DNA of 64,000 nt from Rhizohabitans arisaemae. GTDB taxonomy: Bacteria > Actinomycetota > Actinomycetes > Streptosporangiales > Streptosporangiaceae. The position numbers and the translations under genes were made by a program. The stretch is from positions 930,001-994,000 of the forward strand of contig NZ_BLRH01000035.1 in assembly GCF_025996515.1 (NCBI RefSeq). The letters are read 5' to 3'. This document shows, piece after piece, positions 1 to 64,000 of the stretch (positions are counted from its first letter, which is position 1; each line of letters opens with the position of its first letter). The notes below the pieces were generated by a model, which had not been told where the DNA came from, made no database searches, and was given only the letters and a program-made list of their open reading frames with translations.

Positions 1-115
1 TTCCTTCTCGGCTATCGAACATCCATTCGTTCGGCTGGGAGAGTTTAGTGGGAATTTGCGGGAGACAGCCCTCACCCCTCTGGTCAGGGTCCGCCCGGAA
101 GATTACGTTGACATC

Positions 116-412
116 ATGGTCAGCGGGATCGAGATCCTCGGGATACTGATCGCGGTGTCCGGAGGGATGTTCATAGTGATCGGTCTTCTCGTGGTCGCCC
201 CCACGCTGAAGCGCTCCCAGGAATCACGGGTGGGTTCCCTGCCGCTCTGGTTCAACGGCCCGGGCGGTGCGGAGGAAGGCGTCGGCACCTCCAGGCTCGT
301 CCTCACCGACCGCCCCGCGCACTGGGCGGCCGGCGGCACGGCCGACTGGACCGAACTCGCCAGGACCGCGGAGCCCGCCCGGGGCACCGGCGGCGCGTCG
401 GCGGGGTGGTGA
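116..412 (+). CDS. small single-pass membrane protein, unknown
   Basis: A 98-residue protein with one clear hydrophobic segment near the N-terminus (about residues 4-26, IEILGILIAVSGG onward) followed by a basic stop-transfer KR and a polar, Pro/Gly-rich tail. It therefore looks like a membrane-anchored protein with a cytoplasmic tail. I chose the ATG at 116; an in-frame TTG at 56 would add 20 residues, and neither start has a convincing ribosome-binding site. Codon third positions are mostly G or C, which supports coding. It ends one base before the next gene, so the two probably form one transcript. No family is recognised. Confidence 0.55.
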   Translation: MVSGIEILGILIAVSGGMFIVIGLLVVAPTLKRSQESRVGSLPLWFNGPGGAEEGVGTSRLVLTDRPAHWAAGGTADWTELARTAEPARGTGGASAGW

Positions 413-413
413 C

Positions 414-776
414 ATGCCGATCCTGACCTCTCCGCAGGCCGACGACGTCCGTACCGCCATCCGGCACGCCGCGCTCCGGGCGGACCTGCGGGTGGCCGTC
501 TTCATGGGCTCCGCCCAGGGGCGCGCGCGCGACTACGCCGAGCGGCTGCACGCCGCGCTCGGCGACGAGCAGGCCCCCCGCGCCGTTCTCGTCTTCGTCG
601 ACCCCGGGACGCACGCGCTGGAGATCGTCACGGGCGCGCTGATCCGCGGGCGGGTCACCGACGGGCAGTGCCGCCTCGCCGCGATGGCGATGGTCACGGC
701 CTTCAGCGCCGGGGACTACGACGGCGGCCTCGTCCAGGGCATCGAGATGCTCACCGAGTACGCCACGCACAGCTGA
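414..776 (+). CDS. DUF5130/TPM-like family protein
   Basis: A 120-residue soluble protein. The pattern of a short helical start, a FVDPGTHALEIVTG core strand, an R-x-T-D-x-x-C helix and a closing AFSAGDYDGGLVQGI/L segment matches the actinobacterial DUF5130 family, which is related to TPM phosphatase-like domains. I recognise it from memory of the family and have no alignment. The ATG at 414 follows the previous stop (410-412) by one base, so translational coupling is likely. Biochemical function is not established for the family. Confidence 0.7.
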   Translation: MPILTSPQADDVRTAIRHAALRADLRVAVFMGSAQGRARDYAERLHAALGDEQAPRAVLVFVDPGTHALEIVTGALIRGRVTDGQCRLAAMAMVTAFSAGDYDGGLVQGIEMLTEYATHS

Positions 777-826
777 GGTCCGGTACGGCCTGCGGGCGGC
801 CCGGCGTCGCCCGCAGGCGGATCCGC

Positions 827-2116
827 TCAGTCCGCGGGGTCCAGGGAGAGCCGGAACTCCAGGTGGGTTCCCCCGGCCTCGCCGCGGACCGTGCACCGCG
901 CGCCCGGCCGGTCCAGGTGGACCATGAACCCGGTGAGCTGGGCGTTCACCGCCTCGACCATCGCGCCCGGCATCCGGATGTTGACCCGCCAGGCGCCCCG
1001 GTACCTGATGTAGAGCAGGATCCCCGTCCCGCCCGCCTCGATCGTGCAGCCGGGCCCGCCCACCGTGTGCGGGTCGTTCCCGGTGAGGAGGTGCCGGGTC
1101 CGGCCCACCGTGAGGTGGAGCGGAGGCGTCTCGTCTCCCCCCGGCGCGGGGACCGGAACCGGCCCGGCCGGAACGGGCGGACGTGCGGGCGGGATCCGGG
1201 CCGAGGGGTTCCGTTCCGGCGGGGTCGCCTCCGGGTGGAGCCCGTCCGGCAGGACGAGGGTCGGTGTGGGCCGGGCCGGCGGCGCCGTCCGGAGGCGCTC
1301 CGGCGTGGGATCCGGGGAGACCAGGGCCTGCAGAAGGTGGAACGCGGTCGGCCGGAGCGCGGGGTCCTTGCTGAGGCAGCGTTCGACGACGGGCCGCAGC
1401 GCCGCGGGTACCCCGCTCAGGTCGGGTGCGGTGTTGAGGATGTGGTGCGGGAGGGCGTTCAACGGGACGCTGCCGAACAGGGTCCGGCCGGTGGCCGAGA
1501 AGACCACGGTCGCGGCCCAGGCGTAGACGTCGGCGGCCGTGCCGACCGAGCCGACCTCGAACTGCTCGGGCGCCATGTAGAGCGGGGTGCCGAGGAGCCT
1601 GGTCGTCGGGCCCAGTGTGGTCTCCACCGCCCGGGCGATGCCGAAGTCGACCACCCGGGGCCCGTCCGGGCCGATCAGGACGTTGCCGGGCTTGAAGTCC
1701 CGGTGGATCACCCGGGCGTCGTGGATGGTGGCGAGCGCGGTGGCCAGCGAGATCGTCAGGCGTTCCAGGGCGGGGCCGGTGTAGGGGCCCCGCTCGTCCA
1801 CCGCCCGCTGCAGCGACGGTCCCTGGACGTACTCGCTGACGATGTACGGGACGTGCCCGTCCACGTCGGCGTCGAGCACGGCGGCCGTATAGGCGTGCCG
1901 GACCCGCCGGGCCGCGGCCAGCTCCTCGGTGAAGCGGCGGCGGGCGTCCGTCTCGCTCGCCCATCCGGCGCGGAGCACCTTCACCGCCACGCGTTCGCCT
2001 CCGGGGGCCTGAGCGAGGTACACCAGCCCCTGGCCTCCCTCCCCGAGCTTCCCCATGATCAGATACGGCCCGATGCGCCGCGGGTCGCCGGGGGTAAGGG
2101 GTTCGAAGTGGCTCAT
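827..2116 (-). CDS. serine/threonine protein kinase (PknB-like)
   Basis: A 429-residue Hanks-type kinase. The catalytic domain (about residues 14-275) has a glycine loop (GKLGEGGQGLVY), the VAVKVL lysine, the HRDFKPGN catalytic loop, DFG (VVDFGIA) and GTPLYMAPEQF. All key residues are present, so it should be active. A Pro-rich linker follows, then a C-terminal domain of about 110 residues rich in beta strands and without a membrane segment, of unknown role. Its ATG overlaps the stop of the upstream kinase-like gene (ATGA, 2113-2116). It is the last gene of a four-gene operon with vWA and PP2C partners, suggesting it works in a phosphorylation module with them. Confidence 0.9.
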   Translation of the reverse strand: MSHFEPLTPGDPRRIGPYLIMGKLGEGGQGLVYLAQAPGGERVAVKVLRAGWASETDARRRFTEELAAARRVRHAYTAAVLDADVDGHVPYIVSEYVQGPSLQRAVDERGPYTGPALERLTISLATALATIHDARVIHRDFKPGNVLIGPDGPRVVDFGIARAVETTLGPTTRLLGTPLYMAPEQFEVGSVGTAADVYAWAATVVFSATGRTLFGSVPLNALPHHILNTAPDLSGVPAALRPVVERCLSKDPALRPTAFHLLQALVSPDPTPERLRTAPPARPTPTLVLPDGLHPEATPPERNPSARIPPARPPVPAGPVPVPAPGGDETPPLHLTVGRTRHLLTGNDPHTVGGPGCTIEAGGTGILLYIRYRGAWRVNIRMPGAMVEAVNAQLTGFMVHLDRPGARCTVRGEAGGTHLEFRLSLDPAD

Positions 2117-3264
2117 GCGTTCAACACCGTGACGACGATCAGGATGACCACGAAGACCATGAGAGCGAGGACGATCACGGTGGCCCTGCGCTGGGCGGGT
2201 GTCCGCTCGGTCGCCCGCTCGGCCGGGATCCGTGGCGCCGGTATCGTGGCCTGCGGCCGGGACGCCGTGATCGGCGGCTTGGCGACGACCGCGGACCGCC
2301 CGGGCGGCCAGGGCTCCTTGATGTACCCGTCGATGTTCACCGACAGGCGGCCGGGGGCGACGAGCCGGGGCCACAGCGCGGCGGCCTCCCGGAGCCGCTC
2401 CCGGGTCCCCTGGGGCGGGAGGGTCCGGCAGCATTCGGCGAGCAGTTCGACGTAGGGGGTGGTCATCACCCGCTTCAGAACCTCCTGGTCGATGGCGAAG
2501 GTCTCCGCGTTTTCCTGAACGCAGCGGACGACCGCCCAGGCGAACTTGTAGTAGTCGGAGTTGGCGTCGAAGGCGGCGCCCTGCATGCCTTCGGGGAGCT
2601 GGTAGATCTCCGGATCGACCCGGGCGAGCGCCCCCACACCGCTCAGCGGGACACAGGAGTCGCAGTCGAGGAGGAACACCTCGGGGCGCGGGTCGACGGT
2701 GAACACCGCGTTGCGCAGCTGAAGGTCACCGACGGCGTAACCGCGGGTGTGCAACCAGTTCACGGTGCTGAGCAGCTGCCCGAGCACGGCGAGCTTGTAG
2801 GGCGGCTCGTAGTAGGTCGTGCCGATCCGCCGGGCCCGCTCGGGGCCGCGGGTCAGCACGTCCAGATGCCGGGGGGAGACCCTGGTCCGGCCGTCGGGCA
2901 GGGTGTGCTGCTCGAACATGGCCGGCGGCGCGAGCCGGATGAGGATGCCCTGGACGTACCCGGGACCGCCGACCGCGGCGACCGGCCAGGCGCAGCGCCG
3001 GTCCAGTTCGGCCCGCTCCTCGGCGGGCAGTTCCCGCCGCCAGCGCACCATGTCGATCAGCATTTTCTCGCGCATGCCCGCGATGGTGTCCTCGCTGTAG
3101 CGCTTGTAGACGTACTGTTCCAGGTCCGGCCCGGTGCACAGCCGCATGTCGTCGGCCTGGCCGCCCGCGCGCAGCCCCCGGTCGGGCAGTCCGGGGTCGG
3201 CGAGCCGGAGCGGATCCACCAGGAGGGGGAGTTCGACGTCGTCGTCCATGGCCCCGGTGCTCAT
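2113..3264 (-). CDS. atypical protein kinase-like, tail-anchored
   Basis: A 383-residue protein with a divergent kinase fold. A GDLQLRN segment stands where the catalytic loop should be, and LLDCDSC corresponds to DFG. This resembles the YegI-like kinases that accompany vWA/PP2C modules. A proline-rich stretch leads to a C-terminal hydrophobic segment (ATVIVLALMVFVVILIVV) ending three residues before the stop, so it is probably a tail-anchored membrane protein with the kinase in the cytoplasm. The start MSTGAMDDD overlaps the stop of the upstream phosphatase gene (ATGA, 3261-3264). Its substrate is unknown, and DCD in place of DFG leaves activity open. Confidence 0.75.
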   Translation of the reverse strand: MSTGAMDDDVELPLLVDPLRLADPGLPDRGLRAGGQADDMRLCTGPDLEQYVYKRYSEDTIAGMREKMLIDMVRWRRELPAEERAELDRRCAWPVAAVGGPGYVQGILIRLAPPAMFEQHTLPDGRTRVSPRHLDVLTRGPERARRIGTTYYEPPYKLAVLGQLLSTVNWLHTRGYAVGDLQLRNAVFTVDPRPEVFLLDCDSCVPLSGVGALARVDPEIYQLPEGMQGAAFDANSDYYKFAWAVVRCVQENAETFAIDQEVLKRVMTTPYVELLAECCRTLPPQGTRERLREAAALWPRLVAPGRLSVNIDGYIKEPWPPGRSAVVAKPPITASRPQATIPAPRIPAERATERTPAQRRATVIVLALMVFVVILIVVTVLNA

Positions 3265-5345
3265 GTGACCGCCAGATCGTGCCGGCCGGACCAGAGCGCC
3301 ACGACGGTCCGGTCGTCGTCGAAGGTGGAGAGCCGGAAGTCGACCTCCCGGAGGAAGAGGGGGAGCTCCGGCGGTTTGCGCCAGGTCTTGGCGAGCCACG
3401 AGGCGAGCGGGCTCGTCCCGTCGCCCATCGCGGCGGCGAATCCGTCGCTGCTCAGCACCAGCAGGTCGCCGGATTTCCACCGGAGCCTGCGGACCGTGGA
3501 GTCCTCGGGGTTGGCGGGGAGCGCCGCGGTGACGTTCTCCGGGAGGTCACCCTGCTTGCCGGGGAAGACGGGAATCCACATGCCGTCCTTCAGCCAGTAC
3601 GCCGGGGAGTCGCCCACGGCGGCGCAGACCGCCTCGCCCTCGCCCCCGGCCGGGATCACGGCGACGGTGAGGGTGGTGGAGGGGGAGTCCCTGGGCACCC
3701 GTCCGCCGGCGTTGCTCCCCGGCTGAGGTTCGCCGAGCCCGCCGGTCGACCGGCGGATCCGGTCCGCGATCGCGGTGTAGAAGGCGGGCCAGTCCCAGCG
3801 GCTGGGGTCGGCGTTGCTCCGCAGGTGGTCCTCGGCCACCTCCACGGCGGCGTGTACGGCCGAGGAGGCGGCCCGTTCGGCGTGCTTGGCGCTGCCCAGC
3901 CCGTCGGCGACCGCCGCGATCACCCACGCCCGGTCCGCGCTGAGCCGTACGGCGAACGCGTCCTGCCGGGGCTCGCCGCGGAAGGCGTGCTTACGCCCCC
4001 GGACGCTCGCCGCCCGGACCGTCGTGGCGCCGATCATCCCTCCGTCGAGCGCGATCCCCGAATCCCGCGAGGTGCTTCCGTAGGGCAGGTGTACCTGGAT
4101 GGGCCGCGGCGGCGGGCCGAGGGTGAGCCGGTGCTCGTCGGCCTGGCCGGTCCGTTCCGGCCGGTTAGGCGGGACGGGGCGCTCCTGCGGGCCGGGGCGT
4201 CCCTGCGGGGGCTGCCCGGCGGCGGGTCGTCCCCGCTGCGGCGGGCCGGCGGTACGCCGCAGCCGCAGCAGCAGGACGCCCAACCCGATCAGCGCGATCA
4301 GCAGCAGGATCAGCAGTGTCCAGAGGGGGAACCCGCTGTCCTGTTCAGCCGGTTCGCGGGTTTCGGTGCCGGGCTTCTCCGGTGCCGGGAGGTTCGTCGT
4401 CGCCCAGCGCCGGGCGTTGTCCTTCACATCTCCGCCGGGTGACCGCATCGCGTGCATCTCGGCGGTGGTGAGCGAGGCGGAGACTTCGTCGACGATCTTT
4501 TTGACGTCGTCGCCGAGCTTGTCGGAGACGAGGGGGACCATGGTTCTCGGGCGGGAGGCATTCTCCGTGTCGCCGAGCGGCAGGAGCTCGTCGTTCGTCG
4601 CGATCCTGGGGTCGGCGGTCGACATCAGCGCGAGCTGTATCCGCTGCTCTTTCAAGTCCTTGACCGGATCCGAGGTGGCGGTCCAGGTGCCGAACCGCAG
4701 GCCGTGGGGCTTGGCGTTCAGCCGGTCCCGCCACTCCGGTGCGAAGATCGAGTCATGGCCGACGGTCCAGCCCGCGGCTGCCTTCACCCCCGTCAGGTCG
4801 CCGAGTGACCAGGCGTTGTGCTGCTTCGCGACCTGCCTGAGCATCACGAAGGCCGGTCGGGTGGACGCCTTGAGCGGGTCGAGGACCCGCAGGCCGTTCA
4901 GGGCGGTGCCTTTGACGGCCTCCGCCACCTTCTCGACGGTGCTCGGGACGGTCCGGCCGAGACCGCTCAGCAGATCCAGGGTGTCGACGGCGGCCACGGC
5001 GGGGACGCCGGCTGTGGTCAAGGCCTTCCTGATGCTCTCGACGGACGGGGTGCCGGCCGTCTCCTTGCCCGTCGGCCCGCCGTCCGGCTTGACCTCGGTC
5101 AGCAGGATGTCGTGGCCCCGGGCGCTCAGCACGGCCGTGTAGATCTCCGCGAGCAGTCTGCTCTCCGGGTGGCCGTAGAAGAAGACGGCGATCTTCTGCG
5201 GGGCGGACTTCTCCGGAGCGGGCGCGCCCGCGGTCGTGGCGTCCTTGGGCGCCCCCGCCCGGCCCGCGTCGCCCGTACAGCCCGCCAGGACCGCGGCGGT
5301 GAGGAGGGCGAGCCCCGCGGCCGCGGCCGTGCGGACGGAGGTCAT
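3261..5345 (-). CDS. lipoprotein sensor-TM-PP2C phosphatase fusion
   Basis: About 694 residues. A signal peptide with lipobox LAGC (Cys23) is followed by a roughly 290-residue extracytoplasmic domain that resembles OpuAC-type periplasmic binding proteins. A single membrane helix (about 339-362, LWTLLILLLIALIGLG) and a proline-rich linker lead to a cytoplasmic PP2C phosphatase from about residue 445. The PP2C motifs are visible: RQDAF, VADGLGSA, VGDSPAYW, SSDGF and DDRT. The layout predicts ligand sensing outside and dephosphorylation inside. I chose the ATG at 5345 because it overlaps the vWA stop (ATGA), as at the other junctions; an ATG at 5357 adds four residues. The binding-protein assignment is from overall pattern only. 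Confidence 0.8.
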   Translation of the reverse strand: MTSVRTAAAAGLALLTAAVLAGCTGDAGRAGAPKDATTAGAPAPEKSAPQKIAVFFYGHPESRLLAEIYTAVLSARGHDILLTEVKPDGGPTGKETAGTPSVESIRKALTTAGVPAVAAVDTLDLLSGLGRTVPSTVEKVAEAVKGTALNGLRVLDPLKASTRPAFVMLRQVAKQHNAWSLGDLTGVKAAAGWTVGHDSIFAPEWRDRLNAKPHGLRFGTWTATSDPVKDLKEQRIQLALMSTADPRIATNDELLPLGDTENASRPRTMVPLVSDKLGDDVKKIVDEVSASLTTAEMHAMRSPGGDVKDNARRWATTNLPAPEKPGTETREPAEQDSGFPLWTLLILLLIALIGLGVLLLRLRRTAGPPQRGRPAAGQPPQGRPGPQERPVPPNRPERTGQADEHRLTLGPPPRPIQVHLPYGSTSRDSGIALDGGMIGATTVRAASVRGRKHAFRGEPRQDAFAVRLSADRAWVIAAVADGLGSAKHAERAASSAVHAAVEVAEDHLRSNADPSRWDWPAFYTAIADRIRRSTGGLGEPQPGSNAGGRVPRDSPSTTLTVAVIPAGGEGEAVCAAVGDSPAYWLKDGMWIPVFPGKQGDLPENVTAALPANPEDSTVRRLRWKSGDLLVLSSDGFAAAMGDGTSPLASWLAKTWRKPPELPLFLREVDFRLSTFDDDRTVVALWSGRHDLAVT

Positions 5346-6079
5346 GGGAGCCGGCATTCGAGGTGCCGCATTCCGACGGGGACGCGAAGGCTGAACTCGC
5401 TCTTGCTGACCGATATCCCGATGCTGTCGGAGACGGCGCGGGCGATGCCCTCCAAGACCTGGGTGGCCTGGATGGCCTCCTTGGCGACGTAGGCGAGGGA
5501 GCTTCCGCCGAGCTTGGTGGCGATCTGGCAGAGCGAGCGCTCGGTCACCTGATCGAACCCCATGGCGGCGATGTGCGGCCGATGCCCGAAGGAGGTGTCG
5601 GCGAGCCGGTCGCGCAGCGGGAGCCAGACCTGCGGCGGCTGGGTGCTCTCGCCGACGTAGGGCTCCCCGTCGGTGATGAAGAAGACCACGGGCTGCTTGA
5701 GCTCGTAGTCCTGGCGGAGCCTGCGGCAGTCGGCGTCGATGATCCGGAAGAGGGCGTCGAAGACGGCGGCGTAGTTGGTCTGCCCGCCCTTGGGGAGCTC
5801 CGGAACCCTGACCGCGTCACAGGGCCGGGTGAGCGGCAGGATCACCTGTGCCTGGTCGGAGAAGGCGACGATGCAGATGTGCGCCGCCTCGCTGACCCCG
5901 GGGTCGCCCGCCTCAAGCTGGAACAGGAGCTGGCCGACGCAGTTGGAGAGCACCTCGTGCGGGGTCGGCCGGCCGTCCCGGCGGGGCGCGTGCATCGAAT
6001 AGGAGACGTCGCACACGATGTAGAAGGGGAATGCGCGGGGGCGCGCGTAACCGGGGAGCGGTTCCGGGATGTATGGCAT
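5342..6079 (-). CDS. von Willebrand factor A domain protein (TerY-like)
   Basis: A 245-residue protein that is nearly all vWA domain. The MIDAS metal site is complete: DVSYS (DxSxS) near residue 25, the threonine in GGQTNYAA and the aspartate in ITDGEP. There is no signal peptide or membrane segment, so it is cytoplasmic. Short TerY-type vWA proteins are known to be encoded with PP2C phosphatases and kinases in signalling triads, and the next three genes are exactly such partners. It is the first gene of the operon; the promoter should lie in the AT-rich 6100-6250 region. Confidence 0.85.
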   Translation of the reverse strand: MPYIPEPLPGYARPRAFPFYIVCDVSYSMHAPRRDGRPTPHEVLSNCVGQLLFQLEAGDPGVSEAAHICIVAFSDQAQVILPLTRPCDAVRVPELPKGGQTNYAAVFDALFRIIDADCRRLRQDYELKQPVVFFITDGEPYVGESTQPPQVWLPLRDRLADTSFGHRPHIAAMGFDQVTERSLCQIATKLGGSSLAYVAKEAIQATQVLEGIARAVSDSIGISVSKSEFSLRVPVGMRHLECRLP

Positions 6080-6407
6080 GTGGGGCGCCTCAATGACCTA
6101 ACTGGTTGATTGTCCAGGAGAGGGTCCGCCCCCGTGGCCCTCGATTCGGGTCTGCACAATAGGCGAAAGGCGCTGCCCGACTGGCGCCTTCACCGATATT
6201 GGACTACCAAAAATCGGTATTATTGCGATTTGTCCAGAAAATGTGGTTGATCACTGAATCTCCTCCCCCTCGGTGTGATTCTCAGTGACCGCGACCTCTT
6301 GGATATCATCATTCGACGACATTTCACCGGACAGGCCGATTACAGAATTCTGACCCCGCGGAACCACCGGACGGGAGAGCCGGTCTGGTACGGCCGCCGC
6401 GGCGCGC
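6080..6407. other. intergenic region, AT-rich, promoter of the vWA operon
   Basis: A 328-base stretch without a convincing gene. The 6190-6250 part is clearly more AT-rich than its surroundings and holds the inverted repeat described separately. A short open frame beginning GTGATTCTCAGTGACC at 6275 runs into the end of the convergent gene and lacks a ribosome-binding site, so I do not call it. Confidence 0.6.
6192..6218. promoter_or_regulatory. imperfect inverted repeat upstream of the vWA operon
   Basis: ACCGAT-A-TTGG at 6192-6202 is mirrored by CCAA-AA-ATCGGT at 6207-6218, with a four-base spacer and a small bulge. It lies about 115 bp upstream of the vWA start in the AT-rich promoter zone. 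A dyad of this size is typical of a dimeric repressor or activator site. The binding protein is unknown. Confidence 0.4.
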
Positions 6408-7421
6408 TCAGCCGGAGAGGGCTTCCACCAGGCAGGCCGAGACGTCGGCCAGGAGGGTGTCGGGCTTGATCGAGACCCCGGCCACCACCGAGAACACCGT
6501 GGTCAGCCTCTCCAGCGGGAAACCGTCCGCCTCCGACGGCTCACCGAGCAGCGGCGACTTCGACAGCGAGGTGACGCTGCGCTGCCAGGCCTCCAGCACC
6601 TCCTCGGGGGAGGGCACCCCGAAACCGTGGCCGACCGGGGCCGCGTGGCGGAGCCGGACCAGGGCGCTCTCCCCGAAGTCGAGCGCCACCCGGCACCGTT
6701 CGGCCAGCGTGTCGTCCCGCACCCAGTCGACGGCCGCGCACTTGCGGCGGCAGGCCGAGGCACAGACCCCCAGCGCGTGGGCGACGTGGCTGTGCTGCCG
6801 GTCCAGATAGGAGCGCCAGCCCAGCGGCGGCTCGATTGCGACCCGCAGGCTCCGCGCCACCGCGGACTGGTCGGACTTGGTGTGATCGCAGGAACGCTCG
6901 CCCAGGACCCCGAACCGGCTTCCCTCCGCGGTGAGCTCCGCGGGCCAGCGCGCCGGATCCCCCGCGTGGCCGAGCACCGGCTCCCACGCGAGCAGCGGGA
7001 GGTACTCCGAGGCGATGTGGATCGCCGCGATCATGGCGCTCATCTCCCTCCGCCGCCAGCGGGCCTCGATCACCTCCAGGAGCAGCCGGTAGGCGGGCCG
7101 CAGCGAGGCCAGCGCCCCTCGCGGGCGCTCCCGCGCGGACTGCGGCATGTGGCAGGCCCGGGCGCGGTTCTGCAGGTCCCGGGGGATCACCGCGACGCCC
7201 CGGCCGGGCCGCGGCACGCCGGGCGCGACCGGGAAGGGGTGCTCGATCTCGGTGCCGAAGTCCTCCGCGTCCAGGTCGAGCAGGCGTTCGCCGAAGGCGC
7301 ACAGCGCGGTGACCCGGGCGGACTTGACGGGGTTCGACAGGTGGGCCGGGGCGAGCGCGGCGACGTCGCCGAAGGAGTACCGGCGGGCCAGGGCGACGAG
7401 GAGATCACGAGCCGAATCCAC
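6408..7421 (-). CDS. conserved hypothetical protein
   Basis: A 337-residue soluble protein with no family I recognise. It is mainly helical, with a cysteine cluster in the C-terminal half (VCASACRRKCAAV) that could bind a metal, and histidines nearby (RQHSHVAHAL). There are no membrane segments or signal peptide. Codon use matches its neighbours. It lies between the vWA operon and aminopeptidase N, in the same direction as both, but is separated from each by more than 250 bases, so it is probably transcribed alone. Confidence 0.6.
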   Translation of the reverse strand: MDSARDLLVALARRYSFGDVAALAPAHLSNPVKSARVTALCAFGERLLDLDAEDFGTEIEHPFPVAPGVPRPGRGVAVIPRDLQNRARACHMPQSARERPRGALASLRPAYRLLLEVIEARWRRREMSAMIAAIHIASEYLPLLAWEPVLGHAGDPARWPAELTAEGSRFGVLGERSCDHTKSDQSAVARSLRVAIEPPLGWRSYLDRQHSHVAHALGVCASACRRKCAAVDWVRDDTLAERCRVALDFGESALVRLRHAAPVGHGFGVPSPEEVLEAWQRSVTSLSKSPLLGEPSEADGFPLERLTTVFSVVAGVSIKPDTLLADVSACLVEALSG

Positions 7422-7628
7422 TCGATCACCCTACTCATGTCCTGGGGTGGGGGTGATCCACCCAAGGTAGGGCAACCGGGGTGGTGGGCTTGCGGGGCCG
7501 TTGACCCGATCACGGGCGCATGGAGCCGGTACGGCCGGATCCGGCGTCGATGAGCCTCCCCGCGTAGCCCGTACCCCACGAAGTCCGGGTGTTCCGGGCG
7601 TACGCCGTACTTCCCCTCGGGCCGGAAA

Positions 7629-7672
7629 CGGCGGCGGCCGGGCGGGGATCATACCCCGCCCGGCCGCCGCCG
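7629..7672 (-). terminator. very stable GC hairpin after pepN
   Basis: A perfect 19-bp stem (7629-7647 with 7654-7672) closing a six-base loop ATCATA. It sits 10 bases beyond the aminopeptidase stop codon. There is no U-tract, which is common for actinomycete terminators. Confidence 0.75.
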
Positions 7673-7681
7673 GCTCCTGGA

Positions 7682-10255
7682 TCAGGCGGTCGCCGTACGG
7701 TCGCGCTCCCGGGCCCGCAGCGCGCGCCGGACGCCGTCGGCGCCCTCGATCAGCAGGCGCCGCAGGGCGTGCGGCGGATCCTCGGCCCGCAGGTACCCCT
7801 CGGTGGACTCGATCGTCGACGGGTCGATGGCGAGCGCGGGGTAGCAGCCCGTGGCGAAGGTCTGCGCCGTGTCGAAGGTCCACTCCGACCAGATCCGCCC
7901 CACCTCGGCGAAGTACTTCTCCGTGTACGGGGCGAGCAGCTCGTCGTGGCCGGGGTGCAGGAAGCCGAGCACGGTGGAGCGGAGCACCGCCCCGGTCAGC
8001 GTGCCTCCGATGATCTGCTGCCAGGCCCGCTCCTTGCCCTCGGGCGTGGGCAGCGAGGCACGGCACATGCCGGCGGAGCGTTCGCCGGTCGCGGTCGGGT
8101 CCCGGCGCAGCTCGTCGTCGATCTCCTGGGCGGAGGCCGCGCCGGCCGAGACGAGGCTGTGCAGCACCGTCCAGCGCAGGTCGGCGTCGACGGTGAGCCC
8201 GTCGGGGACCGACTCACCCGAGAGGATGCCGCGCAGGAAGGCGACGTCGGCGTCCGAGGAGGCCACCCCCGCGAACGCGTTGAGGTAGGCGAGCTGCTTG
8301 TCGGAGCCCGGGGCCGCGTCCTTGACGAGCTCCCTGAGGGTGTCGGCGAGGAGGGCGAGCCCCTTCGCCCGCCAGGCCGGGTCGGTGTACTGCCGGACGG
8401 CCAGGGTCGCCTGCCGCAGCACCGTCTGGGTCACGGTGATGTCGGCGACGGACCCGATGCCGGAGCAGACCAGCCGGATGTAGTCGCGGGTGGCCATCTC
8501 GGCGTCCCGGGTCATGTCCCACGCCGCGGACCAGCACAGGGCGCGGGGGAGCGACTCGGCGAACTCGGTGATGCCCCCGTTCACCAGCGTGGCCAGGGAC
8601 CGCTCGTCCAGGCGGACCTTGGCGTAGGTGAGGTCGTCGTCGTTGACCAGGACCAGGTCCGGCCGCCGTTCCCCGACGAGCTCGGCGACCTGGGTCTTGG
8701 CGCCGACCACGTCCAGTTCCACCCGGGTGCGCCGGACCAGCGAGCCGTTTTCCCGGTCGTACAGACCGATCGCGACCCGGTGGGAGCGGAGGGTGGGGTA
8801 CTCCTGCGGAGCCTCCTGCAGCACCTCGAACTTCGTGAAATTTCCGGATTCGTCTACGTCGAAGGACGGGCGGAGCGTGTTGACCCACGAGGTCTCCAGC
8901 CACTCCTTGGTCCACGAGGACAGCTCCCGGCCCGACGTCCGCTCCAGGTGCGTCATCAGGTCCTGCAACGTGGTGTTGCCCCAGGCGTGCTCCTTGAAGT
9001 AGGCGCGCACCCCGGCGAGGAAGTTGTCCAGGCCCACCCAGGCGACGAGCTGCTTGAGGACGCTCGCGCCCTTGGCGTAGGTGATGCCGTCGAAGTTGAC
9101 CTCGACCGCCTGCATGTCGGGGATGTCGGCGGCGATCGGGTGGGTGCTCGGCAGCTGGTCCTGGCGGTAGGCCCAGGCCTTCTCCACATTGGCGAAGGTC
9201 GTCCACGCGCCCTGGCCCCACCGGGTGGCCTCGGCCTGGCAGAGCACCGACATGTAGGTGGCGAACGACTCGTTCAGCCACAGGTCGTCCCACCAGCGCA
9301 TGGTGACCAGGTCGCCGAACCACATGTGCGCCATCTCGTGCAGGATCGTCTCGGCGCGCCGCTCCACCAGGGCGTCGGTGACCCGGGACCGGAAGATGTA
9401 GTCCTCCAGGAAGGTCACGCAGCCCGCGTTCTCCATCGCGCCCGCGTTGAACTCGGGCACGAAGAGCTGATCGTACTTGCCGAACGGGTAGCGCAGGTCG
9501 AAGACGCGGTGGAAGAAGTCGAACCCCTGCCGGGTGACCTCGAAGATGTTGTCCGCGTCCAGGTGCTCGGCGAGCGAGGCCCGGCAGTAGATCCCCAACG
9601 GGATGCCGTCGTGCTCGTCCCGGACGACGTGGTAGGGACCGGCCACGAGCGCCGTGATGTACGTGGACATGCGCTGCGTCGGGGGGAAGCGCCAGCGCTT
9701 GGCCGCCTGGAGCCCGCCGTGCCCGCCCAGCGTGGACGCCGGCAGTTCGACGATCTCGTCGGGGGCCGTGTTGGAGACGGCCTGCCAGTCCGCCGGAGTG
9801 ATCACGGTGAGCTGGAAGACCGACTTCAGGTCGGGCTGGTCGAAACAGGCGTACATCCGGTGCGCGTCGGCGGTCTCGAACTGGGTGTGCAGGTACACCC
9901 GATCGTCGACCGGGTCGACGAACCGGTGCAACCCCTCGCCGGTACGCATGTAGGTGCAGTCCGCGTCGATGCGCAGCTCGTTCTCGGCCCGCAGGTCGGG
10001 GAGGGGAAACCGCCCCTTCGCCGAATCGTAGGCGGCCGGGTCCAAGGCGACGCCGTTCAGCACGACCTTGCGGATCTTTGCCCCCGCAAGGTCGATGAAG
10101 GTCGACGCGCCGGCTTGCGTACAGCCGAAGCGCACCGTCGTCACACTCTCGAACCTCTCCTCGCCCTCGGTGAGGTCCAGCTCCACCTGGTACGACTCGA
10201 CGGTGAGCAGCCGAGCCCGCTCCCGGGCCTCATCGCGGGTCAGGTTCCCTGCCAC
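7682..10255 (-). CDS. pepN: aminopeptidase N, M1 family
   Basis: An 857-residue zinc metallopeptidase of the M1 family. The substrate-anchoring exopeptidase motif GAMEN (in FNAGAMENAG) and the zinc site HEMAH, with the downstream glutamate in LNESFATYMS, are all intact. The length matches actinobacterial PepN, and the C-terminal ERAP1-like helical domain is complete. It removes N-terminal residues from peptides in the cytoplasm. M1 proteases of this type have been shown to trim class III lanthipeptide leaders in other actinomycetes, so a role in maturing the lanthipeptide encoded at 36.5-36.9 kb is possible but inferred. Confidence 0.95.
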   Translation of the reverse strand: MAGNLTRDEARERARLLTVESYQVELDLTEGEERFESVTTVRFGCTQAGASTFIDLAGAKIRKVVLNGVALDPAAYDSAKGRFPLPDLRAENELRIDADCTYMRTGEGLHRFVDPVDDRVYLHTQFETADAHRMYACFDQPDLKSVFQLTVITPADWQAVSNTAPDEIVELPASTLGGHGGLQAAKRWRFPPTQRMSTYITALVAGPYHVVRDEHDGIPLGIYCRASLAEHLDADNIFEVTRQGFDFFHRVFDLRYPFGKYDQLFVPEFNAGAMENAGCVTFLEDYIFRSRVTDALVERRAETILHEMAHMWFGDLVTMRWWDDLWLNESFATYMSVLCQAEATRWGQGAWTTFANVEKAWAYRQDQLPSTHPIAADIPDMQAVEVNFDGITYAKGASVLKQLVAWVGLDNFLAGVRAYFKEHAWGNTTLQDLMTHLERTSGRELSSWTKEWLETSWVNTLRPSFDVDESGNFTKFEVLQEAPQEYPTLRSHRVAIGLYDRENGSLVRRTRVELDVVGAKTQVAELVGERRPDLVLVNDDDLTYAKVRLDERSLATLVNGGITEFAESLPRALCWSAAWDMTRDAEMATRDYIRLVCSGIGSVADITVTQTVLRQATLAVRQYTDPAWRAKGLALLADTLRELVKDAAPGSDKQLAYLNAFAGVASSDADVAFLRGILSGESVPDGLTVDADLRWTVLHSLVSAGAASAQEIDDELRRDPTATGERSAGMCRASLPTPEGKERAWQQIIGGTLTGAVLRSTVLGFLHPGHDELLAPYTEKYFAEVGRIWSEWTFDTAQTFATGCYPALAIDPSTIESTEGYLRAEDPPHALRRLLIEGADGVRRALRARERDRTATA

Positions 10256-10502
10256 ATCCGCTCCTTACGCACTTCGCGAAGACAGCCCACGGTTTACGTG
10301 GGGTTGACTGAACGATGACTGAATCCTGCCATGCAGGACAGGAAATACGGCAAGCGTATCGGCGCCGGCCTCCACGGCCACGCCCCCCCGAGCCCGCCGA
10401 GTCCATCTCTACCCGATCAGATCATCGTTCGCGAGGGAATAGTCCCGGCACGGGCTCGGGTTGTCGAAGCCGAGACAGTTGTTTGATCAGTGGAGCTGAA
10501 CC

Positions 10503-11123
10503 GTGACCGAGCGAACGCGCGTTGACTTCTGGTTCGACCCGCTCTGCCCGTGGGCGTGGATGACGTCCAGGTGGCTGACCGAGGCCGCCGCCGTGCGCGA
10601 CCTGGCGCCGCGCTGGCATGTGATGAGCCTGGCGGTCCTCAACGAGGGCAAGGACATCCCCGACGACTACCGGGAGCTGCTGACGGGGGCGATCGGCCCG
10701 GTGCGGGTCTGCGCCGCGGTCGCGGAGCGGTACGGCGAGGACGCCCTCGGCCCCTTCTACACCGAACTCGGGACGCTCTGGCACAACGAGGGGCGCGGGG
10801 AGTTCCGCGACGGGTGGCGGACGGTTCTGGCGGAGGCGCTGGAGCGGGCCGGGTTCGACCGCGGGCTCGCCGACGAGATGGACTCCGACCGGCTGGACGG
10901 TGCGGTACGGCGTTCGCACGGCGAGGGCATCGGCCTGGTCGGCCAGGAGGTGGGCACCCCGGTCATCGCGGTCGAGGGGGTGGCGTTCTTCGGCCCGGTG
11001 GTCTCCCCGATTCCCCGGGGGGAGCAGGCGGGGCTGCTCTGGGACGGGGTTCGGCTGGTGGCGGGAACCGACGGGTTCTTCGAGCTCAAGCGCAGCCGTA
11101 CCCGCAAGCCGGTTTTCGACTGA
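10503..11123 (+). CDS. mycothiol-dependent nitroreductase, Rv2466c family
   Basis: A 206-residue DsbA-fold protein that closely follows mycobacterial Rv2466c: FWFDPLCPWAW, HVMSLAVLNE, VGTPVIAVEGVAFFGPV and the C-terminal FFELKRSRT. Rv2466c uses mycothiol to reduce nitro compounds and other substrates. The active site here reads CPWA instead of CPWC, so the resolving cysteine is lost and only a one-cysteine mechanism is possible. The GTG start at 10503 has GGAG a few bases upstream. It is followed 24 bases later by an aldehyde dehydrogenase, suggesting a detoxification operon. Confidence 0.88.
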   Translation: MTERTRVDFWFDPLCPWAWMTSRWLTEAAAVRDLAPRWHVMSLAVLNEGKDIPDDYRELLTGAIGPVRVCAAVAERYGEDALGPFYTELGTLWHNEGRGEFRDGWRTVLAEALERAGFDRGLADEMDSDRLDGAVRRSHGEGIGLVGQEVGTPVIAVEGVAFFGPVVSPIPRGEQAGLLWDGVRLVAGTDGFFELKRSRTRKPVFD

Positions 11124-11147
11124 TCTGTCAGGGTAAGAGGCGGTTCC

Positions 11148-12599
11148 ATGCGGCAGAACTACATCGACGGGGCGTGGACCCCCGCGATCTCGACCCGATC
11201 GGCGGGGGAGCGGACGTCCGACGACGGACCCCCGGCCGCCGAGGCGATCGACGTCCTGAACCCGGCGACCGAGGAGATCCTCGACCGGGTTCCCGCGGGT
11301 TCGCCCGACGATGTGGACCTGGCGGTCGCGGCGGCCCGCGCCGCCTTTCCCGCGTGGGCCGAGACGGCCCCCGCGGCCCGGGCCGCGGTCCTCTCCCGGG
11401 CCGCCGCGCTGATCCGGGAGCGGGCCGAGGAGATCGCCCGGATCGTCGTCGCCGACCTGGGCGCGCCGCTCGGGGTCGCGCTCAAGGTGCACACCCTGAT
11501 GCCCGCCGCGGTGCTGGACTCCTACGCCTCACTCGCGCAGACCTTCCCGTTCGACACCGGCCGGGTCGGCAACTCGCTGGTGGTCCGGGAGCCCGTGGGG
11601 GTGGTGGGCGCGATCACCCCGTGGAACTACCCGCTGCACCAGGTGGTCGCCAAGGTCGCCCCGGCCCTGGCCGCGGGGTGCACCGTGGTGGTGAAACCCT
11701 CGGAGGTCGCCCCGCTCGCGGCGTACGAGTTCGCCGCGATCCTGGCCGAGGCGGGGCTCCCGCCCGGGGTCTTCAACCTGGTCGGCGGCACCGGCCCGGT
11801 GGTGGGCGAGGCGATCGCGGCCCATCCGGACGTGGACGCGGTGTCCTTCACCGGCTCGGTCCGGGCCGGGCGCAGGGTCGCCGCCCTCGCCGCCACGACC
11901 GTCAAACGGGTCACCCTGGAGCTCGGCGGCAAGTCGGCGAACCTCATCCTCCCGGACGCCGACCTGCCCCGCGCGGTCAAGGTCGGGGTGGCGAAGGCCT
12001 TCCTCAACTCCGGCCAGACCTGCTCGGCCTGGACGCGGATGCTCGTGCCGGAGTCGAGCTATCCCGAGGCGGTGGCACTCGCGGCCGAGGCGGCCGCCGG
12101 GTACACCGTGGGCGACCCGCTCGCCGCGGACACCCGGCTTGGGCCGCTGGTCTCCGCCGCCCAGCGCGAGCGGGTCCTCGGCTACCTGCACCGGGGGGTC
12201 GAGGAGGGGGCACGGGTCGTCGCCGGCGGCACCGAGGTGCCCGCGGGCCGCGGGTTCTACGTCCGGCCGACGGTCCTCGCCGACGTGCGGCCCGGCATGG
12301 TCGTCGAACAGGAGGAGATCTTCGGCCCGGTTCTGTCGGTCCTGTCGTACGCCACCGAGGACGAGGCCGTCGCGATCGCCAACGGCACGCCGTACGGCCT
12401 GGCCGGCGGGGTCTGGTCGGCCTCGCAGGAGCGGGCGGTCGCGGTGGCCCGGCGGCTGCGGACCGGCCAGGTCGACATCAACGGCGGCGCCTGGAACATC
12501 CTGGCGCCCTTCGGCGGCTACAAGCAGTCCGGCGTCGGCCGCGAACTCGGCGTTCACGGCTTGGAGGAGTACCTGGAGGTCAAGTCCCTCCAGCTCTGA
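11148..12599 (+). CDS. NAD(P)-dependent aldehyde dehydrogenase
   Basis: A 483-residue member of the aldehyde dehydrogenase superfamily with full length. The general-base region [11 protein letters not shown], the catalytic cysteine in NSGQTCSAW, the cofactor-binding [10 protein letters not shown] and the EEIFGPVL motif are present. It oxidises an aldehyde to the acid; the substrate cannot be told from sequence. It follows the nitroreductase by 24 bases on the same strand and is closed by a hairpin at 12601-12629. A joint role in dealing with reactive electrophiles is plausible. Confidence 0.9.
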
Positions 12600-12600
12600 C

Positions 12601-12629
12601 CGGCCTCGGGTGCGAGCCGTCCGAGGCCG
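12601..12629 (+). terminator. hairpin after the aldehyde dehydrogenase
   Basis: Nine-base perfect arms CGGCCTCGG (12601-12609) and CCGAGGCCG (12621-12629), starting one base after the stop codon. No U-tract follows. Confidence 0.6.
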
Positions 12630-12722
12630 CCCCCGTCCCCGGCGGGTGGGAAGGAGCGGGCCCGAGGCCGTACCGGATCTTCCGGCCCGGTGGGTGTACG
12701 GCCTGCGGCGGCCCGCGCCGGG

Positions 12723-13199
12723 TCAGCGCAGGCCGGACATGATCTTGCGGCGGACGTCCTTGGGGAGGTGGTCGATGTAGAGCGTCCCGTTCAAGTGGTC
12801 CGTCTCGTGCTGCAGGCAGCGGGCGAGGTGCGCCCGGCCCCGGACCTCGACGGGGCGGCCGAGCCGGTCCACGCCCCGGACGGTGGCCCCGACCGCGCGG
12901 GGGGTCGGCTCGTAGTGGCCGAGGACGGACAGGCACCCCTCTTCGTCCACGACGCTCTCCACGTCGTCGACGGTCAGTTCGGGGTTGACCACGTGCCCCT
13001 TGCGCCCCGCGCAGTCGAACACGAAGATCCTCAAACCCACGCCGATCTGGGGCGCGGCGAGCCCGACCCCCTCGGCGGCGTACATGGATTCGAACATGTC
13101 GTCGATCAGCCGCCGCAGGTCCCGGTCGAAGGTCGTCACGGTCTCGGCGGGGGTACGGAGCACCGGGTCGCCGAGCTGGCGGATCTCGTGGACGGTCAT
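12723..13199 (-). CDS. def: peptide deformylase
   Basis: A 158-residue iron/zinc enzyme that removes the formyl group from nascent protein N-termini. All three family motifs are visible: GVGLAAPQIG, EEGCLSV and QHETDHLNG. I chose the ATG at 13199 because GGAG lies five bases upstream; a GTG at 13205 overlaps that site. It converges on the aldehyde dehydrogenase and diverges from rpiB. Actinomycetes often carry several deformylases, and this short form may be one paralogue. Confidence 0.93.
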   Translation of the reverse strand: MTVHEIRQLGDPVLRTPAETVTTFDRDLRRLIDDMFESMYAAEGVGLAAPQIGVGLRIFVFDCAGRKGHVVNPELTVDDVESVVDEEGCLSVLGHYEPTPRAVGATVRGVDRLGRPVEVRGRAHLARCLQHETDHLNGTLYIDHLPKDVRRKIMSGLR

Positions 13200-13271
13200 G
13201 AACACTCCGGGAGTAAGAGTCGACGTGGCGGTGTGGCCGTTACTCTATCGGGCCTGACAGACTAGGGCGCT

Positions 13272-13739
13272 GTGCGTGTCTACATCGGGGCCGACCATGC
13301 CGGCTATGAACTCAAGAATCACCTGGTCACCTGGCTCAAGGAGCAGGGCCACGACCCGGTCGACTGCGGTCCGTTCGTCTACGACGGGCAGGACGACTAC
13401 CCGCCCTTCGTGCTCCGCGCCGCGGCCGGGACGGCGGCGGAACCGGGGAGCCTCGGCATCGTGATCGGCGGCTCCGGCAACGGCGAGGCGATCGCCGCCA
13501 ACAAGGTCGCCGGGGTACGGGCGGCGCTGGTCTGGAGCGAGGAGACCGCGACGCTCGGGCGTGAGCACAACGACGCCAACGTGATCAGCGTCGGCTCCCG
13601 CATGCACTCCCAGGAGGAGGCGACCCGGTTCGTCGAGGTCTTCCTGGCCACGCCGTACTCCGGCGCGGAGCGGCACACCCGCCGGATCGAGATGCTCTCG
13701 GCCTACGAGCGGACCGGCGAACTGCCCCCGCTGCCCTAG
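13272..13739 (+). CDS. rpiB: ribose-5-phosphate isomerase B
   Basis: A 155-residue member of the RpiB/LacAB family, interconverting ribose 5-phosphate and ribulose 5-phosphate in the pentose phosphate pathway. It has the opening GADHAGYELK, the phosphate-binding GGSGNGEAIAANK and the EHNDANVISVGSRM segment. GSGNG carries Asn where many RpiB proteins have the catalytic Cys or Thr; this variant is usual in actinobacteria. Start is GTG at 13272. Its stop overlaps the stop of a small convergent gene. Confidence 0.93.
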   Translation: MRVYIGADHAGYELKNHLVTWLKEQGHDPVDCGPFVYDGQDDYPPFVLRAAAGTAAEPGSLGIVIGGSGNGEAIAANKVAGVRAALVWSEETATLGREHNDANVISVGSRMHSQEEATRFVEVFLATPYSGAERHTRRIEMLSAYERTGELPPLP

Positions 13740-13909
13740 GACGGCAGGTCCTCCGGCTCGCTTTTCCGCGGGCCGGAGGCCTTACCCCGTGATTCGTGCT
13801 GCCTGCCCGACTCGTCGCGGAGGGGCCGCGAGTCGGCGGCCGCCTCCTGCTCGGGCGAGGTCCGTGAGACGTCGCGGGCCCGCATCGCCGTGATCGTCGT
13901 GATTCGCAT
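13736..13909 (-). CDS. small charged protein, unknown
   Basis: A 57-residue hydrophilic protein beginning MRITTITAMRARDVS and ending in an acidic EPEDLPS tail after a basic patch. Nearly every codon ends in G or C, as in neighbouring genes, which supports real coding. A second ATG at 13885 (MRARDVS) is an alternative start. It converges with rpiB, their stop codons overlapping by three bases. No family is recognised. Confidence 0.5.
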   Translation of the reverse strand: MRITTITAMRARDVSRTSPEQEAAADSRPLRDESGRQHESRGKASGPRKSEPEDLPS

Positions 13910-13970
13910 CCCCTGGATCGCCACCAGCCCACAGTACGGCCGGAGCGCGGCCCCCACCAGGGTGGGCCGG

Positions 13971-15212
13971 TCAGAACATCAGGCCGCAGTGCGGCTTGAC
14001 GCCCCAGGACATCGCCGTGGACAGGTGCGCGACCGCCCCCGGCCGGTGCTCGGAGACCAACCCGGCGGTGTGGTAGGAGCCGAGGGACTCCCCGCCGAGA
14101 TAGGCCGAGCCGAGCGCCTGCACCGGGACCGTCAGATCCGCGGGGTCCCCGGTGGGCGTGCAGGTGCCCCCCGAGCGGTCGCCGGAGAGCCGGAAGCGCC
14201 GCTCGTTCCACGGGCACACCGGGTCGGTCACGTCGATCACGACGTCCACCGGCGCGGCGTAGGCCCGCATCCCCAGCGCGCGGTCCACGTCCACGAGGCG
14301 GACCCAGAGCTCGTCCGACCAGGTGGAGTGCAGATGGCGGGGCTCGGCCAGCAGCCGGGTCAGGGGGTCGTCCACCGGGCCCTGGGCGACCACGGTGGAG
14401 ACCAGGTCCCGGTCCAGGAGCTGCCGCCACGTCACGGCGTACGCGGCGGGGTCGAGGGCGACCAGGTCGACCAGGGTCAGCTCGCAGTCGGGCACCCCGT
14501 GGGAGTCCCATCCGTCTTTGATCCGGAACAGGGCGTAGCCTCGCGGCCCGGTCGCGTCCTCCACGATCACGCCGCGCAGCGGTCCCGACCCCCGTCTGCG
14601 GCTTTCGCCGTCGGACAGGCGGGAGTTCCAGCGCGCCTCCGTCCGCTCGTATCTGCCCGGACGAAGCGGCACCGCCTCGGCGTGCACCTTCGCCAGGTCC
14701 TGCCGGGCCTCGTCCACCTTGCCCGGCCGCAGCAGCCGGACCCGCAGCCCGGGATCGTCCGGGGCGTCCCGGACGTAGGCCGTCGACCCCCGGGTGGGGA
14801 TGCGGTACGACAGCTCGTGCGAGGCCACGCCGTAGCCGTACCGCCGGTAGATCGGGGACTCCGAGGCGTACAGCGCGGCCACCGCCTCCCCGCCCTCGTG
14901 CAAATCGGTGAGCTGCCGGGTCATCAGCGACCGCAGGATTCCGCGGCGGCGATGGGAGGGGTCCACCGCGACCGCCGTCACCCCGGCCACCTCGCGGACA
15001 CCGCCGGGAACCGCCATCCGCAAGCTGTACAGGGCGGTGCCGCCCACCGGTGCGGAGCCGTCGAAGGCGACCAGGGTCCGGTCGAACTCCTGCATCGCGC
15101 TGAAGAGCGCGCCTTCCGTCTCGTCTCCCTCGATGTTGAAGGCCTCGACGTCCACGGCCGCGAACGCGGGCCACTCCTCGGCCTGGACCGGCCGGATCGG
15201 ATAAGAGTTCAT
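13971..15212 (-). CDS. Eis-type GNAT N-acetyltransferase
   Basis: About 413 residues with two GNAT-like halves and a C-terminal SCP2-like domain, as in the Eis family. The acetyl-CoA site reads VAVDPSHRRRGILRSLM. The protein ends in a free phenylalanine (MSWGVKPHCGLMF); in Eis enzymes the C-terminal carboxylate acts in catalysis, so this end looks functional. Mycobacterial Eis acetylates aminoglycosides at several positions, and homologues vary in substrate. The ATG at 15212 is chosen; a GTG at 15221 adds three residues, and neither has a clear ribosome-binding site. Confidence 0.88.
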   Translation of the reverse strand: MNSYPIRPVQAEEWPAFAAVDVEAFNIEGDETEGALFSAMQEFDRTLVAFDGSAPVGGTALYSLRMAVPGGVREVAGVTAVAVDPSHRRRGILRSLMTRQLTDLHEGGEAVAALYASESPIYRRYGYGVASHELSYRIPTRGSTAYVRDAPDDPGLRVRLLRPGKVDEARQDLAKVHAEAVPLRPGRYERTEARWNSRLSDGESRRRGSGPLRGVIVEDATGPRGYALFRIKDGWDSHGVPDCELTLVDLVALDPAAYAVTWRQLLDRDLVSTVVAQGPVDDPLTRLLAEPRHLHSTWSDELWVRLVDVDRALGMRAYAAPVDVVIDVTDPVCPWNERRFRLSGDRSGGTCTPTGDPADLTVPVQALGSAYLGGESLGSYHTAGLVSEHRPGAVAHLSTAMSWGVKPHCGLMF

Positions 15213-15342
15213 ACTGCCCACGCTAGCCAGAGTGGGCCGTGGCCCGCGAACCCTTATCGGGGGCCCTGATCAGGCTCGTCGCGCGGCGCACGGGCAAGTC
15301 GGATGCTCATCCGGCCTCGGGAACGATACAGTCAAACGCATC

Positions 15343-16455
15343 ATGAGTCCCCGACCGGCGTCGTTCATCCCAGCTCGGCTCCGTGCGTTCCTGGCCCCAG
15401 TGGGGTACATATCCCGGTTCGCACGGCGAGGGCCGCACGCCAGGGATCACGGCCTGCTGATCCTACTCGGACTCGCCTCACTCCTGCTCGGCGGGTTCGC
15501 CGCGCGGTTCTCCCCGGTCTGGTTCTCCCCGAGCATCCTCATCCTCGTCGTGCTCGTCGGCGGGCTCCAGCTCCGCCTGCGCAGCCTCGTCCTCCTGCTC
15601 GCCGCGGTCGTCGTCTCCGTCGGCTACATCGCCGTCGTGCTCGGGCTGCCCGCGGTCGGCCCCGGCCTGCTGGTCACCCTCGCCGTCACCACCACGCTCG
15701 CCGTGGTCATGGCGCGCACCCGGGGCAAGCTCGGCGTGCAGGGCCTGCGGGGCGACGCCATGCTCCTGGAGCTCCGAGACCGGCTCAAGAGCCAGAGCGA
15801 GCTGCCGAGGCTCCCCCGGGACTGGGGGGAGAAGGTCGTGCTCAAGCAGGCGGGCGGCTCCTCCTTCGGCGGGGACTTCGTCGTCTCGCTCCGGGAGGGG
15901 AACCGGCTGGAGGTGGCGCTCGTCGACGTCTCCGGCAAGGGGGTCGACGCGGGCACCAGGGCGCTGATGCTCTCGGGGACGTTCGGCGGGCTCCTCGGCT
16001 CGGTCGCGGGCTCGGACTTCCTCGCCGCCTGCAACAACTACCTGCACCGGCAGCGGGAGAGCGAGGGCTTCGTCACCGCGGTCCACCTCCAGGTGGACCT
16101 CGACTCCGGGAAGTACACGATCACCTCGGCGGGGCACCCGCCCGTGGTCAAGTTCGACGCCGGGACCGGCACCTGGCTGGTCGCCGCGACCAAGGGGGTC
16201 GTCCTCGGGGTCGTGCCCGACCTGCACTGCGAGCCCGACAGCGGCACCCTTCGCAAGGGCGACGCCCTCCTGCTCTACACCGACGGCCTCATCGAGCAGC
16301 CGGGACGGGACATCGACGCAGGGCTGGACAAGCTCCTCGGGGAGGCGGAGCGCCTGCTGGCGTCCGGCTACCGGGAGGGGGCCAGAGCGCTGGTGAACAC
16401 CATGTCGGCCGGTCACAACGACGACTGCGCCCTGGTCCTGATCTGGCGGCCCTGA
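15343..16455 (+). CDS. membrane PP2C/SpoIIE-type serine phosphatase
   Basis: A 370-residue protein with four to five hydrophobic segments in the first 130 residues (from GLLILLGLASLLLGG) and a C-terminal SpoIIE-type phosphatase domain (about 160-368). The domain shows FGGDFV, VDVSGKGVDAG, TSAGHPP, LLLYTDGL and a closing GHNDDCALVL. Such enzymes usually dephosphorylate anti-sigma-factor antagonists, so a role in a partner-switch pathway at the membrane is likely. It converges with a response regulator gene, the two stops being 47 bases apart around a small hairpin. Confidence 0.9.
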   Translation: MSPRPASFIPARLRAFLAPVGYISRFARRGPHARDHGLLILLGLASLLLGGFAARFSPVWFSPSILILVVLVGGLQLRLRSLVLLLAAVVVSVGYIAVVLGLPAVGPGLLVTLAVTTTLAVVMARTRGKLGVQGLRGDAMLLELRDRLKSQSELPRLPRDWGEKVVLKQAGGSSFGGDFVVSLREGNRLEVALVDVSGKGVDAGTRALMLSGTFGGLLGSVAGSDFLAACNNYLHRQRESEGFVTAVHLQVDLDSGKYTITSAGHPPVVKFDAGTGTWLVAATKGVVLGVVPDLHCEPDSGTLRKGDALLLYTDGLIEQPGRDIDAGLDKLLGEAERLLASGYREGARALVNTMSAGHNDDCALVLIWRP

Positions 16456-16475
16456 CCCCGGCGACCGAGATTCAC

Positions 16476-16496
16476 GGCCCGAGTCCGGTACGGGCC
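16476..16496. terminator. short hairpin between convergent genes
   Basis: GGCCCG (16476-16481) pairs with CGGGCC (16491-16496) between the stops of the phosphatase and the response regulator. It could terminate either transcript. The stem is only six base pairs. Confidence 0.35.
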
Positions 16497-16502
16497 ACGC
16501 GG

Positions 16503-17108
16503 TTACAGCCAGCCGGAGTCGGTGGCGATGCGGATGGCGTCGATCCGGTTGCGGGCCCCGGTCTTGCACATGATCCGCGAGAGGTGGTTCCGGACCGTTC
16601 CCACGGAGAGGAAGAGGCGTGAGGCGATCTCCGCCGAGGGGGAGCCGTCCGCCGCGAGGCGCAGGACGTCGACCTCCCTGCGGGTCAGCGGGCTGTCCGC
16701 GGTCTGCAGCGCGGCGATCGCGAGCTCGGTGTCGATCGCGCGGTGGCCCGCGGCCATCCGGCGGATCCCGGCGGCCAGGCTCTCCGGCGCCACCGTCTTG
16801 CCCATGAACCCCAGCGCGCGGGCCGCCAGGGCCCGGCGGGCCAGACCGGGGTTGGGCCGGACGGAGAGGATCAGGACCCGGCACGCCGGAGCCTTCTCGT
16901 GGACCCGCGCGGCGACGGCGAACCCGTCCGTGCCCGGCAGTTCCAGGTCGATCACGGCGATGGCCGGCTCGAACTCCAGGACCGCGGGGACGACGTCCTC
17001 TCCGCTCTCCACGTCGGCGACGACGGTGAGATCGGGTTCACCGTTGAGAAACTCCACGAGCCCGCGGCGGGTCAACGGCGCGTGCTCGGCAACCAGAATG
17101 CGGATCAA
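16503..17108 (-). CDS. NarL/RamR-type response regulator
   Basis: A 201-residue two-domain regulator. The receiver has the phosphorylatable Asp in VIDLELPG and the conserved Lys in FMGKT, but the first acidic pair reads EH (VAEHAPL) instead of two acids. The C-terminal LuxR HTH reads SPLTRREVDVLRLAADG to GTVRNHLSRI. I chose the TTG at 17108, which has GAGGGA five bases upstream; the product then begins MIRILVAEH. It closely resembles the regulator at 32223, which also starts with TTG, so the two are probably paralogues of the RamR/DesR group. Confidence 0.88.
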   Translation of the reverse strand: MIRILVAEHAPLTRRGLVEFLNGEPDLTVVADVESGEDVVPAVLEFEPAIAVIDLELPGTDGFAVAARVHEKAPACRVLILSVRPNPGLARRALAARALGFMGKTVAPESLAAGIRRMAAGHRAIDTELAIAALQTADSPLTRREVDVLRLAADGSPSAEIASRLFLSVGTVRNHLSRIMCKTGARNRIDAIRIATDSGWL

Positions 17109-17276
17109 GACAGTCCCTCGCTCGGTTTCCGCTTCCAAGAGTGATCGCATGGTGGCGCAGTGTCAACGCAGTCTCCAGGTTGGGTAGAGGTTACGCAAGT
17201 CCTGCGGCGGCGGCGCGGGCGGCCTCGCGGGGTTACGATCGACCACAGGGTTTCTCCGATGCGGGGGTAGCAGAAC

Positions 17277-18575
17277 ATGAGCTGGCTCTACGTGGCCGGG
17301 ATCGTCATCTTCCTGGTGGGGTTGATGGCGTCGATCGCCCTGCACGAGATCGGCCACCTGGTGCCGGCCAAGCTGTTCAAGGTCAAGGTGACGCAGTACA
17401 TGGTGGGGTTCGGCCCGACCCTGTGGTCACGCCGCAAGGGGGACACCGAGTACGGGGTCAAGTGGATTCCGATGGGGGGCTACATCCGGATGGTCGGGGC
17501 CCTCCCGCCCCGGGCCGCCGACGAACCCGGCAAGGTCCGCCGCAGCTCGACCGGGCCGTTCCAGAACCTGATCGAGAGCGCCCGCGAGGTCGCCCTGGAG
17601 GACGTCCGCCCCGGTGACGAGGACCGCCTCCTCTACCGGAAGAAGTGGTGGCAGAAGGTCGTCATCATGGCGGGCGGCCCCGCGATGAACTTCGTGGTGG
17701 CCTTCGTGGTCTTCGCCGTCGTGCTGATGGGCTTCGGCGTGCAGACGGCCCAGCCGGTCGTCAAGACCGTCTCCCCGTGCGCGGTCCCCGTGACCGAGAC
17801 GCGGGCCTGCGCGGCCGCGGACCCGATCGCCCCCGCCGCCAAGGCCGGGATGCGACCGGGCGACCGGATCGTCTCCTTCGAGGGCAAGCCCGTCTCCTCC
17901 TGGACCGAGGTGAGCCTCGCCATCCGGGGGCACGGCCCCGGGCCGACGGTCGTCGAGGTGGTGCGCGACGGCCGGACGGTGCCGATCCAGGTCGAGCTCA
18001 TCGGGCAGGACCGCCCGTCGCTGACCGAGGAGGGGAAGATCGACAAGAACGTCGGCTTCCTCGGGATCACCCCGACCGCGGAGTACGTCCGGCAGGACCT
18101 GGGCGCGGTCACCGCCGCGATGTGGGACATGACCGTCCGCGGCACGCTCGCCATCGTCAATCTGCCCGAGCGGATGGTCGGGGTCTGGGAGGCGGCGTTC
18201 AGCGGGGAGAAGCGCGACGCCAACGGGCCCATCGGGATCGTCGGCGCGGGGCGGATCGCGGGTGAGCTCGCCGAGAACTCCGACTCGGGTCTGGAGATCA
18301 TCATCTCCTGGCTGATGCTGCTCGCCGGTTTCAACCTCGCCATCGGCCTGTTCAACCTGATTCCGCTGCTTCCGCTGGACGGCGGCCACATCGCGGGCGC
18401 GCTCTGGGAGGGGTTGCGCGGCGGTGTGGCCAAGATGCTGGGCCGCCCCAACCCCGGCTACGTGGACCTGGCCAAGGCGCTGCCGCTGACCTACGCCATG
18501 GCCTTGATCCTGGTGACGATGGCGGGCCTGCTGTTCTACGCCGACCTGGTCAACCCGGTACGCCTGTTCGGCTGA
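17277..18575 (+). CDS. rip: site-2 membrane metalloprotease (RseP/Rip1 family)
   Basis: A 432-residue intramembrane zinc protease. The active-site HEIGH lies in the first membrane helix, the second zinc-ligand motif NLIPLLPLDGGH in the third, and a PDZ domain (GMRPGDRIVSFEGKPV) sits between them. The family cleaves membrane-bound anti-sigma factors in regulated intramembrane proteolysis; mycobacterial Rip1 is the best studied. In many actinobacteria it sits beside dxr and ispG, but not here. It is closed by a strong terminator. Confidence 0.93.
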   Translation: MSWLYVAGIVIFLVGLMASIALHEIGHLVPAKLFKVKVTQYMVGFGPTLWSRRKGDTEYGVKWIPMGGYIRMVGALPPRAADEPGKVRRSSTGPFQNLIESAREVALEDVRPGDEDRLLYRKKWWQKVVIMAGGPAMNFVVAFVVFAVVLMGFGVQTAQPVVKTVSPCAVPVTETRACAAADPIAPAAKAGMRPGDRIVSFEGKPVSSWTEVSLAIRGHGPGPTVVEVVRDGRTVPIQVELIGQDRPSLTEEGKIDKNVGFLGITPTAEYVRQDLGAVTAAMWDMTVRGTLAIVNLPERMVGVWEAAFSGEKRDANGPIGIVGAGRIAGELAENSDSGLEIIISWLMLLAGFNLAIGLFNLIPLLPLDGGHIAGALWEGLRGGVAKMLGRPNPGYVDLAKALPLTYAMALILVTMAGLLFYADLVNPVRLFG

Positions 18576-18596
18576 GGCTCGGGCCGGCCGGATGAG

Positions 18597-18623
18597 AAAA
18601 GCCCCGCTTTGCGGGGCTTTCTT
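18597..18623. terminator. rho-independent terminator (bidirectional)
   Basis: A textbook terminator: GCCCCGC (18601-18607), loop TTT, GCGGGGC (18611-18617), flanked by AAAA before and TTTCTT after. It closes rip and, read on the other strand, would also insulate against the MFS gene transcript. Confidence 0.93.
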
Positions 18624-18701
18624 CATGTGAGCTCGCCGGGGACGTCCCCGGAAGCCGAACGCGGCCCTGCCGGCCGGTGATCCCGTGGTGCCCCGGCCGG
18701 A

Positions 18702-20261
18702 TCAGTGACCCACGGGCACCTGGTCGTGGTCCTTGGCGGCGGGGTGGGAGCGGAGCGGGACCTCCTTGAGGACGAGCGCCAGGAGGAACGCGGCGACCAG
18801 GAACGGGACCGCCCAGAAGAACACCGTGGTCAACGAGTCGGCGATCGCGGTGAGCACCCCGGACCTGACGGGCTGGGGCAGACCGTTGATCGCCTCGGTG
18901 CTCAGCTGCCCCACGTCCGGAAGCTGCGCGGCCGCTCCGGGAACGCTCGCGGCGAGCTTCGCGGTGATCTGGGAGTTGAAGATCGCCCCGAACACCGCGA
19001 CCCCCACGGAGGCGCCGACCATCCGCATGAAGGCGACGGTCGAGGTGGCCACCCCGAGGTCCCGGACGGGGGCCGCGCTCTGTACCGCGAGCACCACGAC
19101 CTGCATGACCAGACCGATGCCGGTGCCCAGGACGACCATGTATACGCCGGAGACGACCAGGGAGGTGGCCGCGTCCATGGTGGACAGGAGCCACATGCCG
19201 AGCGCCGCGACGGCCGTACCGATCACCGGGAAGACCTTGTATCGGCCGGTCTTGCTGATCATCTGCCCGGAGACGATCGAGGTGAGCAGCAGGCCTCCCA
19301 TGAACGGCAGCAGGAGCAGCCCGGCGTTGGTGGCGCTCGCCCCCGAGACCAGCTGCAGGAAGACCGGGAGGAAGCTGATCCCGCCGAACATGGCGAAGCC
19401 GGTGACGAAGCTGATCCCCGAGGAGACCGAGAAGACCGAGTCCTTGAACAGGTGCAGGGGGAGCAGGGGGTCGAAGGCGCGCCGCTCCACCAGGGCGAAG
19501 ACACCGAGGAGCAGGATCGTCGCCCCGCCGAGCGCCAGGATGAGCGGGGAGCCCCAGTCGTACTCGGTGCCGCCCCAGCTCGTGACGAGGACGAGGCAGC
19601 TGACGGCAGCGCTGAGCACCGCGGCGCCCGTCCAGTCGATCCGGACCCGCTCCCGGGTGACCTTGGGGAGCTTCAAGGCGGTGATCGTGACGAGCAGCGC
19701 GGCGATGCCGAGCGGCATGTTGATGTAGAAGATCCACCGCCAGGAGAGCTGGTCGGTGAAGAAGCCGCCGATCAGCGGACCGGCGACCGAGGAGAGCCCG
19801 AAGACGGCGCCGAAGTAGCCCTGGTACTTGCCGCGCTCCTGGGGCGGGACGACGTCCGCGATGATCGCCATGGCGATCACCATCAGGCCGCCTCCGCCGA
19901 TGCCCTGGATCGCGCGGAAGACGATCAGCTGGGTCATCGTCTGGGCGAGACCGCACAGGATCGACCCGATCAGGAAGACCGCGATGACGAAGACGTAGAT
20001 GGGCTTTCGCCCGTAGATGTCGCCGAGCTTTCCGTACAGCGGGGTCACCACGGTGGACGCCAGCAGATAGGCGGTGACGACCCAGGAGATGTGCTCAAGC
20101 CCGCCGAGGTCGCCGACGATGGTGACGAGCGCGGTGGAGACGATCGTCTGGTCGAGGGCGGCGAGCAGCATGCCGAGCATCAGGCCGGAAAGGATCATCA
20201 GGACCTGGCGATGGCTCAGGCCGGCCTCTTGGCCGGCCTTATGGTTCAAGGTTTCGGTCAC
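18702..20261 (-). CDS. MFS drug efflux transporter, DHA2 family
   Basis: A 519-residue, 14-helix major facilitator of the EmrB/QacA (DHA2) drug:proton antiporter type. It has the D1 motif [10 protein letters not shown], motif [12 protein letters not shown] and the [10 protein letters not shown] helix-4 motif. It should export hydrophobic drugs from the cell. The GTG start at 20261 (MTETLNHK) has GGAG five bases upstream; longer frames run into the operator zone. It is divergent from a MarR gene whose palindromic sites lie between them, so MarR repression is likely. Confidence 0.92.
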
Positions 20262-20307
20262 CCGCACTCCATGTTTACCTGTGATTTCCCCGGATTTTAC
20301 ATGCAGC

Positions 20308-20330
20308 ATACATATGTATCCTACATATGT
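20308..20330. promoter_or_regulatory. paired MarR-type operator palindromes
   Basis: ATACATATGTAT (20308-20319) is a perfect 12-bp palindrome, and its core ACATATGT recurs at 20323-20330, 13 bp further. The sites sit between the divergent MFS and MarR starts, where a MarR dimer repressing both would bind. The composition (AT-rich within a GC-rich genome) fits a promoter/operator. Confidence 0.65.
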
Positions 20331-20349
20331 CGACTGATATTATTTGGGG

Positions 20350-20895
20350 ATGAATGAGTCCGTTTCGCCCGGAACTGCGATCGACCATGCCCTCTTCCGG
20401 CTGCGTGGGCTCTGGGCCAAGCCGTTCCGGCAGAGGCGGGCCGTCGAAGCCGGCAAATCCATACAGCTGTCGCACCTCATGGTGATCAGCGCGATCTTCC
20501 GGCTTCAGGAGGGCTCCGCGGAGGAGGTCACCGTCGGCGCGGTCGCCGACTTTCTCGACATCGATCCCTCGACCGCCAGCAGGCTGGTGCAGGACACCAT
20601 CACCGCGGGGTACGCCGAGCGGGGCAGTTCGGCACTGGACGCGAGGCGGGCGCGGCTGCTCCTCAGCGAGCGCGGGCGGCGGTTGCGCGAGGCGATGACC
20701 AGGCTCCGGCTTGAGCACCTGGACGAGGTCATGGGCACCTGGTCCGAACCGGACCGGCAGACCTTCGCGGCGCTGCTCACCCGCTTCGTCGCCGACGTGA
20801 CCCGTAAGCCCCCCGATCACTCCCGGCTGGTGGAGATGCTCGAAGAGACGGATCGGCCCTGTAGCGGAGACCGTCCGCCGCCGTACCCCAGGTGA
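20350..20895 (+). CDS. MarR-family transcriptional regulator
   Basis: A 181-residue winged-helix protein with the MarR layout: helices HLMVISAIFRL, an HTH (VGAVADFLDIDPSTASRLVQ) and a wing (GSSALDARRARLLLSERG). It probably represses the divergent DHA2 pump through the ACATATGT sites upstream. The ATG at 20350 has only a GGGG directly in front, so the message may be nearly leaderless; a TTG at 20344 is an alternative. Its stop codon lies inside the first bases of a 52-bp palindromic repeat. Confidence 0.88.
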   Translation: MNESVSPGTAIDHALFRLRGLWAKPFRQRRAVEAGKSIQLSHLMVISAIFRLQEGSAEEVTVGAVADFLDIDPSTASRLVQDTITAGYAERGSSALDARRARLLLSERGRRLREAMTRLRLEHLDEVMGTWSEPDRQTFAALLTRFVADVTRKPPDHSRLVEMLEETDRPCSGDRPPPYPR

Positions 20896-20943
20896 TCGTT
20901 GCGTTGTCCGCACCGTCTGAGGTACGCAGACGGCAAGGATCAT
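20892..20943. repeat. 52-bp cruciform repeat, copy 1
   Basis: Diverged copy of the palindromic element that begins GTGATCGTTG and ends near AACGATCA. It overlaps the last codons of the marR gene and supplies its stop. The inner arm is TGTCCGCACC. Confidence 0.7.
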
Positions 20944-21115
20944 GTGAGTGGCGTGTCGGCGGGGGCCTACTCCTTGTTCTGCGGGTGTTCGCCCGGCCGG
21001 TACGGGTGACTCGTCCGCCGCTCCTCGGCCTTCAGGCGTCGCCGGTGCTCGGCCACAGTCGTCCTGGGCGGTATGGGGGCGTGATGCCCGTGGTTCGCCG
21101 GTGGCTCCGGCAAGG

Positions 21116-21529
21116 TCAGCGAGCGGGTTCCGGGTCGTCGGCCGCCTGCGCGCGTGAACCCGTGTGGGCCAGGGCGAAGGCGGCGACGAGCAGCAGGGTG
21201 AGCCCCCCGTCGAACACCAGGATGTCGGTGGCACCGTCGACTCCGCCCTGCACGGTGTAGACGGCTCCCGCGACGGTCAGCAGCAGCTTGTTGGCGATGA
21301 CGACGGCCCAGAGCGTACGGCGGCCGCGTGGCCGCCGGGCGAGCGATGCGAACAGCGCGGCGAAGGTGGCCAGGCCGACCATGCGCCAGGTTTCGACGAC
21401 CTTGGTCGAGGCGGTCGCCTCGCTCACCTGCGCGATCGCGAAGACGGCGGAGGCGAGGGCCGCCGCGGCGGCGATCCACAGCAACACCTGTGCGACGACA
21501 AGCGGCTTGCCGTGTCTTTCAGAACTCAC
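21116..21529 (-). CDS. four-helix membrane protein, unknown
   Basis: A 137-residue protein with four predicted membrane helices (starting at VVAQVLLWIAAAAALASAVF, MVGLATFAALFASL, LWAVVIANKLLLTVAG and LVFDGGLTLLLVAAFALA) and a polar C-terminus. Start is GTG at 21529 (MSSERHGK). No transporter or enzyme motif is visible. It is probably transcribed alone, with the cell-wall gene upstream on the same strand but 55 bases away. Confidence 0.7.
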   Translation of the reverse strand: MSSERHGKPLVVAQVLLWIAAAAALASAVFAIAQVSEATASTKVVETWRMVGLATFAALFASLARRPRGRRTLWAVVIANKLLLTVAGAVYTVQGGVDGATDILVFDGGLTLLLVAAFALAHTGSRAQAADDPEPAR

Positions 21530-21584
21530 GTTCGCACCGTATCAGGAAATAAACCTTCCCAAATAAGGAGTATCATCCCTCGTC

Positions 21585-22592
21585 TCAGTGCATGGAGATG
21601 TGTACGTGGTCGTAGTGGTTCTGGGTGATGCTGCCGCGGTCGCTCATGGCCCGCCAGGCGCCGATCTTGCTGCCTCCATGCCAGATCTTCTGCCGGTAGA
21701 TGATGTACTTCACGCCGAGTTTGCGGGCGTTCTTCATCGTCCACGCGGAGATCTCGTCGCCGAGTTTCACCTGCCCGGCGCTTGGCATCCGCCCGGCCGA
21801 GCTGAGCATGAAGTCGCAGGCCCTGCCCTGGGGGTGCTCCCCGCCTCCGGGGTCCACCCGGTAGCAGCCGACGACGAAACTCAGGTCGAACCGGTTCTTG
21901 ACGGCGTTGAGCATGAGGCGGGTACGCGGGGTGATGTTGTCGCTTCCGGTGGGGAGCTCGGGGACCCAGGTGCCGTTCTTACGGCGGCCCGGTGCCAGCA
22001 GGTAGGAGTCGAGTTTCCGCTTGAGCTCGTTGATCAGGTCTTCCGCCGCGCGCCGCTTCTCCTTGGCCTCGGCCGCGGCCTCCAGCAGCTCCGTCGTCCG
22101 GGCGGAGGCGGCGTCGCGCGCCTGGGCGAGGGTGTCGCGCACGCTCATGAAGCGTTCGAGGGTGGCCAGCTGGGTGTCCGACAGCTGCCGCAGCAGCGAG
22201 GTCCGGCTGAGAAAGTCCTGGGTGCCGCCGTCGTTGATCAAACCCACGATCGAGTTGAAATGCGGGTACTGGTAGATGGCGGTGATGAGCGAGCCGAGCT
22301 CCTTGCGGGCCGCTTCGAACGCGGCGCCCGCCTCGGCGACCTTGGCCTGCGCGGCCTTCTCCGCCTTCTCCGCCCGCTGGTGGGCCACCCGGCGCTCGGT
22401 GTAGGTCGCGATCAGCGCGTCGACCTGCTTCTCCAGCTTCTTCACCTGGGCGAGAAGCTCTTTCTCGCTCGGCTTCGGCGCGCCGATGCCGAGATTCCCG
22501 GCGGGCCGGGCTTGCGCGGGGTGGGTGAAGCCTGTGGTGAGGACGGTCGCCGTCACCAGAAACGCGGCCACGCGGGCACGCCGAACACCCAC
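21585..22592 (-). CDS. secreted coiled-coil cell-wall protein
   Basis: A 335-residue secreted protein. A Sec signal peptide (to about ARP at 30) is followed by a long coiled coil (about 40-210, Ala/Glu/Lys-rich) and a C-terminal globular domain with HPQGRACDFM and HYDHVHISMH, which look like metal-binding His/Asp positions. The architecture matches actinobacterial ARB_07466-type proteins, which have a VanY/peptidoglycan hydrolase-like C-terminal fold. A role in cell-wall remodelling is inferred. The GTG start at 22592 has GAGGAG upstream. Confidence 0.82.
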   Translation of the reverse strand: MGVRRARVAAFLVTATVLTTGFTHPAQARPAGNLGIGAPKPSEKELLAQVKKLEKQVDALIATYTERRVAHQRAEKAEKAAQAKVAEAGAAFEAARKELGSLITAIYQYPHFNSIVGLINDGGTQDFLSRTSLLRQLSDTQLATLERFMSVRDTLAQARDAASARTTELLEAAAEAKEKRRAAEDLINELKRKLDSYLLAPGRRKNGTWVPELPTGSDNITPRTRLMLNAVKNRFDLSFVVGCYRVDPGGGEHPQGRACDFMLSSAGRMPSAGQVKLGDEISAWTMKNARKLGVKYIIYRQKIWHGGSKIGAWRAMSDRGSITQNHYDHVHISMH

Positions 22593-22926
22593 TCGTTCTC
22601 CTCTCCTGCTACCGACCGGGTTAGCTGACGGGTTCGGGCCGGAGCAGCCCTACCGAGACGGCCGGTACGGCTGCCGCGGATTCACCCCTGTGCCGTGGCC
22701 GGTGGGGCGCACACCCCTGATCACGGCGCTCTGGGTCCCCGGTTCACGGGCCGGTGCCCGCGATTAGGTGGGTCAGCTTGAGACTGACATGAGACCGGAT
22801 CGTAGTAGTTGATGCGATTGTTCGCGACTTTGTCGGACATCTTTTACCCCACACAAGGCTTGTGGTTGTCGAGAACCCTGTGGGGAAGGATGTTGTGAGA
22901 ATCGCGCATCTGCTGGAGTGGTGGAC
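22593..22926. other. divergent intergenic region
   Basis: A 334-base stretch between the divergent cell-wall gene and CBS gene, with no convincing coding sequence. It holds an inverted repeat CCCCACA (22847-22853) and TGTGGGG (22879-22885) 40 to 80 bases before the CBS start, a possible regulatory site. Confidence 0.5.
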
Positions 22927-23355
22927 ATGCTGATCAGCGACCTGTTGCGCTACAAGGGGAGTGCGGTGACGACCCTCCCGTCGTCGGCGACCGTGGGAGA
23001 GCTCCTCGCCAAACTGGCCGAGCACAACATCGGTGCACTCGTCGTCTCCGACGACGGGCGGACGATCGCCGGAATCGTCTCCGAGCGCGACGTCGTCCGT
23101 CGGCTCCACGAGCGGGGCGCGGCCCTGCTGGAGGCCACCGTCGGATCGATCATGACGACCGAGGTCCGGACCTGTGCGCCCGGCGACAATCTGGACACCG
23201 TCCGGCGGACCATGACCGAGCGGCGGTTCCGGCACCTGCCGGTGGTGAGCGGTGGCCGGATGGTGGGGATCATCAGCATCGGTGACGTGGTGAAGAGCGC
23301 GATCTCCGAGCTGGAGGCCGAACGGGAGTACCTGGTCGGTTACATCCAGAGCTGA
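22927..23355 (+). CDS. tandem CBS-domain protein
   Basis: A 142-residue protein made of two CBS motifs (about 5-60 and 72-130), with GIVSERDVVRRL and GIISIGDVVKSAI as the two closing segments. Stand-alone CBS pairs bind adenine nucleotides and regulate partner proteins in the cytoplasm; similar actinobacterial proteins belong to hypoxia or dormancy regulons. ATG 22927 is chosen with GGAG eight bases upstream; GTG codons at 22918 and 22921 are alternatives. Its 3' end overlaps the convergent Rrf2 gene by 16 bases. Confidence 0.88.
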   Translation: MLISDLLRYKGSAVTTLPSSATVGELLAKLAEHNIGALVVSDDGRTIAGIVSERDVVRRLHERGAALLEATVGSIMTTEVRTCAPGDNLDTVRRTMTERRFRHLPVVSGGRMVGIISIGDVVKSAISELEAEREYLVGYIQS

Positions 23356-23750
23356 TCGGATGCCACGTCGGCCAGGGTGATGCTCTCCAGCGTCGCCTCC
23401 TCCGCCTCGCGCAGCGCGTCCCACAGGTGCGCGAGGGGCCGCGCGGCGCCCGGGTAGACCCCCTGCCGCCTTCCGGTGTGCGGCGGTCTCAGCGGCGGAC
23501 CCTCCACGGCCCGGACGATGTCGGCCAGGGTGATCTGGGCGGCCGGGCGGGCGAGCTGGTATCCGCCGTCCCGCCCACGCCGGCTGCGCAGGATGCCGGA
23601 CTTGCGGAGCTGGAGCAGGATGTTGTCGAGGAAGCGCCGGGGGATGCCCTGGGCACGCGCGATCTGCTCGGCGTGCACCGGGCCGGGTGGCGCCGACGCG
23701 AGTTCGGCGCTCGCCCTCAGCGCGTAGTCGACCCGGGCTGAGACGCGCAT
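23340..23750 (-). CDS. Rrf2-family transcriptional regulator
   Basis: A 136-residue winged-helix regulator (MRVSARVDYALRASAEL, then IPRRFLDNILLQLRKSGIL, then RGRDGGYQLARPA). It has no cysteine, so unlike IscR or NsrR it cannot carry an iron-sulfur cluster; this points to the CymR-like branch that senses sulfur supply through partner proteins or metabolites. It lies directly downstream of a sulfonate-type ABC importer, whose promoter has a good palindrome (26523-26541). ATG 23750 has GGAG upstream, so the longer frame is not used. Confidence 0.88.
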   Translation of the reverse strand: MRVSARVDYALRASAELASAPPGPVHAEQIARAQGIPRRFLDNILLQLRKSGILRSRRGRDGGYQLARPAAQITLADIVRAVEGPPLRPPHTGRRQGVYPGAARPLAHLWDALREAEEATLESITLADVASDQLWM

Positions 23751-23820
23751 GTCGGACTCCGGAGTGAGGTGGTGGGACGGGACCGGCCGCACGTGCGAAC
23801 GCCGCCGCGGCCGGGTTCTC

Positions 23821-24675
23821 TCACACGGGACGCTGGTCGAGGCCCCAGCGACGTCGTAGTGCGTTGTCCGCCGTGTTGAAGAGGGCGTCCACGGCGATAC
23901 CGATGATCAGAATGACGATCATCGTGGCGATCAGCCCCGGGGAGTCCGCCAGTTCCCTGGCGTAGTGGAGCTGCTCACCCAGGGACGTCTGGTTGGCGAT
24001 GATGATGACGATCTCCCCGGCCATCAGGCTTCGCCAGGCGAAGGCCCACCCCTGTTTCAGGCCGGCCAGGAACGAGGGGAGGGAGGCGGGCAGGATCAGG
24101 TGCCAGTAGAGCCGCCAGCCGCGCAGGCCCAGCACCTTCCCCGCCCGGAGCAGGATCGGCGGGGTGTAGTCCACCCCGGTGATCAGTCCGTTGGCGATCG
24201 ACGGGGCGGCGCCGAGGACGACGACGAAGAGAATCGTGCTCTCGCTCAGCTTGAACAGCAGGATCGCCAGGGGGAACCAGGCGATGGAGGGCATCGTCTG
24301 CAACCCCGTGATCAGTGAACCGAACGCGGCGCGCAGCGGCCGTACCCGGGACACCGCGGCCCCGATCACGAGGCCGATCGCCGTGGCGAGCGCGAACCCG
24401 GTGACGGCCCGGCGCAGGGTGACGGCGATCGCCTGATAGAAGGCGGGGTCCTGGAGGCGGCCGAACAGGTCGGTGAAGACCGCCGCCGGGCCCGCGAACG
24501 CGTACTCGGGCCGCCAGCCGCTCCAGACCACGAGCTGCCAGATCGCCAGGACGATGGCGACGGCCAGCAGGACGGGCCACAGGCGGGCCCACACCCGCGT
24601 GGCCAGGCTCGCCCGCCGCGGGGCCGCGGTCTCCAGCGCGTCGAGTCCGGTCAGCAGCCGCTCAGTGGTCGCCAT
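23821..24675 (-). CDS. ABC transporter permease, SsuC/TauC type
   Basis: A 284-residue inner-membrane permease with about six helices and the EAA loop (GKVLGLRGWRLYWHLILPASLPSF) that contacts the ATPase. It belongs to the nitrate/sulfonate/taurine group. Its start overlaps the end of the ATPase gene by 14 bases, so the three importer genes are one operon (binding protein, ATPase, permease). Confidence 0.92.
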   Translation of the reverse strand: MATTERLLTGLDALETAAPRRASLATRVWARLWPVLLAVAIVLAIWQLVVWSGWRPEYAFAGPAAVFTDLFGRLQDPAFYQAIAVTLRRAVTGFALATAIGLVIGAAVSRVRPLRAAFGSLITGLQTMPSIAWFPLAILLFKLSESTILFVVVLGAAPSIANGLITGVDYTPPILLRAGKVLGLRGWRLYWHLILPASLPSFLAGLKQGWAFAWRSLMAGEIVIIIANQTSLGEQLHYARELADSPGLIATMIVILIIGIAVDALFNTADNALRRRWGLDQRPV

Positions 24676-25444
24676 GGCGGCTCACCTCCTCGCGGAGCCG
24701 GTCGGTGACGGTCGCGGCGAGGGAGGCGACCTCGGGGGAGTCGGTGCGCCGCGGCCGGTCCAGCAGCACGTCGAAGATCTCCACCACCCGGCCGGGGCGG
24801 CTGGAGAGCAGGACGACCCGGTCGCCGAGGCGCACGGCCTCACGCACGTTGTGGGTGACGAACAGGACGGTGAGTCCCCGGTCCCGCCAGATGCGCTCCA
24901 GCTCGTCGTGGAGGAGGTCCCGGGTCATCGCGTCGAGTGCCCCGAACGGCTCGTCCATGAGCAGCACGTCGCAGTCCTGGGCGAGCGCCCGGGCGAGCGC
25001 GACCCGCTGGCGCATGCCGCCGGAGAGCTCGTGCGGGCGCTTGGCCCCGAATCCGCCGAGGTGGACGGTCTTGAGCAGCTCGGCGGCGAGGGCCCGGCGT
25101 TCCGCGCGGGGCCGCCCGTTCAAGGCGAGCTCGACGTTGCGCTGGACGGTGAGCCAGGGGAAGAGCGCGGGCTCCTGGAACATCATGGCCACCCGGCGCC
25201 CCCCCAGGTGGATGCTCCCGCCGGTCGCCCGGTCCAGGCCCGCGATCAGGGAGAGCATGGTGCTCTTGCCGCACCCGGAGGCGCCGAGCAGGCAGACGAA
25301 CTCGCCCGTGCCCACCTCTAGGGAGACGTGGTCCAGGGCGAGCAGCCCGTCCTGGCCGTACCCGTATGTCTTGGAGACGGCGTCCAGCCGGACCGCGGGC
25401 TCCGCGGTCCGGCCGGCGGGCGCCTCCTGCGCCCGCATGGTCAT
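24662..25444 (-). CDS. ABC transporter ATP-binding protein, SsuB type
   Basis: A 260-residue ATPase with Walker A GASGCGKST, signature LSGGMRQRVALARA, Walker B VLLMDEPFGALD and the switch histidine in FVTHNVREA. The sequence type is that of sulfonate/taurine/nitrate importers. It starts at the ATG overlapping the stop of the binding-protein gene (ATGA, 25441-25444). Confidence 0.93.
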   Translation of the reverse strand: MTMRAQEAPAGRTAEPAVRLDAVSKTYGYGQDGLLALDHVSLEVGTGEFVCLLGASGCGKSTMLSLIAGLDRATGGSIHLGGRRVAMMFQEPALFPWLTVQRNVELALNGRPRAERRALAAELLKTVHLGGFGAKRPHELSGGMRQRVALARALAQDCDVLLMDEPFGALDAMTRDLLHDELERIWRDRGLTVLFVTHNVREAVRLGDRVVLLSSRPGRVVEIFDVLLDRPRRTDSPEVASLAATVTDRLREEVSRHGDH

Positions 25445-26508
25445 CGGTCGTTCACCTCGGGTGCGCCGGTCTCCTTCAGGACGGTGTTGAGGATGCTCAG
25501 GTCGTAGATCCCGTTGAGGTCGACCGGTTCGAGCAGGCCCACGTCGACCGCGTGGTCGGCGCTCCCCTTGAGGGAGGAGGCGATCGGGTCGTTGGTGAAC
25601 GTGATGTTCTTGAAGACCGCGTCGAGGATCTCCGGCTTGAGCGCCTTTCCGGAGAGGCGCTCCAGGACCGTGTTGACGGTCTGCGCCGCCTCCGCCGGGT
25701 TGGCGTTGATCGCCGCGTTCGCCTCAACCTGGCTCTGCACCAGCTTCTTCACCAGGTCGGGGTGCTGGGTGAGGAACTCGGTGCGGACGATCAGGTGGGT
25801 GATCACGAACTTGCGGTCCGGCCACAGCTCCCGCTCGTCCAGGAGGATCTTGCCGCCGCTCTCGCTGACCAGGCGGCTGGCGAAGGGCTCGGGCACCCAG
25901 GCGCCGTCGATGTCGCCGGTGGCGAAGGTCTGCAGGGTCTGGGAGTTCTCCTGCGGCACGATGTGGACGTCGCCGCCCCCCTTGGTGTCGGTCTTGAGGC
26001 CCTGCTGTTTGAGCCAGTAGCGGATCGCCACGTCCTGGGTGTTGCCCAGCTGCGGGGTGGCGACCTTCTTGCCCTTGAGGTCCGCGGCGGACTTGATCTC
26101 CGGCTTGACGACGAGGAAGACCCCGCCGGAGGCCGCACCGGAGATGATCTTGATGGCCTGACCCTTCGACTTCGACCACGCGTTGATCGCCGGGTTGGGG
26201 CCGATGTAGGTCGCGTCGATGGCGCCGGAGAAGACCGCCTCGATGGCGGCGGGTCCGGCGTTGAAGGTCTGGGTCTTCAGCGTCGCGGCGCTGCCGAGGT
26301 TCTTCGCGAAGATTCCCTTCTCGACGCCGTAGAGCGCCGTCGCGTGCGTGACGTTGGGAAAGTAGCCGAGCCGTACCTCTGTGGCCGCCGTGGCCGCAGT
26401 CGTGCCCCCCTGAGTGGTGGTCTCCGCGCCACCGCACGCCGCAGCCAGGGCTGTCACCGTCAAGGCGACCACTGTGACCACGAACCCTCGAACTCTGCGG
26501 ACTTCCAC
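25441..26508 (-). CDS. ABC solute-binding lipoprotein, SsuA/TauA type
   Basis: A 355-residue lipoprotein with signal peptide and lipobox LAAACGG. The mature part has the nitrate/sulfonate/bicarbonate family pattern: RLGYFPNVTHATALYGVEKG at the start, YIGPNPAINAW and DGAWVPEPFASRL. It delivers the solute to the permease. The exact ligand (aliphatic sulfonate, taurine or a related sulfur source) is inferred from family and from the Rrf2 neighbour. GTG start at 26508 has AGGAG upstream. Confidence 0.88.
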   Translation of the reverse strand: MEVRRVRGFVVTVVALTVTALAAACGGAETTTQGGTTAATAATEVRLGYFPNVTHATALYGVEKGIFAKNLGSAATLKTQTFNAGPAAIEAVFSGAIDATYIGPNPAINAWSKSKGQAIKIISGAASGGVFLVVKPEIKSAADLKGKKVATPQLGNTQDVAIRYWLKQQGLKTDTKGGGDVHIVPQENSQTLQTFATGDIDGAWVPEPFASRLVSESGGKILLDERELWPDRKFVITHLIVRTEFLTQHPDLVKKLVQSQVEANAAINANPAEAAQTVNTVLERLSGKALKPEILDAVFKNITFTNDPIASSLKGSADHAVDVGLLEPVDLNGIYDLSILNTVLKETGAPEVNDR

Positions 26509-26522
26509 TGAAACTCCTCTAT

Positions 26523-26541
26523 TCCTACTTAATAAGTGGGA
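26523..26541. promoter_or_regulatory. palindromic operator of the sulfonate importer
   Basis: TCCTACTT-AAT-AAGTGGGA: eight-base arms with one T:G mismatch around a three-base centre, 15 bases before the start of the binding-protein gene. This is the size and place expected of an Rrf2-family site, and the Rrf2 gene lies at the far end of the operon. Assignment to that regulator is inferred; the MarR gene on the other side could also be affected. Confidence 0.6.
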
Positions 26542-26664
26542 TATAGCGGGATTGAAGCCTGTCGGACGGGAATCGTCAAGCGCTCGTTATCAACCTGTGG
26601 CCGAAAGGAACGGCGGCTCCGCCTCGGCCCGGGACTCGTGATCAACTGCTCTAGCATCGTGCTC

Positions 26665-27120
26665 GTGACGCGATGGCTCGACGACGATGAGCAGCAGACC
26701 TGGCGTGCGTTCCTGATGGGGACCCAGGCGCTGTTCGACGCCCTCGACCGAGAGCTGCAGCGGGACGCGGGGATGCCGCACGCCTACTACCGGATCCTGG
26801 TCGTGCTGTCCGAGGCCCCGGACCGGAGCATGCGGATGAGCACCCTCGCCGAGGCGACCGGCTCCTCGCGCAGCCGCCTCTCCCACGCCGTCACCCGATT
26901 GGAGGCGATGGGCTGGGTCCGGCGGGAGAGCTGCCCGGGTGACCGCCGGGGACAGCTCGCCGTGATCACCGACCGGGGCTACGAGGTTCTCACCCGGGCG
27001 GCCCCCGGACACGTCGAAGGCGTCCGCCGGCACCTGTTCGACCTGCTCACCCCCGAGCAGGTCGGCAGCCTCCGGGAGATCGGCGAGGCGCTCACCCGCG
27101 GGGGGCGGACCCCTTCCTAG
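26665..27120 (+). CDS. MarR-family transcriptional regulator
   Basis: A 151-residue regulator with MarR layout: WRAFLMGTQALFDALDREL dimer helix, HTH (MSTLAEATGSSRSRLSHAV) and wing (SCPGDRRGQLAVITDRG). The start GTG at 26665 gives MTRWLDDDEQ, a common beginning in actinomycete MarR proteins; a GTG at 26659 adds two residues. It is divergent from the sulfonate importer and may be independent of it. Ligand unknown. Confidence 0.87.
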   Translation: MTRWLDDDEQQTWRAFLMGTQALFDALDRELQRDAGMPHAYYRILVVLSEAPDRSMRMSTLAEATGSSRSRLSHAVTRLEAMGWVRRESCPGDRRGQLAVITDRGYEVLTRAAPGHVEGVRRHLFDLLTPEQVGSLREIGEALTRGGRTPS

Positions 27121-27301
27121 CTGTCGAAGCCCGTGGCCGTACGGGCGGATGCCGAGGCTTTGCCCCCACAGGCCGCGGCCGTGCCCGATCGCACCGTCGC
27201 GGCAGGCCGGACCCGCGGGCCCGCAGACCGCGGACGGCGGGCGGGCAATATCGTGGCCTGGTGCCCGGCTCGCGGGATCACGTGGAGAGGAAGTGCAGGA
27301 C

Positions 27302-28051
27302 ATGGAACGTGTCGCCGTCGTCACCGGAGCGGCCCGCGGAATCGGGGCGGCCGTCGCGAGAAGGCTGGCCGCGGACGGCATGGCGGTCGCCGCCCTCGAC
27401 CTGGACGAGGCCGCCTGCGCCGACACCGTGGCGCGGATCGTCTCGGCCGGCGGGACGGCGATCGCGGTCGGCGCGGACGTGAGCGAGGCGGATCGGGTGG
27501 AACGGGCGGTGGAGCGGGTCGTCGCCGAGCTCGGCCCCCCGGTGGTCCTCGTCAACAACGCCGGGATCATCCGCGACAACCTGCTGTTCAAGATGGGCGA
27601 GGAGGACTGGGACCTGGTCATGGGCGTGCACCTCAAAGGCGCCTTCCTGATGACCAAGGCGGTCCAGGGACACATGGTCGACGCGGGGTACGGCCGGATC
27701 GTCAGCCTGTCCAGCACCTCCGCGCTGGGCAACCGGGGGCAGGCCAACTACGCCGCGGCCAAGGCGGGGATCCAAGGGTTCACCAAGACGCTCGCCCTGG
27801 AGCTGGGCCGGTTCGGGGTGACCGCCAACGCGGTCGCGCCCGGCTTCATCGTCACCGAGATGACGGCGTCCACCGCGGCTCGGGTCGGCGTGGAGTTCGA
27901 GGAGTTTCAGCGGGCCGCGACCGCCCAGATCCCGGTGCGGCGGGTCGGCTACCCGGAGGACGTCGCCCACACGGTGTCGTTTCTGGCGAGTGAGGGCGCG
28001 GGGTTCGTCTCCGGACAGGTGATCTACGTGGCGGGTGGACCCCGGGGGTGA
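27302..28051 (+). CDS. short-chain dehydrogenase, FabG-like
   Basis: A 249-residue classical SDR with the NADP(H) site TGAARGIG, NNAG, the catalytic Ser in LSSTSA and YAAAK. Similarity to 3-oxoacyl-ACP reductase (FabG) is strong, so it likely reduces a 3-ketoacyl substrate, but isolated FabG-like genes often have other substrates. ATG 27302 has AGGA upstream. It is followed 48 bases later by a pentapeptide-like gene on the same strand. Confidence 0.88.
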   Translation: MERVAVVTGAARGIGAAVARRLAADGMAVAALDLDEAACADTVARIVSAGGTAIAVGADVSEADRVERAVERVVAELGPPVVLVNNAGIIRDNLLFKMGEEDWDLVMGVHLKGAFLMTKAVQGHMVDAGYGRIVSLSSTSALGNRGQANYAAAKAGIQGFTKTLALELGRFGVTANAVAPGFIVTEMTASTAARVGVEFEEFQRAATAQIPVRRVGYPEDVAHTVSFLASEGAGFVSGQVIYVAGGPRG

Positions 28052-28099
28052 GCTGACAGCGCGCCTTCGGCGACGTACCGTGATGGCGGGAGGGTCGCC

Positions 28100-29524
28100 G
28101 TGTCGATGTGCTCTGCGGAATCCTGTTCGGGTACGGCTGCCACGCCGTACGACCGGTGCCTGGCTCATCTGGATCGAGAGGAACTGGACCGCGCCCTCGC
28201 CGACCTCGGTCCCGGCCGGATGCTCGACGTGCGCGGGGTCGTGATCACGGCCGAGCTGCTCGCCGTGCTGCTCGGCCGCATCGGCCAGGGTCTGGGCCGG
28301 GTGCGTTTCGACGGGGCGGTCATCGCCTGCGACGCCTGGTTCTCCGGCAGGCGCTTCCAGGGCGACGTGTCCTTCGACGGTACCCGGTTCCTCGGGGCCG
28401 CGTCCTTCTACGGTGTGCGCTTCGAGCGCAACGCCTCCTTCCGCGGGGCGCACTTCCTGGGCGCGGCGTCGTTCGCCGACGCGCTTTTCGCCGGGTACGC
28501 CGTCTTCGACCACGCGGTCTTCCACCGGGACGCGGTCGTGAGCGCGGCCGAGTTCACCGAGGGGGCCTCCTACGAGGGCACGGTCTTCGCCGGATACGCC
28601 TGCTTCGACGATTCCCGTTTCGGCAGGGACGGATGGTTCCGCGGGGCCCGGTTCCGGCAGGTCGTGTCGATGAAGGGGACGACGTTCCACCGGGACGCGA
28701 GCTTCGCCGGAGCGGTGTTCGGCGGCCGGGCCTGGCTCGGCCCGATGACGGTGGCCAGGCAGCTCGTGCTCACCCGGGTGCGCAGCACGCGGGCGGTGAC
28801 CGTGGCCGCGGTGGCGACCCGGGTGGACTGCGCCGGCGGGTACTTCGCCGACGGCACCACCCTGCGGCTGCGGCGGGCCGCGCTCCTGCTGGAGAACGCC
28901 GTCCTGGTGGGTACCGTGCGCGTCGAGGGGGCGCCGCGGCCCCTGCCGCGCACCTGCGAGCAGTTGATCGGCGAGGATCGGCAGGCCCTGGTGCTCTCGC
29001 TCCGGGGTGCCCGCCTCGACGACCTCCTCCTCGGCGACGTGGACCTCAGCGGATGCCGGTTCACCGGGCTGGCCCGGCCCGACCGGGTGCGGTTCTCGGG
29101 GAGGGCCGGATTCGCGGATCTGCCCGCGGGGCTGCGGCGGCGGCGCGGCTGGCCTCCGGTGGCCTGGCAGGGCGGGCGCCGGATCCTCGCCGACGAGTTC
29201 ACCGTCCCGTTCGACCCGGCGCAGGTGGCCGCCCTCTACCGGCATCTGGCCGCCGCGCTGCTCCCGGAGGATCGCCGGACCGCCGCGGACTTCCGGTACG
29301 GCGAGATGGAGATCCGGCGCCGGAACGCGCCGCGCCTGATCGAGCGCTGGCGGCTCGGCCTGCACTGGATGCTGTTCGGGTACGGCCTGCGGCTGCGTCG
29401 CGGGCTGGTCTGGCTGCTCATCCTGATGCTGGCGGCCACGTTCGCCACGCTCACCCGGAACGGTGTGGGTTCGGGCCCGACCCGTCCGCACGTTGCCCCG
29501 GGGCTCAGGAGTACGGGTCATTGA
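28100..29524 (+). CDS. pentapeptide-repeat-like membrane protein
   Basis: A 474-residue protein. An N-terminal C-x4-C segment (MCSAESCSGTA) with a later Cys-x-x-His (RCLAH) could bind zinc. Residues about 60-240 form degenerate five-residue repeats with a central Phe (for example ARFRGASF-like units), the signature of a right-handed beta-helix. A further helical part ends in a hydrophobic segment (LVWLLILMLAATFATL), so the C-terminus is probably at the membrane. The GTG start at 28100 has GGGAGGG upstream. Function is unknown; other members include gyrase-binding DNA mimics and structural proteins. Confidence 0.75.
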   Translation: MSMCSAESCSGTAATPYDRCLAHLDREELDRALADLGPGRMLDVRGVVITAELLAVLLGRIGQGLGRVRFDGAVIACDAWFSGRRFQGDVSFDGTRFLGAASFYGVRFERNASFRGAHFLGAASFADALFAGYAVFDHAVFHRDAVVSAAEFTEGASYEGTVFAGYACFDDSRFGRDGWFRGARFRQVVSMKGTTFHRDASFAGAVFGGRAWLGPMTVARQLVLTRVRSTRAVTVAAVATRVDCAGGYFADGTTLRLRRAALLLENAVLVGTVRVEGAPRPLPRTCEQLIGEDRQALVLSLRGARLDDLLLGDVDLSGCRFTGLARPDRVRFSGRAGFADLPAGLRRRRGWPPVAWQGGRRILADEFTVPFDPAQVAALYRHLAAALLPEDRRTAADFRYGEMEIRRRNAPRLIERWRLGLHWMLFGYGLRLRRGLVWLLILMLAATFATLTRNGVGSGPTRPHVAPGLRSTGH

Positions 29525-29636
29525 CGACCGGCTTGCGCCGTGCACTCCATCAGTCGATGCTACTCAATATCAGCATTTAGCTCTTGCATCCGAATTGCCC
29601 GCATAGCCGGGTCTGGGTTGAGAGGGTGGAGCACGC

Positions 29637-29714
29637 ATGGCCAAGCACGCCCGCAAGAAGCGACACCGCCGTAAGAAGAAGGCGAATCACGGCAAGCGAC
29701 CCAATTGTCGCTGA
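29637..29714 (+). CDS. ribosomal protein bL37-like, 25 residues
   Basis: A very short gene encoding MAKHARKKRHRRKKKANH then GKRPNCR. It matches the tiny, very basic actinobacterial 50S protein bL37, whose conserved end is K-A-N-H-G-K-R-P-N. The ribosome-binding site GGTGGAG lies six bases before the ATG, and the composition (13 Lys/Arg of 25) fits an RNA-binding ribosomal protein. Most gene finders miss it because of length. The extra Cys-Arg after PN is unusual compared with the form I remember. Confidence 0.78.
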   Translation: MAKHARKKRHRRKKKANHGKRPNCR

Positions 29715-29774
29715 TTTCCCCCATCTAGGGATAAATTCCCTGATGGCGCTATTTAACAATCGGTGTCATGCTTA

Positions 29775-29804
29775 TTGACATCTCACGGTAGGCACCCCTA
29801 TGTA
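29775..29804 (+). promoter_or_regulatory. candidate sigma-70-type promoter of the methyltransferase gene
   Basis: A consensus -35 box TTGACA (29775-29780) and a -10 box TATGTA (29799-29804) with an 18-base spacer, 41 bases ahead of the methyltransferase ATG. The region is AT-rich for this genome. Confidence 0.55.
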
Positions 29805-29845
29805 AGAGGGGCTGAGAATCAGCCGACCTTCTTGAGTAGGTGGGA

Positions 29846-30523
29846 ATGTCAACAGAATCTGATTCCGTTTCCGGGGAAACGCAGGCCCGGTTCGAACACC
29901 GGGCCCTGCAAGCCGGGGCTTTCGACCGGATCGGCGTCCGGTACGACGAGGCCTTCCCCCACAAGGAGGGCCAGCTCGCCGCCGGGGAGTGGCTGCTGAG
30001 CCGGCTCGGCCCCGGCGCCCGGGTACTCGACGTCGGATGCGGCACGGGCGTTCCCACCGCCAAGAGACTGGCGGACGCCGGACTCCTGGTCACCGGGATC
30101 GACATCTCGCCGGTCATGCTGGAGCTGGCGAGGGAGAACGTCCCCGAGGCCAAGTTCCTCGAACTCGACCTGCTCGACCTCGATCCGGTGCAGGAGGGCT
30201 TCGACGCGGTTGTCGCGTTCTTCTCGCTGCTCATGCTGCCCCGCCGGGACATCCTGCCCGCCCTGCGGCGGCTGAACGAGATGCTGGTCCCGGGTGGGCT
30301 GCTCTCCCTCAGCATGGTCGAGATCGATCTGGACGACGTCCCCTTCCAGTTTCTCGGGGCCCCGGTCCGGGTGACCGGCTACCTCAGGGACGACCTGAGG
30401 GCGGTCGTGGAGGAGGCCGGGTTCACCGTGCTGGAGGAGAACGCGATCTCCTACGCGCCCGCCACCATGCAGGCCCCGCCGGAGATCCAGCTGTTTGTGA
30501 ACTGCAGAAAAGGTGCGTCCTGA
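29846..30523 (+). CDS. class I SAM-dependent methyltransferase
   Basis: A 225-residue Rossmann-fold methyltransferase. Motif I is VLDVGCGTGVPTAKRLA, followed by GIDISPVMLELA and the post-II segment FDAVVAFFSLLML. Substrate unknown. ATG 29846 has GGTGGGA directly upstream. It is followed after 23 bases by the GAF-SpoIIE protein on the same strand, so the two are likely co-transcribed. Confidence 0.9.
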   Translation: MSTESDSVSGETQARFEHRALQAGAFDRIGVRYDEAFPHKEGQLAAGEWLLSRLGPGARVLDVGCGTGVPTAKRLADAGLLVTGIDISPVMLELARENVPEAKFLELDLLDLDPVQEGFDAVVAFFSLLMLPRRDILPALRRLNEMLVPGGLLSLSMVEIDLDDVPFQFLGAPVRVTGYLRDDLRAVVEEAGFTVLEENAISYAPATMQAPPEIQLFVNCRKGAS

Positions 30524-30546
30524 CGATCCGGACAGGAAGGGTTGGC

Positions 30547-32130
30547 GTGTCTGCGGATCTACGCGACAGCCTGGTTTTTCTGAGCCAGGCCACCGGTGCG
30601 ATCGGCTCCAGTGTGGATCCGGAGGAGGCGGGCGCCCGGCTGCGTGAGGCGGTGGTGCCGATCCTCGCGGACCGGGCGGCCGTCTACCTCGCCGGCCACC
30701 TGGTGTCCGCGGAGGAGACCCGGCCCGACGTACCGCAGCCGTACCGGCGTCGGACCGGGGACCCCTCAGGCGATCTTGGATCGTTCTACGAGGTGCTCCT
30801 CCCCGCCGAGCTGGTCGTCTGCTCGCCGTGCGACAACCCGCTCACCAAGGCGCTCGTCACCGGGCGCCCGGTCGTGGAGGAATCCCTGCTCGCGGTCCCG
30901 CTCCGGGTCCGCGACCAGAGCCTCGGGCTCGTCGTGCTGCTCCGCTACCCCGGCGGCAGCCCGTTCACCGACCTTGATCTGCTCGTCGCCACGCAGCTCA
31001 CGGAGGCGGCTGCCCTCGCCATGCACCACACCGACCTGCACCGCAGGCACCGGGTCGCGGTGGAGACGCTGGTCCGCGGCCTCCATCCGAGCAGTCCGCC
31101 CAGGCTCTCCGGAGTGGAGATCGCCTACCGGTACCAGCCGGGGAGTGAGACGGCGCGGGTCGGGGGCGACTGGTTCGACGTGATCCCGCTTCCCGGCGGC
31201 AGGGTGGCCCTGGTCGTCGGGGACGTCATGGGCCACGGGCTGAGCGCCGCCGTGATCATGGGCCAGCTCCGCACCTCGGTGCAGACCCTCGCCTCGCTCG
31301 ACATGCCGCCGGAGGAGGTGCTGCGCTCCCTGGACGAGACCGCCCAGCGGCTCGCGGCGCAGTCCATGACCACCTGTGTCTACTGCGTCTACGACCCGGT
31401 GCTGCGGCGGTGCACGATCGCCAACGCCGGCCACATGCGTCCCATCCTGGTGCACGAGGACGGCAGGACCGAACTGATCTCGACGCCGCCCGGTCTCCCC
31501 ATCGGCCTGGGGCGCCCGCCGTTCGAGACGATCGAGATCGCGGCGGACGACGACTGCCAGCTCGTCCTGTACACCGACGGCCTGGTCGAGGCGCGGGGAC
31601 AGGACATCGACACCGGTGTCGAGACGGTGTGCCGGAAACTCACGGCCGGGCAGGCCGGTCGGCTCGAAGACCTCTGCGACGACCTCATGCCCGAGCAGCG
31701 GACCGACGACGTCACGCTGCTCATGGTCCGTTTCCGCGGCATAGCCAGCGGCAACGTCGCCAACTGGTATCTGGAGCCCCAGGCCCGTACCCCGAGCCGG
31801 GTCCGGCGGATGGTCGGCAGGGCCCTCGCCGAGTGGAAACTGGACGAGCTCATCCCGAGCGCCGCGCTGCTCGCGAGCGAGCTCGTCACCAACGCGGTGC
31901 GCTTCGCCTCCAAGCCGATCGGGATCCGCCTGATCCGCACCGATGTGCTCCTGTGCGAGGTCACCGACGACGACCACCGGCTGCCCCAGGTCAAGAGCCC
32001 GATGCCGACGGACGAGGACGGCAGGGGCCTGCGGCTCGTCAGCGAGCTCGCCGAACGCTGGGGGGCGAACCGGGTGGTGGGCGGCAAGGTCGTCTGGTTC
32101 TCCCTCGGCATCCCCGAGGACCGGTTCTGA
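30547..32130 (+). CDS. GAF-SpoIIE phosphatase-HATPase fusion
   Basis: A 527-residue cytoplasmic protein. A GAF-like sensor (about 10-160) is followed by a SpoIIE/RsbU phosphatase domain (about 185-395: GGDWFDVIPL, VGDVMGHGLSAA, NAGHMRPIL, LYTDGLVEA, RTDDVTLLM) and a C-terminal anti-sigma-type histidine-kinase-like ATPase (ASELVTNAVRFA to GRGLRLVSEL). The phosphatase and the kinase are the opposing enzymes of a partner-switch pathway, here in one chain, as in many actinomycete proteins. GTG 30547 is chosen with GGAAGGG upstream. It precedes a RamR-like regulator. Confidence 0.88.
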   Translation: MSADLRDSLVFLSQATGAIGSSVDPEEAGARLREAVVPILADRAAVYLAGHLVSAEETRPDVPQPYRRRTGDPSGDLGSFYEVLLPAELVVCSPCDNPLTKALVTGRPVVEESLLAVPLRVRDQSLGLVVLLRYPGGSPFTDLDLLVATQLTEAAALAMHHTDLHRRHRVAVETLVRGLHPSSPPRLSGVEIAYRYQPGSETARVGGDWFDVIPLPGGRVALVVGDVMGHGLSAAVIMGQLRTSVQTLASLDMPPEEVLRSLDETAQRLAAQSMTTCVYCVYDPVLRRCTIANAGHMRPILVHEDGRTELISTPPGLPIGLGRPPFETIEIAADDDCQLVLYTDGLVEARGQDIDTGVETVCRKLTAGQAGRLEDLCDDLMPEQRTDDVTLLMVRFRGIASGNVANWYLEPQARTPSRVRRMVGRALAEWKLDELIPSAALLASELVTNAVRFASKPIGIRLIRTDVLLCEVTDDDHRLPQVKSPMPTDEDGRGLRLVSELAERWGANRVVGGKVVWFSLGIPEDRF

Positions 32131-32222
32131 CCGCGCCGCGATTTCCGTGCCCCGCGCGTGATTGACGGTCGGATGTGGGTAGACGCGGCGTGGGGTCGAC
32201 GGGACACCGACGAGGAGGCGCC

Positions 32223-32885
32223 TTGATACGTGTGCTGATCGCCGAGGACATGCACCTGATTCGCGGGGCCTTGGCGGCTCTGCTCGGCCGGGAGGACGAT
32301 CTGGAGGTCGTCGCGGAGCTTGCGGACGCCGCTGAGCTGGTACGGCGGGCGCGGGCCACCCGGCCCGACGTCGCGTTGATCGACATAGGGCTCCCGGGTC
32401 AGGACGGGATCAGCGCCGCGGCCGAGCTGCAGGTCCGGGTGCCCGGCTGCAGGTCGGTGATCTTGACCGGGTTCGGCACCCCGGCGGCGCTCCGGCGGGC
32501 CCTTGCGGCGGGCGTGCACGGGTTCGTGGTCAAGGACGTGCCCTCCGAGGAACTCGCCCGATGCGTCCGCAGGGTGGCGCGGGGAGAACGGGTCATCGAC
32601 CCCGCCCTCGCGGTCGCCGCGCTGAGCGGCGAGGACAGCCCGCTCACCGCCAGGGAGCTGGACGTCCTGCGGATCGCCGCGGAGGGCGCCGCGGTGGGTG
32701 AGGTGGCCAGGCGGCTCTACCTCTCCGAAGGGACGGTGCGCAACTATCTCGCCCGGATCATCGGCAAGGTCGGGGCACGCACCCGGGTCGAGGCGATCAT
32801 GATCGCCCGGGACGAGGGCTGGCTCTGGCCCGCCGACGGCCGGAACCCGGGACTGGTCCGGGCCCGGCCCTCACGCATCCGCTAG
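32223..32885 (+). CDS. RamR/AmfR-like response regulator
   Basis: A 220-residue regulator with receiver (LIAEDMHLIRG, phospho-Asp in LIDIGLPG, Lys in VVKDV) and LuxR HTH (SPLTARELDVLRIAAEG to EGTVRNYLARI, ending ARDEGWLWP). It closely resembles RamR/AmfR, the activators of the SapB/AmfS lanthipeptide operon in Streptomyces, and it lies beside such an operon here. The TTG at 32223 follows GAGGAGG by five bases. Its stop faces the ABC transporter stop, 14 bases apart. Control of the lanthipeptide genes is inferred. Confidence 0.87.
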   Translation: MIRVLIAEDMHLIRGALAALLGREDDLEVVAELADAAELVRRARATRPDVALIDIGLPGQDGISAAAELQVRVPGCRSVILTGFGTPAALRRALAAGVHGFVVKDVPSEELARCVRRVARGERVIDPALAVAALSGEDSPLTARELDVLRIAAEGAAVGEVARRLYLSEGTVRNYLARIIGKVGARTRVEAIMIARDEGWLWPADGRNPGLVRARPSRIR

Positions 32886-32899
32886 GCGCGCGGCGGACG

Positions 32900-34651
32900 T
32901 CAGGCGGGGGAGGGGCTCGCGGTCCGCCAGTGCCCGACGAGGTCGGCGTAGAGCGGCGATTCGGAGATCAGCCGCTCGTGGACGCCGAGCGAGACGCGGG
33001 TGCCGTCCATCACCAGGATGTGCCGCGCCCGAGCCGCCGAGGTGAGGCGGTGGGCGATCACGATGAGCGCACCGCCGCGCCGGGCGAACGCCTCCTCGGC
33101 GCGGGCCTCGGCGGCCGGGTCCAGGTGGCAGGTGGCCTCGTCCAGGACGACCAGCCGGGCCGGCGCGAGGTAGGCGCGAACCAGGGCGATCAGCTGCCGT
33201 TCCCCGGCGGACAGGGCGCCGGGGTCGACCTGCGCGTGCAGGCCGCCGAGCCGCCGCACCAGCTCGGCGCCGCCGACGGCCTCGGCGGCCCGCTCGATCG
33301 CCGGCGCCGGCGTGCCGGGGGCGTGGTAGAGGAGGTTTTCGGCGAGCGAGCCGCGGAAGACGTACGCCTGCTGGGGGATTAGGACCCGGGCGTGCGCCAT
33401 GGCCGGGCCGGTGGGGGAGCCGTCGACGAGGATCTCCCCGCGCTGCGGCCGGAGTACCCCGGCGATCAGGGCGGCGAGGGTGGACTTGCCGATCCCGCTG
33501 GGACCGACCACGGCGATGTGGTCGCCGTCGTGGACCGTCAGATCCAGCCCCGAGACGACCGGTTCCGCGCCCGCGCCGTAGGCGAAGACGACCCCGCGCA
33601 GCTCCAGCCGGGGCGCCGCGCCCACCGGGACCGAGCCGTCCGGCGCGGCGGAGAGCGCGGTGGAGGGAGCGGTGGAGGCCGGGCGGCATTCGGTCTCCAG
33701 GATCCGGTCGAGGGTGACCGCGAGCCGTACCCCGCTCACTCCGAGGCCCTGGACGAGCGAGCCGAGCGTGGGGGTGAGGGACTGCATGACGAAGGCGAGC
33801 GCGCCCAGGATCACCCCGGGCCCGGCCCCCTCGCGGATCAGCCAGGGGGTCCCCGCCAGCAGGAGCAGGACGGGCAGCCATCCTCCGACGGCGAGCGCCA
33901 GGGTCCGGACCGCGGTGAGCCGGGCCAGGACGTGCGCGGCCCGCGCCTGGCGCCGTACCGCCGACCCGACCGTGGCGCGCGTCCGGTCGGCCGCCCCGCA
34001 CGCGGTGATGTCGCGCAGCCCGGCGACCATGGTCGCGACCGACTCGGCGGTGTTCTCGTCGGCCAGGATGAACGCCCGCTGGCGGCCGGCGAGGGCGGGC
34101 AGCGAGGCGAGGAAGAGCACCAGCCCGACCAGGAACGGCGGCAGCACCAGGACCAGGACCTCGGGCATGAGGGTGAGCAGGCCGAGCACCACGCTCACCA
34201 AGGTGAAGACGAACGTCCGGACCACCGTGATCACCGCCGCGTAGGAGTCGCGGGCGAGCTCCACCTGGTGGCTCATCCGGGACACGGCGGCGGTGTCGGC
34301 CCGATCCCCCGGGGTCCCGGCCCGGCTCAGCGTTCCGCCGACGATCCGGCTCAGCAGATCGTCGCGGAACGGTTCGACGACCGAGGCCAGCAGCAGGAGG
34401 ATCTGCCGCGCGCCGACCGCGGCCACGGCCCAGGAGGCGCCGAGCACCGCGAGCCAGCCGAGGCCGGTGAGCGGGCGCCCGGCGGCGAACCCGTCGTCGA
34501 CGGCCCGGGCGACGGCGTGCCCCGTGGTGAAGGCGGGCAGCGCCTCGGCCGTGGACCAGAGCAGGAACGGCACGAGCAGGGACGGCCGCCGGCGGATCGG
34601 CGTGATGACGATGTCGAGGATCCGACCGCAGTGGGCGAGACCGCCGATCAT
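32900..34651 (-). CDS. lanthipeptide ABC exporter, half-transporter 2
   Basis: A 583-residue fusion of six membrane helices with an ATPase. Walker A is VGPSGIGKST, signature LSAGERQLIAL and Walker B LVVLDEATCHLD, with a full catalytic Glu. It corresponds to the second of the paired AmfA/AmfB (RamA/RamB) half-transporters and should form a heterodimer with the gene upstream to export the modified peptide. The ATG at 34651 has GGGAGG five bases upstream, so the longer open frame is not used. Confidence 0.88.
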   Translation of the reverse strand: MIGGLAHCGRILDIVITPIRRRPSLLVPFLLWSTAEALPAFTTGHAVARAVDDGFAAGRPLTGLGWLAVLGASWAVAAVGARQILLLLASVVEPFRDDLLSRIVGGTLSRAGTPGDRADTAAVSRMSHQVELARDSYAAVITVVRTFVFTLVSVVLGLLTLMPEVLVLVLPPFLVGLVLFLASLPALAGRQRAFILADENTAESVATMVAGLRDITACGAADRTRATVGSAVRRQARAAHVLARLTAVRTLALAVGGWLPVLLLLAGTPWLIREGAGPGVILGALAFVMQSLTPTLGSLVQGLGVSGVRLAVTLDRILETECRPASTAPSTALSAAPDGSVPVGAAPRLELRGVVFAYGAGAEPVVSGLDLTVHDGDHIAVVGPSGIGKSTLAALIAGVLRPQRGEILVDGSPTGPAMAHARVLIPQQAYVFRGSLAENLLYHAPGTPAPAIERAAEAVGGAELVRRLGGLHAQVDPGALSAGERQLIALVRAYLAPARLVVLDEATCHLDPAAEARAEEAFARRGGALIVIAHRLTSAARARHILVMDGTRVSLGVHERLISESPLYADLVGHWRTASPSPA

Positions 34652-34733
34652 GAGGCCTCCCTGGGGGTTGGGCGCGGGGCCGCGACCTCCCGGCGACCAC
34701 GGGACGGGTACGGCCGCACGGTGGACGCGGGGA

Positions 34734-36461
34734 TCACGGCGTGCCGCCGGAGTCGGGGAGGGCGGTCTGGAAGACCGCGCGGTACTCGGGGTTCTCCCAG
34801 AGCACCTGGTGGGACGCGTAGGCGCGGACCCGCCCGTCCTGGAGCCAGACCACCCGGTCGCTCCGCGCCGCGGTGGCCACCCGGTGGGTGACGATGAGGC
34901 GGGTGCGGTCGCCGAGGCGCTCGGTGAGGGCGGCGGTGACCTGGCGTTCGGTGACCGTGTCCAGGCTGGAGGTGGCGTCGTCGAGGACGAGCAGCCGCCC
35001 GTCCCGCGCGAACGCCCGGGCGAGCCCGATCCGCTGGGCCTCGCCGCCCGACATGGGGGCCTGCGCGATCGCCGTGGCGTAGCCGTGGGGGAGCCGCCGG
35101 ATGAACCCGTCGGCCCCGGCCTCCCGGGCGGCGGCGCGGATCCGCTCCTCGCCGGGGACGCGTGCGCCGAACCCGACGGCGTCGGCGACGGTCGCGCCGA
35201 GCAGGACCGGCAGCTCGAACGCGTAGCCCACGGCTCCGCGCAGCTCGTCGGCGGAGAGCCGGCGCAGGGGGATCCCGTCCAGGAGCACCGTGCCGGTGTC
35301 GGGGTCGAGGAGACGCCCGGCGACCGCGGCGAGGGTCGACTTGCCCGCCCCGACCGCGCCGACCACGGCGACGCACGAGCCGCCGGGGACGGTGAGGTCG
35401 ACGTCGGCCAGGATGTCCCGTCCGTCGAGCCGGACGCCGACTCCGCGGAGCTCCAGGCGGCCGGGGCCGCCCGGCAGGAAACCGTCGCCGTACGGCACCG
35501 CGGGGAGTTCGAAGAGGCCGGCCACCCGGCGGGCGGCGGCGCGGGCCCGGGCGACGCGCCCCACGTAGCCGAGGGCCGAGGCGATTCCGGCGCCGAGGAC
35601 GACGTAGCGGGCGGCGGCGAGGAGCTCGCCGACGGTGAGCGCGCCTTGGGCGAGCCGGACACCACCCACCGAGAGCACGGCGATCTCCAGAAACGGCACG
35701 ACGACCGCCGCCTGGACGCCGGCGTTGGCGTGGACCCGCCACAGGCGCAGCCCGGCCTCGCGCAGCCGGGGCAGCGGGACCAGGACGCGCCGTGTCTCCT
35801 CCGCCGCGGTTCCCGCGGCGGCGATCGTCCTGGCCCCGGTCAGGGCGTCCAGGAGCCGGGCGGAGATGTCGCCCTGCGCCTGCTGGTAGTCGGCGGCGAC
35901 CCCGGTGGTCTCGTGGAAGAAGGCCCGGAGCACCACGGCGATCAGCACCAGCCCGACGGCGAGGGTGAGGGAGAGCCACGGGTCGACGAGGGTGAGCACG
36001 ACCAGGCTGCCCGCCGCGGGGATGACCAGGGTGGCCGCGTTGATCACGGCTTCGGGGGCGCGGCCCACCTCTTCGGCGTTGACGCCGGTCCGGGTGAGCA
36101 GGTCTCCGTGGGTGAATCGCCGGGTGGAGGCGACCCCGGTGTCGAGGATGTGCCGGACGGTCCGGTGCCGGAGCCAGGCGGTGGCCCGGGCGCCGCCCGC
36201 CCCGCCGGCGAGGATGCCGAGGACGTCGCAGACGACGATGAGGGCGACGACCGCCACGCACGCCCAGAGCACGGGTCCGGCCGCACCCCCGGTGACGAGG
36301 GTGTCCACGGTCCGCCCGAGCAGGTGGGGCAGGGCGAGGTCGGCGACGGCCCCGGTGAGCGCCGTCACCGCGAGGATCGCGAGCCAGGGCCCGCCGCGCC
36401 GGGCCACGCCGGTGATCAGCCGCCCCGGCTCCGGTACGCCGGTCTGGTCGGGTGGGGGCAA
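34734..36461 (-). CDS. lanthipeptide ABC exporter, half-transporter 1
   Basis: A 575-residue membrane-ATPase fusion with Walker A VGAVGAGKST, signature MSGGEAQRIGLARA and Walker B LLVLDDATSSLD. The catalytic glutamate after Walker B is replaced by Asp, so its nucleotide site should be weak, as in asymmetric heterodimeric exporters. It has no N-terminal peptidase domain, so it does not cut the leader. The start is TTG at 36461 with GGGAGGA five bases upstream. It follows the precursor genes across a hairpin. Confidence 0.87.
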   Translation of the reverse strand: MPPPDQTGVPEPGRLITGVARRGGPWLAILAVTALTGAVADLALPHLLGRTVDTLVTGGAAGPVLWACVAVVALIVVCDVLGILAGGAGGARATAWLRHRTVRHILDTGVASTRRFTHGDLLTRTGVNAEEVGRAPEAVINAATLVIPAAGSLVVLTLVDPWLSLTLAVGLVLIAVVLRAFFHETTGVAADYQQAQGDISARLLDALTGARTIAAAGTAAEETRRVLVPLPRLREAGLRLWRVHANAGVQAAVVVPFLEIAVLSVGGVRLAQGALTVGELLAAARYVVLGAGIASALGYVGRVARARAAARRVAGLFELPAVPYGDGFLPGGPGRLELRGVGVRLDGRDILADVDLTVPGGSCVAVVGAVGAGKSTLAAVAGRLLDPDTGTVLLDGIPLRRLSADELRGAVGYAFELPVLLGATVADAVGFGARVPGEERIRAAAREAGADGFIRRLPHGYATAIAQAPMSGGEAQRIGLARAFARDGRLLVLDDATSSLDTVTERQVTAALTERLGDRTRLIVTHRVATAARSDRVVWLQDGRVRAYASHQVLWENPEYRAVFQTALPDSGGTP

Positions 36462-36517
36462 CGGGTCCTCCCTGGGAACCTCGGGTCGTCCGGGTCTGCC
36501 GGGACGCGCACGCCGAA

Positions 36518-36557
36518 GGCCCCGGGCGGGATGAGGAGCCTTACTCCGCCCAGGGCC
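36518..36557 (-). promoter_or_regulatory. attenuator-like hairpin between precursor and transporter
   Basis: Twelve-base arms (36518-36529 and 36546-36557) with one mismatch, which becomes a G-U pair in the minus-strand RNA, closing a 16-base loop. The stem begins 11 bases after the stop of the second precursor gene. Such a hairpin can end most transcripts after the precursor and let a few read through to the transporters. Confidence 0.6.
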
Positions 36558-36567
36558 CGCGGACGTG

Positions 36568-36702
36568 TTAGTGGTTGCCGCAGAGAATGCTGAGGCTGCT
36601 GTTCTCGTGCGGGGTGCAGCCGATGAGGCTCAGCGAGCTGCCGCCACCGTGGTGTCCGCCGCCGGCGGGGGCTTCCATGCCCTGAAGGTCGAGAAGTGCC
36701 AT
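36568..36702 (-). CDS. class III lanthipeptide precursor, copy 2
   Basis: A 44-residue peptide identical to that of copy 1, and identical in DNA over the 132 coding bases; only the stop differs (TAA). The leader begins MALLDLQGME, with the LLDLQ box recognised by LanKC enzymes. A GGGHHGGG linker leads to the core, which holds S22-x2-S25-x3-C29 and S35-x2-S38-x2-C41, the spacing used to form labionin or lanthionine rings. It resembles SapB (RamS) and AmfS. The ribosome-binding site AAGGAG precedes the ATG. It lies 205 bp from copy 1. Confidence 0.88.
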   Translation of the reverse strand: MALLDLQGMEAPAGGGHHGGGSSLSLIGCTPHENSSLSILCGNH

Positions 36703-36772
36703 GGTCCTACTCCTTAAGCGAGGGCCTGCTGAATGAGGGCCTGCCGGTGATGCACAAGCGACTGCGGGCGAC

Positions 36773-36907
36773 TCAGTGGTTGCCGCAGAGAATGCTGAGG
36801 CTGCTGTTCTCGTGCGGGGTGCAGCCGATGAGGCTCAGCGAGCTGCCGCCACCGTGGTGTCCGCCGCCGGCGGGGGCTTCCATGCCCTGAAGGTCGAGAA
36901 GTGCCAT
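36773..36907 (-). CDS. class III lanthipeptide precursor, copy 1
   Basis: A 44-residue SapB/AmfS-like precursor with leader MALLDLQGME, a Gly/His linker, and core SSLSLIGCTPHENSSLSILC plus GNH. Serines would be phosphorylated, eliminated to dehydroalanine and joined to the two cysteines by the LanKC enzyme encoded just upstream. The ribosome-binding site AAAGGAGG is very strong, as expected for a highly made precursor. The stop is TGA. Copy 2 follows after a 70-base spacer of different sequence. Confidence 0.9.
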   Translation of the reverse strand: MALLDLQGMEAPAGGGHHGGGSSLSLIGCTPHENSSLSILCGNH

Positions 36908-36945
36908 GTTTTCCTCCTTTCGAAGTGTGAGATGGGGTGTCCCGC

Positions 36946-39564
36946 TTAGCCGGTGGTGGCGAGAGGCTCTCCGCGGTCGAGCCCCCGCTCCGGTGTCCGG
37001 CCGGGCGGTTGGCAGAAGGGGAGGTGAACCGGCTGCTCGTGCAGCACGGTGCCGAGGGCGAGTAGGATCCCCGCCGTTCCCGTCGCAAGGTCCATGGAGA
37101 GCCGCAGCAGCTGGTTGCCGGGAAAGGCGAGTTCACCTCGGTAGGGCAGGGCGTGCCAGGCCAGCCGGGGGATCTGGTCGATCGCGCGGGGGTCGGGGTG
37201 GGGCACCCCGGGGCGCAGGCCCATCCCGAGCGCGGCGATGACGCTGCCCCGGCCGGCGAACAGCCCCGACTGCACGTAGTAGGGGAGTCCGGTCACCCGG
37301 ACGACGCCGTCGAGGGCCTCCCGGAACTCGGGGTCCTCCCGGTGCCCGAGGTACCTCGACAGGACCAGTCCGATGCCGAGCGACCCCTGGTCGAGGTAGA
37401 GGTTGGTGCGCCAGGTCTGCCGTACCTGGAGCTGACCGTCCTCGCGGACGACACACCTGCGCAGGTCCTGGCGCAGGGCGGTCGCCGCGTGGTCGAGCAG
37501 TCCGGTGTCGCCGGTCCGCTCGTAGGCGTGCAGGAAGAGCAGCGCGACGCCCGACGAGCCGTACAGCAGCCCGGCGTGCGGGTAGGCTCCCCCGCTGAAC
37601 TCGGGGACGTCCTCGACGCGGCCCAGCCGGTCGGCGGAGAGGTCGACGGCCCGCTGGGCGAGGCGGAGGAACTCCCCCTCGCCGGTCGTCTCGTGGAGGT
37701 GCAGCAGGTTGAGCCCGATGCCGGCCAGGCCGTCGTTGAGGTTCAGGCCGAGCAGCTCCCACCGCTCGCGCAGGCAGACCTCCACCAGGTCGAGGGCGTC
37801 CTGGCGATGTCCCAGCAGGTCAAGGACGTGTGCGACGCCGTGCAGGCCGTCGTAGAAGCCCACTCCGGTTCCCGGCTCCGGCTCCGCGGCGCGCTTGCGC
37901 AGCCAGTCCTCGTGGTCGGGGAAGCGCCCGGCCCCGGTCGTCGCCAGCGCGTAGAGGACCCCGGCGGCGCCGTACCCGAGGTTGATCCCGCCGCCGGGCA
38001 GGAACTGGGCGATGTCCCCGGGGAAGAGCCGGTCGGAGCGTTCGGGTGTGGCCGAGGCGAGGATGGCGCGGCGCATGGACTCGCGGACCCGGGTCCAGTT
38101 CTCCGGACCCGGTACGGGGACGTCCGGCTTGGCCGGGGCGGCGGCGCTCCGGGGGTCGCCGAGAATCGTGCGGACCGCTTCGTCGACGTAGGCGCGCCGC
38201 ACCGGGAACGTCGTGGCGACGAGTTCGGCCAGCTGCCGCACCTTGGGGCGGTGCATCCACAGGAGCACGGTGGCCTGCGGGGCGAACAGCCCGAGCCGCA
38301 GGCAGGCCAGGGCGTACTCGTCGACCTCGACGCCGACCCGGTCGGGCGGCGCCCCGAAGCCCGGGTGCGCCAGGGCGGAACGGGTCCGGTCCTGCGTGAG
38401 GGTCGCGACCTCGAAGTCGATGAGGACCGGCCGGTCGTCCTCGCCCACCAGGATGTTCAGCGGGTGCAGGTCGCCGAAGACCACCCCGCGCCCGTGCAGC
38501 TCCCGCACGGTCTGTTCCACCCGGGACAGCATGCCGACCACCCAGTCCGCGTACTCGGCGACGTCGGAGGGCTCGCAGTCCGCCCGGATCAGCGGGTGCC
38601 GCTGGATCGCGGTCTGGCTCAGGGTCGTCCCGTCCACGAACTCCTCGACCAGGAAGTGGTGGTCGCCCAGGGTGAAGTAGTCGATCAGGGCGGGCACCGC
38701 GTCCAGTCCGGCGAGGCGCTCCAGCATGTCGCGTTCGTGCCGCAGGCGGGCGACCGCGTCGCGCCCGGCGGCGTCCAGGCCGGCGTGCGGCCGCCCCTCC
38801 TTCAGGATGACCTTGGTCCCGGTCCTGGTGTCCACCCCCTGGTAGACGCCTCCGCCGTTGGAGAAGTGCAGGACCTGCTCGATCCGGTAGGGCAGTCCGG
38901 CGACGGTCACCGCGTTGCGCGCGGCCAGGTGCGGGGTGAGGAAGCCGGGGAGCGTGACCCACTCCGGGACCGCGAAGGTGGGTCCGCGCCGGTCGGGGAC
39001 GAGCTCGCCGTCGGCGTTCTCGATCGCCAGGACCCGCTCGCCGCTCTCGGTGACGCAGTGCCGCTCGGCGAAGCCGCCGTAGCGCACGTACAGCGGTCCG
39101 GGGCCGTAGCGCAGGTCGCTCAGGATGTAGGGCCCTTCGACGCCGTCGAGGATCCCGGAGAGCTCGTCCAGGACGAGCTTGAGCCGCTCCTCGTCCACGG
39201 GGTAGATCGTCACGAGCTTGCCGCTCGCCCCGCGGGCGGCGTACTTGGAGTTGGCCATCATCAGGACGCGCGCGCCGCGCAGGAACTTGAAGGCGATCCC
39301 CGCGTTCGTGCAGTAGTCCCAGACGGCGTTCAGCGTGCGGTCGACGTCGTCGCGGCAGGCCGAGATGTGGATCTTCCAGCCCTGTGACGGCAGCCGGTGT
39401 CCCTCGGGTGCGTAGTGCATCCAGGTGTCGGTCTCCTGGTGCTGCCATCCCTCCGGCAGGGGCCGGGCGAGAATCGGGAAATCCGGGTGCTCGGCTCGCC
39501 GCTTGTCAAGTGTGTCGTAGAAGAGCGGGTCGGCGAGGCAGTAGATCTCATACTTGTCGATCAT
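36946..39564 (-). CDS. class III lanthionine synthetase LanKC (RamC/AmfT-like)
   Basis: An 872-residue trifunctional enzyme. The N-terminal lyase region (about 1-220) is followed by a kinase domain (about 230-510) with catalytic loop FGDLHPLN and metal motif IDFE, and a C-terminal LanC-like cyclase (about 530-850, GYGAAGVLYAL, GLAGIGLNLL, GSSGVALLFL). The cyclase lacks the Cys-Cys-His zinc ligands, which marks class III rather than class IV. It phosphorylates, eliminates and cyclises the 44-residue precursors encoded next. AAAGGAGG precedes the ATG at 39564. Confidence 0.95.
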   Translation of the reverse strand: MIDKYEIYCLADPLFYDTLDKRRAEHPDFPILARPLPEGWQHQETDTWMHYAPEGHRLPSQGWKIHISACRDDVDRTLNAVWDYCTNAGIAFKFLRGARVLMMANSKYAARGASGKLVTIYPVDEERLKLVLDELSGILDGVEGPYILSDLRYGPGPLYVRYGGFAERHCVTESGERVLAIENADGELVPDRRGPTFAVPEWVTLPGFLTPHLAARNAVTVAGLPYRIEQVLHFSNGGGVYQGVDTRTGTKVILKEGRPHAGLDAAGRDAVARLRHERDMLERLAGLDAVPALIDYFTLGDHHFLVEEFVDGTTLSQTAIQRHPLIRADCEPSDVAEYADWVVGMLSRVEQTVRELHGRGVVFGDLHPLNILVGEDDRPVLIDFEVATLTQDRTRSALAHPGFGAPPDRVGVEVDEYALACLRLGLFAPQATVLLWMHRPKVRQLAELVATTFPVRRAYVDEAVRTILGDPRSAAAPAKPDVPVPGPENWTRVRESMRRAILASATPERSDRLFPGDIAQFLPGGGINLGYGAAGVLYALATTGAGRFPDHEDWLRKRAAEPEPGTGVGFYDGLHGVAHVLDLLGHRQDALDLVEVCLRERWELLGLNLNDGLAGIGLNLLHLHETTGEGEFLRLAQRAVDLSADRLGRVEDVPEFSGGAYPHAGLLYGSSGVALLFLHAYERTGDTGLLDHAATALRQDLRRCVVREDGQLQVRQTWRTNLYLDQGSLGIGLVLSRYLGHREDPEFREALDGVVRVTGLPYYVQSGLFAGRGSVIAALGMGLRPGVPHPDPRAIDQIPRLAWHALPYRGELAFPGNQLLRLSMDLATGTAGILLALGTVLHEQPVHLPFCQPPGRTPERGLDRGEPLATTG

Positions 39565-39682
39565 GAGATAGCCTCCTTTGCGCGGTCAAGGAGAGATAAT
39601 TCCGGCTAGCCCCAGCAATGCCTAGTTACATACGCCACCGTCGCTATATGCGAATCTCACATAGGGAGTCGTGAATCCGGTC

Positions 39683-39698
39683 ACGCCGATATCGGCGT
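39683..39698. promoter_or_regulatory. perfect 16-bp palindrome before lanKC
   Basis: ACGCCGATATCGGCGT is fully self-complementary and lies 119 bases upstream of the LanKC start, between it and the sensor-kinase stop. It may be an operator of the lanthipeptide operon or a short terminator of the kinase gene. Confidence 0.45.
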
Positions 39699-39716
39699 AC
39701 CAGGGGAGAGCCGTGG

Positions 39717-40424
39717 TCAGGCGAGCTTTCCGGGGACGGCCACCGTCAGGGTGAAGCGGCCGTCGGCACTGCGCACGTCGGACCGCCCGGCCACCGCGGC
39801 GACGCGGTCGCGCACATTCGCCAGGCCCTCGCCCGCCATGACCGTCCGGGTGCACCCCCGGACCCCGTCGTTGGCCACGGTCAGGGTGATCAAGCCGTCG
39901 GCGTCCCGGAGATCGATCTCGCATCGGCGGGCGGCGCTGTGCCGCAGCACGTTGGTGACCGCCTCGCGCAGCACCGTGGCGAGCAGGTCGCCGGTCTCCC
40001 GGTCCGGCTCCGCGGGTCCGGTGAACACGCAGGCGACGCCCGCGGCGGCGAGCGCCGCGCGCAGGCCGGCCACCTCGTCGGCGAAACGGGTTCCGCGGTA
40101 CCCCGCGGCGAGCTCGCGGAGCTCGACGGCGGCGAGCCGGAGCGACTCGATCACCACGGTGAGCTCGGCGTGGACGGCGGGCAGGTGCTCGGACAGGCCG
40201 CGTGCCGTGTCGCCGTGGAGCCGGGCCACCCAGAGCCGGTGCCCGACGAGGTCGTGGAGGTCTCGGGCGAAGCCCGTACGGACCTCGGCCACCGCCCGCG
40301 CGGCGACCTCCACCTGCCGCGACCGGATCCGGCGCAGCCGGACCGTGAGCCGCCAGACGGCACAGGTAAGCACCGCGACGGGGAGCAGAGAGATCGCCGA
40401 CAGTACCCAAAGGGAATCGAGCAC
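39717..40424 (-). CDS. two-component sensor histidine kinase, short (HisKA_3)
   Basis: A 235-residue kinase with one N-terminal membrane helix and no extracellular sensor. The phospho-accepting helix reads FARDLHDLVGHRL (NarL-type partner), and the ATPase has LREAVTNVLRHSAA and GEGLANVRDRV. It most likely phosphorylates a NarL-type response regulator; the RamR-like protein at 32223 is the nearest candidate. It lies just upstream of LanKC on the same strand. Its promoter region carries a strong inverted repeat. Confidence 0.87.
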   Translation of the reverse strand: MLDSLWVLSAISLLPVAVLTCAVWRLTVRLRRIRSRQVEVAARAVAEVRTGFARDLHDLVGHRLWVARLHGDTARGLSEHLPAVHAELTVVIESLRLAAVELRELAAGYRGTRFADEVAGLRAALAAAGVACVFTGPAEPDRETGDLLATVLREAVTNVLRHSAARRCEIDLRDADGLITLTVANDGVRGCTRTVMAGEGLANVRDRVAAVAGRSDVRSADGRFTLTVAVPGKLA

Positions 40425-40440
40425 CGAAATCTCGATTTAT

Positions 40441-40470
40441 GAGTTGATAAAGTAATTAATATATCAACTC
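40441..40470. promoter_or_regulatory. inverted repeat in AT-rich promoter of the sensor kinase
   Basis: Perfect nine-base arms GAGTTGATA (40441-40449) and TATCAACTC (40462-40470) around a 12-base AT spacer. The similarity extends outward (ATTTAT before and ATAAAT after, offset by two bases). It lies 17 bases ahead of the kinase start, within a sharply AT-rich patch between the two biosynthetic loci. Confidence 0.65.
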
Positions 40471-40602
40471 TGATAAATTCTAGAATGTCAAGTAGATGGG
40501 TAAAATCGATATGGCAAGCGGAGTCAAGCCGGGGTTACGGATTACCGGAGCCACGGATTCCGGGCTGGGCCGATCGCGGTGAACGACCGGCCCGGCCTCG
40601 CG

Positions 40603-41724
40603 TCACGGGAGCGGTACGGCGGGCACGCCCTCGTGGACCGCGGTCAGGCCCCGCGCGTAGAGGTGGCGGGCGAACCGCATGAGCGTCGCGAGGTGGGGGG
40701 TCCACAGCTCGCCCTGGGCGTCGCCGTCGAGGCCCGACTCCAGGTAGGACAGGAGCGCGGCGTCCCTCGTCGCGTCGTCCGGGAGCACCCCGTCCGGGCC
40801 CGGGCCGGCCGCCGCGACGGCCCAGCCGAGGGTGTGGCAGGCCAGGCAGAGCTCACGCAGGAACCGCAGGGCCCGCGGCGCCCGCCCGGGCAGCGGTGTC
40901 GGCAGCGGGGAGAGTTCCCTGGCCATGCCCATCACCTGTTCCCAGGTGACCCCGACCCGGGCCAGATGCGCCTGCCGGTCGAGCGGGCCCTCGACGGGGT
41001 CGCACAGCAGGGACTCGCCGAGGACGAACATCGGCCGGTTCGGGGGGTGCCACAGGACCGGCTCCGCACCGTTCTCCCGGTACCGCCCGGCGGGGTCGGC
41101 GAAGCAGACCGACCGGCGCAGGCCGTGGTGGTCGTTGCCGGCCAGGCTCGGCAGTTCGCGGTGGTCGACCAGGTTGGGCACCCGGAGCAGGGCGGGGTGG
41201 CCGTTCGGGGCGAGGAACTCGGCGAGTCTTTCGTCGTCGCCCCGCGAGCCGGGGTCGGGGCGGGTTCGGCACCACGCGGTGAACGCGTGCGCGACCTCGC
41301 AGGGCGCGATCACCGCGAGGGTGGGGAAGTACTCGTCCGCCGCCGCGACGACCCACGTGTAACCGGCGAGCAGCGCCACCCGGGAGGCCGCGCCGTTGGA
41401 GCTGACGGAGTTGGCGTACAGCGACAGCACCGCGTCGGGGAACCGCCGGGCCGCCCGCTCGGCCGCGGCCGGCAGGGACGGGACGGGCTCGACGTCGTCC
41501 TGGACGACCAGGTGATGCGTGGTCCCGTCCGGGCAGCGGGACCACGCCGCGAGCGCGGTGCGGAGCGGGTTCGGCGGGCCGTCGGGCTTCGGGTCGTAGA
41601 CGATCCCCGTCGCGTCCCCCAGCCGCTCGGCCAGGGCTTCGGCCGCCTCGGCCCGCCGGGGGTGGGCCATCACCGTGACGCCGACCGCGACGCGGCTGCC
41701 GTCAGCGCGCGGTGGGCTCGGCAT
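40603..41724 (-). CDS. GT-A glycosyltransferase-like protein
   Basis: A 373-residue soluble protein. The N-terminal half has a nucleotide-sugar transferase look: VAVGVTVMAHPRRAEAAEAL, then HHLVVQDDVEPVPSL with an acidic D-D-x-E in the place of a GT-A metal motif, and later ANSVSSNGAASR. The C-terminal half is helical and unplaced. I recognise only the fold tendency. Its ATG lies 23 bases inside the upstream unknown gene, so it is the last gene of a coupled set in the radical-SAM RiPP locus. Confidence 0.6.
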   Translation of the reverse strand: MPSPPRADGSRVAVGVTVMAHPRRAEAAEALAERLGDATGIVYDPKPDGPPNPLRTALAAWSRCPDGTTHHLVVQDDVEPVPSLPAAAERAARRFPDAVLSLYANSVSSNGAASRVALLAGYTWVVAAADEYFPTLAVIAPCEVAHAFTAWCRTRPDPGSRGDDERLAEFLAPNGHPALLRVPNLVDHRELPSLAGNDHHGLRRSVCFADPAGRYRENGAEPVLWHPPNRPMFVLGESLLCDPVEGPLDRQAHLARVGVTWEQVMGMARELSPLPTPLPGRAPRALRFLRELCLACHTLGWAVAAAGPGPDGVLPDDATRDAALLSYLESGLDGDAQGELWTPHLATLMRFARHLYARGLTAVHEGVPAVPLP

Positions 41725-43084
41725 AGGGCCCCGCCTCCCAGACGTCTTCGGGCGCGAGCCGGTCGAACAGGGACAGCAGCGAGCCGATCGCCCGTTCGAT
41801 CGCGCCCATCTGCTGGCGCATCGCCTCCGGCGGGGGTGCCTCCGCCAGATCGAGCCGGGCCGCCTCCTCGACGGCGAGCTGGGTGAAGGCGAGCAGCCCC
41901 TCCAGGGCGTGCCGGTGGGCGGGCAGGTCGGCCCGGATCCCCGGGTCGCCGTGCCGCCAGGCCCGCAGCCCGGTGCGGAGCGCCTGAACCTGCTCGAGCG
42001 CGGTCGGCAGGTCGGTGCCGACGAGGCTGTGGAAACCCATTCCCGCCATCGAGGCGACGCCCGGCGGCAGCAGGTCGAAGGCGCCGATCTGGCCGCGGAG
42101 GTACTCGGCGACGCGGGCGGTCTGCCGTTCGGCCCGAGCCAGGTCGGCGAAGTCCGCCGACGGCGTCTGCCCGGCCCGCGGCGGGACGGGGCCGGGCGTG
42201 GGGCGGGCGTGCCGGGGGTCGGCGTGCAGCCGTACGACGCGGCGCTTCTGGATGGGAACCGGCTCGCCGCCGCCGATCAGGGTGGCGACGATCATCTCGG
42301 TCATCTCCGCGGCGACCAGGTCGCCGGTCTCGGCGTCCACCTGGATGTACCCCAGGTAGGACGACCGCCCGTCCTGGGTGAGCGGACCGGCGCGCACGGT
42401 GAGCTCGCAGTCGAGGCAGGAGAAGGAGTAGACGGCGGTCGGCCGGTTGTCCGTGACCCCGTATCCGATCTTGGTCGCGGTCATCGGCGCGTTGCGGAAC
42501 ATGGCGCTGGTGGAGGGGTCGGAGAAGCGCATGTCCGCCCAGGTCCCGGAGATGCGTTCGAGTTCCGAAACGACCCCGAGGCGGTTCAGCCCGGGCGTGC
42601 CGGTCATCTGGGTACAGAGCATCTCGAAGGCGAGCACGTCCCAGGTGAGCATGAGGAGCAGGTCGACCGCGGGCGCCTTGGGCAGGTCGGGGTAGGCCAC
42701 CTGCACGGCGCCGGGTTCGGGGTTCTCCGCCGGGCCGGCGCCCGGCCCCTCGGCGACGCTGTGGGTGAGCAGGGAGTTGAACCCCTGCCCCCGCGCGAAG
42801 GTCCACTCCCGCCGGGGACCGGGGCCCTTGGGGCTGCCCGTCGCGGCGTGCACGCTCTGCCAGACGTAGCGGACCGGGACCGCGGCGGCCGAGCCGCCGA
42901 GTACCTCCCGGTCGACGACCCCGTCCACCTCCTGCCAGCGGTACGGCACACCGCGCGGGGTGAGGAAGTCGTTGCGCATCCGGACGTGCAGCCGGTACGG
43001 GAACTCCGGGTCGAGCCTGCGGCGCCGGCTGACCTGCGCTCCGGTCACCGCCGCGACGAGCTCGCCCGGGCCGCCCCCGCTCAC
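41702..43084 (-). CDS. unknown RiPP-locus protein
   Basis: A 460-residue soluble protein that I do not recognise. The middle has a beta-rich part with hydrophobic strands (VDLLLMLTWDVLAFEML, AVYSFSCLDCELTV, SSYLGYIQVDAETGDLVAAEM), and the C-terminal 130 residues are helical (ADLARAERQTARVAEYL onward). There is no signal peptide and no metal-binding cluster. The GTG start overlaps the stop of the glycosyltransferase-like gene (GTGA, 43081-43084), so it is translationally coupled. Context suggests an accessory role in making or tailoring the peptide. Confidence 0.65.
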   Translation of the reverse strand: MSGGGPGELVAAVTGAQVSRRRRLDPEFPYRLHVRMRNDFLTPRGVPYRWQEVDGVVDREVLGGSAAAVPVRYVWQSVHAATGSPKGPGPRREWTFARGQGFNSLLTHSVAEGPGAGPAENPEPGAVQVAYPDLPKAPAVDLLLMLTWDVLAFEMLCTQMTGTPGLNRLGVVSELERISGTWADMRFSDPSTSAMFRNAPMTATKIGYGVTDNRPTAVYSFSCLDCELTVRAGPLTQDGRSSYLGYIQVDAETGDLVAAEMTEMIVATLIGGGEPVPIQKRRVVRLHADPRHARPTPGPVPPRAGQTPSADFADLARAERQTARVAEYLRGQIGAFDLLPPGVASMAGMGFHSLVGTDLPTALEQVQALRTGLRAWRHGDPGIRADLPAHRHALEGLLAFTQLAVEEAARLDLAEAPPPEAMRQQMGAIERAIGSLLSLFDRLAPEDVWEAGPYAEPTAR

Positions 43085-44298
43085 AGCGCCCTCGCCACGG
43101 CGAGGAAGGAATCGGCCGGGGAGGCGAGGCGGCCAAGCCGTTCCCGGTAGTCGAGCTGGCGTTCGTACAGCTCGGTCCGGGCCGACATGTCGTCCAGCAG
43201 CGTGGTCATCTCGTCGAGGACTTTGCGGCGTTGCAGCACCCCCGCGGTGCGGAAGCAACCGGTGTAGGGGTTGTTCGAGAGCACCGGGGTGAGCAGGTCG
43301 TACCACCCCCAGGGGAACACCCGGAACGGGGTCATCGTGGTCAGCGTGGGCACCGCGGCGTCCAGCCAGGCGGGCGCCCCCACGGCGTGCCGGTGGTACA
43401 CCTTGTCGTTCTGCAGCAGCAGGGTGGGCACCCCGGCGAGGGCGGCCTGGGTGAGGGTGACCGACGCGGCGTTGGCGGTGATGAAGAGGTCGGCGCCGGT
43501 CAGCCGCTCGTGGAACGACGCCGGGGGAAGCTTGATCAGGTGCCGGTACTCGATCCGCTCGTCGATCGGGAAGTCCCAGGCGCGCGGTCCGACGTGCACC
43601 ACCTGGAGCGGGCGGCCCAGGGCGGCCAGGTGGCTGTGCACGATCCGCGGCATCGCGTGGATGAGCTGGTCCATCTCCGGGGAGTTGACGACGTTGACGT
43701 ACTCCCACGCGGAGTTGACCAGGAAGACCGTGGGCCGCCCGGTGCGGTCGCCGCCGGGGGCCGGGCGGACCGGGGCCGCGCCGCGCAGGCCGCCGCCGAT
43801 CATCGGGGTGACCGCGACGTTCGCCTCGCTCGCCGCGGGCCGGTTGAGCGGGCAGTTCCGGATCAGCAGGTCGCACTCCTCAAGGAGGCGGGGGAAACGC
43901 TTGCGGTAGCCGCCGTAGAAGTCGATGCAGTAGTCGGCCGCCCGCCAGTCGTACTGGTCGAACCCGGCCAGCGGCAGGTCGCCGTAGCGTTCCCGCAGCA
44001 GGCCGACGCTCAGCCCCGACCAGGAGGCCGAGTAGTTGAGGGTGAACGGGTCCGCGGCGACCAGGCAGTCCGGCCGGAAGTTCCGCATGATCGTGTCGAA
44101 CGTCGCCAGGTTGGCCTCGGGGGTCCCGGCGTCCAGGGGCAGGGTCGCCAGCCCCAGGTCCCTCAGTTGCGGGACCGCGTCCGGGGTGGCGACGAACCCG
44201 ACCTGGAACCGGTTTCTGGGTAACTGCCTGGCGAAGTCCGCGGCGATGCTCACATCGCCTTTGGACAGGTGGCCGAGGCCGAGGAAGAGCAGCTTCAT
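43081..44298 (-). CDS. glycosyltransferase-like protein (DUF6365-like)
   Basis: A 405-residue protein with a GT-B feel: the first strand MKLLFLGLGHLSKGDVSIAADFARQL resembles UGT-type openings, and a C-terminal Rossmann-like part contains GADLFITANAASVTLTQAALAGVPTLLLQND, where UGT enzymes bind the nucleotide sugar. It also carries FPWGWYDLLTPVLSNNPY. The same plan and the FP-x-GWY motif recur in the protein at 44576-45805, so the two are paralogues. I believe both fit DUF6365 but cannot check. AAGGAG precedes ATG 44298. Confidence 0.68.
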   Translation of the reverse strand: MKLLFLGLGHLSKGDVSIAADFARQLPRNRFQVGFVATPDAVPQLRDLGLATLPLDAGTPEANLATFDTIMRNFRPDCLVAADPFTLNYSASWSGLSVGLLRERYGDLPLAGFDQYDWRAADYCIDFYGGYRKRFPRLLEECDLLIRNCPLNRPAASEANVAVTPMIGGGLRGAAPVRPAPGGDRTGRPTVFLVNSAWEYVNVVNSPEMDQLIHAMPRIVHSHLAALGRPLQVVHVGPRAWDFPIDERIEYRHLIKLPPASFHERLTGADLFITANAASVTLTQAALAGVPTLLLQNDKVYHRHAVGAPAWLDAAVPTLTTMTPFRVFPWGWYDLLTPVLSNNPYTGCFRTAGVLQRRKVLDEMTTLLDDMSARTELYERQLDYRERLGRLASPADSFLAVARAL

Positions 44299-44575
44299 CG
44301 GGACTCCTTGAACATGGGTCGGCGCGGTCTTCCGGCGGTGCCGCGGCCACACCGGGGGTCTGCGGTTGCGGTACGGCCTGCCCGGCGTGTCGCCCGTGTG
44401 ATCGTTGTGGTGTCCGCACCCTGGGGGGTGCGGAGAGCGCAACGATCACCCCGTGCAGGGGACGGCCGGGCCGGGAGCCGTCCGCCGTACCGGGCGCCCG
44501 GGTGCCCGGACTCCGCCCGGACAGGACGGCGTGGGGTACGGCCTGCGGCGGGCCCGGCGCAGCCCGTACCGGCCC
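44299..44575. other. gap inside the RiPP locus with a cruciform repeat
   Basis: A 277-base non-coding break between the two paralogous glycosyltransferase-like genes. It holds copy 2 of the 52-bp palindromic repeat (44398-44449) and a copy of the recurrent GTACGGCCTGCGG motif (44536-44548). Otherwise no signal is seen; it may split the locus into two transcripts. Confidence 0.6.
44398..44449. repeat. 52-bp cruciform repeat, copy 2
   Basis: Begins GTGATCGTTG and ends CAACGATCAC, a perfect 10-bp terminal inverted repeat. The inner arms TCCGCACCC and GGGGTGCGGA pair as well, so the element forms an almost complete hairpin. Confidence 0.85.
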
Positions 44576-45805
44576 TCACCCGCGGGGTACGGCGATCCGG
44601 CGCAGGATCGTCTCCACGTCGGGGAGCCCGTTCAGGGTCCGCAGGTAGTCCTGCCGGGCCGCCTCCACCCGGTCGCGCCCGGGCCCCGGCGCGAGCAGGC
44701 CGACGAGCGTCTCCAGCCCGGCCTCCTCCCGGAAGACCTCGATCGGGGTGATCAGGGCGGCGAAGGGGTTGCCCGCGAGCAGGGAGCGCAGGAAGTGGTA
44801 CCAGCCCACCGGGAACATGTGGAACGGATAGGGCTCCCCGATCCGGGCGAACACCTCCCGCGCGGACTCCGACAAGGTGCCGTCGTCGGCGGTGAGGGAG
44901 TTGCGCACCACGGCCGAGGGGACGCCGCCGAGCGCCAGCCGGTGCAGGCTCACCGAGACGACGTTGTTGGAGACGTGCAGGTCGACGGTGCCGGCGAGTT
45001 CGGCGAAGCGGGCCGGGGCGAGCGGCCCCAGCGGGTGGTAGCCGGGTGGGGCCCCGTCCCGGAAGACGGGGGAGGGTCCCACCGAGACCACGTGGGCGTG
45101 CTCCAGGAGCGGGGTGAGCAGCCGTTCCAGCATCTCGGTGCACGCCTGGACGAAGGCGGTGACCCGGGGGTAGGCGGCGTGGCTGCGCTGCCAGGTCGCC
45201 CCGGCGACGAGGACGACGGGTTTGCCGTCGTCCAGGCCGAGCGCGGCGCGGATCTCGCGTGCGGGGGGTCGTGCCGTCGCGGGGGGTTCGGCGAGCAGCG
45301 GGTAGGGGAAGACGCCGGGCTCCGCGGGCGCCGTCGGGTGGTTGAGCGGGCAGGGTCTCAGCCGGAACGAGAGACCTTTGAGGGTGATCTCCCCTTCGTA
45401 GCGCGCCTTGAAGCCGTAGGTGTCCAGCCAGGCGCCCTCGCGACCCCAGGAGAAGTTGTCGAACGTGCCGATCGGGCATTCGAACACGTCCAGGTCGTCC
45501 CGGGTGAGGCCGTAGTGCCGGTCGCAGAAGTCGTAGTTGAGGAAGTCGGCGAGCACCACCAGGGCCGGCCGGTGGACGTGCTGGATGTCCGCGAGCTGGA
45601 TCCTGTTGATCTTTCCGGCCCCGGGGATGACGACGTGGTGGGCGAACCCGGCCTCGGCGACCGCTCCCCGGTGGGTCGGCGGGATCAGGAAGAGCGGGGT
45701 GAAGCCGGTGCCGCGCATCCGCCGGGCGAACTCGGTCGCGATGGCGAGTTCGCCGTGCGCCCAGAAGCTCGTGACGATGAACAGCACCACCCGGGAACCG
45801 CTCAC
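44576..45805 (-). CDS. glycosyltransferase-like protein (DUF6365-like), paralogue
   Basis: A 409-residue relative of the protein at 43081-44298. It begins VLFIVTSFWAHGELAIATEFARRM and has PVVLVAGATWQRSH, VDLHVSNNVVSVSLHRLALGGVPSAVV and FHMFPVGWYHFLRSLLAGNPF. The layout suggests a GT-B-like enzyme working on a nucleotide-bound or peptide substrate. The GTG start at 45805 overlaps the stop of the upstream gene (GTGA). Both paralogues in one RiPP locus point to two related transfer steps or a heterodimer; this is inferred. Confidence 0.68.
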   Translation of the reverse strand: MSGSRVVLFIVTSFWAHGELAIATEFARRMRGTGFTPLFLIPPTHRGAVAEAGFAHHVVIPGAGKINRIQLADIQHVHRPALVVLADFLNYDFCDRHYGLTRDDLDVFECPIGTFDNFSWGREGAWLDTYGFKARYEGEITLKGLSFRLRPCPLNHPTAPAEPGVFPYPLLAEPPATARPPAREIRAALGLDDGKPVVLVAGATWQRSHAAYPRVTAFVQACTEMLERLLTPLLEHAHVVSVGPSPVFRDGAPPGYHPLGPLAPARFAELAGTVDLHVSNNVVSVSLHRLALGGVPSAVVRNSLTADDGTLSESAREVFARIGEPYPFHMFPVGWYHFLRSLLAGNPFAALITPIEVFREEAGLETLVGLLAPGPGRDRVEAARQDYLRTLNGLPDVETILRRIAVPRG

Positions 45806-46482
45806 GGGATCGGGAACCGGCCGAGCGCGTCGCGGACCGCCGGCTGGTCCGGGTAGAGCTCCCGCATCATGGTGGCGATCAGCTCCCGCTCCGGCAGCGT
45901 GACGTCCATGTACAGCGCGACGAGCGGTTCGCAGAGGATCGCCCCGAGCGCGGGGTAGGGGACCCGGCTCCGCGGTCCCGCCTCCGCGGCCTCCCGGATG
46001 GTCTTCCCGACGTGGGCGGGGTCCCGGCCGTCCTCGCCCGGGGTGTGCGCGGCGAGGGCGTAGGCGCTGACGAAGTACGGCTGCCACGCCGCGGCGGCCT
46101 GTACCTCGATCAGCTCCTGCGAGCCCTCACCCGCCTTGTCCCGCTCCATGTCCAGGTAGGTCTTGTAGATCAGGGAGCTGGGGATCATCGTCCGGAGCCG
46201 GGCCCGGAGGTACTGGGCGAGCCAGTGCGCCGGGTCGGTGTACAGGATGTCGTTGAGCGTCTCCAGCGCCTCGTTGAAACTGGCGTGCTTCTCGAAGCCG
46301 GAGACGTCCGCCTGGAGCATGGCGACCACGGCCAGCGCGTAGGGGAAGGCCGCCTGGGGGTTCTCCCAATCCTCGGCGTACTGGTCGTTCAGCCGCTCGA
46401 CGAGGGGGTCCGCCCGGCCCAGTTTCGCCGCCACGACAATCGTCTGGAACAGGTTCTCGTCCGCCTGGGTGATCAGCCGCAC
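45802..46482 (-). CDS. helical RiPP-locus protein, unknown
   Basis: A 226-residue soluble, alpha-helical protein with a TPR-like flavour (FPYALAVVAMLQADVSGFEKHASFNEALETLNDILYTDP style repeats of paired helices). No catalytic motif is visible. It starts at ATG 46482, 19 bases after the radical SAM gene, and its stop overlaps the next start. It could be a scaffold or peptide-binding partner for the modifying enzymes. I do not recognise a family. Confidence 0.65.
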   Translation of the reverse strand: MRLITQADENLFQTIVVAAKLGRADPLVERLNDQYAEDWENPQAAFPYALAVVAMLQADVSGFEKHASFNEALETLNDILYTDPAHWLAQYLRARLRTMIPSSLIYKTYLDMERDKAGEGSQELIEVQAAAAWQPYFVSAYALAAHTPGEDGRDPAHVGKTIREAAEAGPRSRVPYPALGAILCEPLVALYMDVTLPERELIATMMRELYPDQPAVRDALGRFPIP

Positions 46483-46501
46483 TCTTCGCCCTTTCCGTGT
46501 C

Positions 46502-47410
46502 TCAGGTGGCCTCTGCGGGGGTGACCGGCTGGAACTCGTCCCACCCGATGAACTCCGCGTACTCCTTGTAGACGCCGCCGCAGCGGTCGTTGTGGACGCA
46601 GCCGTGGCAGCGCTGGTCCTTGACCCGGGTGAAGTCGTCCATGTACGACTCGTAGTCGTCGAGCACGAAGGTCCGGTAGAGCATCTTGAACTTGTTCTCG
46701 TCCCAGTCGAGCATGTACTGCTCGTAGCCGGGGATCGCGCAGTACGGGAAGCCCTCCATGGTGATCACGCTGCCGCGCCTGACCGCCCGGTCGATCGCCT
46801 CGAAGACGTACGGCTGGATCTCGTCGTAGCGCGGGGTGACGTCCCAGAAGTTGCGCAGCGCCGTGCCCGAGGTGTGCAGCGCCGAGATGTTCACGTGGTC
46901 GGCGCCGAGGTCCAGGCAGAGGTCGATGATGTCGGGCAGCTGGGTGTAGTTGTCCTTGCACACCACCGAGTTGGTGCGCACCCGGGCGCCCAGCTCCTTC
47001 ATGTGCCGGATGCCCTTGACCGCCTGGTCGAAGCTGCCCAGCGAGAGGCTGATCCGGTCCTGCACCAGCGCGGTCGCCCCGTGCATGGAGACGATGAACA
47101 GGCTGACGCCCTTCTCCACGACGGTCTTGGCGTACTTCATCTGGGCGAACTTGCGGCCGTTGGTCTGCAGGAAGACCGTCGGGTAGCCGAGTTCCCGGAT
47201 CTCGTCGAGGATCTCCAGGAAGTCCCGGCGGATCGTCGCCTCGCCCCCGTGCAGGTTGACCGCCTCGTACCCCTGCCCCGCGTGTTCCCGCAGGAAGCGC
47301 GAGACGCGCCTGCGGACGATGGTGTCCTCCTTCATGAAGGGGGAGTCGACGATGCAGAACGTGCACTTGCTGTTGCAGATGTCGGTGAGGTGGATGCTGA
47401 GTGCCTTCAT
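46502..47410 (-). CDS. radical SAM peptide-modifying enzyme
   Basis: A 302-residue radical SAM protein. The cluster-binding CNSKCTFC (CxxxCxxC) starts at residue 12, followed by the GGEAT SAM-binding motif. Near the C-terminus is a second Cys set, CHGCVHNDRCGG, like a shortened SPASM/twitch auxiliary-cluster domain. Enzymes of this build make carbon-carbon, thioether or epimerised residues in ribosomal peptides. It starts three bases after the precursor stop, the usual place for the enzyme that acts on that precursor. Confidence 0.88.
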   Translation of the reverse strand: MKALSIHLTDICNSKCTFCIVDSPFMKEDTIVRRRVSRFLREHAGQGYEAVNLHGGEATIRRDFLEILDEIRELGYPTVFLQTNGRKFAQMKYAKTVVEKGVSLFIVSMHGATALVQDRISLSLGSFDQAVKGIRHMKELGARVRTNSVVCKDNYTQLPDIIDLCLDLGADHVNISALHTSGTALRNFWDVTPRYDEIQPYVFEAIDRAVRRGSVITMEGFPYCAIPGYEQYMLDWDENKFKMLYRTFVLDDYESYMDDFTRVKDQRCHGCVHNDRCGGVYKEYAEFIGWDEFQPVTPAEAT

Positions 47411-47413
47411 GAC

Positions 47414-47725
47414 CTACCCCTCAAGCTCGTCCTTGTCGTACATCTCATAGCCCTGGTTGACGAGGTGCGCGTCGTCGGGCGTGTACACGGCGGAGCCCAC
47501 CTCGAAGTACTCGTCGAGGTTCTGCGGCGTCAGCTTCGCCAGGTCGTCCTCGTCCAGGCTGCGCAGGAGCAGCGTCTGGACGTCGGTCAGCTCGTACTCG
47601 GCCAGCGCGGTGTCCGGGTCGTTCAGCAGCAGCTCGCCGAAGGCCGGGTCGGCGATCGCCCGTTCGAGAACCACTTTGATCTCGGTTCGCTCGGCGGGGA
47701 TGTGGGTGAGGTCTTGGTCGGTCAC
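47414..47725 (-). CDS. RiPP precursor with NHLP/Os1348-type leader
   Basis: A 103-residue protein. Residues about 15-70 follow the nitrile-hydratase-like leader pattern (LERAIADPAFGELLLNDPD, ALAEYELT, LLLRSLDEDDLAKL). The remaining 33 residues, after EYFEVGSA, would be the core: acidic, free of Cys and Trp, with Tyr81, Tyr93 and Tyr96, His87 and Met95. Such Os1348-type proteins are precursor peptides beside radical SAM or other maturases. The GTG start has GAAGGG upstream. Which residues are modified cannot be told from sequence. Confidence 0.8.
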   Translation of the reverse strand: MTDQDLTHIPAERTEIKVVLERAIADPAFGELLLNDPDTALAEYELTDVQTLLLRSLDEDDLAKLTPQNLDEYFEVGSAVYTPDDAHLVNQGYEMYDKDELEG

Positions 47726-47749
47726 GTTCTGCCCTTCGGTTCGTGTCGG

Positions 47750-49513
47750 CTAAATGGGTGCCAAGCTCTCGCCCGTGAACCGGGCCGGGGCGGACACAGG
47801 CTGGTCCCGGCGCATGTTGAGCACCTGCCAGGCGTCCATGAAGTCGTTGCTCTGGATCGCGTTGAGCCGGGCGATCTTCGGGGAGACGGCCTCGGCGAGC
47901 TCCTCGGCGGTCCGCCCGTCGATCTCGTCGAACTCGTAGACGCGGAAGTTCTGCGGCCGGTACGAGTGGTCGAGGTCGTTCGCCAGCCAGCGGTAGTTCG
48001 CGTCCAGCAGGCGCTGGTAGGCGTCGGGGAACTTGCGCAGCCGCATGCCGTACGCCTCGGGTTTGGCGCCCATCAGCGACTTGGGGGCGACGAAGTAGCG
48101 GTTCACGTTGAAGTAGTTGATGGTGTCGGCGTTTCGCTCCAGGAAGCCCGCCGTCTCGTCGAAGCACTCCTCGTCCTCGTGCGGCAGCCCGGTGATGATC
48201 TCCAGGTCGGCCCAGATGCCGATCTCCTTGCACCACCTCAGCACCTGCTCGGCCTCGGCCAGCTTGACCCGCTTGTCGATGACCCGGAGCATCTTGGTGC
48301 TCGCGGTCTCCAGGCCGAAGGTGAGTTTGCGGCAGCCCGAGTCGTGCAGCAGCGCCAGCCGCTCGTAGGTGAGCCCGTTGAAGCGGGCGCAGTCCGACCA
48401 GTGGAACTTCACCCCGTGCAGCACGACCCGGCTGGCGAACTCCTCGACGAAGCCGTTGATCAGGTTGAAGTAGTTGTTGAACAGATAGAAGTACGGCGTG
48501 CCGTACTTGGCGGACATGCCCGCCATGTGCTCGATGACCTCGTCGACCTTGGCGTGCACCAGCTTGGTGCGCTCCAGGCTCTCGGTGCAGAACGCGCAGG
48601 AGTACGGGCAGTTGTAGTTGAAGACGTACGGCAGGACGAGCCGCCCCTCGAACCCGTTCCCGGCGTTCGCCGCGTTCGCGTCGTTGGCGACCCAGCTCAG
48701 ATAGGCGGGGAACCGATAGAGCTGCATCAGGTTCCACATCTCGTCGGTCTCCCGCTTGCGCGGGCTCGCCTCCGGGCGGTGCCGGACGAAGTTCGCGTAG
48801 TCCTCCAGGCGCAGCCCGTCCAGGTCGGGGGGGATGATCCGGTGGATCGCGTCGGGCGCCCGCAGCACCCGGTCCCCGCGTACCCGGGCCACCCCGGGCC
48901 ACGTCGTCGCCATCGGTACGGCCGGACGGCCGCCGGCCAGGGCGAACACGGCGTCGACGGCGGTGTCCTCGCCCGGCCCGGTGATCAGGTAGTCGAACTC
49001 CTCGACGCACGCCGACCACCAGCTGTGGAAGGCGTCCTTGAACTGCATGAGGTAGTCGAGGTTGTTCCCGCCCATGATGATCGGCTTGCCGTAGTGCCGC
49101 TTGACGTGCGAGGCGATCACGGCGGCCGAGTGCATCTCCATCCAGGAGAAGTCGCCGCCCGCCGACACCCCGACGACGTCGGCCCCGTCGATGTCCTTGC
49201 CCGCCAGCAGCCGGGCCGCGAAGGCGTCGAAGAACTCGTTCGCGCCGCCCCGCACGTAGGAGATCACCGCGCGTTCGTCGTAGAACGGGCGGAGGTCGGT
49301 CTTGGTGAACTCCTTTCCGTGCCACATCCGGGAGAAGTCGGAGTTGAGGTCGTGGTGATCCACCTCGATCCCGGCCGCGCGCATGCTCCCGGCGACTACA
49401 CCGGGACCGAACGGCGGCAGGTTCATCCGGGTGAACATGGTGTGCTCGCCGGGCGCGTCCACGATAAGCACCCGTGGCGCGGGCCGGCCCGATTGGATGA
49501 TCTCGGCTGTCAT
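47750..49513 (-). CDS. B12-binding-type radical SAM enzyme
   Basis: A 587-residue enzyme. The first 200 residues have a cobalamin-binding-like Rossmann layout (RVLIVDAPGEHTMFTRMNLP, DVVGVSAGGDFSW, KPIIMGGNN, ITGPGEDT), lacking a clear DxHxxG motif. The radical SAM core follows with CPYSCAFC near residue 305 and EIITGLPHEDEE. Similar enzymes methylate or rearrange unactivated carbons. It lies 24 bases upstream of the precursor on the same strand, so it probably acts on it or on the attached sugar. Confidence 0.87.
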   Translation of the reverse strand: MTAEIIQSGRPAPRVLIVDAPGEHTMFTRMNLPPFGPGVVAGSMRAAGIEVDHHDLNSDFSRMWHGKEFTKTDLRPFYDERAVISYVRGGANEFFDAFAARLLAGKDIDGADVVGVSAGGDFSWMEMHSAAVIASHVKRHYGKPIIMGGNNLDYLMQFKDAFHSWWSACVEEFDYLITGPGEDTAVDAVFALAGGRPAVPMATTWPGVARVRGDRVLRAPDAIHRIIPPDLDGLRLEDYANFVRHRPEASPRKRETDEMWNLMQLYRFPAYLSWVANDANAANAGNGFEGRLVLPYVFNYNCPYSCAFCTESLERTKLVHAKVDEVIEHMAGMSAKYGTPYFYLFNNYFNLINGFVEEFASRVVLHGVKFHWSDCARFNGLTYERLALLHDSGCRKLTFGLETASTKMLRVIDKRVKLAEAEQVLRWCKEIGIWADLEIITGLPHEDEECFDETAGFLERNADTINYFNVNRYFVAPKSLMGAKPEAYGMRLRKFPDAYQRLLDANYRWLANDLDHSYRPQNFRVYEFDEIDGRTAEELAEAVSPKIARLNAIQSNDFMDAWQVLNMRRDQPVSAPARFTGESLAPI

Positions 49514-49519
49514 GACGGT

Positions 49520-50698
49520 TCAACCTTTCCCGGCAGGCAGCGATGCGATGAAAGAGGCCGCGGCGTCCAGCGGCGCGGTGGTTGCCAGCTCGGCGGCGAA
49601 CTCCCGCGCCGCCTTTCGGTAGTCCGGGTCCCCGCAGACCGCCTCGATCGCCTCGCCCAGCCGCTGCGGGTGGATCGTCGACGGGTCGAGCGCGATGCCG
49701 AGGCCCAGTTCGGCGCAGCGGCGGGCGATGTACCCCTGATCGCCGGTGATCGGCACCAGGACCAGGGGGAGTCCGCGGATCAAGGCCCGGCCGACGGTCC
49801 CCCACCCGGCGTGGCTGACCACCGCCGCGCACCGTCCGAACAGCTCCTCGTGCGGGACGGGCCCGGACGGCCGCAGGTTCGCCGGGAGAGGCCCGAGGAC
49901 GGCGGGGTCCGTCGCCGCGGGCAGGGTCAGCACCGCGTCCACGTCGAGCCGCCCCACCGCGGCGACGACGGCGCGCAGGTACCGGTCCTGCGCGCCGGCC
50001 CGGCCGCCGAGGGAGGCGCGGGACGCGGTGCTCGTGGTGACGGCGATCGTCGGCCGGCCCCCGGCGTCCGGGGCGGGGGGCGCCGCCGGTCCGGGGGTGA
50101 GCGGTCCGGTCAGGCGGACGTGGCCGGGAAGCGTGTGGGCTCCGGCGAAGCCCGGGGTGGTGGGGATCAGATGCAGGTACGGCGAGATCCGCCCGAGCAG
50201 GTTGGTTCCGTCGGGCGGCAGCCCGAGCTCGTCCCGGGCGGGCGCCGCGTCGAAGTGCCGGGCCGTGTGGGGCGGGATGAAGGCGAGGTGGGAGTCGAGG
50301 GCGGGTACCGGGGTGCACGCCAGGGAAGCCCACGGCAGACCGGCCAGTTCGGCGGCGAGACCGGCCCCGGGGGCGAACACGTCGCCGACGACGACCTCGG
50401 CGTCGACGCGCTCGGCGGCTTCCAGGACGTCGTGGGTCATGTGGGTGACGGAGCCGAAGAACCGGTGCCGGAAGAGTGCGGCGCCGTCGCCCGTCGCGAG
50501 TGTCCCGGGCGGGATCGGTTCGCGGGAGCGCCAGCGTGCCGGGGTGAGGACCCGCAGTTCCGGGGCGATCCGCGAGGCGGCTTCGGGTTCGGCGAAGACG
50601 GCGACCCGGTGGCCGTGCGCGCGGAGCCGGAGCCCGAGCGCGCTCATCGGCTCGGTGTGCCCGGGCTCGCCGTAGGGGACCAGCAGCAGCCGGCTCAC
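49520..50698 (-). CDS. UGT/MGT-type glycosyltransferase (GT-B)
   Basis: A 392-residue enzyme of the macrolide/erythromycin-type glycosyltransferase group. It opens with VSRLLLVPYGEPGHTEPMSALGLRL and ends with the sugar-nucleotide signature region VSHAGWGTVGRALIRGLPLVLVPITGDQ. It should transfer a sugar to a small molecule or modified peptide. The GTG start overlaps the stop of the nucleotidyltransferase gene (GTGA, 50695-50698), linking sugar activation and transfer. Confidence 0.88.
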   Translation of the reverse strand: MSRLLLVPYGEPGHTEPMSALGLRLRAHGHRVAVFAEPEAASRIAPELRVLTPARWRSREPIPPGTLATGDGAALFRHRFFGSVTHMTHDVLEAAERVDAEVVVGDVFAPGAGLAAELAGLPWASLACTPVPALDSHLAFIPPHTARHFDAAPARDELGLPPDGTNLLGRISPYLHLIPTTPGFAGAHTLPGHVRLTGPLTPGPAAPPAPDAGGRPTIAVTTSTASRASLGGRAGAQDRYLRAVVAAVGRLDVDAVLTLPAATDPAVLGPLPANLRPSGPVPHEELFGRCAAVVSHAGWGTVGRALIRGLPLVLVPITGDQGYIARRCAELGLGIALDPSTIHPQRLGEAIEAVCGDPDYRKAAREFAAELATTAPLDAAASFIASLPAGKG

Positions 50699-51477
50699 GG
50701 TCGCGGCTCCGCCGGTTCGAGGAGGGTCCTGGCGCGCATCAGGTTCGCCGGGGTGCCGATGTCGAGGAACTCCCCGTCGTCGAAGGGGAGGCCGAAGACG
50801 CGGATCCCGACGCCGATCGCCTCGTTGAAGACGTCGCTGAGGAGCGACTCCGGCCGGCCCGTGCCTCGGGGGAGCCGAGCCAGGAAGTCGTGCAGGAGTT
50901 CGGTGAAGGCCGGGGACCAGACGGCGATGCCCCAGGTGTTGGCGACGGGGGCCACCGCGGGCTTGTCGACGACGGCGAGCGCTCTGTGGGTGGCGGGGTC
51001 GATGACGACGGGGGCGAGGGATTCCGGCTGGGCGGTGGGGAAGAGCCCGAGGCTGAGGTCGGCGTCGCGGGCCTCGTGGAAGTCGAGCAGCCGGGCGAAG
51101 CAGTCGGAAGGGGTGACGATGGTGTCGGGCATCCCCATGCAGACGGTGCTTCCGGCGACGAAGGGCCGGGCCAGGTCGAGGGCGTGCGGCATCCCGCGGG
51201 GCTCCTCCTGGCAGAGGTAGCCGAGGGCCAGCCCCAGTTGGTCGCCGCCGCCGAGGTAGCGCAGGACCTCCCATTTGGCCGGGGAGACGATGACGAGGAC
51301 GTTCTCCACGCCGCCGCCGCGGAGGGCGTGCAGGATGTGGTCGATCGCCGCCCGGGGGGCGAGCCGTCCGTCGCCGTCGGGCTGGTAGCCGATCTGGATG
51401 AGCTCCTTGGGTGCCCGGTACGGCCACAGGCGGGAACCGAGCCCTGCGGCGGGCACGACTCCGAACGCTCTCGCCAT
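50695..51477 (-). CDS. sugar nucleotidyltransferase
   Basis: A 260-residue NTP-transferase of the glucose-1-phosphate thymidylyl/uridylyl group, shown by VVPAAGLGSRLWPYRAPKEL at the start, PRGMPHALDLA and DDGEFLDIGTP near the end. It makes an NDP-sugar for the glycosyltransferase encoded downstream. ATG 51477 with AGGGAG upstream is the first gene of the leftward RiPP operon. Which sugar and nucleotide it uses is not shown by the sequence. Confidence 0.85.
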   Translation of the reverse strand: MARAFGVVPAAGLGSRLWPYRAPKELIQIGYQPDGDGRLAPRAAIDHILHALRGGGVENVLVIVSPAKWEVLRYLGGGDQLGLALGYLCQEEPRGMPHALDLARPFVAGSTVCMGMPDTIVTPSDCFARLLDFHEARDADLSLGLFPTAQPESLAPVVIDPATHRALAVVDKPAVAPVANTWGIAVWSPAFTELLHDFLARLPRGTGRPESLLSDVFNEAIGVGIRVFGLPFDDGEFLDIGTPANLMRARTLLEPAEPRP

Positions 51478-51704
51478 GCGGACTCCCTGGGACGGTACGC
51501 GGGTTTGCACCGTTCCGTACGGCGGGTGCCGGGAGCCGGTGCTCAGGGGCTGGATCTTCTCCGGAAGCGTAAGCTCCGGCGTCCGTGGTTTTGTTGTGGT
51601 GATGTTGTGGTCGGCTTTATCGGTGTTCACGCACTAGCTCGGGTTCTGACTGGTTGTTACGGTCTGGGCAAACGCATCGGCGACATCGGGAAAGCAGGTC
51701 GCGC

Positions 51705-52592
51705 ATGACGGGAGCAGTGTCGGTGTCCCCGCAGGTGAGCGTGGTGTTGCCCCTGTTCGGCAGCCACCGCGCGGTGCAGACCCTGAGGGCGGTGAGCCTG
51801 GCCTGGCTGGCTCAGGACGTCGCGTGCGAGGTGGTCGTGGGCGCCGCGCCCGAGACGCCGGTCGGCGCGCTGGCCGACTTGATCCGTACCGGCAGACTCC
51901 GCGTGGTCCGGACGGAGCCGGGGGACCAGGCCCCCGGGCGGCTCCGCAACCTCGCGGTGCGCTCGGCCCGGGCGCCCGTGCTCTACCTCAGCGACGGGGA
52001 CGTCGTCCCGCTCGGATCGAACTACCTTCGCCGGGCCTTGGAGGTCCGCGAGGACGCGGTGTTCGTCCAGCCCTGGATGTACCGCCTGGTCGACCCGGGC
52101 GGGTACGAGCGGGTGACCTGGCCCTCACCCGGACGCGGCCGGATCTGCTTCGTGACCGACGACGGCGCCGGCGGCCTGGCCAGGCTCACCGGTGAGCGGT
52201 TCGCCTGGCACGGTTCGCTGCTCATGGTCCAGCCGCCGCCGGAGGCCGGCTACGAGGAGGACTCGCCGGAGATGTACTGGCGCTCGCCCTACCACTGGGG
52301 CGGGGTGCTGGTCGACCGGTCGCTCTTCGACGAGGTGGGCGGATACTGTCCCCGGTACGTCGGGTGGGGGTGCGAGGACGACGACCTTCTGGTCAAGCTC
52401 TCCGGCCGGGCGCGCCTGCTGCGGGGCTGGCGCGGCGCCCGTGCCCTCTCCTGCCTGCACTTCGAGCACCCCCGCACCTACCGGGGCGCCGGCCTCGACG
52501 CCAACCGGGCGCTGCTGGCGGACCGGGTCGCCTCGGGCGCCGAGCAGATGATCAAAGAGGACCTCGCCGCCGGCGCGGACACCGTGCCGTAG
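51705..52592 (+). CDS. family 2-like GT-A glycosyltransferase
   Basis: A 295-residue soluble protein with the GT2 pattern: VSVVLPLFGSHRAVQ at the start, the metal site YLSDGDVVPL, and the C-terminal VGWGCEDDDLLVKL acidic ED motif followed by HFEHP, as in chondroitin/polypeptide GalNAc-type and related enzymes. It is divergent from the nucleotidyltransferase gene by 227 bases, so it probably shares regulation with the RiPP operon. It may add the second sugar. Confidence 0.85.
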   Translation: MTGAVSVSPQVSVVLPLFGSHRAVQTLRAVSLAWLAQDVACEVVVGAAPETPVGALADLIRTGRLRVVRTEPGDQAPGRLRNLAVRSARAPVLYLSDGDVVPLGSNYLRRALEVREDAVFVQPWMYRLVDPGGYERVTWPSPGRGRICFVTDDGAGGLARLTGERFAWHGSLLMVQPPPEAGYEEDSPEMYWRSPYHWGGVLVDRSLFDEVGGYCPRYVGWGCEDDDLLVKLSGRARLLRGWRGARALSCLHFEHPRTYRGAGLDANRALLADRVASGAEQMIKEDLAAGADTVP

Positions 52593-53277
52593 CCGGACCG
52601 CGGCCGAGCCGACCCGGGCTCCCGCCGAGGATTCGGTACGGCCTGAAGGCCTGTCTCGAAGTCAGGTACGTGCGACGGCCACAGCTCCGGCACCGTTCGC
52701 GTGATCGTTGCGCTGTCCGCACCCGCCGGGGTGCGCATTCCACAACGATCATGCGGGTGCCGTACCTGCCTCGGATTCCCCGAAGGTCGCCGGGGTCGGC
52801 CCGGTGCCGCCTTCGTACCCGGTGATCGTTGCGCTGTCCGCACCCGCTGGGGTGCGCATTCCACAACGATCATGCGGGTGCCGTACCTGCCTCGGATTCC
52901 CCGAAGGTCGCCGGGGTCGGCCCGGTGCCGCCTTCGTACCCGGTGATCGTTGCGCTGTCCGCACCCGCCGGGGCGCGCATTCCACAATGATCACGCGAAC
53001 CGGGTGCGGCCGTGGACCCGACGGGGCCGCCCCCGCCGTACCGGATCCACGACACGGTGCATGGGCCGGGCCGGGACGCCGCGCCCTCGTCGCCGGAACG
53101 CAGCCCCTACCACCACACACAGGCTGCGTCATTCGGGTCCGGGGCGAGGAGCGGGGCGCCGTCGGGGATCCGGTACGGCCTCAGGCGGCCCTACCCGGCG
53201 GCGCGGCGTCCCGGCCTTGGCGCGAACCGCGTCGCCCCGCGGCCGGACACGTGATCGAATCGGACGTCGCGGCCGGC
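52593..53277. other. 685-base non-coding region with tandem repeats
   Basis: Between the GT-A gene and the ABC-2 permease stop. Contains the 121-bp tandem array (52701-52994) with three cruciform cores. Outside the array only variants of the GGTACGGCCT motif are seen (52634 and 53172). No coding sequence is supported; open frames here are made of repeat sequence. Confidence 0.7.
52701..52994. repeat. 121-bp tandem array with three 52-bp cruciforms
   Basis: Three copies of the 52-bp palindrome at 52701-52752, 52822-52873 and 52943-52994 with an exact period of 121 bp. The 69-base spacer (beginning GCGGGTGCCGTACC) is repeated almost without change. Each 52-bp unit begins GTGATCGTTGCGCTGTCCGC and ends CAACGATCAT, or AATGATCAC in the last. 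Differences between units are one to three bases. Confidence 0.92.
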
Positions 53278-54339
53278 TCAGATGTCGTTCCACCGGAACA
53301 GCCAGACCGCCAGAGTGGTGATCACGGCGGCGAACCCCAGCAGGATGCCGAGCTCGGGGAGGATCGCGGCGGGGTCCAGCCCGCGGGCCAGGGAGTCCAG
53401 CATCCCGGTGTTGAGGTGCCGGAGCGGGAAGACCTCGGCGACGTTCTGGAGCCACTGCGGGGCCATGGAGAGCGGGAAGAACGAGCCGGAGAGAAACGCC
53501 ATCGGAATGACGATCAGGTTGGAGACGGCGTTGGCCGTCTCGACCGATTTGGCCTTCGCCCCGGCGAGCAGCCCGATCGCGAGGAAGGCGAGGGTCCCGG
53601 CGAGGATCAGCGGGATCGAGGTCCACCAGTGGCTCGCCAGTTTCAGCCCGAAGAACCCCACCGCGACGGCGAGGAAGATCACGGTCTGGGCGAGCGCGAT
53701 CCCCAGGCTCACCAGGACCCGGGCTCCGGTCACCGCGGGGAAGCGCACCGGGGTGAGGGTGAGGCGGCGCAGGATCCGCTTCTCCCGCCACAGGACCAGC
53801 GTGGAGGCGGCGGTGAAGGTGGCTCCGGTGGCGATGGCCCAGCCGAGGATGCCCGGGGTGAGGTACTGGATCTGCGGCAGCGCCTTGTTCTCCACCTGGT
53901 TCAGGGTCAGGGAGAATCTGGGAGGCTGCCCGGTGGTCGCCAGGTTGGCCGCCTGGATGATCCCCTCCATGACGCTGCGCACGATCCCGGACGAGGTGGT
54001 GTCGGCGGCGGAGAAGTGCATGACGACCTGGTCGCCCCGCTGCTGGACCGCCGCCGCGGCGTCGCCGTTGCGCACCTGGGTCAGGGCCTGCTCGGCGTCG
54101 TCCAGCCGGGAGATCTGCAGGACCTTGTCGACCTCCGCGCGGCCCTGCGCGGGGAGCAGGTCGATCATGGGGACCGCCCCGATCGTGATCAGCCTCGACT
54201 GGGGTGCGCCGCCGGACTGGAAGAGCCCGCCCATGATGATCAGGAAGATCAGCGGAAACAGGATCGTGAAGAACATCGCGGCACGATCCCGGACGAAGCC
54301 AAGGAACATGATCCGAGAAAGGGTGGGAAAGCCCCTCAT
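53278..54339 (-). CDS. ABC-2 type transporter permease
   Basis: A 353-residue permease. The first helix (about 22-42, FFTILFPLIFLIIMGGLF) is followed by a roughly 140-residue extracytoplasmic domain and then five helices (from ILGWAIATGATFTAA), as in YhgE/DrrB-type exporters. It partners the ATPase gene upstream, with which it overlaps by ATGA (54336-54339). It probably exports a small molecule or peptide; the nearby RiPP locus is the obvious candidate source, but this is inferred. Confidence 0.9.
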   Translation of the reverse strand: MRGFPTLSRIMFLGFVRDRAAMFFTILFPLIFLIIMGGLFQSGGAPQSRLITIGAVPMIDLLPAQGRAEVDKVLQISRLDDAEQALTQVRNGDAAAAVQQRGDQVVMHFSAADTTSSGIVRSVMEGIIQAANLATTGQPPRFSLTLNQVENKALPQIQYLTPGILGWAIATGATFTAASTLVLWREKRILRRLTLTPVRFPAVTGARVLVSLGIALAQTVIFLAVAVGFFGLKLASHWWTSIPLILAGTLAFLAIGLLAGAKAKSVETANAVSNLIVIPMAFLSGSFFPLSMAPQWLQNVAEVFPLRHLNTGMLDSLARGLDPAAILPELGILLGFAAVITTLAVWLFRWNDI

Positions 54340-55259
54340 GCCCGGTACTCCCGTCCGGTGAGTTCGAGAAAGACGTCTTCCAGGGTGGCGCCGCGCACCG
54401 AGAGCCCGGTGAGGGCGTTCTTGCCGGCCAGCACCGACAGCACCCCGGAGGGATCCTTGGTGGCGATGGTCAGCGACACCTCGTCCTCGCCGACCTCGGC
54501 GTCGGGGAAGAGCCCGGCGGCCTCCTCCACCGGCAGCGTGCCGGCCCGCACGGCGATGCGGGTGGCCGAGCCGAGGCCGCGGACCAGCTCCGCGGGCGGC
54601 CCGGACTCCAGGATCCGCCCCCGGTCCATGATGGCCACCCGGTCGCAGAGGATCTCCGCTTCGTCCAGGAAGTGCGTCGTCAGCACCACCGTCTTGCCCT
54701 GGCCGTTGATGTCGCGCAGGACGTCCCACAGATTGCGCCGGGCCTGCGGGTCCAGGCCCGCCGTGGGCTCGTCCAGGAAGACGATGTCCGGGTCGTGGAC
54801 CAGCGCGCACGCGATGGAGAGCCGCTGGGCCTGCCCGCCGGAGAGCTGTTCCACCCGGTTGCCCGCCTTCTCCGTCAGGCCGAACCGCTCCAGCAACTCG
54901 TCGGCCACGGTCTGGGGGACCCCGTACAGCGAGGCGAAGGCGCGGAGCTGCTCCCGCGCGGTGAGGCGTTCGAAGAACGAGGAGACCTGCATCTGCACGC
55001 CGAACCGCGGCAGCAGCCGCGGATTGCGCGGCCAGGGGGACAGGCCCAGCACCCGGATCTCCCCGGAGTCCGGCTCACGCAGCCCTTCGATCATCTCCAG
55101 TGTCGTCGTCTTCCCCGCCCCGTTGGGTCCGAGGATGCCGAAGAACTCCCCCGTCTCCACTTCGAGGGAGACGCCGTCCACCGCGTGGGTGTCGCCGTAT
55201 CGTTTACGGACGTCTTTGACCACGATGGCGCGGTCGGCCGGCTCGTGGGGTTCCTGCAT
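54336..55259 (-). CDS. ABC-2 transporter ATP-binding protein (DrrA-like)
   Basis: A 307-residue ATPase with Walker A GPNGAGKTTT, signature LSGGQAQRLSIA, Walker B IVFLDEPTAGLD, switch His in VVLTTHFLDEA and a C-terminal extension typical of DrrA-type exporters. It starts at ATG 55259. It forms an exporter with the overlapping permease and is followed upstream by a SARP regulator gene on the same strand. Confidence 0.93.
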   Translation of the reverse strand: MQEPHEPADRAIVVKDVRKRYGDTHAVDGVSLEVETGEFFGILGPNGAGKTTTLEMIEGLREPDSGEIRVLGLSPWPRNPRLLPRFGVQMQVSSFFERLTAREQLRAFASLYGVPQTVADELLERFGLTEKAGNRVEQLSGGQAQRLSIACALVHDPDIVFLDEPTAGLDPQARRNLWDVLRDINGQGKTVVLTTHFLDEAEILCDRVAIMDRGRILESGPPAELVRGLGSATRIAVRAGTLPVEEAAGLFPDAEVGEDEVSLTIATKDPSGVLSVLAGKNALTGLSVRGATLEDVFLELTGREYRA

Positions 55260-55487
55260 CGCGACTCCTTTGCGTGACGACGGGGGTGATCGCCGCCGGT
55301 CCGCGCCCGCGGCGCCGGGACCGGTGGAGGCTGGGGTGTGACCGTGCGGAGGAAAGGACGTCCGGTACGGCCTGCGGCGGCGTTCTCCGGACGGCTCCCG
55401 GGCGCGGGGCGGGGGGTGCCGCTCCCCGGCCGCCGCGCCCGCGGCCAAGAGCCGGGCGGCAGGCGTGACCTGTGCCGACCGGCGGCC

Positions 55488-57596
55488 TCACCACAGCCCC
55501 TCCGACACCTCGGCGGGTCGTCCGTGCTCGACGAAGAACCCCTTCAGGGTGCGGGTCAGCTCGTGGACCAACCGGGGTGGCAGGTTCGGGTGCGCGGACG
55601 CCCGGCCGATCGCGGCGACCAGGTTGGTCTGCTCGGTCTTCAGCCAGGTCAGCGCCGCGGCCCGGTCGGGCAGCACCGCGTGCGCGGTGTGCGGCTCCCC
55701 GGCGTGCAGCAGCCGGACCGCGTAGTCGGCGGTGAGCAGGTACCAGCGGACCAGCCGGTGGACCGCGGCCCGGCGCTCGCTTTGGGAGTCCTCCCGCCGG
55801 CTGAGGTGCTCGGCGTAGCAGCGGACGAGCTCGTGCAGCCGGAACCGGCTGCCGCTGCGCCGCTCCACCAGGTTGGCGCTGCTCAGCTGCCCGAGCAGGT
55901 CCCGGGCGTGCACCGAGGTGGTCCCGCACAGGACCGCGGTGGCGTCGGCCGAGACCTCGCCGCCGAGGGCCAGCCCCATCATGCGCAGACAGCGCCGGGC
56001 GGGTGTGGTCAAGGTCATGTAGGAGCGGTCGTAGGCGATCTTCACGCTCGACCGTTCGTCGCCGCGGACCCGCAGGGCCTCCAGCCGGTTCGCGCCGCTC
56101 AACTCGTCCAGGTACTCGCCGAGCTCGGTGTGCGGCCCGGCGGCGGCGAGCTGGGCCGCGGCGATCCGCAAGGCCAGCGGGAGATGGCCGCAGAGCCGTA
56201 CCGTCTCCGCCGTCGCCTCCGGCTCGGCGGCGACGCGGGCCGGGCCGAGCACCGAGGCCAGCAGGGCACGGGCCTCCCCGTCGGTGAAGCCGCCGACCTC
56301 GATCCGCCGCGCGCTCTCGTGCGCGACCAGCCCGGCGAGGTTGTTCCTGCTGGTGACGACGACCGGGCACGCCGGATTCCCCGGGATCAGCGGACGGACC
56401 TGGTCGGCGCTGACCGCGTCGTCGAGGACGATGAGGATCCGCCGCCGGGCGAGCAGGGAACGGTACAGCGCGGACGTCTGCTCCACGTCGCCCAAAGTGT
56501 GCGCCTGGGGGACCCCGAGGCCGCGGAGCAGGGCGCGCAGCGCCTCGAGCGGGGTCAGCGGCGGCGCGGCGGCGTGACCGGACAGGTTGAGGAAGAGCTG
56601 GCCGCCGGGGAAGGTCTCGGCCACCTGGTGCCCCCAGTGGACCGCGAGCGCGGTCTTGCCCGTTCCCGCCGAGCCCGTGATCACGCACAGGGACGGGCCT
56701 GTGGAGCGCTCCCGTCCGGGGCCGCGGAGAAACGTCCGCAGCTCGTCGAGGGGACGGTCGCGGCCGATGAAGTCGGGGACGTCGGCGGGCAGCTGGGCCG
56801 GGGTGACCGGGACGAGGGGGACCCGCCCGCCGGCCAGGGGCACGAAGTCCAGGCTCGGATCGGCGCGCAGGATCCCGACGTGGAGCTGACGCAGTTCGGC
56901 GGGCGGGTCGAGGCCGAGGTCGTCGCCGAAGCGTCTCCTGGCGTGCTCGTACGCGCGCAGCGCGTCGGCGGTACGGCCGGCGCGGTGGAGCGTGAGCATG
57001 AGCTGGGCGGTGAGCCGGTGCCGATGCGGGTGGCGGACGGCGAGGTCGGAGAGCTCGTCGATCACGTCCAGGTGCCGCCCGAGGCGCAGCTCGGCGTTGA
57101 TCCGCTCCTCGACCGCGGTGAGCCTGGCCTCCTCCAGGCCGCAGCAGAGGCGCTCACGGATCTCCTCGGTCGCGGTGTCGGCCATCGGCGGGCCGCGCCA
57201 CAGGTCGAGCGCGCCGCGGAGCAGATGGGCCTTGTCGGCGTCGTCCTCGATGCATCGGGCCTCGGTGAGCAGGGTGCGGAACCGGTGCGCGTCGATTCTG
57301 TCGGCGTCGCAGGTGAGGACGTACCCGTCGCCGCGGCGCACCAGGGAGACGCCGTGCCGCTCGGCACCGGCCTTGGTGAGCACCTGGCGCAGTCGGCTGA
57401 CGTGCGCCTGGATCGTTCGCCGGGCACTCGGCGGGGGTTCGCCGGGCCACAGGAGGCTCTCCAGCCACGCCACGGGGACGAGCCGGTTCGCCTCCAGCAG
57501 CAAAGCCGCGAGGACGAGTCGCTGTTTTCGTTCACCGACGTCGACCATGTGCCCCATGGCCCATGCCTGCACCGGTCCCAGTACCCGAAACTCCAT
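55488..57596 (-). CDS. SARP-family regulator with NB-ARC ATPase domain
   Basis: A 702-residue AfsR-like activator. An N-terminal OmpR-type winged-helix DNA-binding domain (about 1-95, MEFRVLGPVQAW to RRGDGYVL) is followed by a bacterial transcriptional activator domain (about 100-250) and an NB-ARC ATPase (Walker A GSAGTGKTALAVHW, Walker B ILIVLDDA). The AfsR-type C-terminal TPR part is missing: the chain stops after the helical ARC end. SARPs activate secondary-metabolite clusters, so control of the ABC-2 exporter and the RiPP locus is likely. ATG 57596 gives the standard start. Confidence 0.9.
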   Translation of the reverse strand: MEFRVLGPVQAWAMGHMVDVGERKQRLVLAALLLEANRLVPVAWLESLLWPGEPPPSARRTIQAHVSRLRQVLTKAGAERHGVSLVRRGDGYVLTCDADRIDAHRFRTLLTEARCIEDDADKAHLLRGALDLWRGPPMADTATEEIRERLCCGLEEARLTAVEERINAELRLGRHLDVIDELSDLAVRHPHRHRLTAQLMLTLHRAGRTADALRAYEHARRRFGDDLGLDPPAELRQLHVGILRADPSLDFVPLAGGRVPLVPVTPAQLPADVPDFIGRDRPLDELRTFLRGPGRERSTGPSLCVITGSAGTGKTALAVHWGHQVAETFPGGQLFLNLSGHAAAPPLTPLEALRALLRGLGVPQAHTLGDVEQTSALYRSLLARRRILIVLDDAVSADQVRPLIPGNPACPVVVTSRNNLAGLVAHESARRIEVGGFTDGEARALLASVLGPARVAAEPEATAETVRLCGHLPLALRIAAAQLAAAGPHTELGEYLDELSGANRLEALRVRGDERSSVKIAYDRSYMTLTTPARRCLRMMGLALGGEVSADATAVLCGTTSVHARDLLGQLSSANLVERRSGSRFRLHELVRCYAEHLSRREDSQSERRAAVHRLVRWYLLTADYAVRLLHAGEPHTAHAVLPDRAAALTWLKTEQTNLVAAIGRASAHPNLPPRLVHELTRTLKGFFVEHGRPAEVSEGLW

Positions 57597-58230
57597 GTCA
57601 GCACATCCGGTGGACAGAGTGGGATCATGAGTTCGATCGCCGGCCCCTGAGACTCCGAGGGGCGACGCAGACATTCTCGCCAGTCACTGACCCAATATCA
57701 ATGAATGTCGTAAATAACCTGACATCCGATGTTTTTTAGTTGTGGGTGAGGGAGTCCGGACCTGCGTGGTTGTGGGCCCGCTGTGGGTTTCCTGGGGGAC
57801 ATCCCCGCTGTACTGGGGCGTTGCGGGGATTCCGCTCACTCTTAATTGAATCCGGATTCGGAATTAAATGCCCCGGAACGTGCGGAAGATTGAGTGATCG
57901 GAGATTCTCTGCACGCGGTACGGCTGCGGGCGCGTCAGGTGAAATCCCTACTATTCGCCCGATGTCCTAGATGCCGGCCTGAGTCACCCCTCGCTGCCCA
58001 CCCCACGCCGCCTCCGCCAGGATCACGCCCGACACGGTTCGGAGCCCGCAAGCCGTGACGACGTCCGGACCGGTGGCCACACCGACCGGGCCTGGACGAG
58101 TCGAACCGGCCCGGCGGGAACCGGAGATCGCCGGGCAGGGCAATGTGGGGGAAGATTTATCTGTCGCACGGAGCTGGAAACACGTGAGGCCCAGGCCGGG
58201 GAACCCCCACTGACCTGGGCCTTCGCCACT
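57597..58230. other. 634-base intergenic region
   Basis: Between the SARP start and tRNA-Gly. The first 150 bases upstream of the SARP gene are AT-rich (57690-57740, 57840-57870) and should hold its promoter. No conserved coding sequence is seen; the open frames here have poor codon bias and one runs across the tRNA. Confidence 0.6.
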
Positions 58231-58305
<75 letters not shown>

Positions 58306-58395
58306 CGAACCCGTGGAGATCTGCTCTAGACTTCCTCAGGTCGACTAGGCGCAATCGTACCGGCTTTTCAGGGGTGCGTGTGCGCTTAACCGCAC

Positions 58396-58469
58396 CGGGG
58401 TGTGGCGCAGCTTGGCAGCGCGTCTGCTTTGGGAGCAGAAGGCCGCAGGTTCAAATCCTGTCACCCCGA
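58396..58469 (+). tRNA. tRNA-Pro (TGG)
   Basis: Acceptor CGGGGTG pairs with CACCCCG. The anticodon stem TCTGC/GCAGA encloses loop TTTGGGA (anticodon TGG), and the T arm is GCAGGTTCAAATCCTGT. CCA is not encoded: CGA follows the discriminator A. A tRNA pair before tig-clpP is conserved in actinomycetes. Confidence 0.96.
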
Positions 58470-58470
58470 C

Positions 58471-59108
58471 GAGCGACTCCTAGGCTCCCCCTGCTTGCAG
58501 GCCCTTTGGGCGCTGCTTCGCCAGGGGGAGTCGCTCGATTTATCCCAGGAGGATGACCTCCTGGAACCTCCACTGTGCGGGGGCTGGCGCCCCCGCACGA
58601 GCGGCTCCCGGGCTTCCCCTGCTCGCAGGCCCTTTGGGCGCTGCTTCGCCAGGGGGAGTCGCTCGATTTATCCCAGGAGGATGACCTCCTGGAACCTCCA
58701 CTGTGCGGGGGCTGGCGCCCCCGCACGAGCGGCTCCCGGGCTTCCCCTGCTCGCAGGCTCTTTGGGTGCTGCTTGGCAGGGGGAGTTTCTCGGTTTGTTC
58801 CGGGAGGGTGGCCTTCTGGGGTCTCCGCTATGCGGGGGCTGGCGCCCTCGTATGAGCGGCTCCTGAGCTCTCTCCGCTTGCAGGCCCTTCGGGCGCTGCT
58901 TCGCCAGGGGGAGTCGCTCGATTTATCCCAGGAGGATGACCTCCTGGAACCTCCACTGTGCGGGGGCTGGCGCCCCCGCACGAGCGACTCCTAGGCTTCC
59001 CCTGCTCGCAGGCTCTTCAGGTGCTGCTTGGCAGGGGGAGTTTCTCGGTTTGTTCCGGGAGGGTGGCCTTCTGGAGCCTCCACTGTGTGGGGGTCGGTGC
59101 CCCCGTAT
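58471..59108. repeat. five tandem ~128-bp structured repeats
   Basis: Units start at 58471, 58599, 58727, 58854 and 58982 (periods 127-128 bp); decayed copies continue to about 59340. Each unit begins GAGCGACTCC or a variant, directly after tRNA-Pro for the first. Three hairpins can form: GAGCGACTCC pairing with GGAGTCGCTC about 55 bases on, GGAGG-ATGA-CCTCC, and a perfect eight-base GCGGGGGC-TGGC-GCCCCCGC stem. Units 1, 2 and 4 are nearly identical; units 3 and 5 share a second version. Confidence 0.9.
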
Positions 59109-59346
59109 GAGCGGCTTCTGGGCTCGCGGAGAGGGTCTGCTGGGATTTCCGCTTCGGGCTGTGCCCCGCGTGGTCTGGGATTGTGGTTGGGGCGTTGTCC
59201 CTCTTTTTCTTGTGGGTGACTCCTGTCGGCGTGGCTTTTGGGCGCTGGTTGCCAGGGGAGCTTCTTGGCTTCTTTCGGGAGGTGACCCCTTCTGGGGTCT
59301 CCGGCAGGGCCGGTGCCCCCGTCGGCGCTGGCGGGGGCGGGAACGT
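59109..59346. repeat. degenerate continuation of the 128-bp repeats
   Basis: Starts GAGCGGCTTCTGGGC like a unit but soon diverges and is T-rich. From about 59218 a second decayed unit is seen (TGACTCCTGTCGGCG, then TTTTGGGCGCTGGTTGCCAG, then a terminal GCCGGTGCCCCC). No gene is seen before the ligase stop at 59347. Confidence 0.55.
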
Positions 59347-60450
59347 TTAGAGATTCACCGAGGCCTGGAGGTCCATGCGGGTCTCGGCGAGGACGAGGTC
59401 GACCGCGTCGGCGAGGTCACCGCGTTCGGCGAAGGCCGCCCGCTGCCGGGCGGCGGAGCTGCCACGGGCGACGGCGGCCGCGGCGAGTTCGGACACGGTT
59501 TTCCAGTCCCCGAACTCCTCCAGCACCGGCCGGAGTTCGTCGAGGAGACGGAAGACCATGTCGCCGGCCGGAATCGGCGTGACGTCCGACGGTCCGGACA
59601 GCTCCCCTTCCAGACCCCATCGCGCCGCCCGCCAGATCGCGACGCGACGGAGTTCGGGACGCGGGGGACGTGGCGGTTCGCCTGCGGCGACGGCGCGGCA
59701 CTCCTGGATCACCAGGGCCCGGAAGAGCCCGGCGATGAGCAGGATGTCGGAGATGAGGGGACAGGAGTCGCAGACCCGCAGCTCGACCGTGGGCACATGG
59801 CAGGAGGGCCGTACGTCGAAGTAGACCATGCCCCGATCGGAGATCACCTTTGATCTGATGAGGTCGGTGACGAGCCTGTCGTATTCGTCCCAGGAGTTCA
59901 CGCCGTTGAACGGGCCGGCGGTCGGCCAGCGTTGCCAGAGCATGGTGCGGAAGCTGGCGTAGCCGCTGTCGACCCCGAGCCAGTACGGCGAGCTGGCGCT
60001 CAGCGCGACCAGGGTGGGCAGCCACCCGCCGATGCGCTGGGCGACGACGACGGCGAGGTCGCGGTCCCTGAGCTCGACGTGGACCTGGGTTCCGCAGATG
60101 AACTGTTCACGCGCGAGGAGCTGGTAGTCGTCGAAGATGCGTCGGTATCGGGGGCCGTCGGTGGATTCGCCGCCGTGGGAGTCGACAAGGGGGAGGGATC
60201 CGGCCGCGGCGAGGCCCAGTCCCATGGGTTGTGCGGTCTCCACAAGGGTGCGGCGGAGCTCGGAGAGGTTCTGCCCCAGGTCATGCAGGTCGACGCAGGG
60301 CAGGCTGTTGCTCTCGACGGTCGAACGCTGGAGTTCGGTCACGAAACCGGGGAGGCGATCGAGGAGCGCGTCGGCGCGGGGCACGACCTTCCGTGTCGTC
60401 AGGTCGACGACATGGAACTCCTCTTCAACGCCCAGAGTGAAAGACGCCAC
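59347..60450 (-). CDS. YbdK-type carboxylate-amine ligase (GCS2 family)
   Basis: A 367-residue ATP-dependent ligase of the glutamate-cysteine ligase type 2 family. The opening LGVEEEFHVVD, the central CGTQVHVEL and the VPTVELRVCDSCP segment are the family's nucleotide and amino-acid binding motifs. E. coli YbdK has weak gamma-glutamyl-cysteine activity, and actinobacterial homologues join varied amino acids, so the true substrate is open. Start is GTG 60450. It is the last gene before the tandem repeats. Confidence 0.9.
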   Translation of the reverse strand: MASFTLGVEEEFHVVDLTTRKVVPRADALLDRLPGFVTELQRSTVESNSLPCVDLHDLGQNLSELRRTLVETAQPMGLGLAAAGSLPLVDSHGGESTDGPRYRRIFDDYQLLAREQFICGTQVHVELRDRDLAVVVAQRIGGWLPTLVALSASSPYWLGVDSGYASFRTMLWQRWPTAGPFNGVNSWDEYDRLVTDLIRSKVISDRGMVYFDVRPSCHVPTVELRVCDSCPLISDILLIAGLFRALVIQECRAVAAGEPPRPPRPELRRVAIWRAARWGLEGELSGPSDVTPIPAGDMVFRLLDELRPVLEEFGDWKTVSELAAAAVARGSSAARQRAAFAERGDLADAVDLVLAETRMDLQASVNL

Positions 60451-60495
60451 GTATGGACGATACGTCCCCTACTTACATCCGTCTGTCAAATGTAG

Positions 60496-60978
60496 TCAGC
60501 AAATTGTACGGAAAAGTGCCCATACGGCCTTGCCGCCGTCATCGAGGGGATCCCAGCCCCATCGATAGCTGTACGTCTCCACGATGTAGAGTCCGCGACC
60601 GCTCTCGGAGATGAAGTCGGGTTCCTTGGGTATCGGGACCGCGTCGCTGGGGTCGGCCACCGCGCACATCACATGCGCCGGCTGCCGCATCAGCGTCAGC
60701 GTTATGGGGCGCCCGCTGATGAGCGCCGCATGGCGGATCGCGTTGGTGACGAGTTCCGAGACGACCAGCGCCGCGTCGTCGACCAGCGGGGCCAGGCCCC
60801 AACTCTGAAGTGCGGACCGTGTGGCGTCACGCGCGACCCTGACCGAACCCGCGCCCGTGCTGAGGGTGTACGTATGGGACGGCGGGGTGGTCACACGCGG
60901 CCGGAACACGCTCTCCAGCTGGCCCCGTAGAAAGCGGCGTTCACCGGTCGTGGTGGTGGATACCGGCTCATCGAGCAT
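60496..60978 (-). CDS. anti-sigma-type HATPase (RsbW-like)
   Basis: A 160-residue single-domain ATPase of the histidine-kinase-like fold: N box LVVSELVTNAIRHA, G1 VADPSDAVP and G2 ESGRGLYIVETYS. Actinomycetes have many of these, often beside a DUF5753 XRE gene, and they act as protein kinases or regulators of anti-sigma-factor antagonists. Here the XRE gene is 244 bases away, divergently placed, as in the common pairing. ATG 60978. Confidence 0.87.
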   Translation of the reverse strand: MLDEPVSTTTTGERRFLRGQLESVFRPRVTTPPSHTYTLSTGAGSVRVARDATRSALQSWGLAPLVDDAALVVSELVTNAIRHAALISGRPITLTLMRQPAHVMCAVADPSDAVPIPKEPDFISESGRGLYIVETYSYRWGWDPLDDGGKAVWALFRTIC

Positions 60979-61222
60979 TCAGCCTGATCCTCCCCATGGT
61001 TGTGCCCACCCTGTTTTTTGCGCGTTGAATCAGTCGGCACTTGCCCAGACGTCGGCAATAGCCGCAGATGCACCACGCCATCATGAGTCACAATTGAACC
61101 TCCTGCAAGGCCCAAATGCACGTGCAGTTGCTGTGTGCACGCGCAGATGCGCTTGGGGACTTGTCATAAGTGGCGCAGGGTGGCGACACTACGTAGGCGG
61201 ATCAATCTGTGAGGGGTGGGAA

Positions 61223-62092
61223 GTGACGCCGAATTCGCACGGCACCGGTCCGACCGCCCTGCGCATTTTGCTCGGCTCGCAGCTGAGGCGGCTGCGGGAG
61301 CAGCGGGGCATCACCCGTGACGAGGCCGGATACAGCATCCGCGGCTCGGAGTCGAAGATCAGCCGGATGGAGCTCGGCCGGGTCGGCTTCAAGGAGCGGG
61401 ACGTGGCCGACCTGCTCACCCTCTACGGCGTCGTGGACGACGAGGCCCGTACGGCCATGTTCTCGCTGGTCCGCCAGGCCAACCAGCCGGGCTGGTGGCA
61501 CCGGTTCACCGACGTGCTGCCCGGCTGGTTCCAGGCCTACGTCGGCCTGGAGGAGGCGGCCTCCCGGATCAGGACCTACGAGGTGCAGTTCGTGCCCGGC
61601 CTGCTGCAGACCGAGGACTACACCCGGGCGGTGATCCGCGCGGGATCCCCCGAACTCGCCGCCGACGAGATCGACCGCAGGGTCAGCCTGCGCATGGCCC
61701 GCCAGCACGTGCTCACCCGGCAGGGGCACCCGCTGATCCTGTGGGCGGTCCTCGACGAGGGCGCGCTGCGCCGCCCCATCGGCGGGCGCGAGGTGATGCG
61801 GGACCAGCTGGCGCACCTCATCCACGTGATGAAGTACAGCAACGTCACGATCCAGGTCATGCCGTTCGGAGCCGGTGGCCACGCGGCGGACGGCGGCGCC
61901 TTCAGCATTCTGCGCTTCCCCGAGCAGGACCTGCCCGACCTGGCGTACACGGAGCAGCTTGCCGGTGCCCTCTATCTGGACAAACGCGAGGACGTCGATC
62001 GATACAGCCTGGCCATGGAGCGACTTTGCGCGAGCAGCACGACCCCCGACGAGACCGCCGACCTCATCGACAAGATCGCTCGGGAAATCTGA
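61223..62092 (+). CDS. XRE-family regulator with DUF5753 domain
   Basis: A 289-residue protein. An N-terminal helix-turn-helix (about 10-75, LGSQLRRLREQRGITRDEAG) is joined to the DUF5753 domain (about 100-285), shown by the conserved FVPGLLQTEDYTRAVI, VMRDQLAHLIHV and a late LAYTEQLAGALYLD. This is the common regulator type in Streptomyces-like genomes, associated with small partner proteins or anti-sigma kinases. GTG 61223 with GGGTGGG upstream is chosen; longer frames lack a site. Confidence 0.9.
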   Translation: MTPNSHGTGPTALRILLGSQLRRLREQRGITRDEAGYSIRGSESKISRMELGRVGFKERDVADLLTLYGVVDDEARTAMFSLVRQANQPGWWHRFTDVLPGWFQAYVGLEEAASRIRTYEVQFVPGLLQTEDYTRAVIRAGSPELAADEIDRRVSLRMARQHVLTRQGHPLILWAVLDEGALRRPIGGREVMRDQLAHLIHVMKYSNVTIQVMPFGAGGHAADGGAFSILRFPEQDLPDLAYTEQLAGALYLDKREDVDRYSLAMERLCASSTTPDETADLIDKIAREI

Positions 62093-62271
62093 ATCGGCTC
62101 GCTGACACGCTGAGGTGCGGCTCTGCCCTACACTGGCGAGCGGCGCGGGACTCCCGCCACAGCCGAGCATGCCCCGCGCCGCTTACGTGGGCGCGGCGCG
62201 GTGACCGTCACGGTAGCCGTACGGTGTGAAGCGCCCGCGATCCACCCCAGCTTGATCAAGGAGACCACCCC

Positions 62272-63654
62272 GTGAAGACCGCTGTCGAGGAGCTCAGCCC
62301 GACCCGGGTCAAGCTCACCGTCGAGGTGCCGTTCGAGGAGCTCGAGCCGAGCATGCAGGCGGCATACAAGAAGATCGCGCAGCAGGTGCGCGTCCCCGGC
62401 TTCCGGCCGGGCAAGGTTCCGGCCCGCCTTATCGAGCAGCGGTTCGGTCGCGGGGTGGTGCTTGAGGAGGCCATCAACGAGGCCGTGCCCAAGCTCTACG
62501 GCCAGGCCGTGGAGGAGTCGGAGATCTTTCCGGTGGGCCAGCCGGAGAACCTCGAGGTCACCAAGCTTGAGGACGGCGTCGAGATCGAGTTCACCGCCGA
62601 GGTGGACGTGCGTCCCAAGTTCGACCTCCCCGCGCACGAGGGCATCGAGGTCGTCGTCGACGACGCCGACGTCTCCGACGAGGAGATCGACGAGCAGCTG
62701 AACGGCCTGCGGGACCGCTTCGCCACGCTCACCGGGGTCGAGCGCAACGCCGAGAACGGCGACTACGTCTCCATGGACCTCTCCGCCTCCATCGACGGGC
62801 GGAACATCGAGGAGCAGCAGGCGAGCGGCGTCTCCTACATGGTCGGCGCCGGTTCGGTGCTCCAGGGCCTGGACGACGCGCTCCTCGGCATGGCGGCGGG
62901 TGAGACCAAGGCCATCGACACCACCCTGGTCGGCGGCGAGAACGCCGGCGAGGAGGCCGAGGTCACCATCCTCGTCCACAGCGTCAAGGAGAAGGTCCTT
63001 CCCGAGCTCGACGACGAGTTCGCCCAGATGGCCAGCGAGTTCGACACCCTGGACGAGCTCCGCGAGAGCGTCCGGGGCACCCTGCGCCGCAACAAGCTGA
63101 TCACTCAGGTCTCCCAGGCGCGGGACAAGGCGGTCCAGGGGCTGGTCGACCAGATCGACATCCCGCTGCCGGAGAGCGCGCTCCAGACGGAGATCGACAC
63201 CCGGAAGCACAACCTCGACCACCAGATCGCGGGCAGCGGCCTGAGCCGTGAGGCGTACTTCCGGCTGCAGCAGACGACGGAGGAGGACGTCTTCTCCGAG
63301 CTGGAGGAGAGCTCCCGCAAGGCCCTGAAGACCGGCTTCGTCATCGACAAGCTCATCGCCCAGGAGGAGATCGGCGTCAACGAGGCCGAGCTCACCGAGT
63401 TCGTGGTCCAGCGCGCCGCCCAGATGGGCGTGGAGCCCAACCGGTTGGCGCAGCACCTCGCCGACAGCAACCAGCTCACGCTGGCGATGATGGAGGTCGT
63501 GCGGACCAAGGCCGGCAGCATCGTCGGGGACGCCGCCAAGGTCACGGACGAGTCCGGTCGCGAGGTGGACCTCAAGGCCATCTACGCCGAGCTCTCCGGC
63601 GACTCGGACGAGGCCGCCGAGTCCGACGAGGAGACCGAGCCCGCCCAGGGCTGA
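62272..63654 (+). CDS. tig: trigger factor, ribosome-associated chaperone
   Basis: A 460-residue chaperone. The N-terminal ribosome-binding domain contains GFRPGKVPARLIEQRFG; the FKBP-like peptidyl-prolyl isomerase domain (about 150-240: NGDYVSMDLSASIDGR, VGAGSVLQGLDDALLGM) and the helical C-terminal domain are intact, with an acidic tail (SDEAAESDEETEPAQG). It folds nascent chains at the ribosome exit. GTG start with AAGGAG eight bases upstream. It is followed by clpP, as in most actinobacteria. Confidence 0.97.
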   Translation: MKTAVEELSPTRVKLTVEVPFEELEPSMQAAYKKIAQQVRVPGFRPGKVPARLIEQRFGRGVVLEEAINEAVPKLYGQAVEESEIFPVGQPENLEVTKLEDGVEIEFTAEVDVRPKFDLPAHEGIEVVVDDADVSDEEIDEQLNGLRDRFATLTGVERNAENGDYVSMDLSASIDGRNIEEQQASGVSYMVGAGSVLQGLDDALLGMAAGETKAIDTTLVGGENAGEEAEVTILVHSVKEKVLPELDDEFAQMASEFDTLDELRESVRGTLRRNKLITQVSQARDKAVQGLVDQIDIPLPESALQTEIDTRKHNLDHQIAGSGLSREAYFRLQQTTEEDVFSELEESSRKALKTGFVIDKLIAQEEIGVNEAELTEFVVQRAAQMGVEPNRLAQHLADSNQLTLAMMEVVRTKAGSIVGDAAKVTDESGREVDLKAIYAELSGDSDEAAESDEETEPAQG

Positions 63655-63683
63655 GCCACCGGGCGCCACAGGTCGTCGCGGTA

Positions 63684-63711
63684 CGCCCTCACCGGTGTTG
63701 CGGTGAGGGCG
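63684..63711 (+). terminator. hairpin between tig and clpP
   Basis: A perfect 11-bp stem, CGCCCTCACCG (63684-63694) with CGGTGAGGGCG (63701-63711), loop GTGTTG. It lies 29 bases after the tig stop and has no U-tract. Confidence 0.75.
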
Positions 63712-63845
63712 TCGCCGTGTCGGCCGGGGCCCGGCGCAGCCTGCGCCTTCAGCGAAAACCTTCGGATCCGGGCGCTAGCTGTCTTCGGGGCGCGTTAGGG
63801 TCGCAACACAAGACCAACCGTTTCGACCTATCGGAAGGTGAAGCT

Positions 63846-64000
63846 GTGGCCAGCCCGCCGACCTTGTTTCAGCCCGCGAGCTTCGGGCCCGAGTCGCGTG
63901 GCCGTGAAAACGGATCTCTCCGGCTCGAGGACCAGCTTTATCAACGACTGCTCCGCGAACGCATCGTGTTTCTCGGCACCCAGGTCGATGACGAAGTCGC
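63846..64000 (+). CDS. clpP: ATP-dependent Clp protease proteolytic subunit, start only
   Basis: The first 51 codons of a gene cut by the window edge. GTG 63846 with GGAAGGTGAAGCT just upstream gives MASPPTLFQPAS, and the product continues with LEDQLYQRLLRERIVFLG, the typical beginning of an actinobacterial ClpP after a short variable leader. It should assemble into the tetradecameric peptidase working with ClpX or ClpC. The position after tig is the conserved tig-clpP1-clpP2-clpX arrangement. Confidence 0.93.
   Translation, partial: MASPPTLFQPASFGPESRGRENGSLRLEDQLYQRLLRERIVFLGTQVDDEV

Follow-up and report, generated by a model that had tools for sequence, protein, structure and literature searches.

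What is made by a locus in which a small, Cys-free precursor-like protein lies between two radical SAM enzymes and is surrounded by several putative sugar-transferring proteins? This is the question raised by positions 40603 to 52592 of the window, the 64,000-nucleotide stretch of the Rhizohabitans arisaemae genome that was analysed here. We consider it somewhat more probable than other readings taken singly or together that the genes specify an undescribed RiPP class, in which radical chemistry is directed at a five-residue motif, AVYTP, and a pair of DUF6365 proteins carries out the glycosylation. An earlier note, made from the letters of the sequence, had delimited the locus and listed its open reading frames. 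Codon-position GC bias and homology indicate that the genes are real at the coordinates given below, although several of the frames then listed were over-long, such as the 724-aa frame at 41702, and their true starts lie later. The precursor, two radical SAM genes, a nucleotidyltransferase, a UGT, two DUF6365 genes, GTx, U226 and U464 form a single run on the minus strand. On its start side the precursor gene is 24 bp from the radical SAM gene at 47750-49513, and 3 bp separate it from the one at 46502-47410. The nucleotidyltransferase and UGT genes overlap by 4 bp, as do DUF6365-b and U464, and U464 overlaps GTx by 23 bp; the remaining gaps are of 3-24 bp, with the exception of 277 bp between both DUF6365 genes.

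The genes within the limits first drawn were confirmed, but related genes run past 52592, and the locus probably reaches about 57557, taking in an ABC exporter and a regulator. The exporter consists of a DrrB-like ABC-2 permease (53278..54276, minus; 63% relative in L027) and a DrrA-like ATPase (54336..55259, minus; relatives of 64% in L026 and 71% in L027), and it is followed by an AfsR-like SARP/BTAD regulator (55488..57557, minus; PF03704) with homologues in four other type-A loci, as defined below. On the other side, a class III lanthipeptide (AmfS/SapB-type) cluster occupies 32.9-40.4 kb on the same strand, with 178 bp between GTx and its histidine kinase gene, and one might suppose that all these genes belong together. 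This is very improbable, as no LanKC homologue was seen when the loci of six relatives (L005-L009, L013) were compared with all window proteins, and two precursor genes already belong to the lanthipeptide cluster. Membership of that cluster was accordingly rejected: the present precursor is without Cys, and the LanKC gene sits in the neighbouring cluster with its own precursors.

Whether the genes travel together was judged from loci gathered by the 302-aa radical SAM enzyme alone, one locus per genome being taken at its best match (L006 is the L012 contig and L007 the L014 contig, and each pair was counted once). The enzyme was found in 17 genomes, in each case with a DUF6365 gene adjacent. 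Ten of these loci, termed type A, combine the long precursor, the radical SAM enzyme, U226, at least two DUF6365 genes and U464, and nine of the ten also hold the second radical SAM enzyme. The other seven, type B, have no U226, no U464 and no long precursor; a shorter NHLP peptide is present in four, and none was detected in L013, L014 (a 7.4-kb contig) and L038. It should be noted that the two types were drawn up from gene content once the loci were known, and that any count of ten in ten holds partly by definition. The real test of co-occurrence, which the earlier note had put forward as a way to refute its reading, is the absence of mixed loci: the full set is present in ten of the 17, seven are without it, and not one is mixed with respect to U226, U464 and the long precursor, so the gene set does co-occur with the precursor. 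Assignment of DUF6365 proteins as a or b in the individual loci follows their best matches. Besides the window's genome, the type-A hosts are six genomes from the family to which Micromonospora sonchi belongs and three from the class that includes Clostridiaceae M8S5, a spread from actinomycetes to Clostridia; since L026 nearly duplicates L008, they represent about nine independent loci. Distant relatives of the enzyme in Elusimicrobia (L042-L044) and in G1245 (L041) were left out, with no DUF6365 in the stretches read. Nine weak loci (L015-L019, L021-L024; 20-29% identity) were left out of one 17-locus search as other radical SAM enzymes, and the three annotated loci among them gave no match to DUF6365, the precursor or the nucleotidyltransferase. 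Apparently this is a rare and undescribed bacterial pathway that has been kept together in distant bacteria.

The precursor (47414..47725, minus; 103 aa, no Cys) had been read as an NHLP-leader peptide flanked by two radical SAM genes, and profile searches agree with this: it scores 40.6 bits against NF038399, the Os1348-family NHLP model (cut-off 40), and both flanking proteins match PF04055. Among the seven type-A precursors scanned, that is, all except those of L026, L039 and L040, six reach the NF038399 cut-off, the window's included; the other five score 42.6-50.9 bits, and L020 falls below at 37.8. None of the four type-B peptides does so (24.9-34.7 bits). A chance open reading frame is ruled out by the homologues in ten loci and by pN < pS in comparison with four relatives. 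An NHLP/Os1348-type leader covers residues 16-72, the invariant AVYTP residues 79-83, and an acidic tail follows. In the alignment of the ten precursors AVYTP is the one place where invariant residues adjoin one another. Moreover, Tyr81 and Thr82 are the only hydroxyl-bearing positions past the end of the leader match (residue 72) that are present in all ten. To judge from the alignment, this points to the five residues AVYTP as the conserved target, rather than to the C-terminal 33 residues as the core that was first suggested. The core could instead be the variable acidic tail, and when 19 invariant positions are placed at random, 1.2% of the placements contain a run of five.

The small protein might also not be the product itself, but a carrier or chaperone on or beside which a sugar-bearing product is built. 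Such a role would resemble that in PEARL-like systems, where a peptide serves as the scaffold on which the product is built, or that of a recognition partner. Conservation that is not confined to the leader but extends along the entire protein (63-64% identity to L008 and L009, 45% to L020) would fit this possibility, as would the three of seven type-B loci in which the trio of radical SAM enzyme, DUF6365 and nucleotidyltransferase occurs without a small protein. We nevertheless think it unlikely, given that variation is found at the very N-terminus and in the acidic tail, on either side of one invariant block, that the leader's family carries an NHLP-clan RiPP-type annotation, and that two radical SAM genes directly flank the precursor in the window.

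Modification of the AVYTP segment, as we favour, would fall to the radical SAM enzymes. The 302-aa enzyme (46502..47410, minus; PF04055 70.6 bits, above cut-off) carries the CxxxCxxC motif at C12, C16 and C19, and C224, C268, C271 and C277, also invariant among 12 sequences, likely hold an auxiliary cluster. Its partner U226 (45802..46482, minus) is conserved with it, and their copy numbers are equal in all ten type-A loci (1/1 in four, 2/2 in six); U226 looks TPR-like by eye only, the match to a designed TPR protein being at chance level (E 0.93). The second enzyme (587 aa; 47750..49513, minus; PF04055 56 bits, above cut-off) has its motif at C302, C306 and C309, invariant in four sequences, and is probably of the methylcobalamin type, although its score of 15.4 bits on the B12-binding model PF02310 is below the cut-off (32.1). 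Its nearest NCBIfam models are ApyD, PhpK and rSAM_ocin_1, all far under their cut-offs, and a search of the plasmid collection gave no match. The genome of L027 gave no match to it at E 1e-20, yet the precursor there retains AVYTP. That the changed tail of L027 reflects this loss was considered and dropped, as L039 and L040 keep the enzyme despite tails unlike the window's.

The closest solved relative of the 302-aa enzyme is cytosylglucuronate decarboxylase (E 2.2e-17), whose substrate is a nucleoside sugar. The enzyme might thus act on an NDP-sugar or sugar acid, the locus being chiefly a sugar pathway with the peptide as aglycone, and its association with DUF6365 in 17 of 17 loci and with the nucleotidyltransferase in 15 of 17 could be understood in the same way. 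On the other hand, HxsC4 and the His-Xaa-Ser maturase HxsC are the NCBIfam models that match it best, at scores far under their cut-offs, L020 and L040 retain it with no nucleotidyltransferase detected, and in L041 a distant relative has an NHLP-like open reading frame about 6 kb off and no DUF6365. We regard a sugar substrate as quite improbable and retain the peptide as the target of radical chemistry.

How, then, would sugars be attached? The two paralogous proteins that had been described as glycosyltransferase-like both prove to be DUF6365 (PF19892), far above the cut-off of 32.5 bits: DUF6365-a (44576..45790, minus) at 255.3 and DUF6365-b (43081..44298, minus) at 185.1. We know of no function given to this family, including in Pfam, and propose that of glycosyltransferase as its first. 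The structural evidence comes from a model of DUF6365-a alone, which predicts a GT-B fold (pLDDT 87; Foldseek E 7.8e-11; VIA Z 21.1 over 329 aligned residues, rmsd 4.0). The fold as such shows no function, as UDP-GlcNAc epimerases share it and are matched as well as UGTs are, at Z of about 21. Sugar transfer, as predicted, is supported by the context of another deoxysugar cluster (L035), where two DUF6365 proteins are found beside an NDP-hexose 2,3-dehydratase. In a tree, DUF6365-a falls in one lineage and -b/-c in another, and the family also occurs without the 302-aa enzyme, in G096.

The other sugar genes are less uniformly distributed. The UGT and the sugar nucleotidyltransferase were correctly recognised: the former (49520..50698, minus) matches the EryCIII-like C-terminal domain PF06722 (85 bits) and is present in six of ten type-A loci, and the latter is of the RmlA-like sugar-1-phosphate type (50695..51456, minus; PF00483, 51.6 bits) and was found in all seven type-B and eight type-A loci (the L028 copy at just 29% identity, E 4e-6), L020 and L040 being the type-A loci in which it was not found. 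The supposed GT2-like enzyme is a divergent GT2/GT7C-like protein (51717..52592, plus) above the cut-off for Glyco_transf_7C (PF02709, 30.5 bits), with homologues beside L008 and L026. GTx (40603..41724, minus) matches the glucosyltransferase family phrog_854 (E 3.9e-12), has a 49% homologue in L027, and gave no Pfam match and a weak PDB match to a guanylyltransferase (E 0.0065). The two proteins that the earlier note had left as unknowns keep that standing: neither U226 nor U464 (41702..43084, minus; present in ten loci) matches NCBIfam or PHROG, U226 has no Pfam match, and that of U464 is at chance level (E 0.019). A model of U464 from four sequences (pLDDT 75) predicts a beta-sheet domain and a C-terminal helical domain; its likeness to the lipovitellin N-sheet (Z 14.6) was set aside as a guide to function, being weak and resting on a four-sequence model.

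What the analysis shows is which genes are present and that they co-occur, the fold predicted for DUF6365-a and the invariant motif; from these we infer the reactions, their order, the sugar site, leader removal, export, the product and its function. The NHLP-type leader would present the AVYTP segment, at which the 302-aa enzyme and U226 would introduce a radical-based change, and the second, probably cobalamin-dependent enzyme would probably C-methylate the same segment. The nucleotidyltransferase may supply an NDP-sugar where no housekeeping enzyme serves; the two DUF6365 enzymes would then attach sugars, most likely at or beside Tyr81/Thr82, and the UGT, GTx and the GT2-like enzyme may add lineage-specific ones. 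The DrrAB-like exporter would secrete the product and the SARP regulator control the locus; the locus proteins that were scanned include no recognised protease. That modification enzymes adjoin the precursor and are conserved with it (10 of 17 radical SAM loci) is consistent with a RiPP, as is the occurrence of the enzyme trio with other NHLP peptides in four of seven type-B loci; in the remaining three no such peptide was detected, so that the trio may have another target. If our reading is right, an NHLP peptide with AVYTP, the 302-aa enzyme, U226, two DUF6365 proteins and U464 mark a RiPP class, DUF6365 gains its first proposed function, and one can test whether a single conserved five-residue motif is acted on by both radical SAM chemistry and glycosylation.

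The combination had been thought to match no named RiPP class, and indeed we found no characterised pathway with the same gene set in Pfam/NCBIfam names or, among the matches listed, in PMC open-access full text. Proteusins are made from NHLP/Nif11-leader peptides with a long core by radical SAM epimerases and C-methyltransferases. The window shares with them an NHLP-type leader, a radical SAM enzyme and a probable B12-dependent one, but has DUF6365 proteins and one short conserved motif in place of the long core. Assignment to the proteusins was rejected, as the PoyD-type model TIGR04517 has a cut-off of 325 bits, the two radical SAM enzymes score at best 128.6 and 75.4 bits on any NCBIfam model, and the precursor alone hits TIGR04517, at 14.5 bits. 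Persiathiacins, reportedly glycosylated thiopeptides, are perhaps a further case of a glycosylated RiPP with radical SAM chemistry, besides mycofactocin. The Os1348 cluster of Pseudomonas sp. Os17 has a precursor whose leader belongs to the same NCBIfam family; in the portion of the source available its partner genes are a predicted acetyltransferase, a peptidase and a SagB-type dehydrogenase, and the terms 'radical SAM' and 'glycosyltransferase' are absent from the main text (PMC7726476). Among NCBIfam models the second radical SAM enzyme scores highest on ApyD of the aminopyruvatide pathway, which according to the accessible part of its description makes beta-methyltyrosine (PMC10635010), but it reaches 75.4 bits against a cut-off of 750, and unlike in aminopyruvatide no P450 or MNIO family is among the matches of the locus proteins.

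Few RiPPs seem to combine glycosylation with a radical SAM enzyme in their making, and mycofactocin, for which the consulted part of the source describes a ribosomal precursor with a Val-Tyr core in MftA, a radical SAM enzyme and a glycosyltransferase, is one (PMC7491314). It offers a partial precedent, one that the earlier note did not mention, in that Val-Tyr lies within AVYTP and radical SAM chemistry is paired with glycosylation. The window does not encode mycofactocin itself: its radical SAM enzyme scores 68.3 bits on the MftC equivalog TIGR03962 (cut-off 265), the 103-aa precursor has Val80-Tyr81 internally, not at its C-terminus, two DUF6365 proteins stand in place of MftF, a second radical SAM enzyme is added, and models for MftB, MftD and MftE are not among the matches listed for window proteins. 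A closer parallel, which we put forward tentatively and think doubtful, is that AVYTP is the whole product: the two radical SAM enzymes would C-methylate its Val-Tyr(-Thr) and cross-link or cyclise it, the DUF6365 pair would glycosylate it, and it would be excised. In that event the locus would yield a second, independent mycofactocin-like Val-Tyr metabolite, small, conserved and glycosylated, and kept the same in actinomycetes and Clostridia despite drift in the remainder of the peptide.

The earlier note had placed a Cys-free, NHLP-leader precursor between two radical SAM genes, amid sugar-transfer genes mostly on one strand, and both descriptions hold. On the minus strand of the window, within a genome of 8.3 Mb, a run of ten genes starts at 51456 and ends at 40603, in the order nucleotidyltransferase (50695-51456), UGT-type glycosyltransferase (49520-50698), second radical SAM enzyme (587 AA, 47750-49513), precursor (47414-47725), 302-AA radical SAM enzyme (46502-47410), U226 (45802-46482), DUF6365-a (44576-45790), DUF6365-b (43081-44298), U464 (41702-43084) and the glucosyltransferase-like GTx (40603-41724). 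Intergenic spacing is -23 to 24 bp, with the sole exception of 277 bp between the DUF6365 genes. A GT2-like glycosyltransferase gene (51717-52592) is divergent from this run, and beyond it lie two ABC exporter genes (53278-55259), followed by the gene of a SARP regulator (55488-57557).

The 302-AA enzyme is rare and scattered. Searches of overlapping whole-genome samples (thresholds 1e-30 to 1e-50) found it in 4 of 297 genomes of the window's family (and, in a sample of 345 from the order, in those four again), 6 of 300 from the family of Micromonospora sonchi, 2 of 220 from that of Streptomyces cellulosae, 3 of 216 from the class of Clostridiaceae M8S5 and 1 of 394 from the window's class, this one being the window itself. 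A genome-contig search returned 17 loci, eight of them close relatives, of which two were contigs already found in the family sample. Samples and contig search together give 17 distinct genomes with the enzyme. Separately, an Elusimicrobia genome (L042-L044) carries two contigs with arrays of distant paralogues (21-35% identity), with no DUF6365 or NHLP matches found in the stretches read, and L041 holds an NHLP-like 100-AA ORF (13533-13835) ~6 kb from a distant relative, in a stretch where no DUF6365 was found.

Sorting the loci of these 17 genomes, one per genome, by gene content gave ten of type A (the window, L008 of Catellatospora bangladeshensis, the nearly identical L026, L009 of M. sonchi, L020 of Clostridiaceae M8S5, L025, L027, L028, L039 and L040) and seven of type B (L005, L010-L014 and L038). 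Every type-A locus has a long precursor, the 302-AA enzyme, U226, two or three DUF6365 genes and U464; the second radical SAM enzyme occurs in nine, the nucleotidyltransferase in eight (a weak match in L028), an ABC ATPase in seven (flanking genes being under-counted where loci are cut) and the UGT in six. All seven type-B loci combine the 302-AA enzyme with DUF6365, a nucleotidyltransferase and a SPASM-type radical SAM enzyme, and all lack U226, U464 and the window-type second enzyme. Four of them have a shorter NHLP peptide and four a polysaccharide-pyruvyl-transferase-like protein (PF04230 confirmed for the L012 member); searches of L013, L014 and L038 turned up no NHLP peptide, and these three share a TPR-like protein of ~130 AA instead. 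As the types were named once gene content had been seen, their significance lies in the absence of mixed loci (0/17). The co-occurrence of gene set and precursor that had been proposed as a check is thereby borne out, in 10 of 17 radical SAM loci.

Several features of individual loci deserve mention. L027 has no second radical SAM enzyme, none being found in its genome at E 1e-20, and has an NRPS-like gene and a DegT aminotransferase nearby; its precursor keeps AVYTP with a different tail. The clostridial L040 encodes, in addition, five small radical SAM-like proteins in a row (10505-15285; three assigned by similarity, two from a Cys motif on visual inspection), and its B12-type enzyme is present in two copies. 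The unusual 277-bp gap in the window, where neighbouring DUF6365 genes of L008, L009 and L025-L028 instead overlap by 4 bp, contains one copy of a ~51-bp palindromic repeat, GTGATCGTTG...CAACGATCA (44398-44449; others at 52701-52755, 52822-52876 and 52943-52997), which has 112 strand-matches across the genome (48 forward, 64 reverse; reversed control 0) and no match in the other genomes' loci compared. Adjoining the locus is a class III (AmfS/SapB-type) lanthipeptide cluster (32900-40424) with two ABC transporters, LanKC (36946-39564; NF038151, 1098.8 bits) and a tandem pair of identical 44-AA precursors (36568-36702 and 36773-36907).

The 103-AA precursor has no cysteine and scores slightly above the cut-off of the Os1348-family NHLP model. 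Alignment of the ten type-A precursors leaves 19 invariant window positions, among which A79-V-Y-T-P83 is the only run of at least two; because 1.2% of random placements of 19 among 102 positions give a run of five, this run taken alone is suggestive, not proof. As read from the alignment, Y81 and T82 are the only hydroxyl positions shared by all ten past the end of the leader match (residue 72). The tail is acidic and varies in length and sequence, and whole-gene pN (0.20-0.28) is below pS (0.39-0.45) against L008, L009, L025 and L027.

The 302-AA enzyme has CxxxCxxC and four more invariant cysteines (12 sequences). Its best NCBIfam relatives, all far below cut-offs, include HxsC4, HxsC, MoaA, PqqE and MftC; among solved structures, cytosylglucuronate decarboxylase and PqqE come closest to it. 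Each of the ten type-A loci has as many copies of U226 as of this enzyme (one of each in four loci, two of each in six), so U226 is probably its partner. The second enzyme resembles ApyD, PhpK and RiPP C-methyltransferases (NCBIfam); its B12-binding domain scores 15.4 bits, which does not establish cobalamin binding. Since ApyD is reported to make beta-methyltyrosine (PMC10635010), Tyr81 would by analogy be an attractive candidate target.

Both DUF6365 proteins belong to PF19892, a family without assigned function that is named nowhere in the open-access literature searched. The model of DUF6365-a (16 sequences, pLDDT 87) has a GT-B fold with antibiotic glycosyltransferases as top Foldseek matches; its VIA Z of ~21 is the same to UGTs and to UDP-GlcNAc 2-epimerases, so that the modelled fold by itself cannot tell a transferase from an epimerase. 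Genomic context favours sugar transfer: among 200 genomes of the window's family PF19892 occurs in four, three being counted radical SAM loci and the fourth, G096, having no match to the 302-AA enzyme, and there two DUF6365 genes (L035, 8059-11784) sit in a deoxysugar cluster that also encodes an NDP-hexose 2,3-dehydratase, a DegT aminotransferase, an epimerase and a KedN5-family B12 radical SAM C-methyltransferase. In a midpoint-rooted tree that left out L026, DUF6365-a (9 sequences, support 0.89) forms a lineage separate from -b/-c (12, support 1.0); by best hits, L026 has both kinds.

The likeliest mechanism, all of whose chemistry we infer, is that the two radical SAM enzymes would modify AVYTP on the leader-bound peptide, that the DUF6365 pair would then glycosylate it, with UGT, GTx and the GT2-like enzyme also contributing in the window's lineage, and that the ABC pair would finally export the product. 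The gene set is conserved, rare, RiPP-like and apparently undescribed: no description of the pathway was found in open-access text, and the earlier note could not match the combination to a named RiPP class. The candidate undescribed RiPP locus stands, with stronger support, from a conserved, rare gene set in relatives, than sequence alone could provide. Identity with mycofactocin was rejected, as those of its defining features that were tested are lacking in the locus; mycofactocin (PMC7491314) is the closest precedent for radical SAM chemistry combined with a sugar on a Val-Tyr core.
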